Assembly (NCBI GenBank): GCA_963971405.1
Contig: OZ020490.1
Coordinates: 20,485,464-20,549,463, forward strand
Direction: 5' to 3'
DNA length: 64,000 nucleotides
Origin: Psococerastis gibbosa
Lineage: Eukaryota; Arthropoda; Insecta; Psocodea; Psocidae
Within the stretch, counting starts at the first letter, position 1; every line of letters begins with the position of its first letter. The notes below the pieces were generated by a model. It searched no databases. It saw only the letters and a list, made by a program, of their open reading frames with translations, and was not told where the DNA came from. A program made the translations under genes and the position numbers. Of this stretch, positions 1 through 64,000 are shown in pieces.

Positions 1-2854
1 CGTACAATGACTTTTTTAATAGACATACTTTGTCTTTGTTTTTAGCGTTTTTAAATCCTTCCGGAATATGCATAAAAAATTTCTCATTAAGATCGCTATT
101 TAAAAATGCAGATTTTATATCAAATGAAGCAATTAGCATTTTTTTCTTTGCTGCTAAAGCAAATAACAATCGTAAACTATTTGAATCTACCACTGGACTA
201 AATATATCGGTAAAATCTATGCCATTTTCTTGTTCGAAACCTCTTACAACGAGTCTGGCTTTAAAAGTATTATTATCTTTTTTGCGAAAAATCCAGCGAG
301 AAGTCAAAATCTTATTATTTTCAGCTTCTGCTTTTGGAATATAAATCCAAGTTTTATTAGAAATCAACGATTCTTTCTCCTTCTCTACAGCATCTACCCA
401 TTCTTTACATTCATTGCCTTTTACGGCTTCTTCAAACGTTAAATATACGCTATCATCAAATAGATCAGTTAAATTAGTTTCACAATCATCAAGTGTAGCA
501 GGTTTCCGTAGATTAATTCTACTTCTTAATTTATAAGGGTATTCCTTTGGAGTTTCAGGTTCTGATTCAGACTCACCGTCAGCATCATTTTCACTGATTA
601 TTTCCTCCACAGATTCATTGACTCTACGTGGGCTCACTTGGTGCTTGTCTGATTCAGACTCTGAATCCTTGAAAAATTCTGAAACATTAAAATCAAGTTT
701 TACCATTTCTTCAGGTTTTAGCTTATTTTTAATTTTAAGTGAATTTTCAGGAAAAATAACATCCCTAGAAATAACAATCTTTTTAATGTTTGGGTCAAAC
801 AAACGATAACCATTATGATTATAACCAACGAATATCAATTTTCTTGATCTTTCATCAAGCTTCTTAACACGAGGTAGAATTTTAGCATAAGCTTCAGAAC
901 CAAAAATTTTTAAATTTTTTAAATCTGGTCTTTTTCCAGTCCAATTTTCTATAGGCGTTGCCTTGCTATTAACTGTTGGACTGCGATTAAGTAAAAAACA
1001 ACTTGTCTTAGCCGCTTCACTCCATAAATTTTTATTAACATTACTATCAAAGAGTAAACTTCTTATTTTTTCAGTAATTGTCCGATTTAATCTTTCTGAA
1101 CGAGGGTTCATTTGAGGACTATAACTAGCAGTTACATCAAAAAATATTCCTCTATTATAAAACCATTGTTTTAATGGCAGGTATTCACCTCCACCGTCAC
1201 ATTTAAATCTGCATACTTTTAGACCTTTTTCATTTTCGGCTCGCAAAATAAAATTTTTTATAACATTTGCTGCGTCTGATTTTGCTTTTATAGGATGTAC
1301 TTCACTATAACACGTAAAATCATCAATTATTGATACATAATATTTGCATTGATCAATAGATTCAATTTCAAAGGGACCTTCGACGTCACTATGAATTATT
1401 TCGAGCATTCGAGTAGCACGCTTTAAATTTCCACTAAAGGGATCACGAGCATGTCGAGCTTTAATACAAATTTCACAATTTTTAATATCTAAAGAATTTT
1501 TAGTTATTTTTATTCCATCTGACATTGTTGCAAGTCTTTGCAAATTTTTAAAACTAATATGACCTAATTTTCTATGCCATTCATAAATGTCGTCATAATC
1601 ATTCACAGAAAAAATATTTTCTCTATTTTTTAAATTTTGGTTTTTACCATATTTTAAATTAACAACGAACAAACCGTTATTTTCTTTACCTTCCATGACA
1701 GTTTCGAATTTTGAATTAATAATTTCTACGTTTCCTTTTGAAAATAATACAAACCCACCTTTATCGGTGATTTTTTTAACAGAAAGAAGATTTTGAGATA
1801 ACTCCGGTACGTAAACTACATTGTTTAATGTCACACTCTCACTCTTTAATGTTCCTATGGCCGTTCCAAATAAGGATTCATTCTTTTTTGCTAAACTGAA
1901 TTTTGATATTGCAGGATTACTATTCTCAAGACAATTTAAATTATTAACTAAATGTTTACTTGCTGCACTATCGACAGCTAAGCTAATACTTTTATTATTA
2001 TTAAAGTAATTGGAATTTTTAGATACCAAAAAAACTTTATTATTATTGCTGTCACCATTTTCTCTATTTCTGTTACGGAAAAAACACTCTGAGGATCGGT
2101 GCGAATTCCTCTTTTTACAAATTCCGCAATAAAGCGTATTTCTTTCATCTCTAGCTTTTTTAAAACATTTTTCAATCCTATGATTTCTTAATTTGCAATA
2201 CGTACAGAAAAGTTCATTTTTATTTTTAAAATTAGAATTAGATAGAGTACTTTTACCTTGGGCTAGTGTTTTGAATGCTACTGAGTTGTTTCCACATCGT
2301 TCGTCCTCTAATTGAAGGCGAGAAAAAAGATTGGCAAGCGTCTTATCTTTTGCAGTGACTGACTCCCAAGCACTTCTGAAGGCGTTGAATTTTTCGGGAA
2401 GAGAAGATACAATCTTTGTTACAACCATCTCGTCTGTTAACTTTTCTCCCAATGAAGCTAGTCTATGGATAATTATTTTTATTTCAGCAATTCCCTTGTT
2501 GACATCTTCCAATTTAAAGTTGTAAAAATCCGTTAGAAGAGAACATTTTTGTTGATGAGTGTCCTTATTGTGGAGATCATTTAATGCTTTATACATTTCG
2601 GCTGATGTTGTACATGTTAGTAAATGCACAATTTGGCTGCTATCCACTGAGGTTACAATTAGTCGTTGAGCTTTTATGTCAGTTTTTATCCACGATGTAT
2701 CATCTTTTTTATCCTTGGTAAGGATACTTGGTAAAGGTTCCGTTCCGGTTGCAATGTCGTACGCATATATCGATTTTAAGATGACATCTATTTGAAATTT
2801 CCACGTGAGGTAGTTTGGACCATTTAATTTTTCAATTTTTACGTCTTCGGGCAT
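1..2854 (-). CDS. Copia gag-pol polyprotein, partial, apparently uninterrupted
   Basis: Single open frame from an ATG at 2854 to the window edge (about 951 codons), encoding gag, protease, integrase and the start of reverse transcriptase. By comparison with the copy at 52707 it contains a gag N-terminal domain, two CCHC-type zinc knuckles, a protease motif V-D-S-A-A-S, a GAG-pre-integrase HHCC region, the integrase core with H-S-D and C-D-G-G-G-E motifs, and the first RT blocks. At 991-1000 it has a six-T run (minus strand) where the other copy has eight T and a frameshift, so this copy keeps gag-pol in one frame. It starts with M-P-E-D against M-H-E-D in the other copy. The missing C-terminal half cannot be judged. 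Confidence 0.9.
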   Translation of the reverse strand, partial: MPEDVKIEKLNGPNYLTWKFQIDVILKSIYAYDIATGTEPLPSILTKDKKDDTSWIKTDIKAQRLIVTSVDSSQIVHLLTCTTSAEMYKALNDLHNKDTHQQKCSLLTDFYNFKLEDVNKGIAEIKIIIHRLASLGEKLTDEMVVTKIVSSLPEKFNAFRSAWESVTAKDKTLANLFSRLQLEDERCGNNSVAFKTLAQGKSTLSNSNFKNKNELFCTYCKLRNHRIEKCFKKARDERNTLYCGICKKRNSHRSSECFFRNRNRENGDSNNNKVFLVSKNSNYFNNNKSISLAVDSAASKHLVNNLNCLENSNPAISKFSLAKKNESLFGTAIGTLKSESVTLNNVVYVPELSQNLLSVKKITDKGGFVLFSKGNVEIINSKFETVMEGKENNGLFVVNLKYGKNQNLKNRENIFSVNDYDDIYEWHRKLGHISFKNLQRLATMSDGIKITKNSLDIKNCEICIKARHARDPFSGNLKRATRMLEIIHSDVEGPFEIESIDQCKYYVSIIDDFTCYSEVHPIKAKSDAANVIKNFILRAENEKGLKVCRFKCDGGGEYLPLKQWFYNRGIFFDVTASYSPQMNPRSERLNRTITEKIRSLLFDSNVNKNLWSEAAKTSCFLLNRSPTVNSKATPIENWTGKRPDLKNLKIFGSEAYAKILPRVKKLDERSRKLIFVGYNHNGYRLFDPNIKKIVISRDVIFPENSLKIKNKLKPEEMVKLDFNVSEFFKDSESESDKHQVSPRRVNESVEEIISENDADGESESEPETPKEYPYKLRSRINLRKPATLDDCETNLTDLFDDSVYLTFEEAVKGNECKEWVDAVEKEKESLISNKTWIYIPKAEAENNKILTSRWIFRKKDNNTFKARLVVRGFEQENGIDFTDIFSPVVDSNSLRLLFALAAKKKMLIASFDIKSAFLNSDLNEKFFMHIPEGFKNAKNKDKVCLLKKSLY

Positions 2855-2969
2855 GGTGTACTGGTAAGATTAGGTTACACAAGCACTTTGCACACGCGAC
2901 AATTTTAATTATTATTTTTAATTTTTCTTTTTAATTGATTTTACGGAACATCTTGGTTTCCCGATTTAT

Positions 2970-2983
2970 CTGGGCCCATAACC
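2970..2983 (-). other. Primer-binding site of Copia copy 1
   Basis: On the minus strand GGTTATGGGCCCAG follows the LTR directly. It is complementary to positions 26-39 of animal initiator tRNA-Met (the anticodon arm), the internal priming site known for Drosophila copia. Confidence 0.85.
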
Positions 2984-3240
2984 TGTTGGGTTATGCCTTG
3001 GATCGGTTTTAAATTTATAGATAAAAAAATATCACACTTTGAATTAATATTGTGTATTCGCCATCTTTGTAGCAAGGAAGTAAAAAAACATTGTAAACTC
3101 TAAACAGTGTCACAGACAATGTCATAGACAAACAAAAAATATTATTAAATTAATATTTATTTTCATTATTATTATTTTTAATTTTATTATTATTTTATTA
3201 TGAAATAGCAAAAATTATAATTTAAAAAATTATTTCAACA
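2984..3240 (-). repeat. 5' LTR of Copia copy 1
   Basis: 257 bp with inverted ends TGTTG and CAACA. It differs from the 256-bp LTRs at 52322 and 56698 at least by one extra A in an A-run near 3137, so this insertion is not the direct sibling of the other. Confidence 0.95.
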
Positions 3241-3790
3241 CTGGAGTGCTAAAAGTGAGTTGGCAAATATCTGTCGCTATCACGAGTAAACCTCATTACT
3301 CCATGCCGATTAAGAGCCAATTGGATATACTGTATGTGTAAAAATCAAATATCTCAATCGTAAAGTTGTCAAAATATCAGGACAAACAAAGCATTTTCTG
3401 AGCATTTTGATACATGATATGTATGAGTGAGATACAGTATATACCTCTTTCTAACATGGATTGGCAACAATTATTTAATTTGATTTTTAGAAAAACCGAG
3501 TGGTTTGGTAGTCCCGAGGAAGGAGTTCAAGAATTGGTGTTAGTGAAAACCACATGTCATGTATCGAAATGTAGATTTCTGCTTTTTTGCTCATTTAACA
3601 GTTATTTTTGATGGTTCTAAGATCGATATTTCCTGTGAAAATGTACAAATTTCAAAAAATGCGTAGTGGGGTTACTCCGATTTGGTCTTAAGTTGGACCT
3701 CATCCATCAATTCAGTTTTTCAAACCAGGTCCAGAAGGGGGAAGCTTTCCACAGTAGTTAGCTTAAAAAATCGTCGATTAGCAGTCGAAT
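3241..3790. other. AT-rich spacer, no gene recognised
   Basis: Short open frames only, with no recognisable domain, splice pattern or repeat. It probably belongs to an upstream intron of the myosin gene. Confidence 0.4.
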
Positions 3791-3842
3791 TATAAGCGTG
3801 TAACTTTTTTCAGCATTGTCATTACGCGCTCCGAATCCTGGA
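3791..3842 (+). repeat. Direct repeat (left) flanking LINE fragment
   Basis: 52 bp, repeated with one mismatch at 4758-4809. The pair brackets the LINE fragment and looks like an unusually long target-site duplication. Confidence 0.8.
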
Positions 3843-4757
3843 CTTACTTTACTTTCCGTGTCCGGACCGTCAGATCATTTTCCAAAACTTTGCGGCCTTG
3901 ATGGCGTTGTCGTTGCATACAAAAAGGTCAGCTACACTGCAAACAGTACCCATGTCTCTGCATACGAGAAGGTGATCAGCAGTTTGGACCTCCCCGCAGT
4001 CACATAATTCGTCCTCAATATAACCCCATTTCTTCTGCGTGTATCTGCATCTCGAGACTCCAGTTCTAAGCCTATTTAGTGTTCTCCACTCTCCGTAGGG
4101 CAAGTGGCTTCCCTTTGCTATTTCTTCATTGGCTTTGAAATTGGAGATAATCGGGAGTTCCTCCTCCCATAGACTAGTTCTCCGTATTTCGGCATTAGTT
4201 TCTAGTGGTTTCCGTCTTTTGAGGAAGCTGTTACGGGAGCGTAGACGTTCTGGCGGTCTTTCCTGCTGATACATTGGGTGCCTGGAGTCGTTTTCCTGTT
4301 TGGTCTTCTCCTTTTCTGCGGCTACTGTCCGTCTGATGTGAGGGGGCGCTATACCTACTATAGGGTAAACTTTGTAGGTTGGCGTTGGTTTCAAACAGCC
4401 AGAGATAATCCTTACTGTCTCATTCAGGGCAACGTCCACATGTCTAGTGTGCGCGGAGGCTTCCCACGCTGGTGCACAGTATTCTGCTGCCGAAAAACAT
4501 AGTGCCAGTGCTCAGGTTCTCAGAAGTTCAGGTTGTGCTCCCCAAGACGATCCAGTCAGCTTCCGTAAAATGTTGTTTCTGGCGCTGATTTTGCCTTTAA
4601 GCTCCCTACAGTGTGTTCTGAAGGTTAAAGTTCTGTCGAGTTTAACACCTAGGTACTTCGGATACTGTTCATGCTCGAGGGGTATGCCTTCCCAGGTGAT
4701 GTTGAGTTTCCTGTCTGCTTCCCTATTTTTGAGGTGGAATACGCAAACTTGCTTTTA
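3843..4757 (-). mobile_element. Non-LTR retrotransposon (LINE), 3' fragment of reverse transcriptase ORF, defective
   Basis: Minus-strand reading gives the end of a LINE reverse transcriptase and its C-terminal tail: a leucine-rich block with Y-L-G-V-K-L-D near 4640, S-A-A-E-Y-C-A-P-A-W near 4480, D-x-A-L-N-E-T-x-R-I near 4430, G-I-A-P-P-H-I-R-R near 4345, L-N-R-L-R-T-G near 4075, and a zinc-binding tail C-D-C-G-E-V-Q-T-A-D-H-L-L-V-C near 3985, all family hallmarks. The frame closes at 3870. An in-frame TGA at 4512-4514 and the missing 5' part make it dead. The 3' end next to the left direct repeat has an AAGTAAAGTAAG-like tail. The clade is not certain; jockey/RTE-like elements share these motifs. 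Confidence 0.85.
3870..4439 (-). pseudogene. Open remnant of LINE reverse transcriptase C-terminus
   Basis: 189 codons downstream of the TGA at 4512-4514 remain open and carry the G-I-A-P-P block, L-N-R-L-R-T-G and the C-x-C-x-H-C tail. This is a relic of the LINE ORF, not a host gene. Confidence 0.8.
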
Positions 4758-4809
4758 TATAAGCGTGTAACTTTTTTCAGCATTGCCATTACGCGCTCCG
4801 AATCCTGGA
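4758..4809 (+). repeat. Direct repeat (right) flanking LINE fragment
   Basis: Partner of 3791-3842, with one C/T difference. Confidence 0.8.
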
Positions 4810-5064
4810 AATAGCACCAGATAAACTAAACTACCAGACCTTGGAAGAATAGTACCGTCGACGTTTAAAATTGCCAGGGTGTCCAGGAGCAGACAAACTT
4901 AGGGACTTAATATATAGAGATTACATTCTTGTACTAAACTTGGGAAAGAGCATACGCCACTAATTTTCAAACCAATACCTGCAGAAATCTGCCTATGCAA
5001 CCATTCAAAAATGTAAGGACATGCAGAATATTGGTATATTTCACCCCAAAGTTTGGTGTTACAT

Positions 5065-5160
5065 GTTACATTTCCTATGTCGGAGGGGATGTAAAGTAGG
5101 CGCTCGCGCTGAGTGTAGAGACACCCCTACTGTGCTAGGTTGGCTTCGAACTAAAGTCAT
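5065..5160 (+). repeat. Degraded tail of SINE-like repeat
   Basis: The stretch reading CGGAGGGGATGTAAAGTAGG through GCTAGGTTGGC resembles the tail of the tRNA-derived repeat at 38379-38544 and 10557-10730 (CGGAGGACATGTAAAGCAGG). No tRNA-like head can be seen here. Confidence 0.4.
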
Positions 5161-5397
5161 CTATCTTTATAAAAATCAAACCACTTTCCCGCGTGAGTAT
5201 GTATGTATGTATGTGGACACTTTTTTGACTCGCCATAACTCGGGACCCACTGGCACCAGAAACTTGCGGATACACTCAAAATTTAGAGAAAAATCGGGAC
5301 ATGGTTTTCGTGTAGGGCCGAACCTTAAAAATTGAACCTGATCAGGTACAGGAGCGATAATCGGTTCGAAAAATCCCATAAGAAAGCATTGGAGGGT

Positions 5398-6460
5398 TCA
5401 ACGCAATGTTTTAGCCTGACATTTGGGCCTACCTTAACTTAAATTACATCACTGTCTTCGTCCATTCTTCCTCTTTCAGGCCATGCTATACATGATGTGA
5501 TTGGGCTAGTGGTTCGACTTTGGGGGGTGGAAACGTGAGGGGGTGCGCCCAAATTTTCCGATTTTCAGCGAAAATAGGCCTTTTTCGACCGCGTTTTTGG
5601 GGGTGTTAATATCAATTCGAAAACTTGAAACTACTTTTGTTCTTTTCCACTGTTCTTATTCTTTTCAGTCATATATTCAGTTTTGCTATGCGCCTTTTCG
5701 TTCGGGTTCAGGTGAGTTGGTAAGCAGTCCCTGTTTTGCCGAAAAACCGGTTTAAAGGGTATATTTCCAAATACATGCATAGAGTAAAAAAATTCCACAG
5801 CCTGCAATTTTCCATCGAAATTAATTTTTAATCTCTCATTAGAAGCAGTATGAAATAAGCTTTAAAACGAGTATAAATACATAATTTCAAATTCACCCCT
5901 TCCCCCCTTAATCACGAGTGGAACACAAAGTTTTTAAAAATGACGCGAAAAAAACTGCATTTCTAGCAATCCCATTTAAATTGCATGGGTGGGTTTAAAG
6001 CAATATTTTGGGCAGATGTGGAAGGCCTATGTTAATTTAAATTATATCAGTGTCTTTGTCCGCTCTTCTTCTTTTAGGTCATGCCAAATTTGTCGTGATC
6101 AAGCAAGAGGTTCGGCTTTAGGGGGTGGAAACGTGACGGGGTGCGCCCAAATTTTTCGATTTTCAGCGAAAATAGGCTTTTTCGGCCGCGTTTTCGGAGG
6201 TCTTGATATCATTTTGAAAACTTTAAACTACTTTAGTTCTCTTCCTCCTGTCTTACTCTTTCCAGAGATATATTCAGTTTAACTATCCGCCTCTTCGTTC
6301 GGGCTCAAGTGATTTGGTAAGCCATAGCCATCAGCGTTTTGACGGAATACAGGTCTAAAGTGTACCTTTGAAATTACATGCATAGAGTAACAGGATTCCA
6401 CAGCCTGACCTCTTCCACCAAAATGATTTGTTAATGTCTCATTAGAAGCAGTATAAATTA
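5398..6460 (+). repeat. Diverged tandem duplication in intron, two units of about 480 bp
   Basis: Unit 1 is about 5400-5868 and unit 2 about 5989-6460. Both hold the blocks GGGGGTGGAAACGTGA, GATTTTCAGCGAAAATAGGC and ACATGCATAGAGTAA in the same order, with roughly a quarter of bases different. Neither unit has a credible open frame. Confidence 0.75.
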
Positions 6461-6520
6461 ACCAATTTTCATAGTTGTTAACTGCTTCGTTTGGGTTTGG
6501 GGGCATTCACATAAGTCATG

Positions 6521-6652
6521 CGAGCCCCGAAGGGGCGAGCTGCGTAATGCCAAATGGAACCACGTTAATGCGAGGCCCCGCAGGGGCGAGCTGCCGCCCG
6601 CGGCAGGCGCAAGGGGGGCGGGGCCGCGAAGCGGTCCCAAGCCCCGCTTGTT
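6521..6652. repeat. GC-rich hairpin cluster
   Basis: An island of short palindromes in AT-rich intron sequence: GCCCCGAAGGGGC, GGCCCCGCAGGGGC, GCCGCCCGCGGC and GGGGCCGCGAAGCGGTCCC. Two units begin GCGAG(G)CCCCG-AGGGGCGAGCTG. It has no coding sense, and its composition is wholly unlike its flanks. Confidence 0.6.
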
Positions 6653-6738
6653 ATTTATATTTTAGTCTCAAAGTGTGGCCTAGTTCTTGCATTTTACAAT
6701 TTTGATAAAACTGAGAAATCGAGGCATTTTTATTTCAG

Positions 6739-6894
6739 GTGTTCTATCTCATCTTCTGTCGCTCAGTTTGGTTCTTCCCTCTTCGCCTCGACTCACAGCT
6801 ATACGTCGAGGTCGTCTTCAACCAAATAGCTCCTGACTATCTCGAAGGACTTCTTTTAGTCATGCCGGGGGAATCTCTTGACCAGGATATTATT
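6739..6894 (+). CDS. Myosin XV (sisyphus-like) heavy chain, exon in C-terminal FERM domain
   Basis: Unconventional myosins of class XV are actin motors; their MyTH4-FERM tails carry cargo in filopodia, stereocilia and, in insects, cell-contact protrusions. This exon is 52 codons, flanked by TTTATTTCAG and GTAAGT, both ends phase 0. It contains S-V-W-F-F-P-L-R-L-D-S, then Y-V-E-V-V-F-N-Q-I-A-P-D-Y-L-E-G-L-L, a sequence typical of the F2 lobe of the MyTH4-FERM tail. The motor, IQ and first MyTH4-FERM parts must lie left of the window. Four exons (6739-9331) join in frame to give about 233 C-terminal residues. Class XV is favoured over VII or X because of the C-terminal L-Q-T-D-Q-A-H-E-I-S-R-L-I-R-Q-Y-I; an alignment could move it. 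Confidence 0.8.
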
Positions 6895-7048
6895 GTAAGT
6901 TTATTTTTTTCAATTTTTTTATTGCGCATAAAATACCGCTTGTTTTTTTTTTCAATCCCGTACCGCGCCTCTTTCACGTCAGCGCGGTACAATATGATTG
7001 TGCGCTAATACCCCTAATAATTCTTTCATTGTATGGTATTGCTGTTAA

Positions 7049-7435
7049 GAGTGTACAGCCAGTAGGAAAGTGGCAGCCCGAAATGTAATACCTTTTATTT
7101 TTTATTTAATTAACTGAGCATGTTAAAAATTTGGCTCATCAAAGTTGTAGAAGACTACTTCATGCATCATAATATAAGATATTTTTAATTTTCGAAATTG
7201 TAGTTTTTTTATAAAATCGATTATACGTGAAAAGTTATTGTTTATAAAATATTTGCATGTTTATGAAAAAACTACAATGTTGAAAATTAAAAACATCTTA
7301 TTGGCCTAATATGAAGCATGAAGTAGTCTTCTACAACTTTGATGAGCGAAATCTTTAATAACATGCATAGTTAATTAAATATATAAAAAAAAAGTAATAA
7401 ATTTCAGGCTGCCAATTCCTACGGGCTGTACACTC
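7049..7435. mobile_element. TTAA-flanked MITE with long inverted repeats (copy 1)
   Basis: Ends GAGTGTACAGCC and GGCTGTACACTC, each beside a TTAA (7045-7048 and 7436-7439). The arms pair over more than 150 bp and share the block AGTTGTAGAAGACTACTTCA with the element at 35543-35928. TTAA targets are typical of piggyBac and Kolobok transposons. It lies in a myosin intron. Confidence 0.8.
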
Positions 7436-7637
7436 TTAATAAAACCTTGATTTTTAATAGTTGACCTACAATGCACCTCCCTTATAATTTAGTTCATATT
7501 TAGCTACTCTAGATTGCTGTGCATAAAGGCTGGCGATCGGATTAATCGCCTAATTAGGCGTACATGTAGCCATATTCCAAATGTATTATTACCTATCACT
7601 GTCGCATTCCATATCTTACACCAATTTTCTCTTGCAG

Positions 7638-7842
7638 TATGACATTGCCAGGGTGGCTGCCCTATTACACAAGGCCGCAGATATGGCTTATCTACCCAGC
7701 ATGAAGGAAACAAAGTTCCTTCTTCCGAAACCGGCCCTGGGTGTGAGAGACGTCAAGCCTACACAATGGGTTAACATGGTGCAGTCCAACTGGCCGGAAT
7801 GCGAAGCTCTTACCACGATACAAGCGAAAGCACAAGTCTTAG
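7638..7842 (+). CDS. Myosin XV FERM domain exon
   Basis: Begins after TTTTCTCTTGCAG and ends before GTATGT, phase 0 to phase 1 (68 codons plus one base). Encodes Y-D-I-A-R-V-A-A-L-L-H-K-A-A-D, a helical F2-lobe stretch, and a later T-Q-W-V-N-M-V segment common in the last FERM domain of MyTH4-FERM myosins. The split codon (G plus AT) gives Asp with the next exon. Confidence 0.8.
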
Positions 7843-8340
7843 GTATGTTGAAGTATTATCATTAGATGAAGGAAGGGAAAGAATACAAAAAAATAGAAAC
7901 TTGTGGTAAAATTGATGAAAATGGAATGGCGGGGTTGGCATGCCGACACTTGCACCAAGTACCATGTCTCCATATCTTTAGTACGGTACTTGGATGAATG
8001 CTGTAGTGACTGGGACAAGTTTTGACCGGGTACCTACACCGACACATGCAAGAAATTTGTTATTGGATTTGTCACTGGTTAGTGGTGAAAAACAGTATAT
8101 ATCTGAACTCAATTCAAAATATTTCTGGGTTGCAGGCGTGTTGAGGGAAAAACCATGCACCTACGATAAACCATAAAAATCTGCTGCAATAGACTCAGGG
8201 GTTTTGCACCAATCCATTTGCTCCCATGTCAAAATTCTCGGCGAATAACTGGCGCTTGAATTTTTCGTGTGAACCGGGTCAAAGTATCGGTATTACAGGA
8301 ATATTGCACATAGTTTCATTTGCCTTTGCTTCCTTTGCAG

Positions 8341-8474
8341 ATATACTGTCAAAGTGGCCGCTATTCGGATCTAGCTTCTTTGCGGTGAAACGCTCGTCAG
8401 AGCCCAAAGAACGGTCTGACCACATTCTTGCTCTCAATCGAAATGGCGTTCACTTTATTGACCTCATCACACAT
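8341..8474 (+). CDS. Myosin XV FERM domain exon (F3 lobe)
   Basis: Flanked by TCCTTTGCAG and GTAAGT. Continues the split codon and reads D-I-L-S-K-W-P-L-F-G-S-S-F-F-A-V, then D-H-I-L-A-L-N-R-N-G-V-H-F-I-D. The W-P-x-F-G-x-x-F-F block is the start of the PH-like F3 lobe of myosin FERM domains. It ends in phase 0. Confidence 0.82.
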
Positions 8475-9124
8475 GTAAGTGCCTTTGTTTGGTAATTTGA
8501 AAATACACCCTTACATACTTTCCAAATAAATGTGTGACTGAGGTATCCATTAATCAAGAACTTTAAAGCTAAAAACTATTTGATTTAATTGAGTGCCTTC
8601 ACAAAATACGACATGTGGTATTACTTAGTGTGGACTAATGATAAGAGTTCCTTACGTTATTTTAAAGTCCTGAAGTCTTAAATCCATTAGACTGCAGCCA
8701 TTTCAGTTGGCGTAATTAACGTCTTCAATTTTTTAGTTTCAAGTTTATTCTAGCTTAGGTAGGCTACTAGAAATGAGCATGCGCAATTTGTTAGTTAGAT
8801 GGCACCTGCCAAATTTATATTAATCAATTTATTATTATTATTTTATTATTATTTATAACTTATTGTTAAAACCCATTTAGTAATTTCCTATCGTATAGGA
8901 GGGTGCATTCACATGATCGTACCATAATATAGTTACGAGTGCCTGACAGTTTTTCTTCATACCTTATTTTTTGAAATAGTTTCCACTGAGTTCAACGCAT
9001 TTTGCCCGACTATGCTCGAACCTTTCCATGACTGTTTCAAAAAATGTTTTCTCGATCTCTTATTAATTTATTATTATTTTTAACTATAAATTACATTGGA
9101 ATTATCTGTTTTGTATTTTTACAG

Positions 9125-9331
9125 GAAACCATACTTCATTACCCATTCTCCGAGGTCATATCTACAAGAAAAGTCAAATCTGAAGATGGGACGCTCTTTT
9201 TGGACATGAAATGCGGGAACTTAATGCAACAACGAATCACCAGACTGCAAACAGACCAGGCCCATGAGATCTCTAGACTTATTCGGCAGTACATTACTTT
9301 ACAGCAGCACATGGGGCAAGGCCCTCAGTGA
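9125..9331 (+). CDS. Myosin XV terminal exon, C-terminus of FERM domain
   Basis: 68 codons and TGA after TATTTTTACAG. Contains H-Y-P-F-S-E-V-I-S-T-R, L-F-L-D-M-K-C-G-N-L and Q-T-D-Q-A-H-E-I-S-R-L-I-R-Q-Y-I, the closing strand and long C-terminal helix of the F3 lobe. The stop follows about 10 residues after the helix, as expected for the end of the protein. No clear AATAAA is seen in the next 150 bases. Confidence 0.85.
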   Translation, partial: ETILHYPFSEVISTRKVKSEDGTLFLDMKCGNLMQQRITRLQTDQAHEISRLIRQYITLQQHMGQGPQ

Positions 9332-9678
9332 TGGTTGACTAATAGTTAAAACTTTATTTATTTATTTTATGGAAAGGAGACAATAATGGCGGAATGTGGG
9401 GAAATATAGTTTGGAGAAAATACAGAATAACAGTCAAAATACGCCTTAAAAAGGGAAATTTTAAACTGTTGTGGTAAGGTGCTGGAACTCTTCTGATTCC
9501 AATGGGGGAAAGATTTTTTCAATGCTGACATTTTTAACTAGGCAGTACAGTGCATTCATAAGTTCCATAATTTTGCATGATGAGGCTAGAGTCTTCCATA
9601 ACTAAGTCTACTTCTATGGGACCCAGTAACCATCAGTGCGTTAAAAGAAAATGGCGCTAGAAGTTAACTGCTCATTAT
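9332..9678. other. Myosin 3' flank, nothing recognised
   Basis: Should include the 3' UTR. The ATTTATTTATTTTATGG just after the stop resembles an AU-rich element. No other feature is seen. Confidence 0.3.
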
Positions 9679-10065
9679 GCGGGGATTCCACCGACCGGCT
9701 AGGGCTAAATACAAAAATGGTGACGTGGTATCAGACATTCAAGACTTAGGCGGGGTTTCCACCGATCTCGCATTGCAGAATGCAAATGACATTGACGGAA
9801 ATGTTTGTTTTTCTTTTTATAGAAATCAATTAAAATGTTAGTAATTAATATATCCCATGATGCCATTTTTTTAATTTTAGTTTGTGATTTTACTCTATGA
9901 TCATTGATCAATTTTAACTATGACATAGAGTAAAACAAACAATTCCATCAATGTCATTTGCATTTTGCAATGCGAGGTCGGTGAATACCCCGCCTAAGTC
10001 TTGAATGTCTGCTACCACGTCACCGTTTTTGTATTTATACCTAGCCGGTCGGTGGAATCCCCGCC
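9679..10065. mobile_element. Foldback MITE with conserved GTAGCAGACATT core, copy M1
   Basis: Ends GCGGGGATTCCACCGACC and GGTCGGTGGAATCCCCGC are inverted, and the inverted pairing continues for about 140 bp. Inside each arm the TGGTATCAGACATTCAAGAC / GTCTTGAATGTCTGCTACCA block matches the core of M2-M4. A second end-like block (GGCGGGGTTTCCACCGA) lies further in, suggesting one element nested in, or grown from, another. Confidence 0.8.
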
Positions 10066-10556
10066 TTTGAGAGTAGGAACCAAAACCCATTAGTTTTATT
10101 TAAATAAGACTTTATGGTTTACTGACTTACTGGTAGATGCCTTTGACGGGAAACGACGCTATTATCGTTTTGGAGATTAATTATTTTATCGACGAATTAG
10201 TATTTCTGTATATAAGCTAAGAATATATATAAAATGAAAACCGAATTAGCATAGTTTTTAACTGAAGCATCGAAGCCTTTAACAGTATATTAAATGATAG
10301 ACTGTATTTTCAATCAGTTTGGTTTTTAGGTATGAGTCTACCATGTTCGTCTTCGTGAAAAGTGAGGTTAAGAAACCGTCTTGGTTTAGATTATAATGAT
10401 GTATAGGCCGGTACTGTGTAAGTACGGTAATATAACTGTATTACTTTTATTATATGATGTAGTAAATTTTAACGCAATACTTTTTTCGGTATGAGTTAGC
10501 TGCTAGGGGTGTTCACATGCACGTGCAAAAGTGATAGATGTTGACTTGTTTGTTCT

Positions 10557-10730
10557 AATACTAAGCCAACCGAGAGGAGTTAGGGCTATAAAGCCCTCTC
10601 TTACACTCAACTAGGTAAGCCCGGGACCACCTGCTTTAAATGCCCTCCCAAGCATGGCCAGAAAATGTAGCAAGTGTGGTACACAAACCAACAGCCTTTC
10701 GGGTGAGAGCCGGGTCTGTACCACTACTCC
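10557..10730 (-). repeat. tRNA-derived SINE-like repeat, minus copy
   Basis: The reverse complement begins with a tRNA-like A box (TAGTGGTACAGAC) and degenerate B box (GGTTTGTGTACC), followed by the same tail as the plus copy at 38379-38544 (GGGCTTTATAGCCCTAACTC and GGTTGGC). Two similar copies in opposite orientations define the family. Confidence 0.7.
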
Positions 10731-10984
10731 ATATGTCCTGTTTTATGTTGGTTATTTATTCACTTTTTTATTTTATCCATTTGACTAGTGCTATATGAGT
10801 GCTCCTATTGGCTCAATGGAAAAACCCGTCACTAAGAAAATAATGACTTACAAGAGAGTCTGATTTAGCAATAATGACATGTAACGCAACTTCGGCCGGG
10901 ATCAGGGCAATACCAGGGCTCCGCGAGTTGCCCGCCGTCCGCCATATTAATAATGTAAATTTACTTTCTGTAAAACAATAGATA

Positions 10985-11345
10985 TTGACTTCGATGGCTA
11001 GGTGGTAACGTGCTTGTACTTGTGCGAATCTCTACACGCCATGCTATCGAAGACGTGTCGTAACTATCGGCTTCGATGGCAAGGTGGTAGCGTGCTTGTA
11101 CTTGTGCGAGTCTCTGCGCGCGCTATGCGATCGGAGACGTGTCGTAGCCCAGCACAGGTATTAATTTACTCATTGAGGCGACTGAAGAGGTCATCCGGAT
11201 ACATTCATTAAATTGTTTGTCTGCGATTAAACTTTAAAAAAAAAAAAAACAGTGCATTTATTAATTTACTTACTGGGACAACTGCAGAGATCAATCGGAT
11301 ACACTCCTTAAATTGTTTGAATGCGAATAACCCTTAAAATCAAAC
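10985..11345 (+). repeat. Composite repeat: two tRNA-like units, poly-A and a repeated 78-bp tail
   Basis: Two units of about 83 bp share CTTCGATGGC, GGTGGTA.CGTGCTTGTAC and GAGACGTGTCGTA. They are followed by a 78-bp block, an A-run at about 11237-11249 and a second copy of the block (about 11262-11338). A related fragment in reverse orientation lies near 31630-31680. Probably SINE-derived. Confidence 0.5.
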
Positions 11346-12012
11346 TACCGTACTTTACTCTTCGAAATAGTGTATCAAGAAAAAATCCCTTTCGGCTCTG
11401 GCCGATCAGGAGTGACAGATTCCGCAGACCCTGCTTTTCCTCTACACTACCTACGCTATGTATGTAATAACAAATAAAAAATACATCATTATTTTCCCGA
11501 CCACAACATCAACACACAAAACACTCTAGTGTTCCAAATTTCGAACCACAATGCCGACTATGAACTTTCATTTATCAAATTATTTTCACTTTGACTGGAT
11601 GCCATCTTAAAATGGTTGATTTGTCGTAAAACGTGTTGATTAACATTATCGTAGATAATAATACGGACTTTCAGTCAAATTTTAATTCATTCCTCTGCGA
11701 CCAATATTAACTGAGATATGAATTATATAAGGTTTCAATCGGCCGCCATCTTGTAACTAAATAGTAGATCTAGCTGGTTAACGAACTCGATCAAGACATT
11801 TGCATGATCAATTTTTGTGAGAAGTTTCATCAAAATCGGATAATATTTACGGAAGTTATTTGAGTGTTTCCTAAAATTTACATACTGTATACATATAACA
11901 TTTTGAACGGAGGGTGGTTTTAGGCTCAGGGGTCATGAAATGATAAGTTGTGAAGAAAATTTCCGAAAGTTGAACATTGGTCGCCATCTCAATAGGTAGA
12001 TAAATCTCCCTA
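11346..12012 (+). repeat. Dispersed repeat family R2, long copy
   Basis: Contains TCGGCCGCCATCTTG, GAACTCGATCAAGACATTTG, AACGGAGGGTGGTTTTAGGC and GGTCGCCATCTCAATAG, repeated in the same order at 12770-13085 and in reverse at 30055-30480 and 43770-44440. No coding capacity or terminal repeat was recognised. Confidence 0.7.
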
Positions 12013-12770
12013 AAATCATACCTCGAGACCATTTTTTATATTTGGGGCTTACTCAATTTGGAGAGTTACATTGTAGTATTATATGGAGAGGTTTTATTCT
12101 CAAAAAATTCCAAAAAAACTTATAAAAAAATTATTTCTCAAAAACGGCTCCAACAATTTCTGTTAAATTCACGCATATATTGTAGTCGTCTTTAATGTTG
12201 ACAAAATGCGGGGGGTCGCTTGCCCCTTGATAGTTTGCTTCTGGGGGTAAAAAAATAAAAATAACTAAATTTTAATGAAAAATGAAATGAAATGAAATGA
12301 AAATACGACTTTATTGTAAACAAAACAAAAGGCGAACAATAAGACTATAAAGTCTTGTTTTCATGCTAACCTTAAAAACCAGAAAAAAAAAACATTGTGA
12401 ACTATTATAACTTAATTAAAATTAAATAGAGAAGAAGGAAACAGAGGAGTAGTAAAAAAGAAGGATAAAAGATATAGGGGGGGGGGGGGGAAATCCATTG
12501 TCATCACCATTACAGGACCGGAGAGAGTCTAAGCGTTATCCAAGATATACTGTTTAATTATTTTCTTAAAGCTACTGAGTGAATGAAAAATAGAGAGTGA
12601 ATAAAAAATACTTTTTCTGCGAAACCTTTCTATCGATGATTTCTACCTTCAGTCATGTTTCAGGTGTTAAATTAAGTAACAAAACCGGACAGGTTACTTT
12701 CCCAAAAAACCATTTGGTTTTGTGAAAAAAAAATGTTATTTTCAAAAAATGATAGAAAATTCACAGTTCC
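12013..12770 (+). repeat. Dispersed repeat family R1, copy a, itself interrupted
   Basis: R1 blocks (AATCATACCTCGAGACC, TTGCCCCTTGATAGTTTG, CCTTTCTATCGATGATTTC, ACCGGACAGGTTACTTTCCC) sit inside R2. At about 12283-12590 R1 is interrupted by a further insertion. Other R1 copies: 18120-18680, 22160-22770, 23810-24420, 39900-40760 and 41290-42010. Confidence 0.65.
12283..12590 (-). mobile_element. Probable LINE 3' end inserted in R1
   Basis: On the minus strand this ends with an AATAAAG signal and then (ATTTC)n repeats. The R1 motif AATGAAAAAT occurs on both sides, as a possible target duplication. It also contains a 12-G run at about 12478. No coding sequence is seen. Confidence 0.4.
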
Positions 12771-13085
12771 AAATTTCGAATCACAATGCCGACTGTGGAC
12801 TTTACTTATCAAATTATTTTCACTTAGACTGAACGCCATCCTAAAATGGTTGATTTGTCGTAAAAAGTGTTGATTACCATTATCGTAGAAATAACACTGG
12901 CTTTCAGTCAGATATTAATTCATTCCTCTGCGACATACATACATACTGTATATAGGCCTATATAACATTTTGAACGGAGGGTGGTTTTAGGCTCAGGGGG
13001 TCATGAAATGATAAGTTGTGAATAAATGTCAGGAGGTCGAACATTGGTCGCCATCTCAATAGGCAGATGAATCTCCCTAAAAATC
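12771..13085 (+). repeat. Dispersed repeat family R2, shortened copy
   Basis: Begins at the same TTCCAAATTTCGAA block as the 11.5 kb copy and jumps from the middle to GAACGGAGGGTGGTTTTAGG, so it has an internal deletion of about 300 bp. Confidence 0.6.
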
Positions 13086-13129
13086 TGTCTTTTAATTAAG
13101 TAGTATATCATAACTTACTATTCATAAGG

Positions 13130-13720
13130 TAGGCTACTATGTAATATAAATGAAATTTCTCCGATAACTTTTAGGTAAGAATTAAATTTATATTGTTTTG
13201 AAAGTACAGAAGTAACGGACAATTATAACGCTTACCATAAAACTTTACTATAGAATATGCGAGCTTGAAAACACAGGAAATTTATAATGTGTTCAATGTG
13301 GTATCAGTGTTACTATATAGGCTTATGTAAAGCTTTCGGATCCTTAGGATGCAATGCCATTTTCAGTGCCAAACTTCTGCCTAGGAATAGGCTAGGTCTC
13401 TATAATTGGGGTGGATCTGCAAGGAAATCGTTTAAAATTTTAATAAAAACCGAACTAGGCCTATTGTAGTTCACAAGGAACACAATAACACCGCTTTCAA
13501 AATCGAGAGCTGGATCCGCCGCTTGATTGCAGCTAGAAGCATGGCCGTTACCAGAGGGGGTCCGGACCCCACCCCCCATATACGTCAGACGGATCCCCCG
13601 CGAAATAAATTTCTGGCTACGGCCCTGGCTAGAGACAATGTTTTTGGACTTGCGAAGGGTTTCCCGCTACCGCATGGTACCATGGATTTGGTTAGATGCA
13701 CACATGTTATTATATATATA
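13130..13720. repeat. Left part of duplicated unit C (paralogous to 23440-23820)
   Basis: Blocks such as GGATCTGCAAGGAAATCGTT and GAGCTGGATCC.CCGCTTGAT recur in the same order downstream of gene B. The segment belongs to the tandem duplication that produced genes B and C. Confidence 0.7.
13540..13627. mobile_element. Short hAT-like MITE remnant
   Basis: Ends CATGGCCGTTACCAG and CTGGCTACGGCCCTG are imperfect inverted repeats, flanked by GCTAGAAG and GCTAGAGA (6 of 8 matching). The paralogous site near 23790 lacks the element and reads GCTAGAGCTAGGCAATG, which supports insertion. Confidence 0.6.
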
Positions 13721-13901
13721 AATAAGAAGCTCTGTCATCTTGCTGGGGCAAAATGAGCTATCGCAGCCATTCTGAGGTTGTTGTTTCCCCCCCCCCCCCC
13801 CATAATTCGCCTTATTATTACAAATTGTGCATATATGGGCTAATTGGAAGAGTGGGCCTCGCCCACATGGAAAATAAAGACAATTTTCTTTCTTGCTTTC
13901 T

Positions 13902-14204
13902 TTATTCTTTATAATATATAGATAGGCTATCGTTTGTTCCACACGCTCCAGGTAGATACATATTCAACTTTTTTTTAGGCTTGTAGTCATATTTCGGAGT
14001 AGGATACGTATGTATATACTTGCCTAGATCTTCGATCGTACTTGTTGCAGTCCTGTAGATATCAACAGCGAATATGACAGCCTCATAAATGAGCGATAAG
14101 TATTTGATTTTGGTGGTAAATTTGTATACAGAAGAGGAGTAAATAAGTTCTAATGCGAAGCAAGTGATAAAAAGGCCAATTCCCACTACGTAAAGTATAA
14201 AGAA
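13902..14204 (-). CDS. Tetraspan gene C, exon 3 (helices 3-4 and extended tail)
   Basis: Acceptor CATGTATTTCTTGCAG precedes TTC-TTT; 100 codons and a stop, phase 0. Helix 3 begins F-F-I-L-Y-V-V-G-I-G-L-F-I; helix 4 includes Y-E-A-V-I-F-A-V-D-I-Y. Unlike paralogs A and B, the frame continues about 40 residues past helix 4 into a basic, Tyr- and Lys-rich tail ending Y-K-E. The whole protein is 13 + 53 + 100 = 166 residues. Gene B's DNA after its stop is homologous to this tail but out of frame. Confidence 0.75.
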   Translation of the reverse strand, partial: FFILYVVGIGLFITCFALELIYSSSVYKFTTKIKYLSLIYEAVIFAVDIYRTATSTIEDLGKYIHTYPTPKYDYKPKKKLNMYLPGACGTNDSLSIYYKE

Positions 14205-14959
14205 CTGCAAGAAATACATGATTGAATACATGATGAATACTGATGATTATTAATTTACGGGACGTCGTAATTTATTTATGTAGCACGTGCCATTCGTTCC
14301 CACACGATTGATTTTGCCCTCAGACAAGACCTCAGAGATCTATGTTAGGCTGAAAATCTATAAATTTCTGTTAAATTGAAAGGAACCTGAATTAGGTTAA
14401 ATGCATTGGTAGGAATTTTCATCTCCATTCAGTACCTACCTTAAAAGGAAACAGCACGATAAAAAACCTACTGTATCTCAATAGTCAATGTGCTAAACAT
14501 ACGTGTACCGTAATAAAAAAGAAGTTACTTAATAGGTCTTATGCTTCCTGAAAATTAATATTTCTCTTGGCCTGGATACAAGCAAGTGTGCTTATTTTGA
14601 ACCCAAAGGGAAAGACATATAACAATTTTCCACCTATTATAAACATGATTAGATTAGAGAATAAAACTTCTCAGTTGAAATAACAATTGCTGAAATTAAT
14701 TCTGATGTGATTTGTTTAGCTGAATCAGCACTAAAAAAGATGAAATAAATCATTTCTTTTTTAAGTGGATATCAGTTTGCAATGGGTATTATCGCACTAC
14801 GCACCTGGAAGGGGTGGTGGTATTGGGGTGTTTACATTGCTGCTAGCATGTAGTAAACCAGTCGATGTGAGCAAGTATTGTACTCGACAAATTCTGTGAG
14901 ACTAGTGGCATTGAATATTTGTAAATGGCAATATGTATTTAATTCTGTGATCCGTTTTC

Positions 14960-15824
14960 CATTGGCATAAATTCACAAAATACCTGGGGGGGGGGGGTGG
15001 CTTTAGGACCCCAAAAGAAAAAAACTGATAAATGGGCCCAAATTAGTGAGGTCTTACTCATATAATGCCCTGGAGAAAGGGAGGGGGGCGGCGGTCTCCC
15101 CCGGAGAACGAAAAATTGATGAATAGGACTAAATTAGTGAGGTTTTACGCATTTTGCAAGCAGTACAGTTAGGGTTTTACCGACAAATCAACCTACCACT
15201 GAGGGGGGGGGGGGGCGGGGGTCTCTTTCGAAGAAATGTTTTGAAAAATAAGTCTGAAATATTGGGGTTTTAAGAATTTAGAGTAATATATTTTTGTGAA
15301 AGTACTTGGTCAATTAATATGTTGATTTTTTCATGATGTCTTTCATGTGAAATAAGCATACCAAGAATTAATTTCCCTTTCGATATTGTGGATACTATAC
15401 CTTTCACCTCCATAACGTCTTTGTCACCTGAAATCCTGGGGGGGGGGCTACGGGTGCTTCTGGGGACCATAGCCCAGGACCCCCCTATTTACGCCAATGT
15501 CTGCAAGCAGCAGTACAATTGAGATATTGTAACGACGAATCAACCTACCGTTGAGGGGGTCTCCCCCGGAGAAAAATTTGAAGAAAAAAATAGCTCTGAA
15601 GTATTGGGGTTTTAAGCATTTTGAGTAATATATTTTTTGTGAAAGTACTTGGTTAATATGTTGATTTTTTTCATGTAAAATAAGCATACTAAGATTTAAT
15701 TTCCCTTCCGTTATTGTGGATACTATGCCTTTAGTTTCCATAACGTCTTTGTCACCAAAACTCCTGGGGGGGGGGGGGCTGCGGGTGGACCTGAGTGGGG
15801 CTAAGCCCCCTATTTACGGCAATG
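14960..15824. mobile_element. hAT-like non-autonomous transposon, 865 bp
   Basis: Ends CATTGGCATAAAT and ATTTACGGCAATG are inverted repeats, and the element is flanked by the perfect 8-bp target duplication CCGTTTTC (14952-14959 and 15825-15832). The interior has partial tandem copies of one module (AGTGAGG.TTTTACGCATTTTG, GTGAAAGTACTTGGT, ATAACGTCTTTGTCACC), each ending in a long G-run. No transposase frame. Same family as 42500-43214. Confidence 0.9.
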
Positions 15825-15980
15825 CCGTTTTCTACGGTGGATGCTGGAAACTCTAGCTATTAAATATTCTTAGAGTATCTTAATTGGAGGCTCAAACATA
15901 AGATTCATTGCGAAATGATTACAAGTATGATTATAAGCTCCGAAAGAGGGCGATACGAAATCTCTGCGGTGGTCTGCCTA
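15571..15980. repeat. 410-bp segment duplicated at 20529-20938
   Basis: Covers the right third of the 14960 element, its right target duplication and 148 bp beyond. It appears identical to 20529-20938, including a run of 13 G. Confidence 0.9.
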
Positions 15981-15999
15981 GAGTCGCATAATGGCTAGG

Positions 16000-16940
16000 G
16001 TTGCCAACGTTTTTTTTTAAACGTAAAACATAGAATTTGAATAGGCATTTTAAGGCAAAAAAAAATATAGTAGCCTACGGTACCCATACATCAGACAAAA
16101 ATATATAGTATGCGTCATTTTTATTAGGAAATTAAAGTACGGTACCTATGCTTCAAATTTAATGCACGTATAGCTTGATAAGGTAATGTTTTCTGCAATT
16201 TAAAAGAGTGTTTCCCTTAATTAATTCACACTTCTCATCTTTGAGCAACTGGATGTGTTTGCCCCTTAAATACTGCCCGGGCTTCACTTCATTAGTACTG
16301 ATCTTATATCAGGTTAATATAAACCAACATATTAAATTAGTGGGATGCTTTGTTTCTCGTCTCCCTATTATTATTATATGTTTTGGAGGTGTGCATCTTT
16401 GTAAAGAGGCCTAGGCTAGGCGACACTCATGCCTATCTACAATAGATGGTACGGTACTATATACAGTATATGGGGCAGGGATAGCCTTACGATCCTATAC
16501 GATCCTATTACGAACATATAGATATATGAGGGTACACCAGCCTACATGTGTTAAATACTAACAAGGGCTGCCTAAGGAACATTAGTGAGGTGGAAGAAAT
16601 GGCTAAAAACTAAAGAGACACCTATATATACCATATATATATACATAGAGCAATAATGCTTGTTTGTGGAGACAGCCAATGTTATTCTCATGATTCTCAG
16701 ATATTACAATACTAAAACCACTATACCGACAACTCTGATATATATTCATATTGCTTTAGGCTATTTTTTTTTTAGTGTTTCATTCATATATTTATGATTG
16801 TGTTTTAGTTTGTAGACCGCCTATTGTTTTCATTTTAATGAATCTGTACAGAGATATTATTATTCAAACACGCTTGGCTACATATTTGGAAAGCTCTGCA
16901 GTTTTTGAAGTGATATACGATATACTTATTCTAATGCGAC
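16000..16940. other. Intron sequence, nothing recognised
   Basis: AT-rich with short TATA-like microsatellites near 16625-16650; no exon or repeat could be assigned. Confidence 0.3.
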
Positions 16941-16949
16941 TTCCAAGTT

Positions 16950-17033
16950 CCAACAAGGCATATGAGTGGGGCTCGAACGCATGCGCGTAGTACACCGGTA
17001 CCTGTTACAGGCCAGCGCGAGCGTTAGCAACCA
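16950..17033 (-). repeat. tRNA-derived SINE head, minus strand
   Basis: The reverse complement has a D-arm/A-box-like TGGTTGCTAACGCTCGCGC, an anticodon-arm-like CCTGTAACAGG hairpin and a B-box GCGTTCGAGCCCC. The acceptor stem is not convincing, so a SINE head or tRNA relic rather than a working tRNA gene. Confidence 0.45.
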
Positions 17034-17792
17034 GTAGCGTCTAGCGTCCAACTGTCCAAGGTCCAATCCAATATTCCAATCCAAGAGGGAGAGATAAGTA
17101 TCATTTCTTCCGCGCGGAGGGACTCCACGCATGCACTAATTTTGTAATTGCGTCCTCCAGAACGGTAGCGAAGGCCACATACTGAATAGGCCTATATCAC
17201 ACAAGATATAAAGAGAGAAAACCCCTACTGCACGAAAAACCAAGAACAAGTAAAACTAAAAATACAGCGCAATACAAGGCACTCTCTATCTATAATGATC
17301 TGCCCAGAAACTTGAAGGATGGTAAAAGCCTACGAGTATTTATAACCAAAGCTTCCCAGCACTTGAATCTCTTTTAAGAATATGTAATTTTCAACTCCCC
17401 CCCCCCTCCCCTTCCAATAAGATTCCATTCATTCATTTACTTATTTCAATTCTTTTCAATATTAAACTAATCAGCACCAAGGACAATTTTATTGAGTGCA
17501 CTGTGAACTTTTAGAAAATAAGCAACTAACCTAACCTAACGTAATCTTTAATTAACTTTATTTTTAAGCTTGACTAACATCCCTTTAACTAGCCACGCAC
17601 GGCCTTGGCCTGTGGCAATACCTATGTATCACTATGTAATGTTTATGGGACTGAATAAATATAATAATAATAATAATAATCAAAATGTAGAAGAACAGTT
17701 TTTTATGGGATGTCACCTACGATCAATATTTCCTGTGTTATAATTTAACTATGTACAAAAATCTCTGAAAATAGTAGGTATAGGCTACTTAC

Positions 17793-17951
17793 AATCACTT
17801 TAGGAATGGGTGGCCACTTGAAAAGCATTCCCAATAAAATGGCACCAACGATAATGATATAACTTATGATAGTTGTCCTGCATATAATGATTGTAGTCCG
17901 ATCAGGGCTAGGGTAGTATTCAGTTATGCACAAGCTCAATGAAGCAATGAA
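17793..17951 (-). CDS. Tetraspan gene C, exon 2 (helices 1-2)
   Basis: 53 codons between TCTCCTTCCCAG and GTAAGT, both phase 0. It holds the end of helix 1 (F-I-A-S-L-S-L-C-I), a short polar extracellular loop, helix 2 (S-Y-I-I-I-V-G-A-I-L-L-G-M-L-F) and the strongly conserved F-K-W-P-P-I turn shared with gene B. The nucleotide match with gene B is highest over the second half, suggesting constraint or gene conversion. Confidence 0.78.
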
Positions 17952-18119
17952 CTGGGAAGGAGAAAGAAGTTAGTTATAACTGCAGCACATCAATATGAAT
18001 TTTATCTAAATTAGTCAATTTCTTATAAGTTAATATAATAGGCTATATATGTTTACATTTAAAATGGCATATGAGTTAAGAAACCTACGAGTAGCCTATA
18101 GTGTTCATCCCCTGGTGTA

Positions 18120-18680
18120 TTATTGCTTTCCAATTTATACATAGTATAAGGAAAGTTTTGCGACAAAAATAATAAATATTAATAATAAAATTTTCGATTG
18201 CGAGATTTCAACAGGTTTACATGTTATGAGGTCCCAGGAACCCCCCCTCCCCTCAAAAAAAAAATGGTTTTTACGCAATGTCTGTCACTGTGGCTCTTCA
18301 TCGATTTCCGGGCAAACGACTCATTCAATTTTGATGAAATTCGATATGTTTAGGTTCACAAAAATCATACCTCGGGACCATTTTTTTTATTTGGGGCTAG
18401 CTCAATTTCGGGTGGTTTTATTTTCAAAAAACTAAAAAAAAAAAGTCTAAAAAAATTATTTCTCAAAAACGGCTCCAACGATTTCTTTTACATTCACATA
18501 GGTCTATATTATATTGTATTAATGTTAACAAAACGATGGTCGCTTGCCTCTTGATATATGGTTTGCTTCTGGGAGTGAAAAAATAAAAACAACTCAATTT
18601 TCATGAGAAAAAAAAAGACTAAAATATAATTTTTCTGCGGAGCCTTTCTATGGATGAATTCTACCTTCAGGTATGTTTTA
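18120..18680 (+). repeat. Dispersed repeat family R1, copy b
   Basis: Begins with the hairpin TTGCTTTCCAATTTATAC...GTATAAGGAAAG and runs to CCTTTCTATGGATGAATTC. Lies in gene C intron 1. Confidence 0.65.
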
Positions 18681-18784
18681 TAGGTGTTAAATAGAGTATT
18701 AGAGCCTATTGGTCTGCTCTTTCTAGAATATGCAATCCCATCGAACAATTCAGTGCTTTGGGATAAAGAGGATACCTATCCAAC

Positions 18785-18830
18785 GTCGTAGCCAGAGGGG
18801 GGTCCACCCCCCCCCCCCAACCCGAAATTT
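18785..18830 (+). repeat. hAT-like MITE end fragment with C-run
   Basis: CGTCGTAGCCAGAGGGGGGT followed by a long C-run matches the ends of the elements at 13540 and 36514. The partner end is not visible. Confidence 0.4.
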
Positions 18831-19084
18831 ATCAGCGTACACTAGTTATAGATTGGAGTTTTTAGTATATAGTTGTAAATATAGATTGCTGGGGTACAGG
18901 AAAGAAGCCTCCCCGAAGATCGCTTTTTATACACGTGGTATAAAAACCGTGGAAAAAAAAACCGATCGGCAAAGTGAAAACATCTAGTGGCTAATCCTTT
19001 CACCACTGTGACCAAAGACGACCTTTGGGTGTGCATCGAACATGGTGTCAGGTTAGAAATAAGAATACTGCGAACCAGCTGGAA

Positions 19085-19500
19085 TTTTTAATAGTCACAC
19101 AATCAAGTGGTTTACTGATGGCTCTAGGCTAGGACGTACAAAACCAAGATCAGGCCTTGGTGTCTTCGGTCCTGGGGTTAAATATCTGGAATCACTTGGG
19201 GAGAAAACTACAGTATATACCAACTACAGTATACCTCTCTGGGCTTTGCAACTAGAATGGACATCAGACTAACATAGGTGTCAGAGAGTCTATAGAGCGT
19301 GCAGATTCTGCAATAAAGGAACGGAGGACCCCGAGCACATCCTCCTTCACTGCTGCGATGTAATCGCACGAAGAAGAGTGCTTGGGAAGCTCGCAGCTAC
19401 ATGTAAAAGACCTCCTGCTTCTAAACCCCCTCAAGATCCTGGCTCTCATGAAGGATATAGGCCTCAAAGAAGTGAAGCTATGTAGATACTTTGTTTTAGG
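19085..19500 (+). mobile_element. LINE fragment: RNase H domain and zinc-binding tail, degenerate
   Basis: The plus strand reads K-W-F-T-D-G-S-R-L-G near 19105, an RNase H start with its catalytic Asp, then G-L-G-V-F-G-P-G-V. Further on, in another frame, comes C-R-F-C-N-K-G-T-E-D-P-E-H-I-L-L-H-C (from about 19298), the zinc-binding C-terminus common in RNase H-bearing LINEs. Frameshifts and missing sequence between them make it dead. It sits in gene C intron 1. Confidence 0.8.
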
Positions 19501-19811
19501 GGGCACAATAGGCCCAATAGGCTTAAGTGCACATAGGTAACACCCTGCGTATATACCCCATTTAAATATATATATATATATAGGCCTATATATTGATTGA
19601 CGTTACCTCCCATCAGATGAAAAAAGTTTGGTTGCGGCCATATAGTGATATCGAGGGATCCGAAATTTAACCATTGGAAAATTCGACCGGTTCTTTTATT
19701 ATTTTATAATCATAAGTTTTAATTGTGGTGGATGTTTACAGATTTCATACACATAGGCCTACAGGATAAGTATAGGTATTCGAAATTAGACTATTAAAAA
19801 AATTCAGGACT

Positions 19812-19880
19812 TAAAATGGTAGGATTCGAACCCACGGTCAATGCCTTGCTGGGGCATCGGTGTCTTAACCGCTGATGGTT
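19812..19880 (-). repeat. tRNA-derived SINE-like unit in gene C intron 1
   Basis: The reverse complement contains AGCGGTTAAGACACCGATGC and a good B box (GGGTTCGAATCC). A recognisably homologous unit sits at the matching place in gene B intron 1 (25857-25920), so it predates the gene duplication. Confidence 0.6.
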
Positions 19881-20117
19881 ATATAACGAGTAGGTTACCT
19901 ATTCCACATAATAAGTTAATTCAATGTCAGTATTATACGCTGTACCATATATATAATGTATATATGTAATATAATTAAGCATAACCTACTGTAAGTAATC
20001 TTGAGGTAGGCTACCTAGATCAACCCATTCAGAACAGAGCACGGTAGTATTGAGCTGAGGTCAGGTTAGGTTACAGACAGTGCACAGTAAAGTTTATATA
20101 CTGAAATTTAAACTTAC

Positions 20118-20156
20118 AAGTTCCAAACCTCTTAATTTTGGAATATCAAGTTTCAT
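20118..20156 (-). CDS. Tetraspan gene C, exon 1 (start codon)
   Basis: ATG at 20156 followed by 13 codons (M-K-L-D-I-P-K-L-R-G-L-E-L) and the donor GTAAGT. Recognised by alignment with gene B exon 1, whose flanking intron is homologous (TACTGAAATTTAAACTTAC in both). The exon ends in phase 0, and its last hydrophobic residues begin helix 1. Genes A-C encode small four-helix proteins of the size and topology of arthropod snakeskin (septate junction) and MARVEL-like proteins; a precise family was not established. Confidence 0.7.
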
Positions 20157-20363
20157 TTTTTAATTTGCCAGATATATCACACATTAATTTATCGGGCTTC
20201 GGCTTTTACCCGTATAAATTCATTTTTCTTTCTATTATTTTTCCTTGCATACAACTATTTACGTTCTCTAAAAATGTATATTTTGCGGTAAATAAACAAA
20301 ATTAAAACACCGTTGTTTCGGAAGCAAGTGCGGACCTACTTGTACTGTAGGTGCGTATTTTGT

Positions 20364-20510
20364 AAGGTGCCCATTCCACATACGTACAACGTCAATGAAA
20401 ATTATGAAATTGAAGGTGGTAGCAGAATTTTTAGTATGTCTTTAATGTCTGCTACCACCTTCAATTTCATAATTTTCATTGACGTTGTACGTATGTGGAA
20501 TGGGCGCCTT
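20364..20510. mobile_element. Foldback MITE, copy M2 (near-perfect palindrome)
   Basis: AAGGTGCCCATTCCACATAC pairs with GTATGTGGAATGGGCGCCTT, and the arms are identical for more than 60 bp up to a small loop, with TGGTAGCAGA/TCTGCTACCA at the inner end. It is inserted in the upstream part of duplicated unit C; the paralogous site near 26430 lacks it. Confidence 0.88.
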
Positions 20511-20528
20511 AAAGAGCCTCACTCATCA

Positions 20529-20938
20529 GAAAAATTTGAAGAAAAAAATAGCTCTGAAGTATTGGGGTTTTAAGCATTTTGAGTAATATATTTTTTGTGA
20601 AAGTACTTGGTTAATATGTTGATTTTTTTCATGTAAAATAAGCATACTAAGATTTAATTTCCCTTCCGTTATTGTGGATACTATGCCTTTAGTTTCCATA
20701 ACGTCTTTGTCACCAAAACTCCTGGGGGGGGGGGGGCTGCGGGTGGACCTGAGTGGGGCTAAGCCCCCTATTTACGGCAATGCCGTTTTCTACGGTGGAT
20801 GCTGGAAACTCTAGCTATTAAATATTCTTAGAGTATCTTAATTGGAGGCTCAAACATAAGATTCATTGCGAAATGATTACAAGTATGATTATAAGCTCCG
20901 AAAGAGGGCGATACGAAATCTCTGCGGTGGTCTGCCTA
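20529..20938. repeat. 410-bp segmental copy of 15571-15980
   Basis: Carries one end of a hAT-like element together with its target duplication and outside flank, so it arose by copying genomic DNA and not by transposition. Confidence 0.9.
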
Positions 20939-20939
20939 A

Positions 20940-21472
20940 ACTTTCATAAAAGTTGCTCAGGAGCCAGAGGGCTGGAATATTGGGGATTTACGCATTTCGA
21001 GAGCAATAAAGCTTTATAGTACAAAGAATGAACATAATTATGGACACGGGGGGCTTTGAAAAATAGGGCTGAAATAGTGAGGTTTTGCGCATTTTGAGTG
21101 CAGTAACACTTAGATTTTTGAGGCAAAGAATATAACTGCTGGCCCAAGGGGGGGGGGGGCAATTGCCCTCAGTGCCGGTCGCTGTGTTCGCCTCTGGTGA
21201 CTGAGATGCGAATGTTGCGGTACTGTCGGATGATACCCAAAACCGAAACACCAGGAAGATTAAGATCCGTGCCGTCGAGAGATAATAAGGCGCCCTTAAA
21301 GTAAAGTCAGTAAGTTATATGGTTCATCTTTATGTCCTAGAACTACTATCTCATAATCTGACGATTATCTAATAAATAATAACAATAACAATTCGTATAT
21401 TTCTTTAAAATGATTGGCGTAACAAATTATTTTGTGGGCCCCCTTAACCTGATGGTGTGCGGGGTGTACCTA

Positions 21473-21475
<3 letters not shown>
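20940..21475. other. Upstream of gene C: repeat debris
   Basis: Contains another partial module of the CATTGGCGTAAAT family (GGTTTTGCGCATTTTGAG, followed by a G-run near 21150). No gene recognised. Confidence 0.4.

Positions 21476-21514
<39 letters not shown>
21476..21514 (-). repeat. 39-bp T run
   Basis: Uninterrupted T39. It could be the poly-A tail of a minus-strand retrocopy whose body would lie above 21514, but no body or target duplication was recognised. Confidence 0.6.
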
Positions 21515-21519
<5 letters not shown>

Positions 21520-22160
21520 ATCTGCTTATTAATCTGACAATTTTTGTACAATATAAAAAAATAGATTTTTTAAAATCGCTGAACTTCATCAATTGAAAAG
21601 CTCAGGAAATATTATAGGCTCTATATAATATTATATATATATTATATGATAGTAATATTAATCATATTATTAAATAGGCTAGTAAGTTAAATATTAATAA
21701 ACACAATTACTTATAGCCCAGGGTAGATAATTTTTTTTAAGACATTAAATTATAGTAGTATGAAACCCATTGGAAATGGAAGATAATATGACAGACATTA
21801 AGGGAAAAATAAATTACGGGCGATCTGAGTTCGGGAGGCAGGTAGGGGTGGTTTTTAAGGGTGAAATACGGTACATCTTCATTTCCGACAAAACTATACA
21901 AATCCTATGGGAAAACGTCAAATAGCAAAAGGGTAGATAATAATTAAGAAGATGTACAACTTTGATGCTTTACACTTTTTTCACATAACCTCAAATTTTA
22001 CGAGAAGAATGCCAAAAACCAAGATTTTGGTTTTTTATTTTTAACTTTCACAAAAAAAGAACCGGTCCGAGTTTACTCGAACATGATTTCCAATTTACCA
22101 ATTAGTAGATAGAGAAAATGAGTAATATCATGGAAAATAATTTTCCTATGGTTAAATTTC
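21515..22160. other. AT-rich spacer
   Basis: No gene recognised. 22070-22150 (CGAACATGATTTCCAATTTA) is the outer part of an R1 repeat, matching 41320-41400. Confidence 0.35.
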
Positions 22161-22770
22161 CGATATTTCGGGGGGGGGGGGGGGTTGTCCACCTGACGCC
22201 ACTGGAGGTGAGGTAAATTCTAGATAAATCAGACCAACACATTTAACCACACAGTAATAATGGCAGGGTACGCAATGCGTTTGAAGTGAATTTTCTATCA
22301 TTTTTTCAAAAAACATGTTTTTGCACAAAACCAAATAGTTTTTTGGGAAAGCAACCTGTCCGGTTTCGTTACTCAATTTAGCACCTAAAACATGCCTGAA
22401 AGTAGAAATCATCGATAGAAAGGTTTCGCAGAAAAATTATTTTTTAGTCATTTTTCATTAAAATTTAGTTATTTTTATTTTTTTACCCCCAGAAGCAAAC
22501 TATCAAGGGGCAAGCAACCCCTCGCATTTTATCAACATTAATAACGACTACAATTTTATTTATGTGAATTTAAGAGAAATCGTTGGAGCCGTTTATGAGA
22601 AATATTTTTTTTAGACGTTTTTTTTGTAGTTTTTTGAGAATAAAACCCCCCCAAATTGAGTTAGCCCAAAATAAAAATAAACGATCTGAGGCATGATTTT
22701 AGTAAACCTACATGCAAAATTTCATCAAAATCCACCGCGAGTGGAAACGCCGCCATCAATAAAAAATTGA
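22160..22770 (-). repeat. Dispersed repeat family R1, copy c
   Basis: Reverse orientation. Contains GAGGTGAGGTAAATTCTAGA, AAGCAACCTGTCCGGTTTCG and AAGCAAACTATCAAGGGGCA, and is very close to 41400-41830. Starts beside a 15-G run. Confidence 0.65.
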
Positions 22771-22826
22771 AATGTCCTTCAATTTCATAATTTTCATTGA
22801 CGATTATTGACGTATGTGAAAACCCC
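22771..22826. mobile_element. Foldback MITE fragment (M5)
   Basis: CTTCAATTTCATAATTTTCA and TTGACGTATGTG...CCCCGCC match one arm and end of M2 and M4. The other arm is absent. Confidence 0.5.
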
Positions 22827-23439
22827 GCCTAAACAAAGAACTTCTAATATAATATCAGTCGGGGAAGGTTTTTAGAAAATTTGAATTTATTAAGAATTTC
22901 TTACTGACTAATGTCTTTGAGGGAGTGGAACGAGAAAATAATAATAGATTTCGTAAAAAAAAATACGTGGCCATTCCTTGTCAATAATTTTTTGACATCT
23001 GCCCTAGTTTTAGACGTTGGTATTATATATAGGCTAAACAATATACAATATATATACCATGAGGAAAGGTGATTCAGTGATTGAGAGTACACTGGTAAAC
23101 TGGTATATTACGTAGGCTAGGGTAGAATATATTTCACACACAGAAAGATCAATTCACACAGACTGCTAACGAAATATGTAATTGCGATTCCTAAAGAGCT
23201 TATTAAATTATTAATTAAATAGTACTAGCGCATCCCACAATGTAGAGGCACGTTTAGATTTTCTAAGACGTTTCATGCCATTTCTGCATTTATACAATTT
23301 GAAGTGACAAAAATTGCCTTTTGCACTTGCATACATTTTATTCATTCAATCTCTCACTGAAGTAGGTAACTACTTTACCAATAGAGTTCTGTAATCCTTC
23401 TTCTCAGAGAATACCTCATCCTGGAAGCTACTAACAATC
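22827..23439. other. Spacer between duplicated units
   Basis: No exon or named repeat recognised. Confidence 0.3.
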
Positions 23440-23820
23440 GATTTTAGTGAAGAATTAAATTTAGAAGTAACGAACAATGATAACGCTTACGATAAAGCTT
23501 TGCTACTGTATATGCTATAGATTTGGAAACATAGGAAATTTTTAATTTATTCCGTGTCAGTGTTACTATAGGCCTATGTAAAGCTCTCGGATCCTTTGGA
23601 TGCAATTTGCCAATTTCAGCGTCAAAATTCTGCCAAGGAATAGGTCTATATACTTAGGATGGATCTGCAAGGAAATCGTTTAAAATGTTTATAAAAACCC
23701 AAATATTGTAGCGCAGGAATCACAATAACACCACTTCCGAAATCGTGAGCTGGATCCACCGCTTGATTGTAATATTATATGATCAAGATGAATGCTAGAG
23801 CTAGGCAATGTTTTTGCTTT
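23440..23820. repeat. Left part of duplicated unit B (paralogous to 13130-13720)
   Basis: Collinear with unit C over AGTGTTACTATA.GGC, CTCGGATCC and GGATCTGCAAGGAAATCGTT, without the hAT remnant found in unit C. Confidence 0.7.
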
Positions 23821-24420
23821 CCAATTATACGTAGTGTAAGGAAAGCTTTGTGATGGTCGAAATTTTCGATTCCGAGATTTCAACGGATTTACACCTAGTT
23901 TTTACGAAATGACTGTCTGTCGCTATGTCTGTCTGTCTGTCGCTCTGTCTGTTAATCGATTTCTGGGCAAACTACTCGATCGATTTTTATGAAATTTGGC
24001 ATGTATAGGTTCACAAAAATCATACCTCGAGACCATTTTTTTGTTATTTTGGGGAAAACTCGATTTGGGGGGGGGGGGGTTTATTCTAAAAAAAAACTAA
24101 AAAAAGGTCTAAAAAGCATTATTTCTGAAAAACGGTCTTTTAAATTCACATATATTGTAGTCGTTATTAATGTTAATAAAATGCGGGGGTTCGCTTGCCC
24201 CTTGATAGTTTGATTCTGGGGTTAAAAAATAAAAATAACTAAATTTAAATGAAAAATGACTAAAAAATAATTTTTCTGTGAAACCTTTCTATCGATGATT
24301 TCTACCTTCAGGCATGTTTTAGGTGTTAAATTGAGTAATGAAACCGCGCGGACAGGTTATTTACCATGAAATTACTCCTTTACTACTATTAATTGATAAA
24401 TTGGAAACATGGATTTGGTT
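23810..24420 (+). repeat. Dispersed repeat family R1, copy d
   Basis: Hairpin start TTTGCTTTCCAATTATACG, a CTGTCTGTCTGTC stretch near 23930, a G-run near 24066 and the usual CGCTTGCCCCTTGATAG block. Confidence 0.65.
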
Positions 24421-25052
24421 AGGTCCATACAATAACTGTTATTATGCCTACAGGCCCTGAATGGGAAGCTCTGTCGTCCTGCCGGGGCAAAATGAGCTAC
24501 CAGCCTAGATCTGAGATTGTTGTTTCCCACACTGCGATCGTCGTTATGGTTGCGTCGTTAAAGTTAAAAAAAAGAAAACACGCATCATTTTGTAAAGCAC
24601 ATAAATTATTCTATCTTTTAAAAAGTAAAAAAATTGAAAACAAAAAAGAACACACGCCTCATTTTATAACGCATGATCTATCTTCTTATTATACAATGTA
24701 AACATTTGAAAACAAAAAGGAAACATTTCAATTCTAACGAGAATAAGAGATTCTTAATTTTCTTAGACTGCGTTGATAACATCATGCTCATGCAATCTTA
24801 CTTACTCGAAGCTTCCTATAGATTTCAACGAAGCCTTTAATGCATTCTAAGGATTTGATGAGTGTAATGCGACACTATTCGCCTTACATGCACGCTCCGC
24901 CAGTTGCCACTAACTGCACCTATATATATTGGAAAATTTATTGTTTCAGCAATATCGTTTGTTCCCCACGCTCTAGATAAATAGGACTACACTACTTTTT
25001 TAGGCTAGTATAGTCATCAATTTAGGAGTAGGATAAATGTACTTGCCTAGAT

Positions 25053-25235
25053 CTATTGACTTTTCGTAGTCGTGAAGACATCAACAGCAAAGAGGACACC
25101 CTCTACAATGGAAAGTATTCCTTTGGTAATTCCATATGCCTTATGGGATGAGGACAAGATGTCATCGGAGTGATAAATAGCAAAAATGCCGGAAGTGACA
25201 AAAAGGCCAATGCCCACTATGTAAAATATAAAGAA
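25053..25235 (-). CDS. Tetraspan gene B, exon 3 (helices 3-4)
   Basis: Acceptor TTTGTATTTCTTGCAG, 60 codons and TAG, phase 0. Helix 3 F-F-I-F-Y-I-V-G-I-G-L-F-V and helix 4 I-L-S-I-V-E-G-V-L-F-A-V-D-V-F match gene C closely. The protein is 17 + 53 + 60 = 130 residues. Sequence after the stop (TCTAGGCAAGTAC) aligns with coding sequence of gene C, but gene C has four more bases just before it, so the two read different frames. Confidence 0.78.
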   Translation of the reverse strand, partial: FFIFYIVGIGLFVTSGIFAIYHSDDILSSSHKAYGITKGILSIVEGVLFAVDVFTTTKSQ

Positions 25236-25422
25236 CTGCAAGAAATACAAAACTATACTGATTATTAATCATTAGGCTATACTGTACTGAATAGGTCTAC
25301 ATTATAATGTAGAAAAACACTTTTTTATGGGATGTCACCTTACTGATAGCTCTATGATCAATATTTCCTGTCATATTATTTAATTCTGTAAAAAAAAGTA
25401 GCTGAAAATAGTAGGTACTTAC

Positions 25423-25581
25423 AATCTCTTTAGAAATGGGTGGCCACTTGAAAAGCATTCCCAAAACAATGGCACCAACGATAATTATGTAACATACGTA
25501 AGTTGTCGTGCATATAACTAAGACTTCCCTATCAAAGTCAGGGAAGTATTCATTTAAGAAAAGGCACGCTAAAACGCAGAT
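25423..25581 (-). CDS. Tetraspan gene B, exon 2 (helices 1-2)
   Basis: 53 codons between CTCTTTCCCAG and GTAAGT, phase 0 at both ends. Reads I-C-V-L-A-C-L-F-L-N-E-Y-F-P, then helix 2 C-Y-I-I-I-V-G-A-I-V-L-G-M-L-F and K-W-P-P-I-S. Same length as gene C exon 2; one codon longer than gene A exon 2. Confidence 0.78.
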
Positions 25582-25856
25582 CTGGGAAAGAGAAACAGGT
25601 ATGTTGTCTGAGTAGGCCCTATCAATAGGAATTTTAACTATGGATATATGGGTAAATTAGTCTACTTAAAATGACAAATTAGATATATCACGAAGCCTAG
25701 TGTTCATCCTACAGAATACTATAACATATATGGTTACATTATTGTATAAATGGTTCATCCCCTATAGTTGTGTTAATTATTTTACAATCGTAAATTTTAA
25801 TTGTCGTGGATGTTTTAGGTACCTATTCAAAATTAGACGATTTAGAAAAATCTAGA

Positions 25857-25920
25857 GTTAATGGCGGGATTCGAATCCACGGTCTATACCTAGCCCGGGC
25901 ATCGCCTGAACCGCTGGTTA
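25857..25920 (-). repeat. tRNA-derived SINE-like unit in gene B intron 1
   Basis: Counterpart of 19812-19880, with B box GGATTCGAATCC (either strand) and the same CCACGGTC and GGGCATCG blocks. Confidence 0.6.
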
Positions 25921-26211
25921 TAACGAGGAAATAAATATAAATATAAAAATTAAACTCTTCAATCAAGTCTATTACTAGATAGCCTAAGTTGAGGAAGTTA
26001 CCTACTCTTATTCCACCTAAGTTAGTTTAATGTTAGTATTACATACTGTACCATATAGTGCTGCTATATATTAACTGTAACTAATCTTGAGGTAGACCAA
26101 CCCCTTCCGAACAGACCACGGTAATATTGAGCCAAGATCTAGTACAGTAACACTATCAATAAGTTACAGACGGTACAGAGAAACGTTAAATATACTGAAA
26201 TTTAAACTTAC

Positions 26212-26262
26212 AAGTTCAACAAGTCGGATTACATTTGGAAATATTGGAAAATCACAACCCAT
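26212..26262 (-). CDS. Tetraspan gene B, exon 1 (start codon)
   Basis: ATG at 26262, 17 codons (M-G-C-D-F-P-I-F-P-N-V-I-R-L-V-E-L), then GTAAGTTTAAA. Same length, phase and closing L-x-E-L as gene A exon 1. With exons 2 and 3 it makes a complete short four-helix protein, N- and C-termini predicted cytoplasmic. No TATA box is evident. Confidence 0.72.
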
Positions 26263-26514
26263 TTTTTATTTTGCCTGATAATTTATATCATTTATTAATT
26301 TACTTTTTAAAAACAATTTTTTTCTTTATACTATTTTTTCTTGCATACAATAAATAAACAAAAATTAAAAACCAGTTGTTCCCAAAGCAAGTGGGCCTAC
26401 TTGTACAATAGGTGCGTATTTTATACTAGCTAGAGCCCGTTTAAGCCTACATGTAGGCTATTCACATTTAAAGAAAATAAACTTGGGGAACATAGTGAAG
26501 TCACACGATTAATT

Positions 26515-26580
26515 CGGAGGTGATCAGGACTCAACTCGAACTTAGACTGATTGGTAGTCTCAGCGCGTTACCATGTTCCA
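26515..26580 (-). repeat. Possible tRNA-like SINE remnant
   Basis: The reverse complement reads TGGTAACGCGCTGAGACTAC and then TAAGTTCGAGTTGAGTCC, resembling D- and T-arm promoter boxes. Weak. Confidence 0.35.
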
Positions 26581-26599
26581 CTGCCAACGCCGTGGACAC

Positions 26600-27750
26600 A
26601 ACCCGATTTGCTGCAGTTTTGAATTGGCTGTGTTCTGGTGGATTCACCTTAGTAAGACCAAGGATACGTACTGCAAAGTAGACCTACTGTAACTGCAAAT
26701 TAATTTGCAGTGTTATAATATTATTAAATAAACAGTTTTACATTAAATAGGTATGATTTAATATCTTCCTATATAAAGTTTCTTATATTGTACGATAGTA
26801 AGTATAGTCTACTAGTCCTATAAAAATTATATTAACTTACTGTGTATGAAATTCAAAAAAAGAAACCCTTTTTTCTATGCATAAATTAATGTGAAAATAA
26901 ATGCCTTTAAATGGAAATTCAGATTAATAAAGAAAGAATCTTTTAAAATAGGTACAATAAACACGTATTATTTTGCGTTTTCTTTCTTGCTATAATAGTA
27001 GAAACTATACTTTTTCCATTTTAAATAATAAAATCCATGAATAAGTTATCATATAAGTGGCGAAACAACAATGCAATGAAATATGAAAAAGGTACAAAAG
27101 TTTAACCTAGCTTTAATTAAAACAATTTCCTCAAGTGAGTTTTACCTATAGCGGTTCGAGCTTCCCCTTTAATTTTATTTAGAATAAGGGAAGTTCTGTG
27201 AAACTAAACATAAAATATAGGCTACATACTGTATATGCTGTTTAACTTCCAACGCGTAGAAATTAATACAAATTAATAAATAAATCAGATATTACAACGA
27301 ACATCTATAAAACGGATAAGTAATGAGGTAGGCCTACTACGATTAAGCTTATTGCTAAGTTTTACTTTAGTATTCTAGAGCTAATACTGTATTGTACAAT
27401 ATTTATGCAAATAATGTCCACTAAGGAAACTACTGTACTACAGTATATAATACAGTACTACGTGTATATAATATCTATTACTTGCATGTTCTAGGCTATT
27501 TAGTTAAACTTTCTAAGCAGTACTCGGTATTTTACACCGCTAGACTGAATCAATCATAAATTAAAGTGATGAAATGCTCTCTTTATGGGCCTTCTTTTAT
27601 TTAAAAATCCACACGCTGATTTAGCATACTAAATTAATGTACTAAATGTAGCCTACAGCCAACCGAACGGGTGTCTCGTATGGAGAGGCTACCATGTCAA
27701 GTCAACTCTCCTTGAGGAAATTTGTCTTAAGATCTTCAAATGTAAAAGAA
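26600..27750. other. Between genes A and B, nothing recognised
   Basis: AT-rich. The part just below 27750 should be the 3' UTR of gene A; a minus-strand AATAAA lies near 27597. No other feature. Confidence 0.35.
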
Positions 27751-27930
27751 TTATTCGTTCCTAAAACTAAGGAAGGCATCCACAAGAAAGGCTCCGGCGT
27801 TGATGATGGCAAGAGAGCCCTTAGCCAAACCAATATCCTTGGTCTTTCCGCTTGAATTCTCGAAACGCTGAATTGTTAGAACACCAGAAGTGATGAAAAG
27901 CGCGCAGCCGGCAATGCTGTAGAAGATGTC
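27751..27930 (-). CDS. Tetraspan gene A, exon 3 (helices 3-4)
   Basis: Acceptor TAATTTTTTTAG, 59 codons and TAA, phase 0. Helix 3 I-F-Y-S-I-A-G-C-A-L-F-I-T-S-G-V-L and helix 4 G-S-L-A-I-I-N-A-G-A-F-L-V-D-A-F-L align with genes B and C but are well diverged. The protein is 17 + 52 + 59 = 128 residues. The A-L-F-I-T-S-G and I-N-A-G-A-F-L-V-D patterns recall snakeskin-type proteins of arthropod smooth septate junctions; this is a topology and motif judgement only. Confidence 0.8.
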   Translation of the reverse strand, partial: DIFYSIAGCALFITSGVLTIQRFENSSGKTKDIGLAKGSLAIINAGAFLVDAFLSFRNE

Positions 27931-28029
27931 CTAAAAAAATTAAATAAAAAGATTAGTAAGAGGCAAACGGAAGTGGAAATGCCTTGTAAATGTAAAAATA
28001 AAATATTTCGTGAAATATTGTATATTATG

Positions 28030-28375
28030 TCAATCGTAACATTAAATGACAGGCGCAGAAACGAGGACATTCGGGAAGAAATGCGAACAGCGGACGTGGT
28101 GCAAAAACTAAGAGGGAAGAGGCTCAGCTGGTGGGGACACGTGCAAAGGAGAGAGGCATCAGCGCTTATACGAAGAGTGGGAGAGGCGATGGTACCTGGA
28201 CGCCGAGCACGTGGGCGCCCAAAGCTCACCCTGGAGAGGAAAATTGTAAGCGACCTGCAAGAAACCGGGCTCACAAGGGAGGACAAGCAAGACAGAAACG
28301 TCTGGAAACGCCGCAGCTCTGCCGCCGACCCTCCATGAGGAAATGGCGTGGAAAAAGTAAGTAAGTACTAGTAGA
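28030..28375 (+). mobile_element. LINE 3' end (reverse transcriptase C-terminus) in gene A intron 2
   Basis: The open frame 27973-28338 reads L-S-W-W-G-H-V-Q-R-R, then G-R-R-A-R-G-R-P-K-L-T-L and V-W-K-R-R-S-S-A-A-D-P-P before a stop, the standard C-terminus of many animal LINE ORF2 proteins (W-x-G-H-V-x-R, R-G-R-P, W-x-x-x-x-x-x-A-D-P). It ends in an AAGTAAGTAAGTA tail. 5'-truncated; sense is opposite to gene A. A sibling lies at 63868-64000. Confidence 0.85.
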
Positions 28376-28528
28376 GCTGTTAATTAGGAGCAGCCCTATT
28401 ATGGCGATTTGGGATTAGCGTAACACTTTACGCAATTGTTTTAGTCCAAAATGCATGCACGGAAAATTCAAATTGATAAATTAATCCTCGATATATTTTT
28501 GGTGAGTTTCCAATTTTTTCTCCCTTAA

Positions 28529-29072
28529 GAGGAAGCTGGCTGTACACATTGGCCACCCCTGAATCACCCTAAAATAGGTTGGTTTATATTTATTTTTAAG
28601 TTAATACTTCTAGTTTCATAGATTTGGTCAACTCAATCGATAAATTTATTATTTAATTTAATATAATGTAACTGCAAAGGCTTTCACGGCCGGAGTCAAA
28701 TGAAGAACCAGTAGAATCAGCCCGGATTCTACTGGTTCTTCATTTAAGTTAATTCTTCAAGTTTCATAGATTTGGTCAACTCAATTGATAGAGCACTATT
28801 TCATGCATAGTACTACGACGATTTATTTAGTTTTGGCCTAGGGGGGTTCCGTGAAATTGATAACCGACCGATATTTACCGAATTATCGAACTCATGGAAA
28901 AATTATACCAACAAAAATGAAAAACCCCTTATAATAGGGTGTATGAAATAGTCCTCTAGCAATTGAGTAGACCAAATCGTTATAAATTTAATTATTTACT
29001 TAAAGTAAAAAATATAAACCAACTTGATTCAGGCTGATCAAGGGGTGGCCGATGTGCACGACGAGCATCCTC
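28529..29072. mobile_element. TTAA-flanked MITE with long inverted repeats (copy 2)
   Basis: Ends GAGGAAGCTGG and CGAGCATCCTC beside TTAA (28525-28528 and 29073-29076). The arms pair through GGCCACCCCT and GGTTGGTTTATATTT. It carries an internal insertion at 28643-28743. Confidence 0.7.
28643..28743. mobile_element. 101-bp insertion with perfect hairpin, between 47-bp direct repeats
   Basis: Contains TTTCACGGCCGGAGTC and a perfect 21-bp inverted repeat (28698-28718 and 28725-28745) around the loop AGCCCG. The flanks 28596-28642 and 28744-28790 are direct repeats with three mismatches. Confidence 0.6.
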
Positions 29073-29079
29073 TTAACAC

Positions 29080-29463
29080 ATTAATTAAAATTCTTAATTT
29101 TTTTATTAATATTATTTTTTTAACGCGGGTCCCTATTGGGAATTAGTTTCCTAACGCTTCGGAGAGGGGGGAGGGAGCTCGTAAGACTGTGGTTCGTTGA
29201 ACCGGCGAGTAGGTTGGGTATTCGAGATTTCGAGAAGGTGAGCTACTGTGAGGGCCACTCGGCACCTTGTGCATAGGGGTGGCATCTCATTCCACATTAG
29301 GTGTTTGTAAGTCAAGTTTGTATGCCCTATTCGAATTCAGGCCAACACAACTTCCTCCATGTGGCTGATTCTGTATGACGTGTCCCATTCAGTTATACAA
29401 TGGGCTTAACTGCTTGCATCTCCCTCGGACTAGGCGGTGTAAGGTTGCTTTTTTCGCACTTAC
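29080..29463. other. Intron sequence of moderate GC, nothing recognised
   Basis: Precedes exon 2 of gene A on its 3' side. No coding or repeat signature could be assigned. Confidence 0.3.
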
Positions 29464-29619
29464 CACACGTTTACTGATGGGTGCTGCCATGATGTAGCCG
29501 CCGAATACTCCTATGAGAATGATGAGGTAACCGACGAAGGTCCCCGTGCAGACCATAACCGAATCGGCAGTGATGTCCAGGCTGTGGTAGTGGAGGCCCA
29601 CGCATGCTCCTGTCAACAG
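29464..29619 (-). CDS. Tetraspan gene A, exon 2 (helices 1-2)
   Basis: 52 codons between ATTTTTTTGCAG and GTAAGTG, phase 0 both sides. Starts L-L-T-G-A-C-V-G-L-H-Y-H (end of helix 1), then a loop, then helix 2 G-T-F-V-G-Y-L-I-I-L-I-G-V-F-G-G-Y-I-M. GC content and codon use are higher than in genes B and C, as for an older, conserved gene. Confidence 0.82.
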
Positions 29620-30054
29620 CTGCAAAAAAATATTCAGTGCTGTTAGTGTGAGAAATATGAGTTACATTTCAAGCAAGGAACAAGGTTGGAACGAAAACGG
29701 GTTGCCAACTGGACCTTGAATCAGGGTATCGTACTCTATTTCCTACATATACTCTACAAACTGGAAGTCACGTAGAGTACGCAAAATTACTCTTTTAACT
29801 GGAACATGAAAGAAACAAACAAACAAAAATGGAAAAAGAGTTGCCACAAACAGCAGGATACCGGTAACTACTTTGGGTATGAAGCGAAACGGTAATTGAG
29901 GGAATTTGAAAAATCACCCCGCAGTGAGGGATAAGGGGAATAGGGCATCTATTAAACACTGCGAAAACATCGAAAAAATATTGTTTTAAATACGAATATT
30001 AATATACTGGATACCTACTCTTTTTTGTAAAACTATATACTCTTTTAGGGAGTT

Positions 30055-30480
30055 CGACTTTCGGAAAATTTCTTCACAACTTTTCATTTCATGACCCCCT
30101 GAACCTAAACCCACCTTCCGTTCAAAATGATATATTCAATATATATACATACTGTATGTATGTATACATATGTATATGTATATTGATTTTAGGAAACACT
30201 CTAACTTCCGTAAATATTATCAGATTTTGATGAAACTTGGCACAAAAATTGATCATACAAATGTCTTGATCGTGTTCGTTAACCAGCTAGATCCACAATT
30301 TAGTTTCAAGATGGCGGCCGATTGAAACCTTATGCAATTCATATCTCAGTTCATATTAGTCGCAGAGGAATGAATTGAAATTTGACTGAAAGCCCGTATT
30401 ATAATCTACACTTTTTCGACAAATCAACCATTTTAAGATGGCGTCCAGTCAAAGTGAAAATAATTTGATAATTACGTTAA
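30055..30480 (-). repeat. Dispersed repeat family R2, minus copy
   Basis: Reverse complement of the 11.5-12.0 kb sequence: TTTCATGACCCCCTGA, AACCAGCTAGATCC, CAAGATGGCGGCCGATTGAA and TTTTAAGATGGCGTCCAGTC in order. Contains short TATGTA repeats near 30140-30180. Confidence 0.65.
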
Positions 30481-32252
30481 AAGTTTATAGTCGTCATATC
30501 ATGTAGCCTACCGGCCTTGTATAACTAGTATCAGCAGTGGACCTACTACCCTACAGTATTGTAGTCTACCTAGATAAAAGCCTTAATGCGGTACTGCTTG
30601 CATGGGGGCCACCTAGCCTGTTCCTTTACGAAAATTTCATTAGACATCCACAGTATAATAACTAGTTCTAGCCATAGTTTTATAGACTGAAAAGGTCACC
30701 ATCTTAAGGTCGAAAGTGATTCTACTATTATGGAAACGTGTCAGGGTTTGGGAATGATCTCATGAGTTCCGGATTGACGGGGTCCTCCATGAATTTTAAG
30801 GCTTGGGACAGGTCTTTTATGATGTCATGCGAGTAGCAGGTATCCTAATCGTGGTTGGGTGATTTGAGAAATTGAGATCCATGGTGTGCCTACTCCGGAC
30901 TCCCTACTGCCTAGTTTGACCACGTCACCACGACCACACCATTCTCCGAAATTTCTTGCTTGTAATGCGCCCTGCGTTAGAAATGAGGTTCTGTAGGGAT
31001 AGTTTTGGTCATTAGGTTCGCTGACGACAATAAGATACCCATATTATTCAAAATGGCCGCCGTTTGCATGTGAATACTAAGTTCTTAGCATCTAATTAAT
31101 TCTTTATTTTAATATTTGTATAATATTTTTACTTTGCCTGGACCTTATTGCGCTGCATATAATTTAATATATATGTATATTCTCCATGATTTATAGGCCC
31201 AGAAAAATATCACTTTAAAATAATACATAAATAAAATATTATCGAGGCTTATGGAAAAATCTTTGATATCTTAGCAACTGATGCTGCCATCTACTAAATG
31301 ACGTCACAAATGAGCCTCATTAGAATAGAAGAAGAGAAAATTAAATTCGCCTAAATTATACCTATAGATAGGTTTACAAAACCTAATTTCACAGAAAATA
31401 ACTATCGCATTAAGAGCATGCCGGACAAATTGTGCAAATAGCGAAATAAGTCGAGTTTCACAGGAAAGATCCATTATTGTAGAACTACTAAATGGTCGCT
31501 TGTCGCACCCCTTATAGAATAAATTTCTTCTATCTTATTAAAAGGGTAATCGCGTACAAACAATGTAATGAATGTAAGTTATCCAAACCTCTTCAATCAC
31601 CTCACTAAGTAACCTAATAGGTACTTGTGTCGAGTTACGACACGTCTCCGACCGCAAGATGTGTAGAGACTCGCACACTCTATATATTGATATGTGATAT
31701 TTTTTCTTCACTAACGCCGATTGGCCACAGTTTTTGAACGCATTTCTCTATGAACGTGAATGTTCCTACTGTTTTTTTTTTCAGAAATCATGTTTGATAA
31801 TTTTAAGCAATAAATTTATATTGATTGATTTTGTAAACTTGGAAGGCTTTTCCCCTTCCGATCGTTTCTTAATTAGGCCACATCCCTTAGAACTCACATA
31901 GAGACATGTTGTTAATAATTTGGATACATACTGCATGCAGTTTGTGGCTGCTGTCAGTAAAAGTAATGGCCACAGTTATGACACTTGATTTGAAAAAAAC
32001 ATCATGGCATGTCACATGCTTGGTAGGCTGGATGGCTGGTTCAGGTACAGCCTATATAATTTGTATACTAGGTAGTGATAATAATACAATAAGGAACCTA
32101 TTAATATTCTGTTCCTTCTATTATAGTGCAGGACAGCTGATTTCGACAAGAGCAAACTGATGCGTCCCTCCACGATGTCCAATGCCAATGATTTCGGACA
32201 TTATATTCGTATTGTTTCCGTAATAGTTCTTGGCCATTGGCAGACTGGTATA

Positions 32253-32692
32253 CAGCAGTTGGCGGGAGGACGGTCCATCTTCCCCCCCCCCCGCTCTTTT
32301 GGGGCTCCCCCCCCCCCCGCCTCGAGCATTGTAAGACGTGGTTCATGAAGACCCCCGGGCCCCCTGTTTGCAGCTATATATGAATATAAGCATTCCTTTG
32401 TTAGCTTATTTGTAAAATCTACAGCTATACTTTACTACTATTAAAATGCATAAAAACCTACTATTTTGCACTTATATTTTCAAATTTTCCCCCGGGGGAG
32501 ACCCCCGGGCCCCCCTTTTTGGTTGATTGCAATATTATTTCTATACTATCTACACCGTCGTAATAATAATATTTGTGAATCTGTGATTCCGTGCTGGGAA
32601 GCCTATGCATGAAAGATATCCTTACGGAAAGCCTGATGACGCCATAAGGTCTAGTTTTGCCCCCGCAATCATTCTAAAACTTTAGGCCTCTG
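32253..32692. mobile_element. hAT-like MITE related to 62945-63255
   Basis: Shares with 62945-63255 the blocks GAGCATTGTAAGACGTGGTT, AAAATCTACAGCTATACT and CATTCTAAAACT, and the end GGCCTCTG. Flanks CTGGTATA and CTGGTACC match at 6 of 8 bases. The left boundary is uncertain by a few bases. Rich in C-runs. Confidence 0.5.
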
Positions 32693-33896
32693 CTGGTACC
32701 GGTAAACGTTCTCGATGTCAACCTATACACCCGCTACAAGCGATAATAGACAAGCTGAGACAAGCTTACCATTGACGTTATGAAACAGGGGAAAGCATGA
32801 ATTAATCAAATACAGATACGAGTCCGTAAGTAGGTAGGTAGAAAATCCTACTCTTATACTCTGCTACTGCAACTGACTCAAAACCCAAGCCCAAAAACAA
32901 AATGCAGGCTAATTCACCTTGTGATCAATTACTTTTGACTAATAACAGCACCCCTCTTTCAAGAAGCTGAAGACAGTCCAGTCCGGCTGATTCGAAACAG
33001 AACCTGTTGCCTTAATTTAAAAAAAAAACTTTGGTTTTTGACAACTAACAGGACTATCTTCAATCCTGAAGACGGTCCTACTGATTCAAAACAGACTTGA
33101 TCCAACGCAGATGGTCGCTTCTTCTCTGAACCGTATTAAAACTGGCCGTTGATGGCCCTGGCCCATTTCAAGATACGCATCATATCCTCCTCTTCACTCC
33201 AGCTCTTTCACAAAGGCTCTTCCTGCCCGCTACACAAGGCAACAACAACAACAACAATGGCGTTTAGTCGTTTACAGGTTTACTTCGTGTTGGCCGCTCC
33301 CAACGGAAGTTACTGTTTCGTAGTTAAGTAGGCTAGGCTCATAGATTTGAAATATGTACAGATATATAGACTGCTTATATGGGTGTTCCGATTAGGTAGC
33401 TATTCCACTTGTCAATGTTCCGTCATTTATGCATCAATAATAAGTCTCGTCCATATTATAACTTATTTAATTTATAATAGATAAGTTAAGTATCTACATA
33501 ATAGGTTAATAGTCTCCTCAAAACAAAAATCTCATCAATTATTGATGCACAAATGACGGAATATTGACAAGTGGAATAGCCTTATCCAAGTTTTCGAATA
33601 TAGTGTTCTAAATGTACCGTGCTTGGGTATAGTAAGTAAGAAAAACAAGTCATTTACGAAATTGTGCGAGACACGTGTCGTGGCCATATCGTAGATTTGC
33701 TCATTTCATGAAATGCTCGAAAATTTTCTGAACTGGTCGCATCTCATGATGTGGACAACCAGATCATTAATTCGTCAACATTTAACGATTTTGTCATCTA
33801 CTGATCTACATTTGGCCGGATCGTACAAATAGCGCCTCTGCTGTTAAATGAATGTAACTATTTTACGATATCAAAATAATCTTGACCATTTCATGA

Positions 33897-34331
33897 CAGT
33901 GCCGGATTAACCCGTGGGCACAAGTCACAACTGCACAAGATGTCAAAATATGTGGGGGACAGGCCCGTACCCAGGGAGGGGGGGGCAAGGGGCCATGGCC
34001 CCCTAAACTTGATAAAAAGTAATAAATAATGTAAGAGTTTTAGCTAAAACTACTACAATCACTACGGATGGCCGATGTACCTATCATTTATAAAAAAATT
34101 GTTCTTGCCCCCCCCCCCTAAACGTAAATCCTGGTTGTGGGCCTTGGGTATAAATCTGTCTACCAACATTGCAGCAAAAATACGTTTAATTTCACGCCAA
34201 TTTCAAAACATTTTTTGGAAATTGTTTTCAACTTTTAATTTATTTATAAGTATTTTTAAAAAAAATCTCGTTTGTGGGGGCCGTGGGCCTGTGCCCCACT
34301 GCCCTAGTGCCGATGGGTTAATCCGGCACTG
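33897..34331. mobile_element. hAT-type non-autonomous transposon
   Basis: Inverted ends CAGTGCCGGATTAACCC and GGGTTAATCCGGCACTG, with the perfect 8-bp target duplication TTTCATGA (33889-33896 and 34332-34339). Terminal CAGTGCCGG is a known hAT-superfamily end. No transposase. A second pair of ends (CAGGCCCGTACCCAGG at 33961 and CTGGTTGTGGGCCTTG near 34145) suggests a nested MITE. Confidence 0.92.
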
Positions 34332-34711
34332 TTTCATGAAGTAACCGCGCTTAGTTGCCCATATCGAGAAACGATTTCTTATCATTGATCTGCCCAAACC
34401 ACTTCATGATGTGGTCAATAGTCTCAAATTTTTCATAAAATTCTTGAGCATTTCACGACACATACACTAGACACCCAAAATTTGGTCGAGTAGTACCGGT
34501 AACTTATGTATTTCTTATGTAAAAACATGTTCCGTAGGCCTACATCAAACTCTTTCACGGTATCGGGCCTGCGCTGGGTGGGGCTTTAAAATATGCTGAA
34601 AAGTTAACTAGCCTATTAACATTTGCGAATTAAATGACAAATTAATATTTAACCTGCTGAGACCCTATGGCGTGACTGGCGTGAAATGAGGTTAAATAAT
34701 ATATAACTCAC

Positions 34712-34762
34712 CAGTTCCAAGAGTTTAATGAACGACATTCGAGATAGCGTGAAAGAAGCCAT
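34712..34762 (-). CDS. Tetraspan gene A, exon 1 (start codon)
   Basis: ATG at 34762, 17 codons (M-A-S-F-T-L-S-R-M-S-F-I-K-L-L-E-L), then donor GTGAGT. The context AACCAAAATGG is a good animal start. The exon is phase 0 and joins exon 2 to complete helix 1. Identified by its parallel with gene B exon 1; 5.1 kb of intron follows. Confidence 0.75.
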
Positions 34763-34773
34763 TTTGGTTTAAT

Positions 34774-35188
34774 CTGAAACAAGAATTAAGAATTAAATTA
34801 ATAATCATTACTTGTTTGTTTATTAATTAATATCAAATCAGGGCCGTAAGTGTATCGAGTTACAGACCGACAGACAGCTCGTAAAAGCGGTATGTAGGAC
34901 CGCTATGCGTTGGAATATAGGGAGGGGGGGGGGGGGGGGTGGCGCATTATTGCATTACAGAATCCTTTACCGTGCTTATTGTTATGTAGTAAGGTGGTAG
35001 TAAGTCTTATAAAAGTAGCTGAAACAAGAAGAATTTAATTAATAATCATCACTTGTTTGATTATTAATAGCAGATCAGGACCGTAAGTGTATCGAATTAT
35101 AGACCGACAGACAGTTTGTAAAAACGGTATGTAGGACCACTATGCATTGGAATATGGGGAGGGGGGTGGTGCCTTATTGCATTACTGA
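34774..35188 (+). repeat. Tandem duplication just upstream of gene A start
   Basis: Units begin at 34774 and 35019 (about 245 bp apart), sharing TGAAACAAGAA, ACAGACCGACAGACAG-like and GGTATGTAGGACC blocks and a G-run (about 18 G near 34922). The first unit starts within about 12 bases of the ATG and so covers the presumed 5' UTR and promoter. Confidence 0.7.
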
Positions 35189-35542
35189 ATTACCCCCCTG
35201 CCCCCCCCCCCCCCTGTATCCATCCGTCCAATACTGGAGGAGTGTTGTTGGACAGGCCAAGAAACCGGAAGAAGAAAAATCCCCTCCCTTTTACCTCTGA
35301 CCTGACTAAATCGTAGGTGCCAAGGTTTCGCCTCCGCCAAAATGAATTACCGCATACCGTATAGTTTAAATGAGATGTATGTATGGCATGTAGCATATCT
35401 CTTCGCCTCGGTCATAAGTCATAAAGCCTCTTACATCATCAGTTAGTCATCCAGTGTCAATGTTAGGGTTTATGTATCAAGTATAGCCTTGCCTCTTCAG
35501 ATATTTCAAGACAAGCATATTCGAAGTTTTCTACTTTATTAA

Positions 35543-35928
35543 GAGGATATGTCACGTATAGAAAATGGCACCCCAAAATTAAATACTTCTCATTTTTTAT
35601 TTCATTAAGTCAGCAAGTTATTAAACATTTGGCTCATTTAAGTTGCAGAGGACTACTTCATGCATCATATAATCGGGTATTTTTACTTTTCGGCTTTGTA
35701 GTTTTTTCAAAAATTCCTAGAGTATTCGAAATTTTTGTCCCCACTGGTTTTTATAAATGAACTAAGGTAGGAACCTAAAAATTTAATATTTCCTAGTATA
35801 TGATGCATGAAGTGTAGTCTTCTACAACTTACATGAGACAAATCTTTAATAACTTGCTTTGTTAATTAAATAAAAAATAAATTTCATTAAAAACAACAAA
35901 TTTTGGGGTGCTAATTTTCTACGTCCTA
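35543..35928. mobile_element. TTAA-flanked MITE with long inverted repeats (copy 3)
   Basis: TTAA at 35539-35542 and 35929-35932. Ends GAGGATATGTCACG and ACGTCCTA, inverted arms with TAGAAAATGGCACCCCAAAA-like ends, and the internal block GACTACTTCATGCATCATAT shared with copy 1. Confidence 0.78.
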
Positions 35929-35939
35929 TTAATATTTAC

Positions 35940-36505
35940 TATTAGATGGGTTGTCCAGGAGGCTATAGACCTAGTAAGAACAATAAGAAATTAAAAACAA
36001 ATATATTGCAACTCGATTGACACTAATGAAGCTGTCTTTGCAATTACGTAGCCTACGATATCGTACTTGCACATTATTTAACAAAGGGTTAGTTGGACGT
36101 ACATTGCCTGTTGTGTTAATAAAAATTTAAGCTTTCAATTAGAAGCATCACAATGTCTTCTTAGCCTACACGTATTTACATTTATGGCCTATGTGTTTAC
36201 ATCTGCCTACGTGTATTCATATCGTAATGGGAGGTGGGACGAAATCCAAGGGAACATTTAATTAGTGTGTACCTACTAGTATAGGTTTCACTTTGTAGCG
36301 TACAACGTATTGGCCTATACTAATAGGTAGGGACAGTATCAGCGCCAGCCGGGTGGAAAGCCAAGAATTTTGTTACATACAAAATATGTTCAATTTCAAG
36401 CAATGCATATTATGGATGGGGCTAATTTATGGTTAATCCTTTAGGATAGATCCTGCTACGGTTTAGTTATCAAATTGGCCGAGCTTCTGAGTAATGCCGT
36501 ATATG
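35940..36505. other. Spacer, nothing recognised
   Basis: AT-rich, no coding pattern. Confidence 0.3.
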
Positions 36506-36513
36506 GTCTCAGA

Positions 36514-36690
36514 CAAGGCCGTAGCCAAGGGGGGGGGGGGTTCATGGGGGTTCAACCCCCCCCCCCCCCCGAAATGAAATGGCTTGATACTACATAGAAT
36601 TGGATTTTGAGAGGAAAAATAAAAACCACTATGTAATATCCAATAAAATTTCTAAAACGCCCCCCGAAAAAAATCCTGGCTACGGCCTTC
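36514..36690. mobile_element. hAT-like MITE, 177 bp
   Basis: Inverted ends CAAGGCCGTAGCCA and TGGCTACGGCCTTC, 8-bp target duplication GTCTCAGA (36506-36513 and 36691-36698), long G-run and C-run just inside the left end. Same end family as 13540-13627. Confidence 0.85.
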
Positions 36691-36699
36691 GTCTCAGAA

Positions 36700-38250
36700 A
36701 GTCGCGGAAATCCCTAATCTACGTTCCTCCTCCTGGGTTTGGAATAGATAGGCCTAGGTGACCGAGTTTGAACCGGGTTAAGCGAAAAATAGTATCTTCT
36801 GTGCATTGCACCATTTTGTCCTGGGTTGGGAAACTGGCCCCTAAGGCAGTGGAACTCAAAGATGATCGCCAATCTTCGAAATAAGGGGCATTTGAAGAAA
36901 AAACTGGTAGTCGTAAGAGGAATTTTCAATGTGCGAAAAGACAGGCGTCAAAGTTGAACGAACACAGTAGATATCCAATCAAACAAATAGTCCGAAATTT
37001 TACTCCATGCTATAACTTCATCGTTGTTTTTGGACAGTTTCCAAGGTAATTAATTCCTTGCGTTACATACTTACGCAATGGTCATTCCAGCTCGCCAGAT
37101 ATTTTGCAAGATGCCCTAAATGCAATATGTGAGAGTAGTAAAAAAATATTTTGCTTATCTTCAAAAATACGTACACAGCACTGTGTATAATTTAAGATCT
37201 TTGGGCTCTTTGATTCCGTTTATCTTCTGTTTATCCAATAAAAATTGTCTTATTTATCTGTGGAATTTGTAAACAAATAAGCGAAATAGGCCTCCACAAG
37301 ACTGCGACAGATCACCCAGTCAGATTGTTGTCACTTGCAACCTATACTTGAACTGGCTGGTAATAGCTAGAGTTCCATGTAATCGTATATATGAAAGATA
37401 TGTTGTTGTTGTTGTTGTTTCCAACGCCTGCTTTCAGCATTTCTGTTTTAAGCAACCCTGTCAGCCTGGTGGGGGGAGTGAGTCTGTTTGTTGAGGCACC
37501 CTAAGGGCAGACTCTTTCACCTCGGGGAGAAGGGGAGTTGACTGACACTTGACAGGGTGGACCTCCTGATTATAGTGAATTCCGACTTGGGGATCTATGG
37601 ACTACACTACATGTAGGCATGAGTCGATACAAAGCCCTCCAATAACAATAATGCAATAAATTTAGGTTGTAGCCTGGTGGACTATTTTAGGCAATTTTGA
37701 AGTATGGAGCTTATGGATGAGTAAGGGGCCGTTCAAATATTACGTAATGACTCGAGGGGGAGGGGGTTTTGGGTTTGCTTATTATTGATGACTAAAAATA
37801 TACAGTAGGCAAAGTAGGCTAGCTGAGTATTTTTTTTAGCTGTTTCTCCTTAGTCGTCTGTCATAAGTTAGTCAGGGTTCTTAATTTTTAAAATGTGTCC
37901 GGGGTACCATCGGTACCTACATATCATGTAAGGCTAAAAAAAAAAAAATTACTCGTAACGTCGTGGTGTTTCATTTAAATAAACAAACAAAAGCTTAGTG
38001 TTTTATTTACACCTGTTTTAACAACTAGAACTAGTAGGCCTAACACAGAAATTAACTTTTTCTTAGAAACCCACTAGTGTTAGTACAGAAACCTGAGCCC
38101 TTTCGGCAAGAACTGGCAAGTGGCATCTACAGAGGCACCCACTATAGCACAGTTACACCTTATCAGCGATTTGAGACTTGCTTAACTCGATTGTTTGGGT
38201 TTTACTATAATTCTTTAAAAATGAAATAAATATTGACTTTTTGTTGTTTC
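36700..38250. other. Spacer with a possible retroelement tail
   Basis: Contains (GTT)n at about 37402-37420, followed by CCAACGCCTGCTTTCAGC and a GC-richer stretch to about 37560 that may be a minus-strand retroposon ending in (CAA)n. No gene. Confidence 0.35.
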
Positions 38251-38378
38251 TATTACTAAGCCAACCTAGCGGAGTTAGGGCTATTTGTTATAACAAGTTT
38301 TAATAAAACACTTTTTTGAAAATACATTTTTTTTTTTTGTTTATGTAAGACTACAACAGATTTAACAGGACATGTATA

Positions 38379-38544
38379 GTAGTGGTACGGACTCCGACTT
38401 TCACCCGAAAGTTTGTTTGTTTGAGTCCCACGCTTACTACATTTTGTGACCATGCTTCGGAGGACATGTAAAGCAGGCGGTCCCGGTTCTTCCTAGTTGA
38501 GTGTAAGAGAGGGCTTTATAGCCCTAACTCCACTATAGGTTGGC
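38379..38544 (+). repeat. tRNA-derived SINE-like repeat, plus copy
   Basis: tRNA-like head with A box GTAGTGGTACGGAC and B box GTTTGAGTCCC, then the tail AGAGGGCTTTATAGCCCTAA ending GGTTGGC. Same family as 10557-10730. A tail-only reversed fragment lies at 38258-38285. Confidence 0.7.
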
Positions 38545-38957
38545 AAAGTAGGCTAATACAAAAAAGTCAATTTAAGGTAGGCTATTATAAATTCTCTAAC
38601 AACTCGGCTGGGCACTTGGGTCCCAACAAAAAGTCAAAACTTACAGCGGAGTTTTGTTAGACTCGAAAAGAACTCTCGCGGCAACAACAAGAACAGAACT
38701 GAAAAGTTTTGTAAAGAAGAGGGGAGTGTTTATGGTGCGTAGGTCAAATAGCCATATACAAGATATCCCCTCTCACTATAGCACGCCTACTCTCATGCAC
38801 CGCGTTTACATCTCCGGCGAGCACCAGAATTTGGCGCGAGTATTTTGAAATCCCTTTGTTTTAAAAGTGTTGACAAGTTCTCAACTTTGCATACAGAACG
38901 ATTGGTTCACTATTGGTGGCTTTTGACTAGAGAGTGTAGAGGTTAATTGCGATGGTG

Positions 38958-39023
38958 TCATACGAGTCGAGTGGTTAGAGAACTTACATTTCAATCGGCC
39001 GAGAATGGATGGTAGTTCGATTC
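38958..39023 (+). repeat. tRNA-like unit (SINE head)
   Basis: GAGTGGTTAGAGAAC (A-box-like) and AGTTCGATTCC (B box) at tRNA spacing. The acceptor stem is not convincing. Confidence 0.45.
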
Positions 39024-39293
39024 CGCCCAAGGGGATGGGATTTACTCAATATTTCAAAGTAGAATACCACAGCAATGGGCCAATCGTTAGGAAACCATCA
39101 GTTCTTATCAGGCCTGAAGAAGGGAGTAGCCCCAATGCAACTGCTAGTAGTTCCCCAACTGGCGGCTACTTCCCGCATAACAAATTACGTCCCATTTTCC
39201 AGTCACATGACCGGCATGACCCCCTTTGTAACCATCTACAATCTATCTAACACCTATAATATGTTGTTCTGTGCGTCATGCTTAAATTGATGG

Positions 39294-39385
39294 TGAAAGG
39301 GACTCGAACCAACAACCTTTCGAGTTTCGTGCGAAACTTGAAAGTCAGTGTCTGTTCCATTACTCTACGTCATGTTCTGACGTCA
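39294..39385 (-). repeat. tRNA-like unit (SINE head), minus strand
   Basis: The reverse complement has GTAGAGTAATGGAACAGAC, a long variable region and B box GGTTCGAGTCCC, in opposite orientation to the unit at 38958. Confidence 0.5.
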
Positions 39386-39899
39386 CACTGAAGGAAGATG
39401 TAAACGCGGTGCCTGGAGTGGCCCCTATAGTGGACTACGGGATGGTTGCATTCTTGGCCTCGTGGTTTTGTTTATATCGGTGATGTCACAAAAAGCTTCC
39501 AAAGGCGGTCACGTTGACGTTTTTTGTAGCTCCAGCCAAAATTCTATAGCCCTCAGCTGAACCACCTCAATAATTAGCTTCAAAAATCACTAACTTTTTT
39601 GCTTTCCTATTTATACTACGTACCGGTAGGCCTAAATTTAGTATAAACTATTAGGAACGCTGTGTGCTTGTGAATTTTTGATAGGCAGCTACCGAGATTT
39701 AAGTGCACTTGTAACACGTTTTATGAAGAAACCCATAAAAGCGGTTTTAAAGAAATGTCAACGACTCAATGTGTCTGTCGATCTGTCTGTATCTGTTCTT
39801 CGATTTGTGGGCCAACTAGCTACCTACTGGGTGGATTTTTATTAAATTTCAAATTTGGCATGTAGGCTATACTGAATAGGTTCATAAAAATCACATCTA

Positions 39900-40760
39900 C
39901 AGACTATTTTTGCTTTCCAATTTATACGTAGTATAAGGAAAGCTTTGTGATGCTCGAAATTTTCGATTCCGAGATTTCAATGGATGTACACGTTTTGAGG
40001 TCCCAGGAACCCAAAAAAGTGGGTTTTACGAAATGCCTGTCTGTCTGTTCACCGATTTCCGGGCAAACTACTCGGTCGATTTTGATGAAATTTGGCATAT
40101 AGGTTCACAAAAATCATACCTAGGGAACATTTTATTTTGGGCTAAATCAATTTGGGGGGGGGGGGGTTTATTCTCAAAAAACTCCAAAAAACGTCTACAA
40201 TAATTATTAATCAAAAACGGCTCCAACGATTTCTTTTAAATTAACATATATTGTAGTCGTTATTAATGTTAACAAAATGCGGGGGGTCGCTTGCCCCTTG
40301 ATAGTTATCTGCTGGGGGTAAAAAAATAAAAATTACTCAATTTTCATGAAAAATGACTAAAAAAATAATTTTTCTGCGAAACCTTTCTATCGAGGATTTC
40401 TACCTTAAGGTATGTTTTAGGTGTTCAATAGAGTAACAAAAACGGACAGGTTGCATTCCCAAAAACATATTTGCTGCTGTGCAAAAAATTTATTTTTTGA
40501 GAAATTATGGAAAATTCACGCTCCAATACATTACGTGCCATGTGTCACTGTTGTACTACTGTTGTACAATGTATTAATGTGTTCGTTCCAGAATATGCAA
40601 TTAAGTTTTAAGGGTTTTTTAATATATTAAGGTGGACCCTTCCCCCCCTTTTTTTATTTAACCATAGGGAAATTATTTCCTATGAAATTACACATGTCTA
40701 TATCTACTTCTTTATAAATTGGAAAGCATGTTCGAGTAAACTCGGACCGGTTCTTTTTAT
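39900..40760 (+). repeat. Dispersed repeat family R1, copy e
   Basis: Starts with the hairpin GCTTTCCAATTTATACG/TATAAGGAAAGC and runs through the G-run at 40155 and TTGCCCCTTGATAG to CATGTTCGAGTAAACTCGGA, probably nearly full length. Confidence 0.68.
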
Positions 40761-41289
40761 TATTTTGGGCTAACTCAGTTTGTATTCAAAAAACGGCTAA
40801 AAAATTGGGCTCCAAAAAAGCGCTCCAAAGATTTTTTTAAATGCACATAACCTTTGAATATATATAACACTAGTATAATATATTCAATGACATAACTTAT
40901 TGTACCGTAGTCATTAAAATTGTTAACAAAACCCAATAGGTTGCTAGCCCCTTGATTGTTTGGTTCAGTGGCCCGATCATGGCGATTATAATACCGGGGT
41001 TAATTTTTCAATCAATCAATATCAATATAATATAATCATACTATATGTACAATTAATATTAGTATTAAAGATTTCAACAAGATAATTTTACAATGGAAAG
41101 TGCTATTCAAAATTGATTTATTTACAGTTTTAACCCCTGCAGTATAGGTTAATACCAATCGGCCCACTGGAAGCGAAAAAATAAAAAAAAGTGGAACTAC
41201 CGATACTCATATTATCTATTTTGGTACGTATACTATGCACTACCAACTATGTACGGTACCTAATTTTTAAAGGAAAGGAATAATAGTAA

Positions 41290-42010
41290 AATAAAAATAA
41301 AAAGAACCGGTCTGAGTTTACTCGAACATGATTTCCAATTTATCAAGTAGTAGCTAGAGAAATGAGTAATTTCATGGTAAATAATTTTCCTATAGTTAAA
41401 TTTCGGGCATTCTGGGGGGGGGGGGGTTTGTCCACCTGACGTCACTGGAGGTGAGGTAAATTCTAGATACGTCAGACCAACAAACTACCACACAGCAATA
41501 ATGGCAGGGCACGCAATGCGCTTGAGCGTGAATTTTCTATCATTTTTTCAAGAACATTTTTTTTGCACAAAACCAAATAGTTTTTTGGGAAAGCAACCTG
41601 TCTGGTTTCGTTACTAAATTTAACACCTAAAACATGCCTGAATATAGAAATCATCGATGGAAAGGTTTCACAGAAAAATTATTTTTTAGTCATTTTTCAT
41701 TAAAATTGAGTTATTTTTATTTTTTTACCCCCAGAAGCAAACTATCAAGGGGCAAGCGACCCCCCGCATTTTGTCAACATTAATAACGACTACAATATAT
41801 GTGAATTTAAAAGAAATCGTTGTAGCCGTTTTGGAGAAATGATTTTGACAGACAGAGCGACAGAGCGACAGACAGACATTTCGTAAAAACCACTTTTTTT
41901 GGTTCCTGGGACCTCAAAACGTGTAAATCCGTTGAAATCTCGGAATCGAAAATTTCGACCATCACAAAGGTTTCCTTATACTACGTATAAATTGGAAAGC
42001 AATAAAAATA
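41290..42010 (-). repeat. Dispersed repeat family R1, copy f
   Basis: Reverse orientation, from CCGGTCTGAGTTTACTCGAA to the terminal hairpin near 41970-42000. Forms an inverted pair with copy e about 0.5 kb away. Confidence 0.68.
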
Positions 42011-42065
42011 ATAAAAAAGAATATAGGAAAGCATGCGTATAGAGGTTCACCCGTATCGTGTTTTT

Positions 42066-42204
42066 GGCGCAAAGTCCACCGACCTCGTAATTGATAGTGA
42101 TCATGATATTGACATGGTAGCAGGCATTAAAGACAGTCTATAATGTCTGCTACCACGTCAATATAATGATCACTATCAAATACGAAGTCGGTGGACTTTG
42201 CGCC
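42066..42204. mobile_element. Foldback MITE, copy M3
   Basis: Ends GGCGCAAAGTCCACCGAC and GTCGGTGGACTTTGCGCC, arms of about 60 bp, centre TGGTAGCAGGCATTAAAGAC...GTCTGCTACCA. Arms differ from those of M2 and M4; only the centre is shared. Confidence 0.85.
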
Positions 42205-42499
42205 TTTTGGCTGAAATACAAAGTCCTTGGTGCAAATCTGCTCAATTTCGCACTTTTTAAAGCGTTTTACTCAAGATGGGCTCCTCTAGTACGACACCTG
42301 ACGAGTCATACCTATTTGATAGGTGTATAGTGTCCAGTGTAATATGAACCTATTAATATTTCTATAGTCTATATAATAAATTGTAATGAACAATGTCCAA
42401 TTACTCAATAACTTATACAATAAGGTTAGCCCCCTCCCCTATTACTAGGTCGGCCTCTGTGTAGAATTGAGGTTACCTATAACCATTGAATATATAGTT

Positions 42500-43214
42500 C
42501 ATTGGCGTAAATTCCCAAAATTTCGGGGGGGGGGGGCTTAGGACCCCATGACCTTGAAACCGATAAATGGGCCCAAATTATTCAGGTTTTACGCACATTA
42601 TTCCCTGGATAAAGGTGAGCTCGGGATCCTCCCCCCCGAAGAACGAATACGAATAGTTTAACCTGGAGAAAGGGGGCCCGGGGGTCTCCCCCGGAGAAAA
42701 AATTGATGAATAGGCCCAAATTAAGTAGACTTTACGCATTTTGCAAGCAGTACAGTTGAGATTTTCCCTTTCGTTATTGTGGATCCTATGCCTTTCGCCT
42801 CCATAACGTCTTTGTCACCAGAAATCCTGGAGGGTGGGCCAGAACCCCCCCCTATTTACGCCAATGTTTGCTGGAAGTACAATTGAGATATTATAACGAC
42901 GATTAAACGTACCATTGAGGGGGGCCCGGGGGTCTCCCCCGGAGACAAAAATTGGAAAAATTAGCTCTAAAGTAATGGGGTTTTAAGCATTTTGAGTAAT
43001 ATATTTTTTGTGAAAGTACTTGGTCAATATGTTGATTTTTTTTACATGTAAAATAAGCATACTAAGAATGAGTTTTCCTTTCATTATTGTGGATACTATG
43101 CCTTTAGCCTCCAAAACGTCTTTGTCACCAAAAATTCTGGGGGGGGGGGCTACAGGTTAATCTGGGGGGGGGGCGTAGCCCCCCTCCCCCAGGACCCCCA
43201 TATTTACGCCAATG
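42500..43214. mobile_element. hAT-like non-autonomous transposon, 715 bp
   Basis: Inverted ends CATTGGCGTAAAT and ATTTACGCCAATG with the perfect 8-bp target duplication ATATAGTT (42492-42499 and 43215-43222). The same modules as 14960-15824 are repeated inside, each ending in a G-run. No transposase. Confidence 0.92.
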
Positions 43215-43769
43215 ATATAGTTAGTGTTATATATTCAATGCTTCAACGTATCATTGACGGTGAACTGAAGCGTAGCCTACCCAAAGTTTTGCAGTGTCAA
43301 TTCTCAGTTGCATTATTTGCAATCTGTAGGAAACTTCTGTGCTGTAGGCCTCCTATGGCGATTTTACATTTTAACCTAAAGATTAAAAAAGTTAACAAGA
43401 TAATTTTACAATAGAAAGTGATGGGTATTCAAAATTGCTTTGTTCACGTTTTTAATAAGTTAAAACTAAACGGCATAGTAGGTCCGCTGTTGGTGCTTTT
43501 TCGAACCATTTCAAAATAATGGGATATACATAACATAGATTTGGTAGGTAATTTCCGTATTGTACTGTACTGCTGCATAAAATGCGGTGGAAAAAGACAG
43601 ATGATTCTACTGCAACAGATCTGCTGGGGGTAGTTGGATGGGTGCACATCTAAAACATTCTACTCTTTGCTAACCAACCCATTTGCTCGGTTGCTCCCCC
43701 AGTGTGTTTTGACAGATCTGCACCCCAACATGGCGATTTGGGATTATTATACCGGGGTTTATTTTAGGG

Positions 43770-44440
43770 AGATTCATCTACGTATTGAGATATGGCGACC
43801 AATGTTCGACTTTCGGAAAATTTCTTCACTACTTTTCATTTCATGACCCCCTGAGCATAAAACCACCCTCCATTCAAAATTTTACACATATATATGGGCC
43901 TATATATATGTATATATACATATAAATATACATACATATATACAGTATATATACCGTACCTATGTATATCGATTTTAGGAAACACTTTAACTTCCGTAAA
44001 TATTATCTGATTTTGATGAAGCTTGCCACAAAAATTGATCATACAAATGTCTTGATCGAGTTCGTTAACCAGCTAGATCCACTATTTAGTTACAAGATGG
44101 TGGCCGATTGAAACCATATATAATTCATATCTCAGTTAATATTGGTTGCAGAGGAATGAATTAATTATTATCTACGATAATGGTTTTCAACACTTTTTAC
44201 GACAAATCAACGATTTCAAGATGACGTCCAGTCAAAGTAAAAATAATTTAATAAGTAAAAGTTCGTAGTCGTCATTGTTTGGAACACAAGAGTGCTTTGT
44301 GTGTTGATGTTTTGGTCGGGAAAATAATTACATTACATTACATATTGTACATAGCGTATAGGTAGCGTTGAGGAAAAGCAGGGTCTGCGGAATCTCATTA
44401 CACCTGATCGGCCAGAGCCGAAAGGGATTTTTTAATACCG
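43770..44440 (-). repeat. Dispersed repeat family R2, minus copy
   Basis: Reverse complement of the 11.35-12.01 kb copy, ending at GCAGGGTCTGCGGAATC and GGCCAGAGCCGAAAGGGAT, which also end that copy. Those sequences therefore mark one boundary of R2. Confidence 0.7.
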
Positions 44441-44449
44441 CAGTAGTAA

Positions 44450-45330
44450 GGTGTCACATGACGGTGGTAAAATGTGCGCGAGAAATTCAAATTAATAAAT
44501 TACTAGAATTCAGGAGAATGGTTGCATTGTTTAATAATTGAAGGAAATACTAGCCCTAATAAACATTAAAATGTATACGTAGAATTTTGAAATATAATAA
44601 CTTAATAATTTTAATTCATGTGTCTACATCTAAGGGAGAAAAAATTGATAACTCACCAAAACTATTAATTTTATATTTATCAATTTGAATTTCCCGCGTC
44701 TTTTGCACTCATTTTTTTAAAACAATTGAATAACTCCCGGTATTATAATAATCCTAATCTCGATGTTCAGCTAGGCTGCTGCTGCTTACCTGTTGCCGTA
44801 AAATATGCCCTTGGCTAAAACAATCCCAATTAAAATTCAAGAGCCATATTCTATAAAGGTCTGTATTAGCTAGGCTATAGCAAGAAGTTGTCAATATTCC
44901 ATTCACGATAACGTGGTTGCTTCGTGACATCATGCATTATGACTGTTACTCATGAGCTGCACGTGGGCCAGAGCAACCGCAGGGCCGTATCTTCCAAATA
45001 ATGACCATGACCCAACGTCACTAATCACTAATTCAGTGTCGGGTTTGACCTTGTGGGGACCCCTTTCTCGGGCAGAAAAGTCTTTCACCCTTACACGAAT
45101 ATTCCACTATCATTTATAAATTAGAGACTCAGGCCGCAAAATATAAAATAGAATAGAGTACCTACCTAAGGCAATTAAATCATTAATAAAAAGTTTTATA
45201 CTAGATAGAATAGACTTTTGAAGGAAATTGAGAAAAATTATTACTAGTAAAAGAAACGCGATATTTTTCCGGTCACCGCCCCCCCCCCCCCCCCGAAAAC
45301 TTTTCTGAAACCGTCCCTGCATCGAGGCAG
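44450..45330. other. Spacer, nothing recognised
   Basis: Contains a long C-run near 45279-45294 and no supported gene. Confidence 0.3.
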
Positions 45331-45440
45331 CAGTTTGGACAGCGGCTGCTGACGATCGACAAAGATGGAGGGAAGTTGTGAGAGCGGCCCTGGGCTGATC
45401 GCGCCTCATTAAGTAAGTAAGTAAGTAAGTAGTAGGTAAG
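45331..45440 (+). mobile_element. LINE 3' end fragment
   Basis: The plus strand reads D-R-Q-R-W-R-E-V-V-R-A-A-L-G then a stop, a common C-terminus of animal LINE reverse transcriptases, followed by (GTAA)n at 45411-45432. Confidence 0.6.
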
Positions 45441-45456
45441 TATCTGGTGGCGCTGC

Positions 45457-45657
45457 TTGCCGCATTATGGCAAGACAATAGCATCAGACAAGCTCAATGT
45501 AAAAGCAGAACGTACCATCCGGCGCGCTACCAGATGGAAATCACTGACAGCTAGGTACGAGAGCAAGTCGTCCCCCTTTTGGAAAGACGAGCAGCCAATC
45601 CACCCAGGTCTTCCAGCCGCATGTGCTGCCACTGACGTCTCTGCCAATATTACGTGA
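45457..45657 (+). other. Unassigned open frame of raised GC
   Basis: 66 codons next to the LINE tail, with E-R-T-I-R-R-A-T-R-W-K-S-L near its start. No family recognised. Could be a retroelement piece or an exon; splice sites are not convincing. Confidence 0.25.
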
Positions 45658-45798
45658 ATGTAAGTCTGTTTTAACCTTCGGTTTTAGTTCTTTCCATTTG
45701 AAGTGTTCTCCATTTTTAGTTTTAAGTGTTCGGATCCGAGAAGAGTGGGGCTTAGAAAGGTCACCCCGCGAAAAATGTATAGTAGGAATTTATATATT

Positions 45799-46074
45799 CC
45801 TGCAGCCTGATCGAGGAGATTCTAATACCGGTATTTATTTAATCCCCTGGTATTAAAAATGTAAACAAGATAATTTTATAATGGAAAGTGCTAGGCTATT
45901 CAAAATTTGTTTGTTTGGTTATAATCCTAGGGTATTTATTTAATCCCCTGGTAATAAAAATGTAAACAAGATAATTTTATAATGGAAAGTGCTATTCAAA
46001 ATTTGTTTGTTTACAGTTATAATCCTAGGGTATTTATTTAACCCCGGTATTGTAATCGCCTCGATCAGGCTGCT
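45799..46074. mobile_element. Foldback element with internal tandem duplication
   Basis: Ends CAGCCTGATCGAGG and CCTCGATCAGGCTG are inverted. Inside are two direct units of about 95 bp (AACAAGATAATTTTATAATG and ATTCAAAATTTGTTTGTTT in each). Single relatives with ATAATACCGGGGTT lie near 40985, 43745 and 51690. Confidence 0.65.
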
Positions 46075-46079
46075 GTTAG

Positions 46080-47030
46080 ACTAATAATAATCATTGTTCA
46101 TCAGCAGACGTACGAAAAATACAAAATGATAATTTTCAGAAAAATTGTATTCAGCCTTTCAATGACTACCTAACTCTAAGGGGGTCTTTTAAAAAAAGAC
46201 AACTTCTCTCCTATCTCCAAATAATTTTGTGATAGACCATTGTACAATATGAGACCATATTTCCCGACAATGGTTGCAAGTCCATTAAGCATGAATCTAG
46301 AACGAGTACTTGCAATCATTGCGGATAGTAAAGTACAATATTATGTGAAGAGGAACTCAGTCTAGGGAGATCAATACAGCCACATCAAATGATAGCTAAA
46401 GAATGCTTCTATACAAATCGGAAGTAACTTTTTGCAGTCAATATAAAACAAAAAGTCGTCATGCAACAGAGACAGAACAACAATATTTCAACACATTTAT
46501 ACAATATGGTCGCTTTGCGCCAGAGCCGTCCTAATAATGTTCAATAAACCATAAAAACTTGACTGGCAAATTCACAAAAAACACCCAGTGTGTTGTATTT
46601 TTTTCATGCCCTAGGCATTTCACTGGATGAGTGATACTGTCAATTAGCTTATCTGACAGTTTGATAGTTCATTAAAACGGAGGATGGCGCTTTCAAAGTA
46701 TTACAAATTGGACAGAAGAAAAGTGTGCTCGGATATCAAGGAACTGAGGTACAAGCAAACAAATAACACGTAGGTAGGTTAAAATTATACCAACGTCATT
46801 GGAAATGCAGGCCAATCAAAGTGTAGGTACTAATGTGGCCCAATAATTCTAGAAAGATGGAAAATAATTGTCTTAATTTTCCTTATGGGCGAATTTCGGA
46901 ATTAACCCATTTATTCTATGAAACTACAATAGTTAGCAAAAAATACATATAAAATAAACACTCAACACCTAGATTATGGTACAAAACATTTGTTGATAAA
47001 ATGAAGAACTGACCAGAGATTTGAAAAAGT
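46080..47030. other. Spacer, nothing recognised
   Basis: AT-rich, no coding pattern or named repeat. Confidence 0.3.
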
Positions 47031-47035
47031 AGGCA

Positions 47036-47215
47036 ATATAGATTGCACGCCCCAATAATCTGCCCCGGGAAGTGGCCGTGGTCACCTTGAAGATGACCAC
47101 AGGGCACGATTGGCTGTAACACCACCTGCACCAAATCGTGGTGGTCGACAGCTCAAAGTCCCTTCTGGGCTCGCTGGTGGAGAAGGCAGTTCCTGAAGAA
47201 TGAACGCTGGAGTAA
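47036..47215. other. GC-raised island, possible exon or relic
   Basis: About 180 bp of clearly higher GC than its flanks, with open frames on both strands (plus: G-R-G-H-L-E-D-D-H-R-A-R-L-A-V and P-A-P-N-R-G-G-R-Q-L-K). No family was recognised and no splice pair stands out. Confidence 0.25.
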
Positions 47216-47219
47216 CTCT

Positions 47220-48316
47220 AATATATGTTTTAACCTACTTCGCGATTAAGAATAGCCTGTTATTTGACTTTTGGTGTAACAAAATCAACGTTCCATTGCA
47301 TGGCTATGCTATATTATTACATATATTTTAACGCATTGACTTGGCCGTAAACATAGCACCTTGCAAGCAACGCAATACATAACCTTTTTAATCGACAAGG
47401 TAGATTACATATAGTTAATACAGAATACTAGACATAGTGGTAACAAAACCAAACTTTATCGTACATACATATATATTAATTAATTTTATAAGAATTCAGT
47501 TTGGCTAACATTTAACTACATAACTAATCACACGCATACTTATTACTTAGCAACGAAGCCATTATTAACGCTACAGTTCAATTATAAGATTATTGAGCAC
47601 ATAGGTACCATGGACACAATTAAGAAGACTAACCTTTTGCAGAAGTCTCTGAATTGGGATTAAGCGTGCATTTACATAGGTAATGTCTATTTTCAATTCA
47701 CCAACTAATAAGCCAATAGGCACTTTAATTTTCCAGCCATAAACCTCGAGTATTTTTATTGATTTATTTTTTTTTAAATTGCATGAGAAATGGCGGATGA
47801 ACATTTTATCTAAAAAAAACTTGATTATATTAGCACATAAATAAATAAAAACATAGGCTAAATAAATTGTAGTATTGCAATTCTTTTGTAATAAATATGC
47901 TAATAATATTGTTACAGTATCACTTTTCTAAGCGACGTACAATGCTGATAGATCGCAGAATTATTTTTCTGTTCTGCGAAATAATAATATATTAGATTTT
48001 ATGAATTTTTAGTGTTGTCGTTTATTATTACGCCTAACCATAAGCGAAGTAAATGGCAAAGGAACCGTTTCCATTTTGTAGGGTTACAACATAGAAAAGG
48101 AGAATTGCGGCCACTCAAAAAACAAATAAACCTTTTAACGGGCATGGCTACCAATAGAACTCGTTTCGATCTAAATAGGTTGATTTTGACCACCCATTGA
48201 ATGCGCTGTGGATGGCCATCCAGCAAGCCTGGTGGTAATACCGCGATTATCCTATGTATGCGCAAACATTCCTACATGATTTCTAACCAGCCCCATGGAC
48301 GGTGTCACATGCTTGA
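47220..48316. other. 3' side of the bHLH gene
   Basis: AT-rich. On the minus strand an AATAAA lies near 48019, a plausible polyadenylation signal for the bHLH gene about 300 bases after its stop. Nothing else recognised. Confidence 0.35.
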
Positions 48317-49869
48317 TTATTCAAAATCAACATCGCTTCCACTTTCAAGACCCATTTTCAATTTTAAATATGCCATTTTCTTCAGTCTCATCTTCTTAGT
48401 CAGCCGAATTTTCTCCGCAGTAAGACGTTTGGCTTCCTTCTCCAAATTGGAAACCAACTCAGTTGCTTCAAATAGGATACTAATTTTCGATACAAGCCCC
48501 GTAGAAGGAGATAACAAAGGTATTTCCTTTTTAAGCGCGGAAAAAGCCGCTGCCGCTTCTCTCCTCCTAAAACGTTCTCTAGCGTTGTGATCGTCACCAT
48601 TTCTTCTTTTCAATTTTTCTTCATTATTTAAAGTAGACTTGATTCTCCTAAAACGTTCTCTAGCGTTGTGATCGTCACCATTTTTTCTTTTCAATTTTTC
48701 TTCATTATTTAAAGTAGACTTGATTCTCCTTTGCTTTTTTGTAGTAAACGCGGTTTTCCTTCTTCGTCTCTTTTTTTTAAATATAAGGCTATATATTGTG
48801 TCTTGATCAAGCCGATCCATCTGAACATCGCTATCTTTTACTCTTTCAGAAAGAATCTGATTTGTTGCTATAGGGGATGGACAATCGCCACCTTTTGAGG
48901 AATCGTTCGATGTGTTATCATGGTCCATAATTCTTTGGACAGGTTCTTTCGGACTTCTATCATTATCACTCGCATAATCTGGAAATCGCTTTTTAGAAAG
49001 TGGACGAGAGGTTCTGCGTACCCATTTTGAAGTGCCTACCTTTTCAGATAACATGTCTACTTTTTCTGGAAAAATTACTTCAGACGACAATTGACTGAGA
49101 GCTTCATCTCCATTCTGGTGGTTCAATTCTTCCCTTTCATCATCGGAAATTAGCCCTAAGCATTCATCAATCATAAGTTCTATTGTAGGACGTCTCAAAG
49201 GCTTTTGAGTGGATATCCCAGATCCGTTATCGTCTTCAAAATTGTATTTCCTGTCCAAAGAAGAAACTTTACTTTTATTTTCTGAATCAGATTTGTCTAT
49301 GCTCGCCACCGCATCCACTGCACATCTTTTCAAAAGAGAAGATGTAATATTTGAAACAGACGTCCTTTTTTTTGCAGTATTAGGGTATATACTCAAATGC
49401 TTAATTAGAGGTTTCGCTGTTTCGTCAGTGGAGTATCGTTGTTTAGTATGGGAAGGAAGCAAATGATCTTGTTTTTTTGTATGAAGTAAACTTTTAGTGG
49501 AATCTATGTGTTCACTTTTATTCATCACTGTCACAGGTTTTAAAAGGGAAATTTCACAATTTGTAAACAAAGCCAATTTTTTAGTAGTAACCGTACCTGG
49601 AAGTTCTACATTTTTGGAAAAAAACTCATGATCCTTTGGAAAACTGTCTGTCATAAAATATTCTTCAACCAGGCTTTTCGGTTTGCAGTAGTCATGGTCG
49701 ATATTTGGTGGAACGGTGTAGAAGTGTGCTGGAATATGCAGGCTGGGGTCAGGAGATAAAGGCCCTAAAAACTGATTTAATTCAAAGTCGCTTTCTGACA
49801 TACCGCTTTCGCTGTCCGATGGGGTGTCATTTTCTGATAAATGTGATGCATTATATTTCACTACGCCAC
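48317..49869 (-). CDS. Myc-like bHLH-leucine-zipper transcription factor, terminal exon
   Basis: Large last exon after TTTTTCTTTTAG at 49870; the first two bases complete a codon, so at least one upstream coding exon is missing and the apparent GTG start at 49861 is not real. Numbering from that GTG (514 residues): an acidic, Ser-rich, probably disordered region; basic stretch K-K-K-R-R-R-R-K near 365 (likely nuclear signal); two tandem 27-residue units each ending D-H-N-A-R-E-R-F-R (His at 398 and 425); helix 1 with F-S-A-L-K-K-E-I-P-L-L; helix 2 with S-K-I-S-I-L-F-E-A-T-E-L-V; then a zipper with Leu spaced by seven. The H-N-x-x-E-R-x-R-R pattern is that of CACGTG-binding Myc/Max-class proteins, and the K-x-x-I-L-x-x-A-T helix 2 favours Myc. 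Myc boxes I-II, usually in an earlier exon, were not found. Confidence 0.75.
48564..48725 (-). repeat. 81-bp tandem duplication inside the bHLH exon
   Basis: Units 48564-48644 and 48645-48725 differ at one base (C/T). Each encodes one 27-residue basic-region unit, in frame. A short CTCCT follows as the start of a third unit. Confidence 0.95.
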
Positions 49870-52316
49870 CTAAAAGAAAAAATATAGATACGTAAAATTA
49901 ATTTTAATCCTTACCTACTGTATATTCATATCTAGTAGCTATTGAAAATTAATAATGATAAAGGTAATGAATAAGTTGGATGATTTTGTCAGAATATATA
50001 TATGCTTCCGTCCCCATCTTGAATCTCAAGATGAAGTATATTTTCCTCCAGTGTGCGATGGACTGCCAGCAGGTGGGGAGAATTTGACAAATTGATACAA
50101 TCTCGACACTCAAGCTAAATGCCAGTAACATTATTAGAATGCTTTATAATTGAGAATTTATTTATTTATATAAATAACTGGGCACCATCTTCAATTTTAA
50201 GGTCGATTACATCCTATTTTCGAAAAATCTTTTGGTCTCGCCTAACATAATTTATATGCAGAACTAAGGTATAGAGGAAAGCTTTAACCTACGATAGTCA
50301 GAAGAAAAATGAGTCCGACGTGCAAGCTGGCACGCTTGCTTTCTCTGGATTAGCGTATACCAGGCTTAAGGCCAGCAAACAAATGAATTAGCATCACAGG
50401 CATGTGGCCTCACTGCAGGGGCTGAATGACGTCTGAACGTTAAATCCCTTGCGCGCCCACTGTACTCTTATTCGACCACCAGCCTTTGTCATGTTGTGGG
50501 TAAACGGCGGCAACCTCATGTTGGGCAGTAGTAATTTAAAAAAAAAAAAAAACATCCGAATATATGTATTGATTAATTTGGTTGGCCGTCATCTTGAAAG
50601 TTGATAACACAAGCCACCGCAAAATATTGTATATCTTCGGAGAAGACTTGCCTTTCCCAAATGCAATTACACTTATATGTACTGTAATGTAATAAATCTA
50701 TTGACATTGATTGATACTGACATACATTTAACAAGTGTAATAATAAAGAATAGTGGCAGTTGTTACATAAGAATATAGAATTGAATCGGGTCCACCGGGA
50801 CTCGGGAGACTTGTTGCATCGTAGTAAAGCACATTTTGAGCTCTCTCAATGAAAACGGTTCATCATAAGTTTTATTTCCCCCAGTAAGGGGAGAAAATCA
50901 ACATCAAAAGCATATTTGTCAAGATCATGCTTTGATATAAGACTGTAAGAGAGGCTCGAGATCGTCGCGTCGTGAGATACTAGTAGGACTACTTCAGCTT
51001 AGTGTTCAGCTAACTGAAATCGTTCATTGCCATTATAGTGGATAAAAAATGCTAACTTTCAGTCACCTTTTATTCCATGCCTCTATAAGCAATATTAACT
51101 AAGTTAGGAATTTTTGATCGGCCGCCATCTTGAAATGAAACGGCAGAGCGGGCTGGTTAACGAATTTGATAGGTTTATCATAATCACAATAATATCAATT
51201 GGCAAGTATCATGTCATTATTTTCACTTTGACTGGCCGCACCATCATAAAATCGTTGATTTGTCGTAAAAATGATTAAATATCGTTATCTTAGATAACAA
51301 TTCAGACTTTCCCATAACTTATTCCATCCCTCTCTGACCAATATTAACTGAGATAGGAATTTTTAAGCTTTTGATCGGCCGCCATCTTGAAACAAAGTGG
51401 CAGATTTAGCTGGTCAATTAGCTTTATCAAAATGGTGGTGATCCCAACGCGCCTTTTTGGCTTTGTAGCAAAGGTTTAGTAAAATTTGTAATGTTTTTTT
51501 TGTTGTTGTTGATAAATACACGCATTATTATTATTATATTATAGTAAATGTATGAGCCAAGTTTCATCAAAATATGACAATATCTATGGAAGCTACAGTG
51601 CTTCGATGTACATACAGTATATAGTATACATACTGAACAATTGAAATTGAACTAATACCATCACGTGACATGGTATTATATTAACCCCGGTATTAAAATC
51701 GCCATGGTCGGGCTGCAGCAGCTGCAAGTTGAGAGAAGGGGGAGATATGATAAACACAACGTCGAATGCCAATGTAGGGTTGTTTGAATCGTGAGATGAA
51801 GAGATGATAAATATGTAGAAAAACAAGTCCTCTCTGACAATTCAACTAAACTCGAGTAGAATACTACTTGTACCAGCTATACAAAATCACAGTGAAAAAT
51901 ATTGGTAGTTAACGTTCCTCTGTAGGCTATGCCCGTATTAACCTGACGCGCTACCTCGCGGCCTCTTTGTTTGGCTTATTTCTGCTATAACTTTGCATAA
52001 CTAAAGGGAACCTTTGTATTTGTTCAGTTATAAACTTTTTCTTCGCCGAACCATTTCGCCGCATTAATAATTAACTTACCATTCATACTTAATATTAGCA
52101 ATTAACAGTTTCAAAGTAGTATCTCACAATGCGGACGCGGCCATTTGCCTGTTATTTTGTGATTTTGTTGTCGCACTTTTTTAGAAATAAAGGGAAATTT
52201 TTATTTGTGACATTGCGACAAATTTAATGCCCGCCTTATAAAATATCGATCGATTAACTAACGACAAACGAGAGTTGATTCTCGAGTCACAGAATAATGA
52301 TAAAAAAAATAGAAGG
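49870..52316. other. Upstream/intron region of the bHLH gene, no exon found
   Basis: R2-related blocks (CGGCCGCCATCTTGAAA, GTTGATTTGTCGTAAAAA) occur at about 51060-51430, and an ATACCGGGG-type fragment near 51690. Earlier coding exons of the bHLH gene would be expected here or beyond 52.3 kb but could not be picked out. Confidence 0.4.
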
Positions 52317-52321
52317 GCCAG

Positions 52322-52577
52322 TGTTGAAATAATTTTTTAAATTATAATTTTTGCTATTTCATAATAAAATAATAATAAAATTAAAAATAATAATAATGAA
52401 AATAAATATTAATTTAATAATATTTTTGTTTGTCTATGACATTGTCTGTGACACTGTTTAGAGTTTACAATGTTTTTTTACTTCCTTGCTACAAAGATGG
52501 CGAATACACAATATTAATTCAAAGTGTGATATTTTTTTATCTATAAATTTAAAACCGATCCAAGGCATAACCCAACA
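52322..52577 (+). repeat. 5' LTR of Copia copy 2
   Basis: 256 bp, ends TGTTG and CAACA, identical by eye to 56698-56953. TCTATAAATTTAAAA near 52547 is a possible TATA element. Confidence 0.95.
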
Positions 52578-52591
52578 GGTTATGGGCCCAG
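52578..52591 (+). other. Primer-binding site (initiator tRNA-Met, internal)
   Basis: GGTTATGGGCCCAG directly follows the LTR, complementary to tRNA-iMet positions 26-39; the match ends there. Confidence 0.85.
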
Positions 52592-52706
52592 ATAAATCGG
52601 GAAACCAAGATGTTCCGTAAAATCAATTAAAAAGAAAAATTAAAAATAATAATTAAAATTGTCGCGTGTGCAAAGTGCTTGTGTAACCTAATCTTACCAG
52701 TACACC

Positions 52707-54575
52707 ATGCACGAAGACGTAAAAATTGAAAAATTAAATGGTCCAAACTACCTCACGTGGAAATTTCAAATAGATGTCATCTTAAAATCGATATATGCGT
52801 ACGACATTGCAACCGGAACGGAACCTTTACCAAGTATCCTTACCAAGGATAAAAAAGATGATACATCGTGGATAAAAACTGACATAAAAGCTCAACGACT
52901 AATTGTAACCTCAGTGGATAGCAGCCAAATTGTGCATTTACTAACATGTACAACATCAGCCGGAATGTATAAAGCATTAAATGATCTCTACAATAAGGAC
53001 ACTCATCAACAAAAATGTTCTCTTCTAACGGATTTTTACAACTTTAAATTGGAAGATGTCAACAAGGGAATTGCTGAAATAAAAATAATTATCCATAGAC
53101 TAGCTTCATTGGGAGAAAAGTTAACAGACGAGATGGTTGTAACAAAGATTGTATCTTCTCTTCCCGAAAAATTCAACGCCTTCAGAAGTGCTTGGGAGTC
53201 AGTCACTGCAAAAGATAAGACGCTTGCCAATCTTTTTTCTCGCCTTCAATTAGAGGACGAACGATGTGGAAACAACTCAGTAGCATTCAAAACACTAGCC
53301 CAAGGTAAAAGTACTCTATCTAATTCTAATTTTAAAAATAAAAATGAACTTTTCTGTACGTATTGCAAATTAAGAAATCATAGGATTGAAAAATGTTTTA
53401 AAAAAGCTGGAGATGAAAGAAATACGCTTTATTGCGGAATTTGTAAAAAGAGGAATTCGCACCGATCCTCAGAGTGTTTTTTCCGTAACAGAAATAGAGA
53501 AAATGGTGACAGCAATAATAATAAAGTTTTTTTGGTATCTAAAAATTCCAATTACTTTAATAATAATAAAAGTATTAGCTTAGTTGTCGATAGTGCAGCA
53601 AGTAAACATTTAGTTAATAATTTAAATTGTCTTGAGAATAGTAATCCTGCAATATCAAAATTCAGTTTAGCAAAAAAGAATGAATCCTTATTTGGAACGG
53701 CCATAGGAACATTAAAGAGTGAGAGTGTGACATTAAACAATGTAGTTTACGTACCGGAGTTATCTCAAAATCTTCTTTCTGTTAAAAAAATCACCGATAA
53801 AGGTGGGTTTGTATTATTTTCAAAAGGAAACGTAGAAATTATTAATTCAAAATTCGAAACTGTCATGGAAGGTAAAGAAAATAACGGTTTGTTCGTTGTT
53901 AATTTAAAATATGGTAAAAACCAAAATTTAAAAAATAGAGAAAATATTTTTTCTGTGAATGATTATGACGACATTTATGAATGGCATAGAAAATTAGGTC
54001 ATATTAGTTTTAAAAATTTGCAAAGACTTGCAACAATGTCAGATGGAATAAAAATAACTAAAAATTCTTTAGATATTAAAAATTGTGAAATTTGTATTAA
54101 AGCTCGACATGCTCGTGATCCCTTTAGTGGAAATTTAAAGCGTGCTACTCGAATGCTCGAAATAATTCATAGTGACGTCGAAGGTCCCTTTGAAATTGAA
54201 TCTATTGATCAATGCAAATATTATGTATCAATAATTGATGATTTTACGTGTTATAGTGAAGTACATCCTATAAAAGCAAAATCAGACGCAGCAAATGTTA
54301 TAAAAAATTTTATTTTGCGAGCCGAAAATGAAAAAGGTTTAAAAGTATGCAGATTTAAATGTGACGGTGGAGGTGAATACCTGCCATTAAAACAATGGTT
54401 TTATAATAGAGGAATATTTTTTGATGTAACTGCTAGTTATAGTCCTCAAATGAACCCTCGTTCAGAAAGATTAAATCGGACAATTACTGAAAAAATAAGA
54501 AGTTTACTCTTTGATAGTAATGTTAATAAAAATTTATGGAGTGAAGCGGCTAAGACAAGTTGTTTTTTTTCTTAA
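52707..54575 (+). CDS. Copia gag-protease-integrase (first part of frameshifted gag-pol)
   Basis: 622 codons. The N-terminal gag domain opens with K-L-N-G-P-N-Y-L-T-W-K (copia-type gag). Zinc knuckles lie near residues 216-229 (C-T-Y-C...H...C, spacing 2-4-4) and 244-258 (C-G-I-C...H...C, spacing 2-5-4). Protease motif V-V-D-S-A-A-S near 292-298 has Ala where most families have Gly. The GAG-pre-integrase zinc region starts near 423 (W-H-R-K-L-G-H, then C-E-I-C). The integrase core has H-S-D-V near 489, C-D-G-G-G-E near 552 and R-S-E-R-L-N-R near 588. The frame ends eight residues after a run of Thr-Ser-Cys-Phe-Phe because of an extra base in a T-run. The element's proteins package RNA and insert the cDNA. 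Confidence 0.93.
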   Translation: MHEDVKIEKLNGPNYLTWKFQIDVILKSIYAYDIATGTEPLPSILTKDKKDDTSWIKTDIKAQRLIVTSVDSSQIVHLLTCTTSAGMYKALNDLYNKDTHQQKCSLLTDFYNFKLEDVNKGIAEIKIIIHRLASLGEKLTDEMVVTKIVSSLPEKFNAFRSAWESVTAKDKTLANLFSRLQLEDERCGNNSVAFKTLAQGKSTLSNSNFKNKNELFCTYCKLRNHRIEKCFKKAGDERNTLYCGICKKRNSHRSSECFFRNRNRENGDSNNNKVFLVSKNSNYFNNNKSISLVVDSAASKHLVNNLNCLENSNPAISKFSLAKKNESLFGTAIGTLKSESVTLNNVVYVPELSQNLLSVKKITDKGGFVLFSKGNVEIINSKFETVMEGKENNGLFVVNLKYGKNQNLKNRENIFSVNDYDDIYEWHRKLGHISFKNLQRLATMSDGIKITKNSLDIKNCEICIKARHARDPFSGNLKRATRMLEIIHSDVEGPFEIESIDQCKYYVSIIDDFTCYSEVHPIKAKSDAANVIKNFILRAENEKGLKVCRFKCDGGGEYLPLKQWFYNRGIFFDVTASYSPQMNPRSERLNRTITEKIRSLLFDSNVNKNLWSEAAKTSCFFS

Positions 54576-56604
54576 TCGCAGTCCAACAGTTAATAGCAAG
54601 GCAACGCCTATAGAAAATTGGACTGGAAAAAGACCAGATTTAAAAAATTTAAAAATTTTTGGTTCTGAAGCTTATGCCAAAATTCTACCTCGTGTTAAGA
54701 AGCTTGATGAAAGATCAAGAAAATTGATATTCGTTGGTTATAATCATAATGGTTATCGTTTGTTTGACCCAAACATTAAAAAGATTGTTATTTCTAGGGA
54801 TGTTATTTTTCCTGAAAATTCACTTAAAATTAAAAATAAGCTAAAACCTGAAGAAATGGTAAAACTTGATTTTAATGTTTCAGAATTTTTCAAGGATTCA
54901 GAGTCTGAATCAGACAAGCACCAAGTGAGCCCACGTAGAGTCAATGAATCTGTGGAGGAAATAATCAGTGAAAATGATGCTGACGGTGAGTCTGAATCAG
55001 AACCTGAAACTCCAAAGGAATACCCTTATAAATTAAGAAGTAGAATTAATCTACGGAAACCTGCTACACTTGATGATTGTGAAACTAATTTAACTGATCT
55101 ATTTGATGATAGCGTATATTTAACGTTTGAAGAAGCCGTAAAAGGCAATGAATGTAAAGAATGGGTAGATGCTGTAGAGAAGGAGAAAGAATCGTTGATT
55201 TCTAATAAAACTTGGATTTATATTCCAAAAGCAGAAGCTGAAAATAATAAGATTTTGACTTCTCGCTGGATTTTTCGCAAAAAAGATAATAATACTTTTA
55301 AAGCCAGACTCGTTGTAAGAGGTTTCGAACAAGTAAATGGCATAGATTTTACCGATATATTTAGTCCAGTGGTAGATTCAAATAGTTTACGATTGTTATT
55401 TGCTTTAGCAGCAAAGAAAAAAATGCTAATTGCTTCATTTGATATAAAATCTGCATTTTTAAATAGCGATCTTAATGAGAAAATTTTTATGCATATTCCG
55501 GAAGGATTTAAAAACGCTAAAAACAAAGACAAAGTATGTCTATTAAAAAAGTCATTGTACGGACTTAAACAATCTCCAGCATTGTGGAATTCTAAGTTGA
55601 ATGATTATTTATTATCGATTGGTTTACAGAGATTAAAATCAGATCCTTGTATTTATTGTAATACTGATAAAAGATTGATAATTTCAATTCATGTTGATGA
55701 TGGATTAATAATAAGTAAAAATGAATTGATGTTGAATGATTTTGTAAAAAAGCTAAGCAAACTTTGCGAAGTTACCTATAACAAAGACATAAAGAAATAT
55801 GTAGGTATTGAAATTTTGAGAACTAAAGCTGGTATAAAAATTAGCCAGGAGAAATATGTTGAAAACATGCTTAAAACTTATAATATGTTGGAAGCAAATT
55901 CTGTTAAAACTCCAATAGGTAATCAAAAGTCAGATAACAGTAAAAATATATCCTTTCCATACCGCGAAGCAGTCGGTAGTCTCTTATATTGTTCTACTAA
56001 AACACGACCAGATATAACTTTCAGTGTGAATTATGAAAGTCGTTGTATTGAACCTAAAACTGATAATGTTTCCGATGTAAAAAGAACTTTAAGATATTTA
56101 AAAGGTACAAAGAATTTAGGAATAACTTATAATGGTTCAAATTGTAATAAACTAATTGCATATTCAGATGCAAGTTACGCAGATGATGAAATATCTCGGA
56201 AAAGTACCACAGGTTTCGTGATTTACTATTGTGGCGGACCTGTAGCTTGGTGTTCAAAGAAACAAAATATTGTAACACTTTCCACTACTGAAGCTGAATA
56301 TATAGCAGCTGCAGAATGTCTAAAAATGTGTTTGTTTTTGAAATCTTTAATCCAGGAATTAACTGGTGAAAAATTGGAAATCTTACTATTTGTTGATAAT
56401 ACTAGTACAATTGAAGTAATGAAAACTGGTTGTGGAAAACGAACAAAGCACATAGATGTAAGATATAAATTTATTACTGATCTAGTAAAGAACAAGGTAG
56501 TAGAAGTAAAACATGTTCCAAGTAGTGAACAAGCAGCAGATATTTTTACAAAAGCTCTACCTAATTCTTCATTTGAAAAGTTTAGAAAAATGCTTGTTGA
56601 TTAA
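54511..56604 (+). CDS. Copia reverse transcriptase-RNase H (second part of frameshifted gag-pol)
   Basis: 697 codons in the next frame, overlapping the first part; the nominal start is not a real initiation site, since copy 1 reads through in one frame. Integrase C-terminal linker G-S-E-A-Y-A-K, an acidic spacer, then RT: W-I-F-R-K-K, K-A-R-L-V-V-R-G-F near 270, F-D-I-K-S-A-F-L-N near 310, S-L-Y-G-L-K-Q-S-P near 350, and the catalytic H-V-D-D near 394 (Tyr replaced by His). RNase H: Y-S-D-A-S-Y-A-D near 551 and L-S-T-T-E-A-E-Y near 590. It ends in a zone homologous to other copia C-termini (H-I-D-V-R-Y-K-F, A-D-I-F-T-K-A-L), so the C-terminus is complete. Confidence 0.93.
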   Translation: MIVMLIKIYGVKRLRQVVFFLNRSPTVNSKATPIENWTGKRPDLKNLKIFGSEAYAKILPRVKKLDERSRKLIFVGYNHNGYRLFDPNIKKIVISRDVIFPENSLKIKNKLKPEEMVKLDFNVSEFFKDSESESDKHQVSPRRVNESVEEIISENDADGESESEPETPKEYPYKLRSRINLRKPATLDDCETNLTDLFDDSVYLTFEEAVKGNECKEWVDAVEKEKESLISNKTWIYIPKAEAENNKILTSRWIFRKKDNNTFKARLVVRGFEQVNGIDFTDIFSPVVDSNSLRLLFALAAKKKMLIASFDIKSAFLNSDLNEKIFMHIPEGFKNAKNKDKVCLLKKSLYGLKQSPALWNSKLNDYLLSIGLQRLKSDPCIYCNTDKRLIISIHVDDGLIISKNELMLNDFVKKLSKLCEVTYNKDIKKYVGIEILRTKAGIKISQEKYVENMLKTYNMLEANSVKTPIGNQKSDNSKNISFPYREAVGSLLYCSTKTRPDITFSVNYESRCIEPKTDNVSDVKRTLRYLKGTKNLGITYNGSNCNKLIAYSDASYADDEISRKSTTGFVIYYCGGPVAWCSKKQNIVTLSTTEAEYIAAAECLKMCLFLKSLIQELTGEKLEILLFVDNTSTIEVMKTGCGKRTKHIDVRYKFITDLVKNKVVEVKHVPSSEQAADIFTKALPNSSFEKFRKMLVD

Positions 56605-56682
56605 ACTTTTTATTGTATTTCTATATAATGAAGGAATTTTATTTTATTTTACTAAAAGTTTGGAATTTAATTATTCATGCAA

Positions 56683-56697
56683 AAATTAAGGGGAGGA
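56683..56697 (+). other. Polypurine tract
   Basis: AAATTAAGGGGAGGA directly before the 3' LTR, the plus-strand primer of LTR elements. Confidence 0.85.
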
Positions 56698-56953
56698 TGT
56701 TGAAATAATTTTTTAAATTATAATTTTTGCTATTTCATAATAAAATAATAATAAAATTAAAAATAATAATAATGAAAATAAATATTAATTTAATAATATT
56801 TTTGTTTGTCTATGACATTGTCTGTGACACTGTTTAGAGTTTACAATGTTTTTTTACTTCCTTGCTACAAAGATGGCGAATACACAATATTAATTCAAAG
56901 TGTGATATTTTTTTATCTATAAATTTAAAACCGATCCAAGGCATAACCCAACA
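56698..56953 (+). repeat. 3' LTR of Copia copy 2
   Basis: Identical by eye to the 5' LTR over 256 bp; followed by target duplication GCCAG. Confidence 0.95.
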
Positions 56954-57411
56954 GCCAGTATTATAGCCGCCCTTATGGACAAGAAGCGCGGTCTCGTTTC
57001 TGTCAAGGGAACTACTGTAACTACGTTAGTTGTTCATTTTATTAATAATATTAAGAAGAAACACGTTAAATTAATTGTCAAAACAGTTTTTAAATTATTT
57101 TTGTATCGAAACTGCATCATTTTAAATATATAAAAATTCCAAAATTTTAAAAGTGGTTTAATGACTTGTTGTTTGCCGGATGCGCGGATGACCGTCGAGG
57201 CGTCGACCGAATTGACGAATTTTAGTTTCATTTAATTTATCTGATCTACCTCCCGACCACGATTAAATATTATTGAATACATAATACTAATCCTGTTCTC
57301 TAATCCGGGTTAAGAATCGAACATTTAATACGCTCCGCCCCCTTTGGTAACAAAATGCACCAAATCCAGTAATCCAAATTCGAATTCGTGTAACAAAATA
57401 CGCATTTATTA

Positions 57412-57581
57412 GGCGGTATTCCACATACGTCAATATTATTATTCGTCAATGAAAAATGACGTTTTAGCAGACATTAAAGACATACTAAAAATTCTGCTAC
57501 CACAGTACCACGTCAATTTACGTCATTGTTACGTCATTTTTCAATTTTTCATTGACGATTGACGTATGTGGAATACCCGCC
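57412..57581. mobile_element. Foldback MITE, copy M4
   Basis: Ends GGCGGTATTCCACATACGTC and GACGTATGTGGAATACCCGCC-like are inverted. The centre has TTAGCAGACATTAAAGACAT and ATTCTGCTACCA. Outer arms resemble M2; an extra inserted stretch disturbs the symmetry. Confidence 0.8.
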
Positions 57582-58007
57582 TTTAACAACCAGTTTGTAC
57601 TTTGTAGGGCTCTATATTAGAGGTAGGCGCTATATAGGCCTAGTACCTTAGTACTTTGTACACAAATAAGGCATAAGCAAAGGACTGTTTAATAATAAAG
57701 TTATTGATTGGTATCGTTGTGTATCAAGGTTTATGTAATTAAAAAATTGAGTCAGATTGGTGTTGCATTGACGACATAGAGTAGGCTAGCTGGTTCGGCG
57801 CAAATCAGATGGCACCGGACAATTTCTAACCATACTCAGTGACAGCGGAAATTTGTAGTATAGTTCATGAGTCTTCCGATAAATTTCTTCATATTAAAAC
57901 GCCTTACCCATTCATATTTTAGTGATGATATAGGTTTAGGAATAGCATATAACTGCAATATGAATGTGTGTTATTCTGATGACTGCTTGTAGCCTGCCTC
58001 ACAGAAC

Positions 58008-58169
58008 TATTGTATTTATACAAGAAATTAAAATAAAGAACACGCGCTGGTTTAGAATCCATCTTGTAAGTCATATAAAAAGCATAGACCATCGTACAGT
58101 AAACACCACCGTGGCACTAGTCACTCTAGCGCCACTAAGTAAACAAACAAGTTCTCATTCCTTCCAATA
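58008..58169 (-). repeat. 3' LTR of second Copia family
   Basis: 162 bp, identical by eye to 61629-61790. Short for a Copia LTR but within range. Confidence 0.94.
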
Positions 58170-58179
58170 CGCCCTCTTA
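58170..58179 (-). other. Polypurine tract
   Basis: On the minus strand AAGAGGGCG abuts the start of the 3' LTR. Confidence 0.6.
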
Positions 58180-58229
58180 ATGGGAACTTTCACTAACGCG
58201 CAAATTGGTTGCCAGAAAGACAAACTGTT

Positions 58230-61200
58230 CTAACTGTCGATAAAATACTTTGCACAAGATTTGTGCTTCTGGGCGCACAATGACTTGGTTAAAACGTCAG
58301 CCGGCATACTATCAGTAGGCATATACTCAAATTTGATAAGTCCAGTACTTACCAGCTCACGGGCCTTATGATACCGCATATCGATGTGTTTTGATCTCCG
58401 GTTCGTCACATCGTTATTCGCCACATGCTGCGCTGACTGACTGTCATTAAATAAGATTACCGGCTTACTCACCGAGTTTGGAGCTACCTCACCCAATACA
58501 CCTTCCAGGAATTGCACTTCCTTCGCTGCATCAGAGAGTCCCATGTACTCAGCCTCCATTGAAGAAAGCGCAACTGTTGGTTGTTTTCGACTCTCCCAAC
58601 TGATGGGTCCTCCTGCCAACATCATTACGAAACCGGTGTATGAGCGCCTATCGGATGTATCACCACCCCAGTCTGCGTCCACATATCCCACTAGAGGTTT
58701 CTCTGACTTCTGAAATTTTAAAGAAAAATCTTTAGTACCTTTTAAGTATCTCAGTACTCTTTTAGCAGCTGTAAAGTGCTCTGCCCCATGCCTAGCATTG
58801 AACTGGGCTAATTTGCTTACCGCAAATGCAATGTCCGGTCTTGTACAAATAGATATATAGGTAAGACAACCTATGAGTTCTTGATACGGCAAGTCGTACC
58901 TTTCTTTGCCGACCTCAGGGATAGTAAACTGTGTCCCCACTGCCAATGGAGTGGTCGCCGGATTACAGTTTTTCATGTTAAACCTTTCCAACACAGATTC
59001 AATATAATTTGATTGATCCAATAGAATTTGCTCCCCCTTCCGGCGGACACGCATTCCCAATAAATTAGTTACAGGACCTAGGTCTTTAATTGGAAATACC
59101 TTACCCAGACCGTCGATCAGTGTTTTTACTAAGGACTGCTGACTGGAAATTAAATACAAATCGTCAACATACAGCCCCAACAAACTAAATCCCTCCGTAT
59201 TGTTACGGTAAAATATGCAGGGCTCAGCCTTACAGGCCACAAACCCAAAGCTAACCAAAACTTTGGAAAGCGTGTTGTACCAGGCTCTGGACGACTGTTT
59301 AAGACCGTAAATGGCCTTTTGTAACTTGCAAACTTTACTTTCTTGTCCTTGAACTTTAAAACCCGGTGGCTGTCTCATATACACCGTTTCATCTAGGTTG
59401 CTATTCAGAAAGGCGGACGACACATCGAGATGATGGAGGTCTAACTGCCACTCTGCTGACAATGCTAACAGCGTACGTAAAGACGTAAAACGGGCAACTG
59501 GGGAAAAAGTGTCAAAAAAATCAACTCCTTGCGTTTGCGCAAAACCCATTGCAACCAAACGTGCCTTGTGCTTATCAAGTGTACCATCAGGGTTTGTCTT
59601 CAATTTATACACCCATTTACTCGACACAACACGGTGATCTTTGGGAGGATCGACCAGATCCCAAGCACCCAACTTCATAAGAGAACTGTATTCAGTTTGC
59701 ATGGCATTTGACCAATTTGGGTCCTTCATTGCTTGAGCAGTTGAGACTGGTTCAAGAGCTTGAGCATGATACAAGAAATAATCATTCAATTTCTCTGGTA
59801 ATTTCCTTTGCCTAGATAGTACAGTACCTTCATTAGATCGCGCATCATCTACCTCAGTAGTGTAAGACAAATCATCGTCATCTGGGAACGTCTGCTCTCC
59901 AACAGGGTCATCAGTGACTAAAGAATCTTCTTCATTATTGCCAGCAACCGGAGGCTGCCTCTGACTCTGAACAGTACCTCTTCCGGGCACCGTGACAGGT
60001 ATAGGCTGCACTGCAACAGGCACCTGAGTCCCAACTGGTTGAAGATTGAAAATCACGATTTCTGAGCTGTCAGCTCCCCCTTTTTCGGATGAGTTCTGAA
60101 AAATGTTTTCGAAGAAAACAACATCACGGGCAATGACAACATTTTTATTCTGTTTCGGGTCTACCAACCGGAAACCATTTTCTGCATACCCTACGAAAAT
60201 CATACGTTTGCTTTTGGGGTCCAATTTGCGTCTCTTGGCATCAGCGACATGCGCATAGCAAACGCAGCCGAACACTCGCAAATGATTAAGAATAGGCTTG
60301 CTTCCCGACCAAATCTCTTCTGGGGTTTGTCCCCTGGGCAAGACTTTAGTGGGTGTGCGATTTTTCAAATACACTGCGGTTGAAACTGCCTCAGCCCAGT
60401 AAACTGGCGGAAGCCCTGCCTTTGCCAACATAGCCCTTGCCTTGTCCAATAAGGTCCTATTTAACTTTTCACTGACTGCATTCTGGGTACTGTTGTAAGG
60501 AACAGTTAAATAACGCGCAATACCGTGCTTAGCAAGATATTCAGAGAACACTTTACTTGTGTACTCACCACCCCCATCTGATCGCAGTTGTTTAATCTGG
60601 AGGCCTGTCTGATTTTCTACTAAAGCTTTATACTTTATAAAATTAGACAGCACTTCGGCCTTCTCCTTCATAAAGTACACTGTCGTGTGACGCGAGTGCT
60701 CGTCAGTAAATGAAACGAAATACCGCGCACCTCCCAATGACGTGACCTGTGCAGGTCCCCATACATCTGAGTGCACGACACTTAGCTTACCACCACAACG
60801 GCGACTCAAATCAGGTTTCTGGTATGGCTTCTTAAACATTTTTCCTACAGCACATGCCTCACAAGGCTTGTATGAAGAATCCTGAAAATTAACATGATTA
60901 GTTCGTTTAAGAGTGATCAGGTCATTGTTATTTATGTGACCAAGTCGGCTGTGCCAAAGGCTAGCATCAGCCGCTATGTTAATATTTTTACCTGTAATTC
61001 TGGAGTCGGACTCCTGCAGCGAATTACCCAACAAGCGGTACAAACCATTTTTTAACTGTGCTGTTACATGCGGCTTACCTTCTATTTTGACGTCACGGGC
61101 TTTGTAGATAGAACACTTCTTGTCATCAAAAACAGTAATATACCCTTTCGTGGATAGTTTGCCGACTGACAGAAGATTGCAACTTATATCAGGAACCATG

Positions 61201-61664
61201 GACACCTCAGTTATGTCAACAGGCCCCTTGCCCTTAAAATTAACAGTTATCTCACCTTGACCTGTACATTGCAAGGTATTATTGTTAGCTACTGTAATGG
61301 AAGAAGGAGTATTGGAAGTCAGACGAAACTGTGGAAGAGACTGACAAAAATGTCCCGTAGCCCCACTGTCGACAATCCACTCGTCACTCGACGTCGCATA
61401 CTGCGATGCCCCAAGAGCCGCGAGGAACGTACTCTTCTTCCCTGTAGTTGACTCATCATTGACATTCGACAACTTCGTCGGACAGAATTTACGAATATGA
61501 CCCTCTAGCTTGCAACGATTGCATATCACGGGCTTCTTCTTCTTATCCTTATCGGCTTTGTTGCAATTCTTTGCAGTATGATGGCCTTTAGCAGAGTGGC
61601 GCAGTGGAAGCGTGCTGGGCCCATAACCTATTGTATTTATACAAGAAATTAAAATAAAGAACAC
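58230..61664 (-). CDS. Copia pol polyprotein with residual gag; frame reads from LTR through tRNA half
   Basis: 1144 codons. Residues 1-12 come from the LTR and 13-25 from the tRNA-half insert, so the first 25 are probably accidental. Then the second half of a first zinc knuckle (G-H-H-T-A-K-N-C), a complete knuckle at 48-61 (C-N-R-C...H...C), protease D-S-G-A-T at 99-103, pre-integrase region L-W-H-S-R-L-G-H with C-E-A-C, integrase core H-S-D-V-W-G-P and R-S-D-G-G-G-E-Y, RT with K-A-R-L-V-A-M-G-F, L-D-V-S-S-A-F-L-N, I-Y-G-L-K-Q-S and catalytic Y-V-D-D near 830, RNase H Y-V-D-A-D-W-G-G near 990 and S-S-M-E-A-E-Y. The C-terminus is typical (A-D-V-L-T-K-S-L). Catalytic residues look intact. Only distantly related to the other Copia family. 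Confidence 0.93.
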   Translation of the reverse strand: MFFILISCINTIGYGPSTLPLRHSAKGHHTAKNCNKADKDKKKKPVICNRCKLEGHIRKFCPTKLSNVNDESTTGKKSTFLAALGASQYATSSDEWIVDSGATGHFCQSLPQFRLTSNTPSSITVANNNTLQCTGQGEITVNFKGKGPVDITEVSMVPDISCNLLSVGKLSTKGYITVFDDKKCSIYKARDVKIEGKPHVTAQLKNGLYRLLGNSLQESDSRITGKNINIAADASLWHSRLGHINNNDLITLKRTNHVNFQDSSYKPCEACAVGKMFKKPYQKPDLSRRCGGKLSVVHSDVWGPAQVTSLGGARYFVSFTDEHSRHTTVYFMKEKAEVLSNFIKYKALVENQTGLQIKQLRSDGGGEYTSKVFSEYLAKHGIARYLTVPYNSTQNAVSEKLNRTLLDKARAMLAKAGLPPVYWAEAVSTAVYLKNRTPTKVLPRGQTPEEIWSGSKPILNHLRVFGCVCYAHVADAKRRKLDPKSKRMIFVGYAENGFRLVDPKQNKNVVIARDVVFFENIFQNSSEKGGADSSEIVIFNLQPVGTQVPVAVQPIPVTVPGRGTVQSQRQPPVAGNNEEDSLVTDDPVGEQTFPDDDDLSYTTEVDDARSNEGTVLSRQRKLPEKLNDYFLYHAQALEPVSTAQAMKDPNWSNAMQTEYSSLMKLGAWDLVDPPKDHRVVSSKWVYKLKTNPDGTLDKHKARLVAMGFAQTQGVDFFDTFSPVARFTSLRTLLALSAEWQLDLHHLDVSSAFLNSNLDETVYMRQPPGFKVQGQESKVCKLQKAIYGLKQSSRAWYNTLSKVLVSFGFVACKAEPCIFYRNNTEGFSLLGLYVDDLYLISSQQSLVKTLIDGLGKVFPIKDLGPVTNLLGMRVRRKGEQILLDQSNYIESVLERFNMKNCNPATTPLAVGTQFTIPEVGKERYDLPYQELIGCLTYISICTRPDIAFAVSKLAQFNARHGAEHFTAAKRVLRYLKGTKDFSLKFQKSEKPLVGYVDADWGGDTSDRRSYTGFVMMLAGGPISWESRKQPTVALSSMEAEYMGLSDAAKEVQFLEGVLGEVAPNSVSKPVILFNDSQSAQHVANNDVTNRRSKHIDMRYHKARELVSTGLIKFEYMPTDSMPADVLTKSLCAQKHKSCAKYFIDS
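61590..61628 (+). other. 39-bp copy of the 5' half of initiator tRNA-Met, in Copia primer-binding position
   Basis: Starts AGCAGAGTGGCGCAGTGG and ends CTGGGCCCATAACC, matching positions 1-39 of animal initiator tRNA-Met, and stops exactly at the LTR. The 3' half of the tRNA is absent, so it is not a tRNA gene. The last 14 bases serve as the primer-binding site; the other 25 have no place in a normal element. Confidence 0.92.
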
Positions 61665-61790
61665 GCGCTGGTTTAGAATCCATCTTGTAAGTCATATAAA
61701 AAGCATAGACCATCGTACAGTAAACACCACCGTGGCACTAGTCACTCTAGCGCCACTAAGTAAACAAACAAGTTCTCATTCCTTCCAATA
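61629..61790 (-). repeat. 5' LTR of second Copia family
   Basis: 162 bp, identical by eye to 58008-58169. On the minus strand a CTTTTTATATG motif lies mid-LTR as a possible TATA element. Confidence 0.94.
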
Positions 61791-61795
61791 AGAAC

Positions 61796-62936
61796 AACAT
61801 AATGCCTGCCTGCCTTTCAGTTGAATGGGAAGGGATATTGCGCTTGCTATCTGATGGAATACCAGGGGTAGACTACCTAATGTTCGGGTGATGGTGAGAG
61901 TATTTCAGAGTGGAAAGTTATAAAAATAAGAGGATTTAAATTAAGAATGTCTAGTTTTTTTAAAGGAATTTAATAACCCGACTAATTTTCAATTTCACAT
62001 ATTAAATGATAGCTACTATTTCTTACGGTACTTGAGCAAACGAAAGTAATAAAAATTTGTGGGTGGTAAAGTACGGTATAGGTAACATTTGAAGAGGGCA
62101 AGTATAATTTGCTAAGTCTCGTTTCTTCAACTCAACCAAGCAATGACAGGAGTTGACACTATTATTGTATCCTAGGCCCTACTGTCGGTTTTTAATTTAG
62201 GGTTTCCATCGAAGATGGAAAGGGAAGGTGGATGCGAAAGCGATAAAGCGATATAGACTATACTATCAAAGTTCCAATAAAATTGGGATGGGCCATATTC
62301 TATAAGAATTAGCAGACATCACAAGATGAGGTTATTACGCTAGGCCTAGGCAACTAGAGGAACCCTGGTAGACAGGCGAAGAAACCACCAGATCAGAGCT
62401 GGGTTGAACACTGCCGAAATAACTCAAGCTCGGGGGAAAACGCCTGTTATGAAATCGGCATGTTAAAAGGTGAGGCGAGACTTGTCTTATCCCCTGGAAA
62501 AAATTGAGGAGATTGTGGTAACAGGGAATAGGAGAAGCGGAAGACGGAAGATGACGCTGCCGAGAAAGATCCAGATTCCAGGCAGATGTAGACATTCACG
62601 CACGCAATTGTGATAATTATTGGTATGGCCCAACATTGCCCGAGGAAATCTTTTTTTCGGGGGGAAGGAGTCTCAGCCATACCAATCTGAATATTGGTAT
62701 GGGCCGGGCCATACCAAGCCCTATGGAACCGGCGTCCATGCACGCACCCTCACAAATATAGAGAGGGCCGTAGAAGCGCCAATGCCGTGCCACCTACCCC
62801 CGTACGGGATAAGGAGCGGATAATTAAATCATTACTAGTCAAGACGTCATATATAGGCCTAGAACATTTTCGTCGTCTACCAAATTACACTAAACAGATT
62901 TTATCCACCAGTGTTAGACTTACCATACACAAATGT
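61796..62936. other. Spacer, no gene recognised
   Basis: Short open frames only. A small palindrome TTGGTATGGGC/GCCCATACCAA-like sits near 62694-62720. Confidence 0.3.
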
Positions 62937-62944
62937 ACGAAAAT

Positions 62945-63255
62945 CAGGGGCGAAAAGGTGGGGGGGGGGGCACGGTCCAACTGGCCCCCCAGCTCCTTTT
63001 GGGGGGAGCTTAGCCCCCAGCCTCGAGCATTGTAAGACGTGGTTCATACTTCTTGGTCCCCTTTGCATTAATATGAATTAATATAAACATTTCTTTTTTA
63101 GCTTTGTAAAATCTACAGCTATACTATACAACTATTAAAATGCGTAAAACCCCACTATTTTGCTCTTATATTTTCAATTTTTCCTTAAATCCTGCCTGAT
63201 GACGAAGGTCTGCTTAGTTTTGCCCCTGCTATCATTCTAAAACTGTACGCCTCTG
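62945..63255. mobile_element. hAT-like MITE, 311 bp
   Basis: Ends CAGGGGCGAAAAGG and GTACGCCTCTG are imperfect inverted repeats, flanked by ACGAAAAT and ATGAAAAT (7 of 8). Interior shared with 32253-32692. G-run near 62962. Confidence 0.68.
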
Positions 63256-63584
63256 ATGAAAATATTGAATTTTTACATTGTCAGCGTTCAATATGGAACA
63301 TCACTTTGCAATTATGAGTTAAGGTGATGGAATAGCTGAATTTAAGTAAGAGTGTATTTAAATAAGCTAATGTATGGCAATATTTTCACTTAATACTAGA
63401 TTTTAAGAAAAGTTGGATAATTTGAATACTGGCGGGAAACAGACAGCGCCTCTCGTTTCTGCCAACGGTACTGAGGTCGGCCATATTGGATAAATCAACT
63501 TTTTAACATTGAGTGACACCCCCCTATCTCGAGTCTCTTCAGGGCAAGTCGCATTGTCGCAAACTCGTAACAGCAGGGCTGCCG

Positions 63585-63680
63585 TTGTGCGTATAATTAT
63601 ACGCTTTTGCGTATAATTTGAAGGCTTGCGTATCGTCGTGCGTATAATGTTAAATGCGTATAATTTGAGTATAATTTCTT
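63585..63680. repeat. Cluster of GCGTATAAT motifs
   Basis: The motif or near variants (GCGTATAATT, GCGTATCGT, GAGTATAATT) occur about six times in 95 bp, including one palindromic GCGTATAATTATACGC. Confidence 0.6.
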
Positions 63681-63867
63681 ATAGTTTGACCAAAGAAAAT
63701 GTGAGAAAGCAATCTTGAATATTCAATAACAAAAAATCCATTTTTTTAGCATTTGAAAGTTAGCGGGAGTTATTTGATGGGTATAAACCATAGAAATATA
63801 TAAACTGGAACGGCAGGAGCCATAATATCCCTAACGGGGCAATCGTTAACCATAAGTCAACTATCAG

Positions 63868-64000
63868 AGATAATTCTTACTTTTACTTTTACATCGCCTT
63901 TGTCCTCAGGGAGGGTCGGCGGCACGGCAGCGGCGTTTCCAAACAACTCTGTTTAGAGCGTCTTCTTTGTTCAGGGTGAGAGTCCTTATGTCTTCTTCGA
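63868..64000 (-). mobile_element. LINE 3' end fragment at window edge
   Basis: The minus strand reads D-I-R-T-L-T-L-N-K-E-D, then V-V-W-K-R-R-C-R-A-A-D-P-P and a stop, followed by an AAAAGTAAAAGTAAG tail. Close relative of the LINE end at 28030-28375; continues beyond the window. Confidence 0.75.

Follow-up and report, generated by a model that had tools for sequence, protein, structure and literature searches.

How does an LTR retrotransposon come to carry half of an initiator tRNA in the place where its gag gene should begin? The question is raised by a 3,783-bp Copia copy on the minus strand at positions 58008-61790 of a 64,000-nt stretch of the genome of the insect Psococerastis gibbosa (OZ020490.1:20485464-20549463; hereafter the window), which we compared with the assembly as a whole (409 Mb in 68 contigs). 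Half-tRNA priming of copia and Ty5 was reportedly described by Kikuchi in 1986 and by Ke in 1999, and in the literature examined plus-strand transfer has been worked out for Ty1/Ty3 and the retroviruses, not for half-tRNA-primed elements. According to the available portions of the sources, the first strong-stop DNA of Ty1 and Ty3 copies 12 nt of the tRNA and is then discarded, primer sites not being inherited from the tRNA (PMC5371799), and both elements strictly inherit the primer site (PMC7472051).

Architecture of the window element

The features of the element and its flanks are these:

58003..58007, no strand: left copy of the target-site duplication AGAAC, from flank comparison
58008..58169, minus: 3' LTR, 162 bp, with 0/162 mismatches against the other LTR
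58170..58178, minus: polypurine tract AAGAGGGCG (element sense), assigned by position and the same in L009-L017
58230..61589, minus: open pol frame (Pfam), with no start codon upstream of the protease motif
61482..61523, minus: intact second motif CNRCKLEGHIRKFC, read from the translation, which we take to be a zinc knuckle
61563..61589, minus: remnant of the first zinc knuckle, KGHHTAKNC, at the junction, the gag upstream of it missing (translation and relatives)
61590..61628, plus (tRNA sense): copy of initiator tRNA-Met (tRNA-iMet) nt 1-39, by match to tRNA-iMet; AGCAG at 61590-61594 is also in intact gag, and the certain tRNA part is 61595-61628
61629..61790, minus: 5' LTR, 162 bp, identical to the 3' LTR
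61791..61795, no strand: right copy of the target-site duplication AGAAC, from flank comparison

A stop-to-stop open reading frame on the minus strand (58230-61691) spans both the pol frame and the junction. The Pfam domains of pol are Pol_BBD (71-150), GAG-pre-integrase (182-251), the integrase core (271-367), an SH3-like domain and RVT_2 (642-882); this order of protease region, integrase and then reverse transcriptase (RVT_2) in one frame is that of the Ty1/Copia group (Pseudoviridae), as are the LTRs, polypurine tract and 5-bp target duplication. A copia-type gag domain (Retrotran_gag_2) is present in a relative, L009, whose identity with the window copy is 99.7% over 3,420 bp, and a protein search with the family returned 449 proteins at E <= 1e-30, with 32-40% identity among the 120 matches listed. 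The window copy is a gag-deleted derivative of a Copia family. Its first gag zinc knuckle is cut at the joint, where GHHTAKNC is left and the upstream half is gone, just where an earlier, sequence-only reading had placed the far end of the tRNA copy. Because no ATG precedes the protease motif DSGATGH in its frame, this copy would be unable to make a complete Gag and probably cannot make Pol either.

Two Copia copies of another family lie elsewhere in the window (1-3244 and 52318-55561), in opposite orientation and with a 100% match over aligned arms of 998, 2146 and 110 nt. Both carry the ordinary primer site that had been ascribed to them, a 14-nt match (2969-2983 and 52578-52592) followed by ATAAATC, and theirs is the commonest family in our primer-site sample (30/80). 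The minus strand at 48317-49897 has a 526-aa open frame that contains an 81-bp near-exact tandem repeat (48564-48725) and whose C-terminus resembles, by eye, a basic helix-loop-helix zipper.

Identity of the tRNA copy

The 39 bp between the 5' LTR and the broken knuckle are identical to tRNA-iMet nt 1-39. This identity, first proposed from the window alone, is confirmed by five tRNA-iMet genes found in the same genome, all matching the reference over nt 1-47 and called tRNA-Met by ARAGORN; the span originally given, 61589-61628, was right at its end but began one base early. A 39-nt tRNA match adjoining an LTR is not due to chance, because a reversed-pattern control for the 14-nt core alone (nt 26-39) gave 0 matches in 409 Mb. 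ARAGORN found no tRNA gene in the window, as expected where only half a tRNA is present, and the only match in an Rfam scan of 57000-64000 was a CRISPR-repeat family below the gathering score.

Linear nt 39 here is presumably standard tRNA nt 40, one D-loop position being absent. This edge agrees with the half-tRNA start at nt 40 given for Drosophila copia and Ty5 in the available part of PMC1181622. The primer site is complementary to tRNA-iMet up to linear nt 39 rather than to the tRNA 3' end, the Hemivirus-type arrangement; in copia and Ty5, as here, it is set against the anticodon region of tRNA-iMet, as far as the sources extend (PMC1181622, PMC8515867). Priming of the P. gibbosa element by a tRNA half is taken to occur from the position of the primer site and by analogy with these other species. 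The nt 39 edge is common to ordinary primer sites, and the view that the element records the exact length of its primer was overstated.

The parental form and the joint in gag

For comparison with the parent, 15 places were extracted, 12 of which (L009-L020) have the knuckle region. Upstream of AAAGGCC all 12 read GCGTTAGCTGCT; at the joint itself, AAAGGCC is preceded by CACTCTGCT in the window copy vs GTTAGCTGCT in the parent. Common to both is CTGCT, the complement of tRNA nt 1-5, which forms the last 5 nt of the tRNA copy and also belongs to intact gag. Nucleotides 1-5 are consequently unassignable, only nt 6-39 are certainly tRNA, and the true 3' end may lie anywhere from nt 6 to nt 1, so that the exact primer 5' end formerly read from this joint is not fixed by it.

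The primer site is readable in 11 of the 12 relatives (L009-L019), as GGTTATGAGCCCAG in nine, GGTCATGAGCCCAG in L017 and GGTTATGGGCCCAG in L009, and in all 11 it continues into AGCTTTTCTAAG. The family's ordinary site spans 14 nt and in 10/11 differs from the tRNA at one or two positions. Gag DNA is uncut in these eleven, and as far as they go the prediction that full-length relatives would pair a short primer site with gag is borne out. From LTR end to knuckle the distance is 39 nt in the window copy vs 634-695 nt in the 10 relatives measured (L009-L018), nine of which have the gag start MQAFGIERLNG, the frame of L015 being broken upstream; the window copy is without the leader and about 196 codons of gag. 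Over 3,420 bp, nine relatives that keep their internal DNA whole share 99.1-99.8% identity with the window copy, and the parent form is therefore well defined.

Apart from the knuckle region of the window, 13 zinc-knuckle regions were hit by a junction query, for which 40 of 59 candidate places were scored; each of these matches covers query 1-95 and then stops. Within that scope no second copy of the whole LTR-tRNA-gag junction was found in the genome; the junction is seen in the window only, and there is no sign of the lineage spreading without gag that had been envisaged.

A diagnostic base bears on the primer site itself: ATGAGCCC is found in 10/11 relatives and ATGGGCCC in the tRNA genes, the window copy and L023 (a short insertion described below), the eighth base of the site being A in the former and G, as in the tRNA, in the window copy and L023. 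The tRNA-type base points to tRNA templating of the primer region, and the primer-site stretch of the window copy was probably also copied from the tRNA. Since L009 also carries this G, although its site is ordinary in other respects, the base by itself is no mark of an accident. In a comparison with the five tRNA-iMet genes found, the non-tRNA base is kept in 10/11 family copies, L009 being the exception; these 10/11 may mean that, as described for Ty1/Ty3 in the available part of PMC5371799, the tRNA copy is normally not inherited.

Some relatives have irregularities of their own. L016 (G000:C19:2907900-2914800), a family member of 6.4 kb, has two knuckle regions (at 1054 and 3110) within a single LTR pair and the target duplication TGTAC; it is perhaps another replication accident. 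L017 and L019 are missing almost the same internal segment, which runs from query ~1738-1762 to 2878. After its second LTR, L017 has a further primer site, a sign of a tandem element.

A proposed origin and its alternatives

We consider it probable that the window copy is an over-extended plus-strand strong-stop DNA, joined by microhomology to an early-ended minus strand and integrated once. Minus-strand synthesis would have been primed by the 5' half of tRNA-iMet, and plus-strand strong-stop DNA (U3-R-U5) would have been copied from the LTR on into the tRNA half still attached, beyond the usual primer-site limit of nt 26, to the tRNA 5' end (nt 1, at least nt 6). A minus strand that had halted within gag would have had AGCAG as its 3' end, to which the strong-stop 3' end, ...CTGCT, would then have annealed; once the two strands were completed, integrase would have inserted the product. 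The resulting insertion would have two identical LTRs and a 5-bp target duplication, would hold 39 bp of tRNA and would lack the gag N-terminus. We infer the intermediates and the early minus-strand stop, and on this account the window copy would be a rescued dead-end product. An over-extended strong-stop DNA joined inside gag had already been put forward from the window alone, and the tRNA copy fits it. L023, L047 and L042, all described below, provide independent parallels. The identical LTRs (162/162) and the AGAAC on both flanks are likewise as first described; of the suggestion that the altered copy itself transposed or formed very recently, the part about later transposition is needless, since an aberrant cDNA integrated once would give the same LTRs and target duplication.

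The 5-nt overlap at the joint is also compatible with a later genomic deletion, and a 5-nt direct repeat is typical of end-joining deletions. A full-length element might thus have gained the 39-nt tRNA copy and later lost the start of gag between two CTGCT repeats; L042, described below, shows that an element with both tRNA over-extension and gag can exist. We nonetheless judge this two-step history unlikely: no family copy that joins the long tRNA to intact gag was found among the 40 of 59 candidates scored, in keeping with the first account of the locus; identical LTRs leave little time for a second step; and the overlap falls exactly at the primer 5' terminus, where a random deletion need not fall. 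End-to-end pairing is favoured because the overlap sits exactly at the expected 3' end of a full tRNA-half strong-stop.

Other sources for the 39 bp have far lower standing. The five tRNA-iMet genes could in principle have donated their shared sequence to a primer site by gene conversion or insertion, which we hold to be very improbable: the tRNA match goes no further than nt 39, the LTR edge, in 12 of the 13 copies from the exact search, the 2 nt by which L031 runs past it being explained by an LTR start of CA. At G9, where the human tRNA has m1G9, L039/L051 does not agree with the genes, a hint that its template was RNA. An assembly join or chimeric read is less credible still. One junction (L032/L033) does recur in an inverted segment, a possible assembly duplicate, yet a perfect target duplication flanks the whole window element, different junctions of the same kind number 12 on 8 contigs, and the 409-Mb assembly is in 68 contigs.

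A genome-wide series of extended tRNA copies

The element is not a single oddity in this genome. An exact search found the 14-nt core at 187 places genome-wide, a 15-mer at 19 and a 17-mer at 18. Five of the 14-mer places are tRNA genes; at the other 182, the match stops at nt 26 in 168, extends 2 nt further in one (L095) and reaches nt 19 or lower in 13. The share of 13/182 is not a rate: families whose site is imperfect or shorter, the window element's own among them, escape a perfect 14-mer, while tRNA-templated copies from such families are still counted, which biases it upward. The 13 long copies represent 12 different junctions on 8 contigs, with apparent lowest tRNA nucleotides, read by eye where a mismatch is passed, as follows:

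L024 (= L042): apparent nt 10
L025 (= L043): nt 10, reading through one mismatch at nt 17; exact to 18
L026 (= L044): nt 14
L027 (= L023): nt 10
L028: nt 12
L029 (= L046): nt 10
L030 (= L047): nt 4
L031 (= L048): nt 14
L032/L033 (= L049/L050): nt 8, same junction in an inverted segment
L037 (= window copy): nt 1
L039 (= L051): nt 2, through a mismatch at nt 9; exact to 10
L041: nt 14, through one mismatch at nt 18; exact to 19

Three further junctions with substitutions, L136 (nt 12), L137/L138 (nt 10, same junction) and L139 (nt 12), are a biased addition, having been found with queries that contained nt 10-39. The existence of about fourteen similar copying accidents in the same genome suggests a recurring slip in element copying.

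In a sample of 80 among the 100 14-mer places listed, comprising about 17 rough families, 79 match exactly 14 nt and one matches 16. A copy with a base able to pair with nt 25 directly after the site occurs in 1/17 rough families (P = 0.05), a level at which we make no claim that such pairing is avoided.

The contexts of the long copies vary. L042 is an element that keeps gag and has 30 nt of tRNA (to nt 10), with 2 nt (GC) common at its joint; an inherited 30-nt primer site is rejected, as the three relatives examined (3/3) have GGTTATGGGC and TGCACAACGCTGC before the gag ATG region, that is, a 10-nt primer site. L133-L135 represent a family in which the match between primer site and tRNA-iMet is limited to those 10 nt (GGTTATGGGC). 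L047 and L049/L050 have a 25-nt LTR end in common with L081, L093 and L112, whose site is 14 nt, and L044 and L136 resemble L064/L066 and L131 at 22/25 nt. An ordinary relative with a leader is wanting for 8/15 junctions (L025, L028, L029, L031, L039, L041, L137/L138 and L139). The sequence beyond the tRNA in L025/L043 matches other repeats and not a leader, and a search for a relative spanning the leader of L029/L046 found none. In L048 (= L031) and L051 (= L039) the tRNA copy passes directly into host-like DNA with no target duplication visible by eye. By eye, too, the tRNA copy of L044 (to nt 14) is joined to an apparent gag translation in reverse orientation (DVVKEKLLSEALQRED), and the LTR-tRNA of L048 adjoins DNA that reads, on the other strand, like a protein kinase gene (PENVLVDGSGSVKLIDLG).

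Two members of the series, L023 and L047, are tiny insertions made of an LTR, tRNA and an LTR end, with target duplications. The 227 bp of L023 comprise a full LTR, tRNA to nt 10 and the last 40 bp of the LTR, flanked by AATAG. Its joint has a 4-nt overlap, GCGC, the complement of tRNA nt 10-13, with which the repeated LTR end starts at LTR position 123, some 30 nt downstream of a TATA-like TTTATATG (by eye); transcription would start there. As the repeat begins at GCGC, the putative transcription start, L023 has the look of a plus strong-stop DNA whose last 4 nt paired with a minus strong-stop DNA. The 5' LTR of L019 starts at GCGCGTGTTC, the same place as the repeated LTR end of L023, which could be a transcription start or a chance break. 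L047 consists of an LTR, tRNA to nt 4 and the last ~11 bp of the LTR, with AGAAG on both sides. L049 alone leaves its LTR start uncertain, but three relatives place this at TATTGAATTAAC, which reads TTTTGAATTAAC in L047 and immediately follows AGAAG; the target duplication therefore stands.

Where the copies end

Eleven of the 15 junctions end at nt 10-14 (five at 10, three at 12, three at 14) and four lower. With the single mismatch of L025 and that of L041 passed over, the interval nt 15-23 contains no ends; by exact match these two stop at 18 and 19. According to the available part of PMC7293042, human tRNA-iMet carries m1G9, m2G10 and partial m2G26, and N1 methylation leads to reverse transcriptase abortion or random incorporation; a stop before m1G9 predicts an end at nt 10. 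For the 12 exact-search events, the probability of the four ends at that site is P = 0.001 if stops are uniform over nt 1-25 and 0.008 over nt 1-14, and that of a pile of four at any site 0.025 and 0.11; for 14 events with five at nt 10, the figures are 0.00015 and 0.002 for that site and 0.004 and 0.03 for any site. L139 lies outside these figures, and apparent ends are blurred by overlap bases. L039/L051 matches nt 2-39 save for a C at G9, which could, by analogy with the human tRNA, be a misincorporation opposite m1G9, and the window copy, L030 and L032/L033 pass G9 without error.

From these data and the human modifications, tRNA methylation may set where most of the other copies end. Tentatively, then, the series may be a fossil map of reverse transcriptase stops on a methylated primer, ordinary products stopping at nt 26, most escapes at nt 10-14, one running through with an error at G9, and the window copy reaching the 5' end; those captured would be dead-end strong-stop DNAs of the Ty1/Ty3 type, among them plus/minus joins that integrase could insert (L023). 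Quite possibly, instead, the pattern of nt 26 and then nt 10-14 is due to selection, to the way the search was made or to chance microhomology: overlap bases lie inside the apparent ends of L023 (nt 10-13) and L042 (nt 10-11), the ends at nt 12 and 14 as a group (6/15) outnumber those at nt 10 (5/15), and under uniform stops over nt 1-14 the any-site P for four of 12 is 0.11. The human m2G26 is moreover partial, and m2G goes undetected by RT-based methods in the part of PMC7293042 available, which gives no known forced stop at nt 26. Against this, nt 10 is the very stop predicted by m1G9, with the that-site probabilities given above, and the only internal error in L039/L051 falls at G9.

Relation to known systems and significance

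Large retroviral deletions were reportedly described by Pulsinelli and Temin in 1991 where plus-strand transfer goes to the wrong place (cited in PMC9278108); that work is said to concern retroviral vectors and primers used at the tRNA 3' end. In Ty1/Ty3 the dead-end strong-stop DNA, considered with polypurine-tract recycling (Lauermann and Boeke; PMC5371799, in part), also copies part of the primer tRNA; there the copy is 12 nt long, whereas here an over-long product on a presumed tRNA-half primer appears to have been captured and integrated. Integrated captures of this sort would be indirect evidence that such dead-end DNA accumulates. In HIV-1 a methylated primer base, m1A58, sets the strong-stop end, and failures read further into the tRNA, as described in the available part of PMC13191261; unlike that primer, the half primer here has no position 58, its candidate blocks being G26 and m1G9. 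Helenus and Ajax, in the portion of PMC10886601 available, are also short non-autonomous LTR elements with tRNA-like or 5S sequence, but in them the tRNA-like part sits within the LTRs, makes up families and is not complementary to the primer site. In the literature searched, mostly outside subscription journals, we found no report of integrated copies that hold a whole half-primer.

Over-extension of this kind would allow integrase-ready elements that lack gag or are very short (227 bp) to arise in a single step. Any animal genome that holds Copia elements of this type is open to the same search. If the proposed origin is true, assembled genomes may hold enough captured strong-stop DNAs to map the transfer step without biochemistry, and the methylation state of the primer may perhaps be readable from genomes too.
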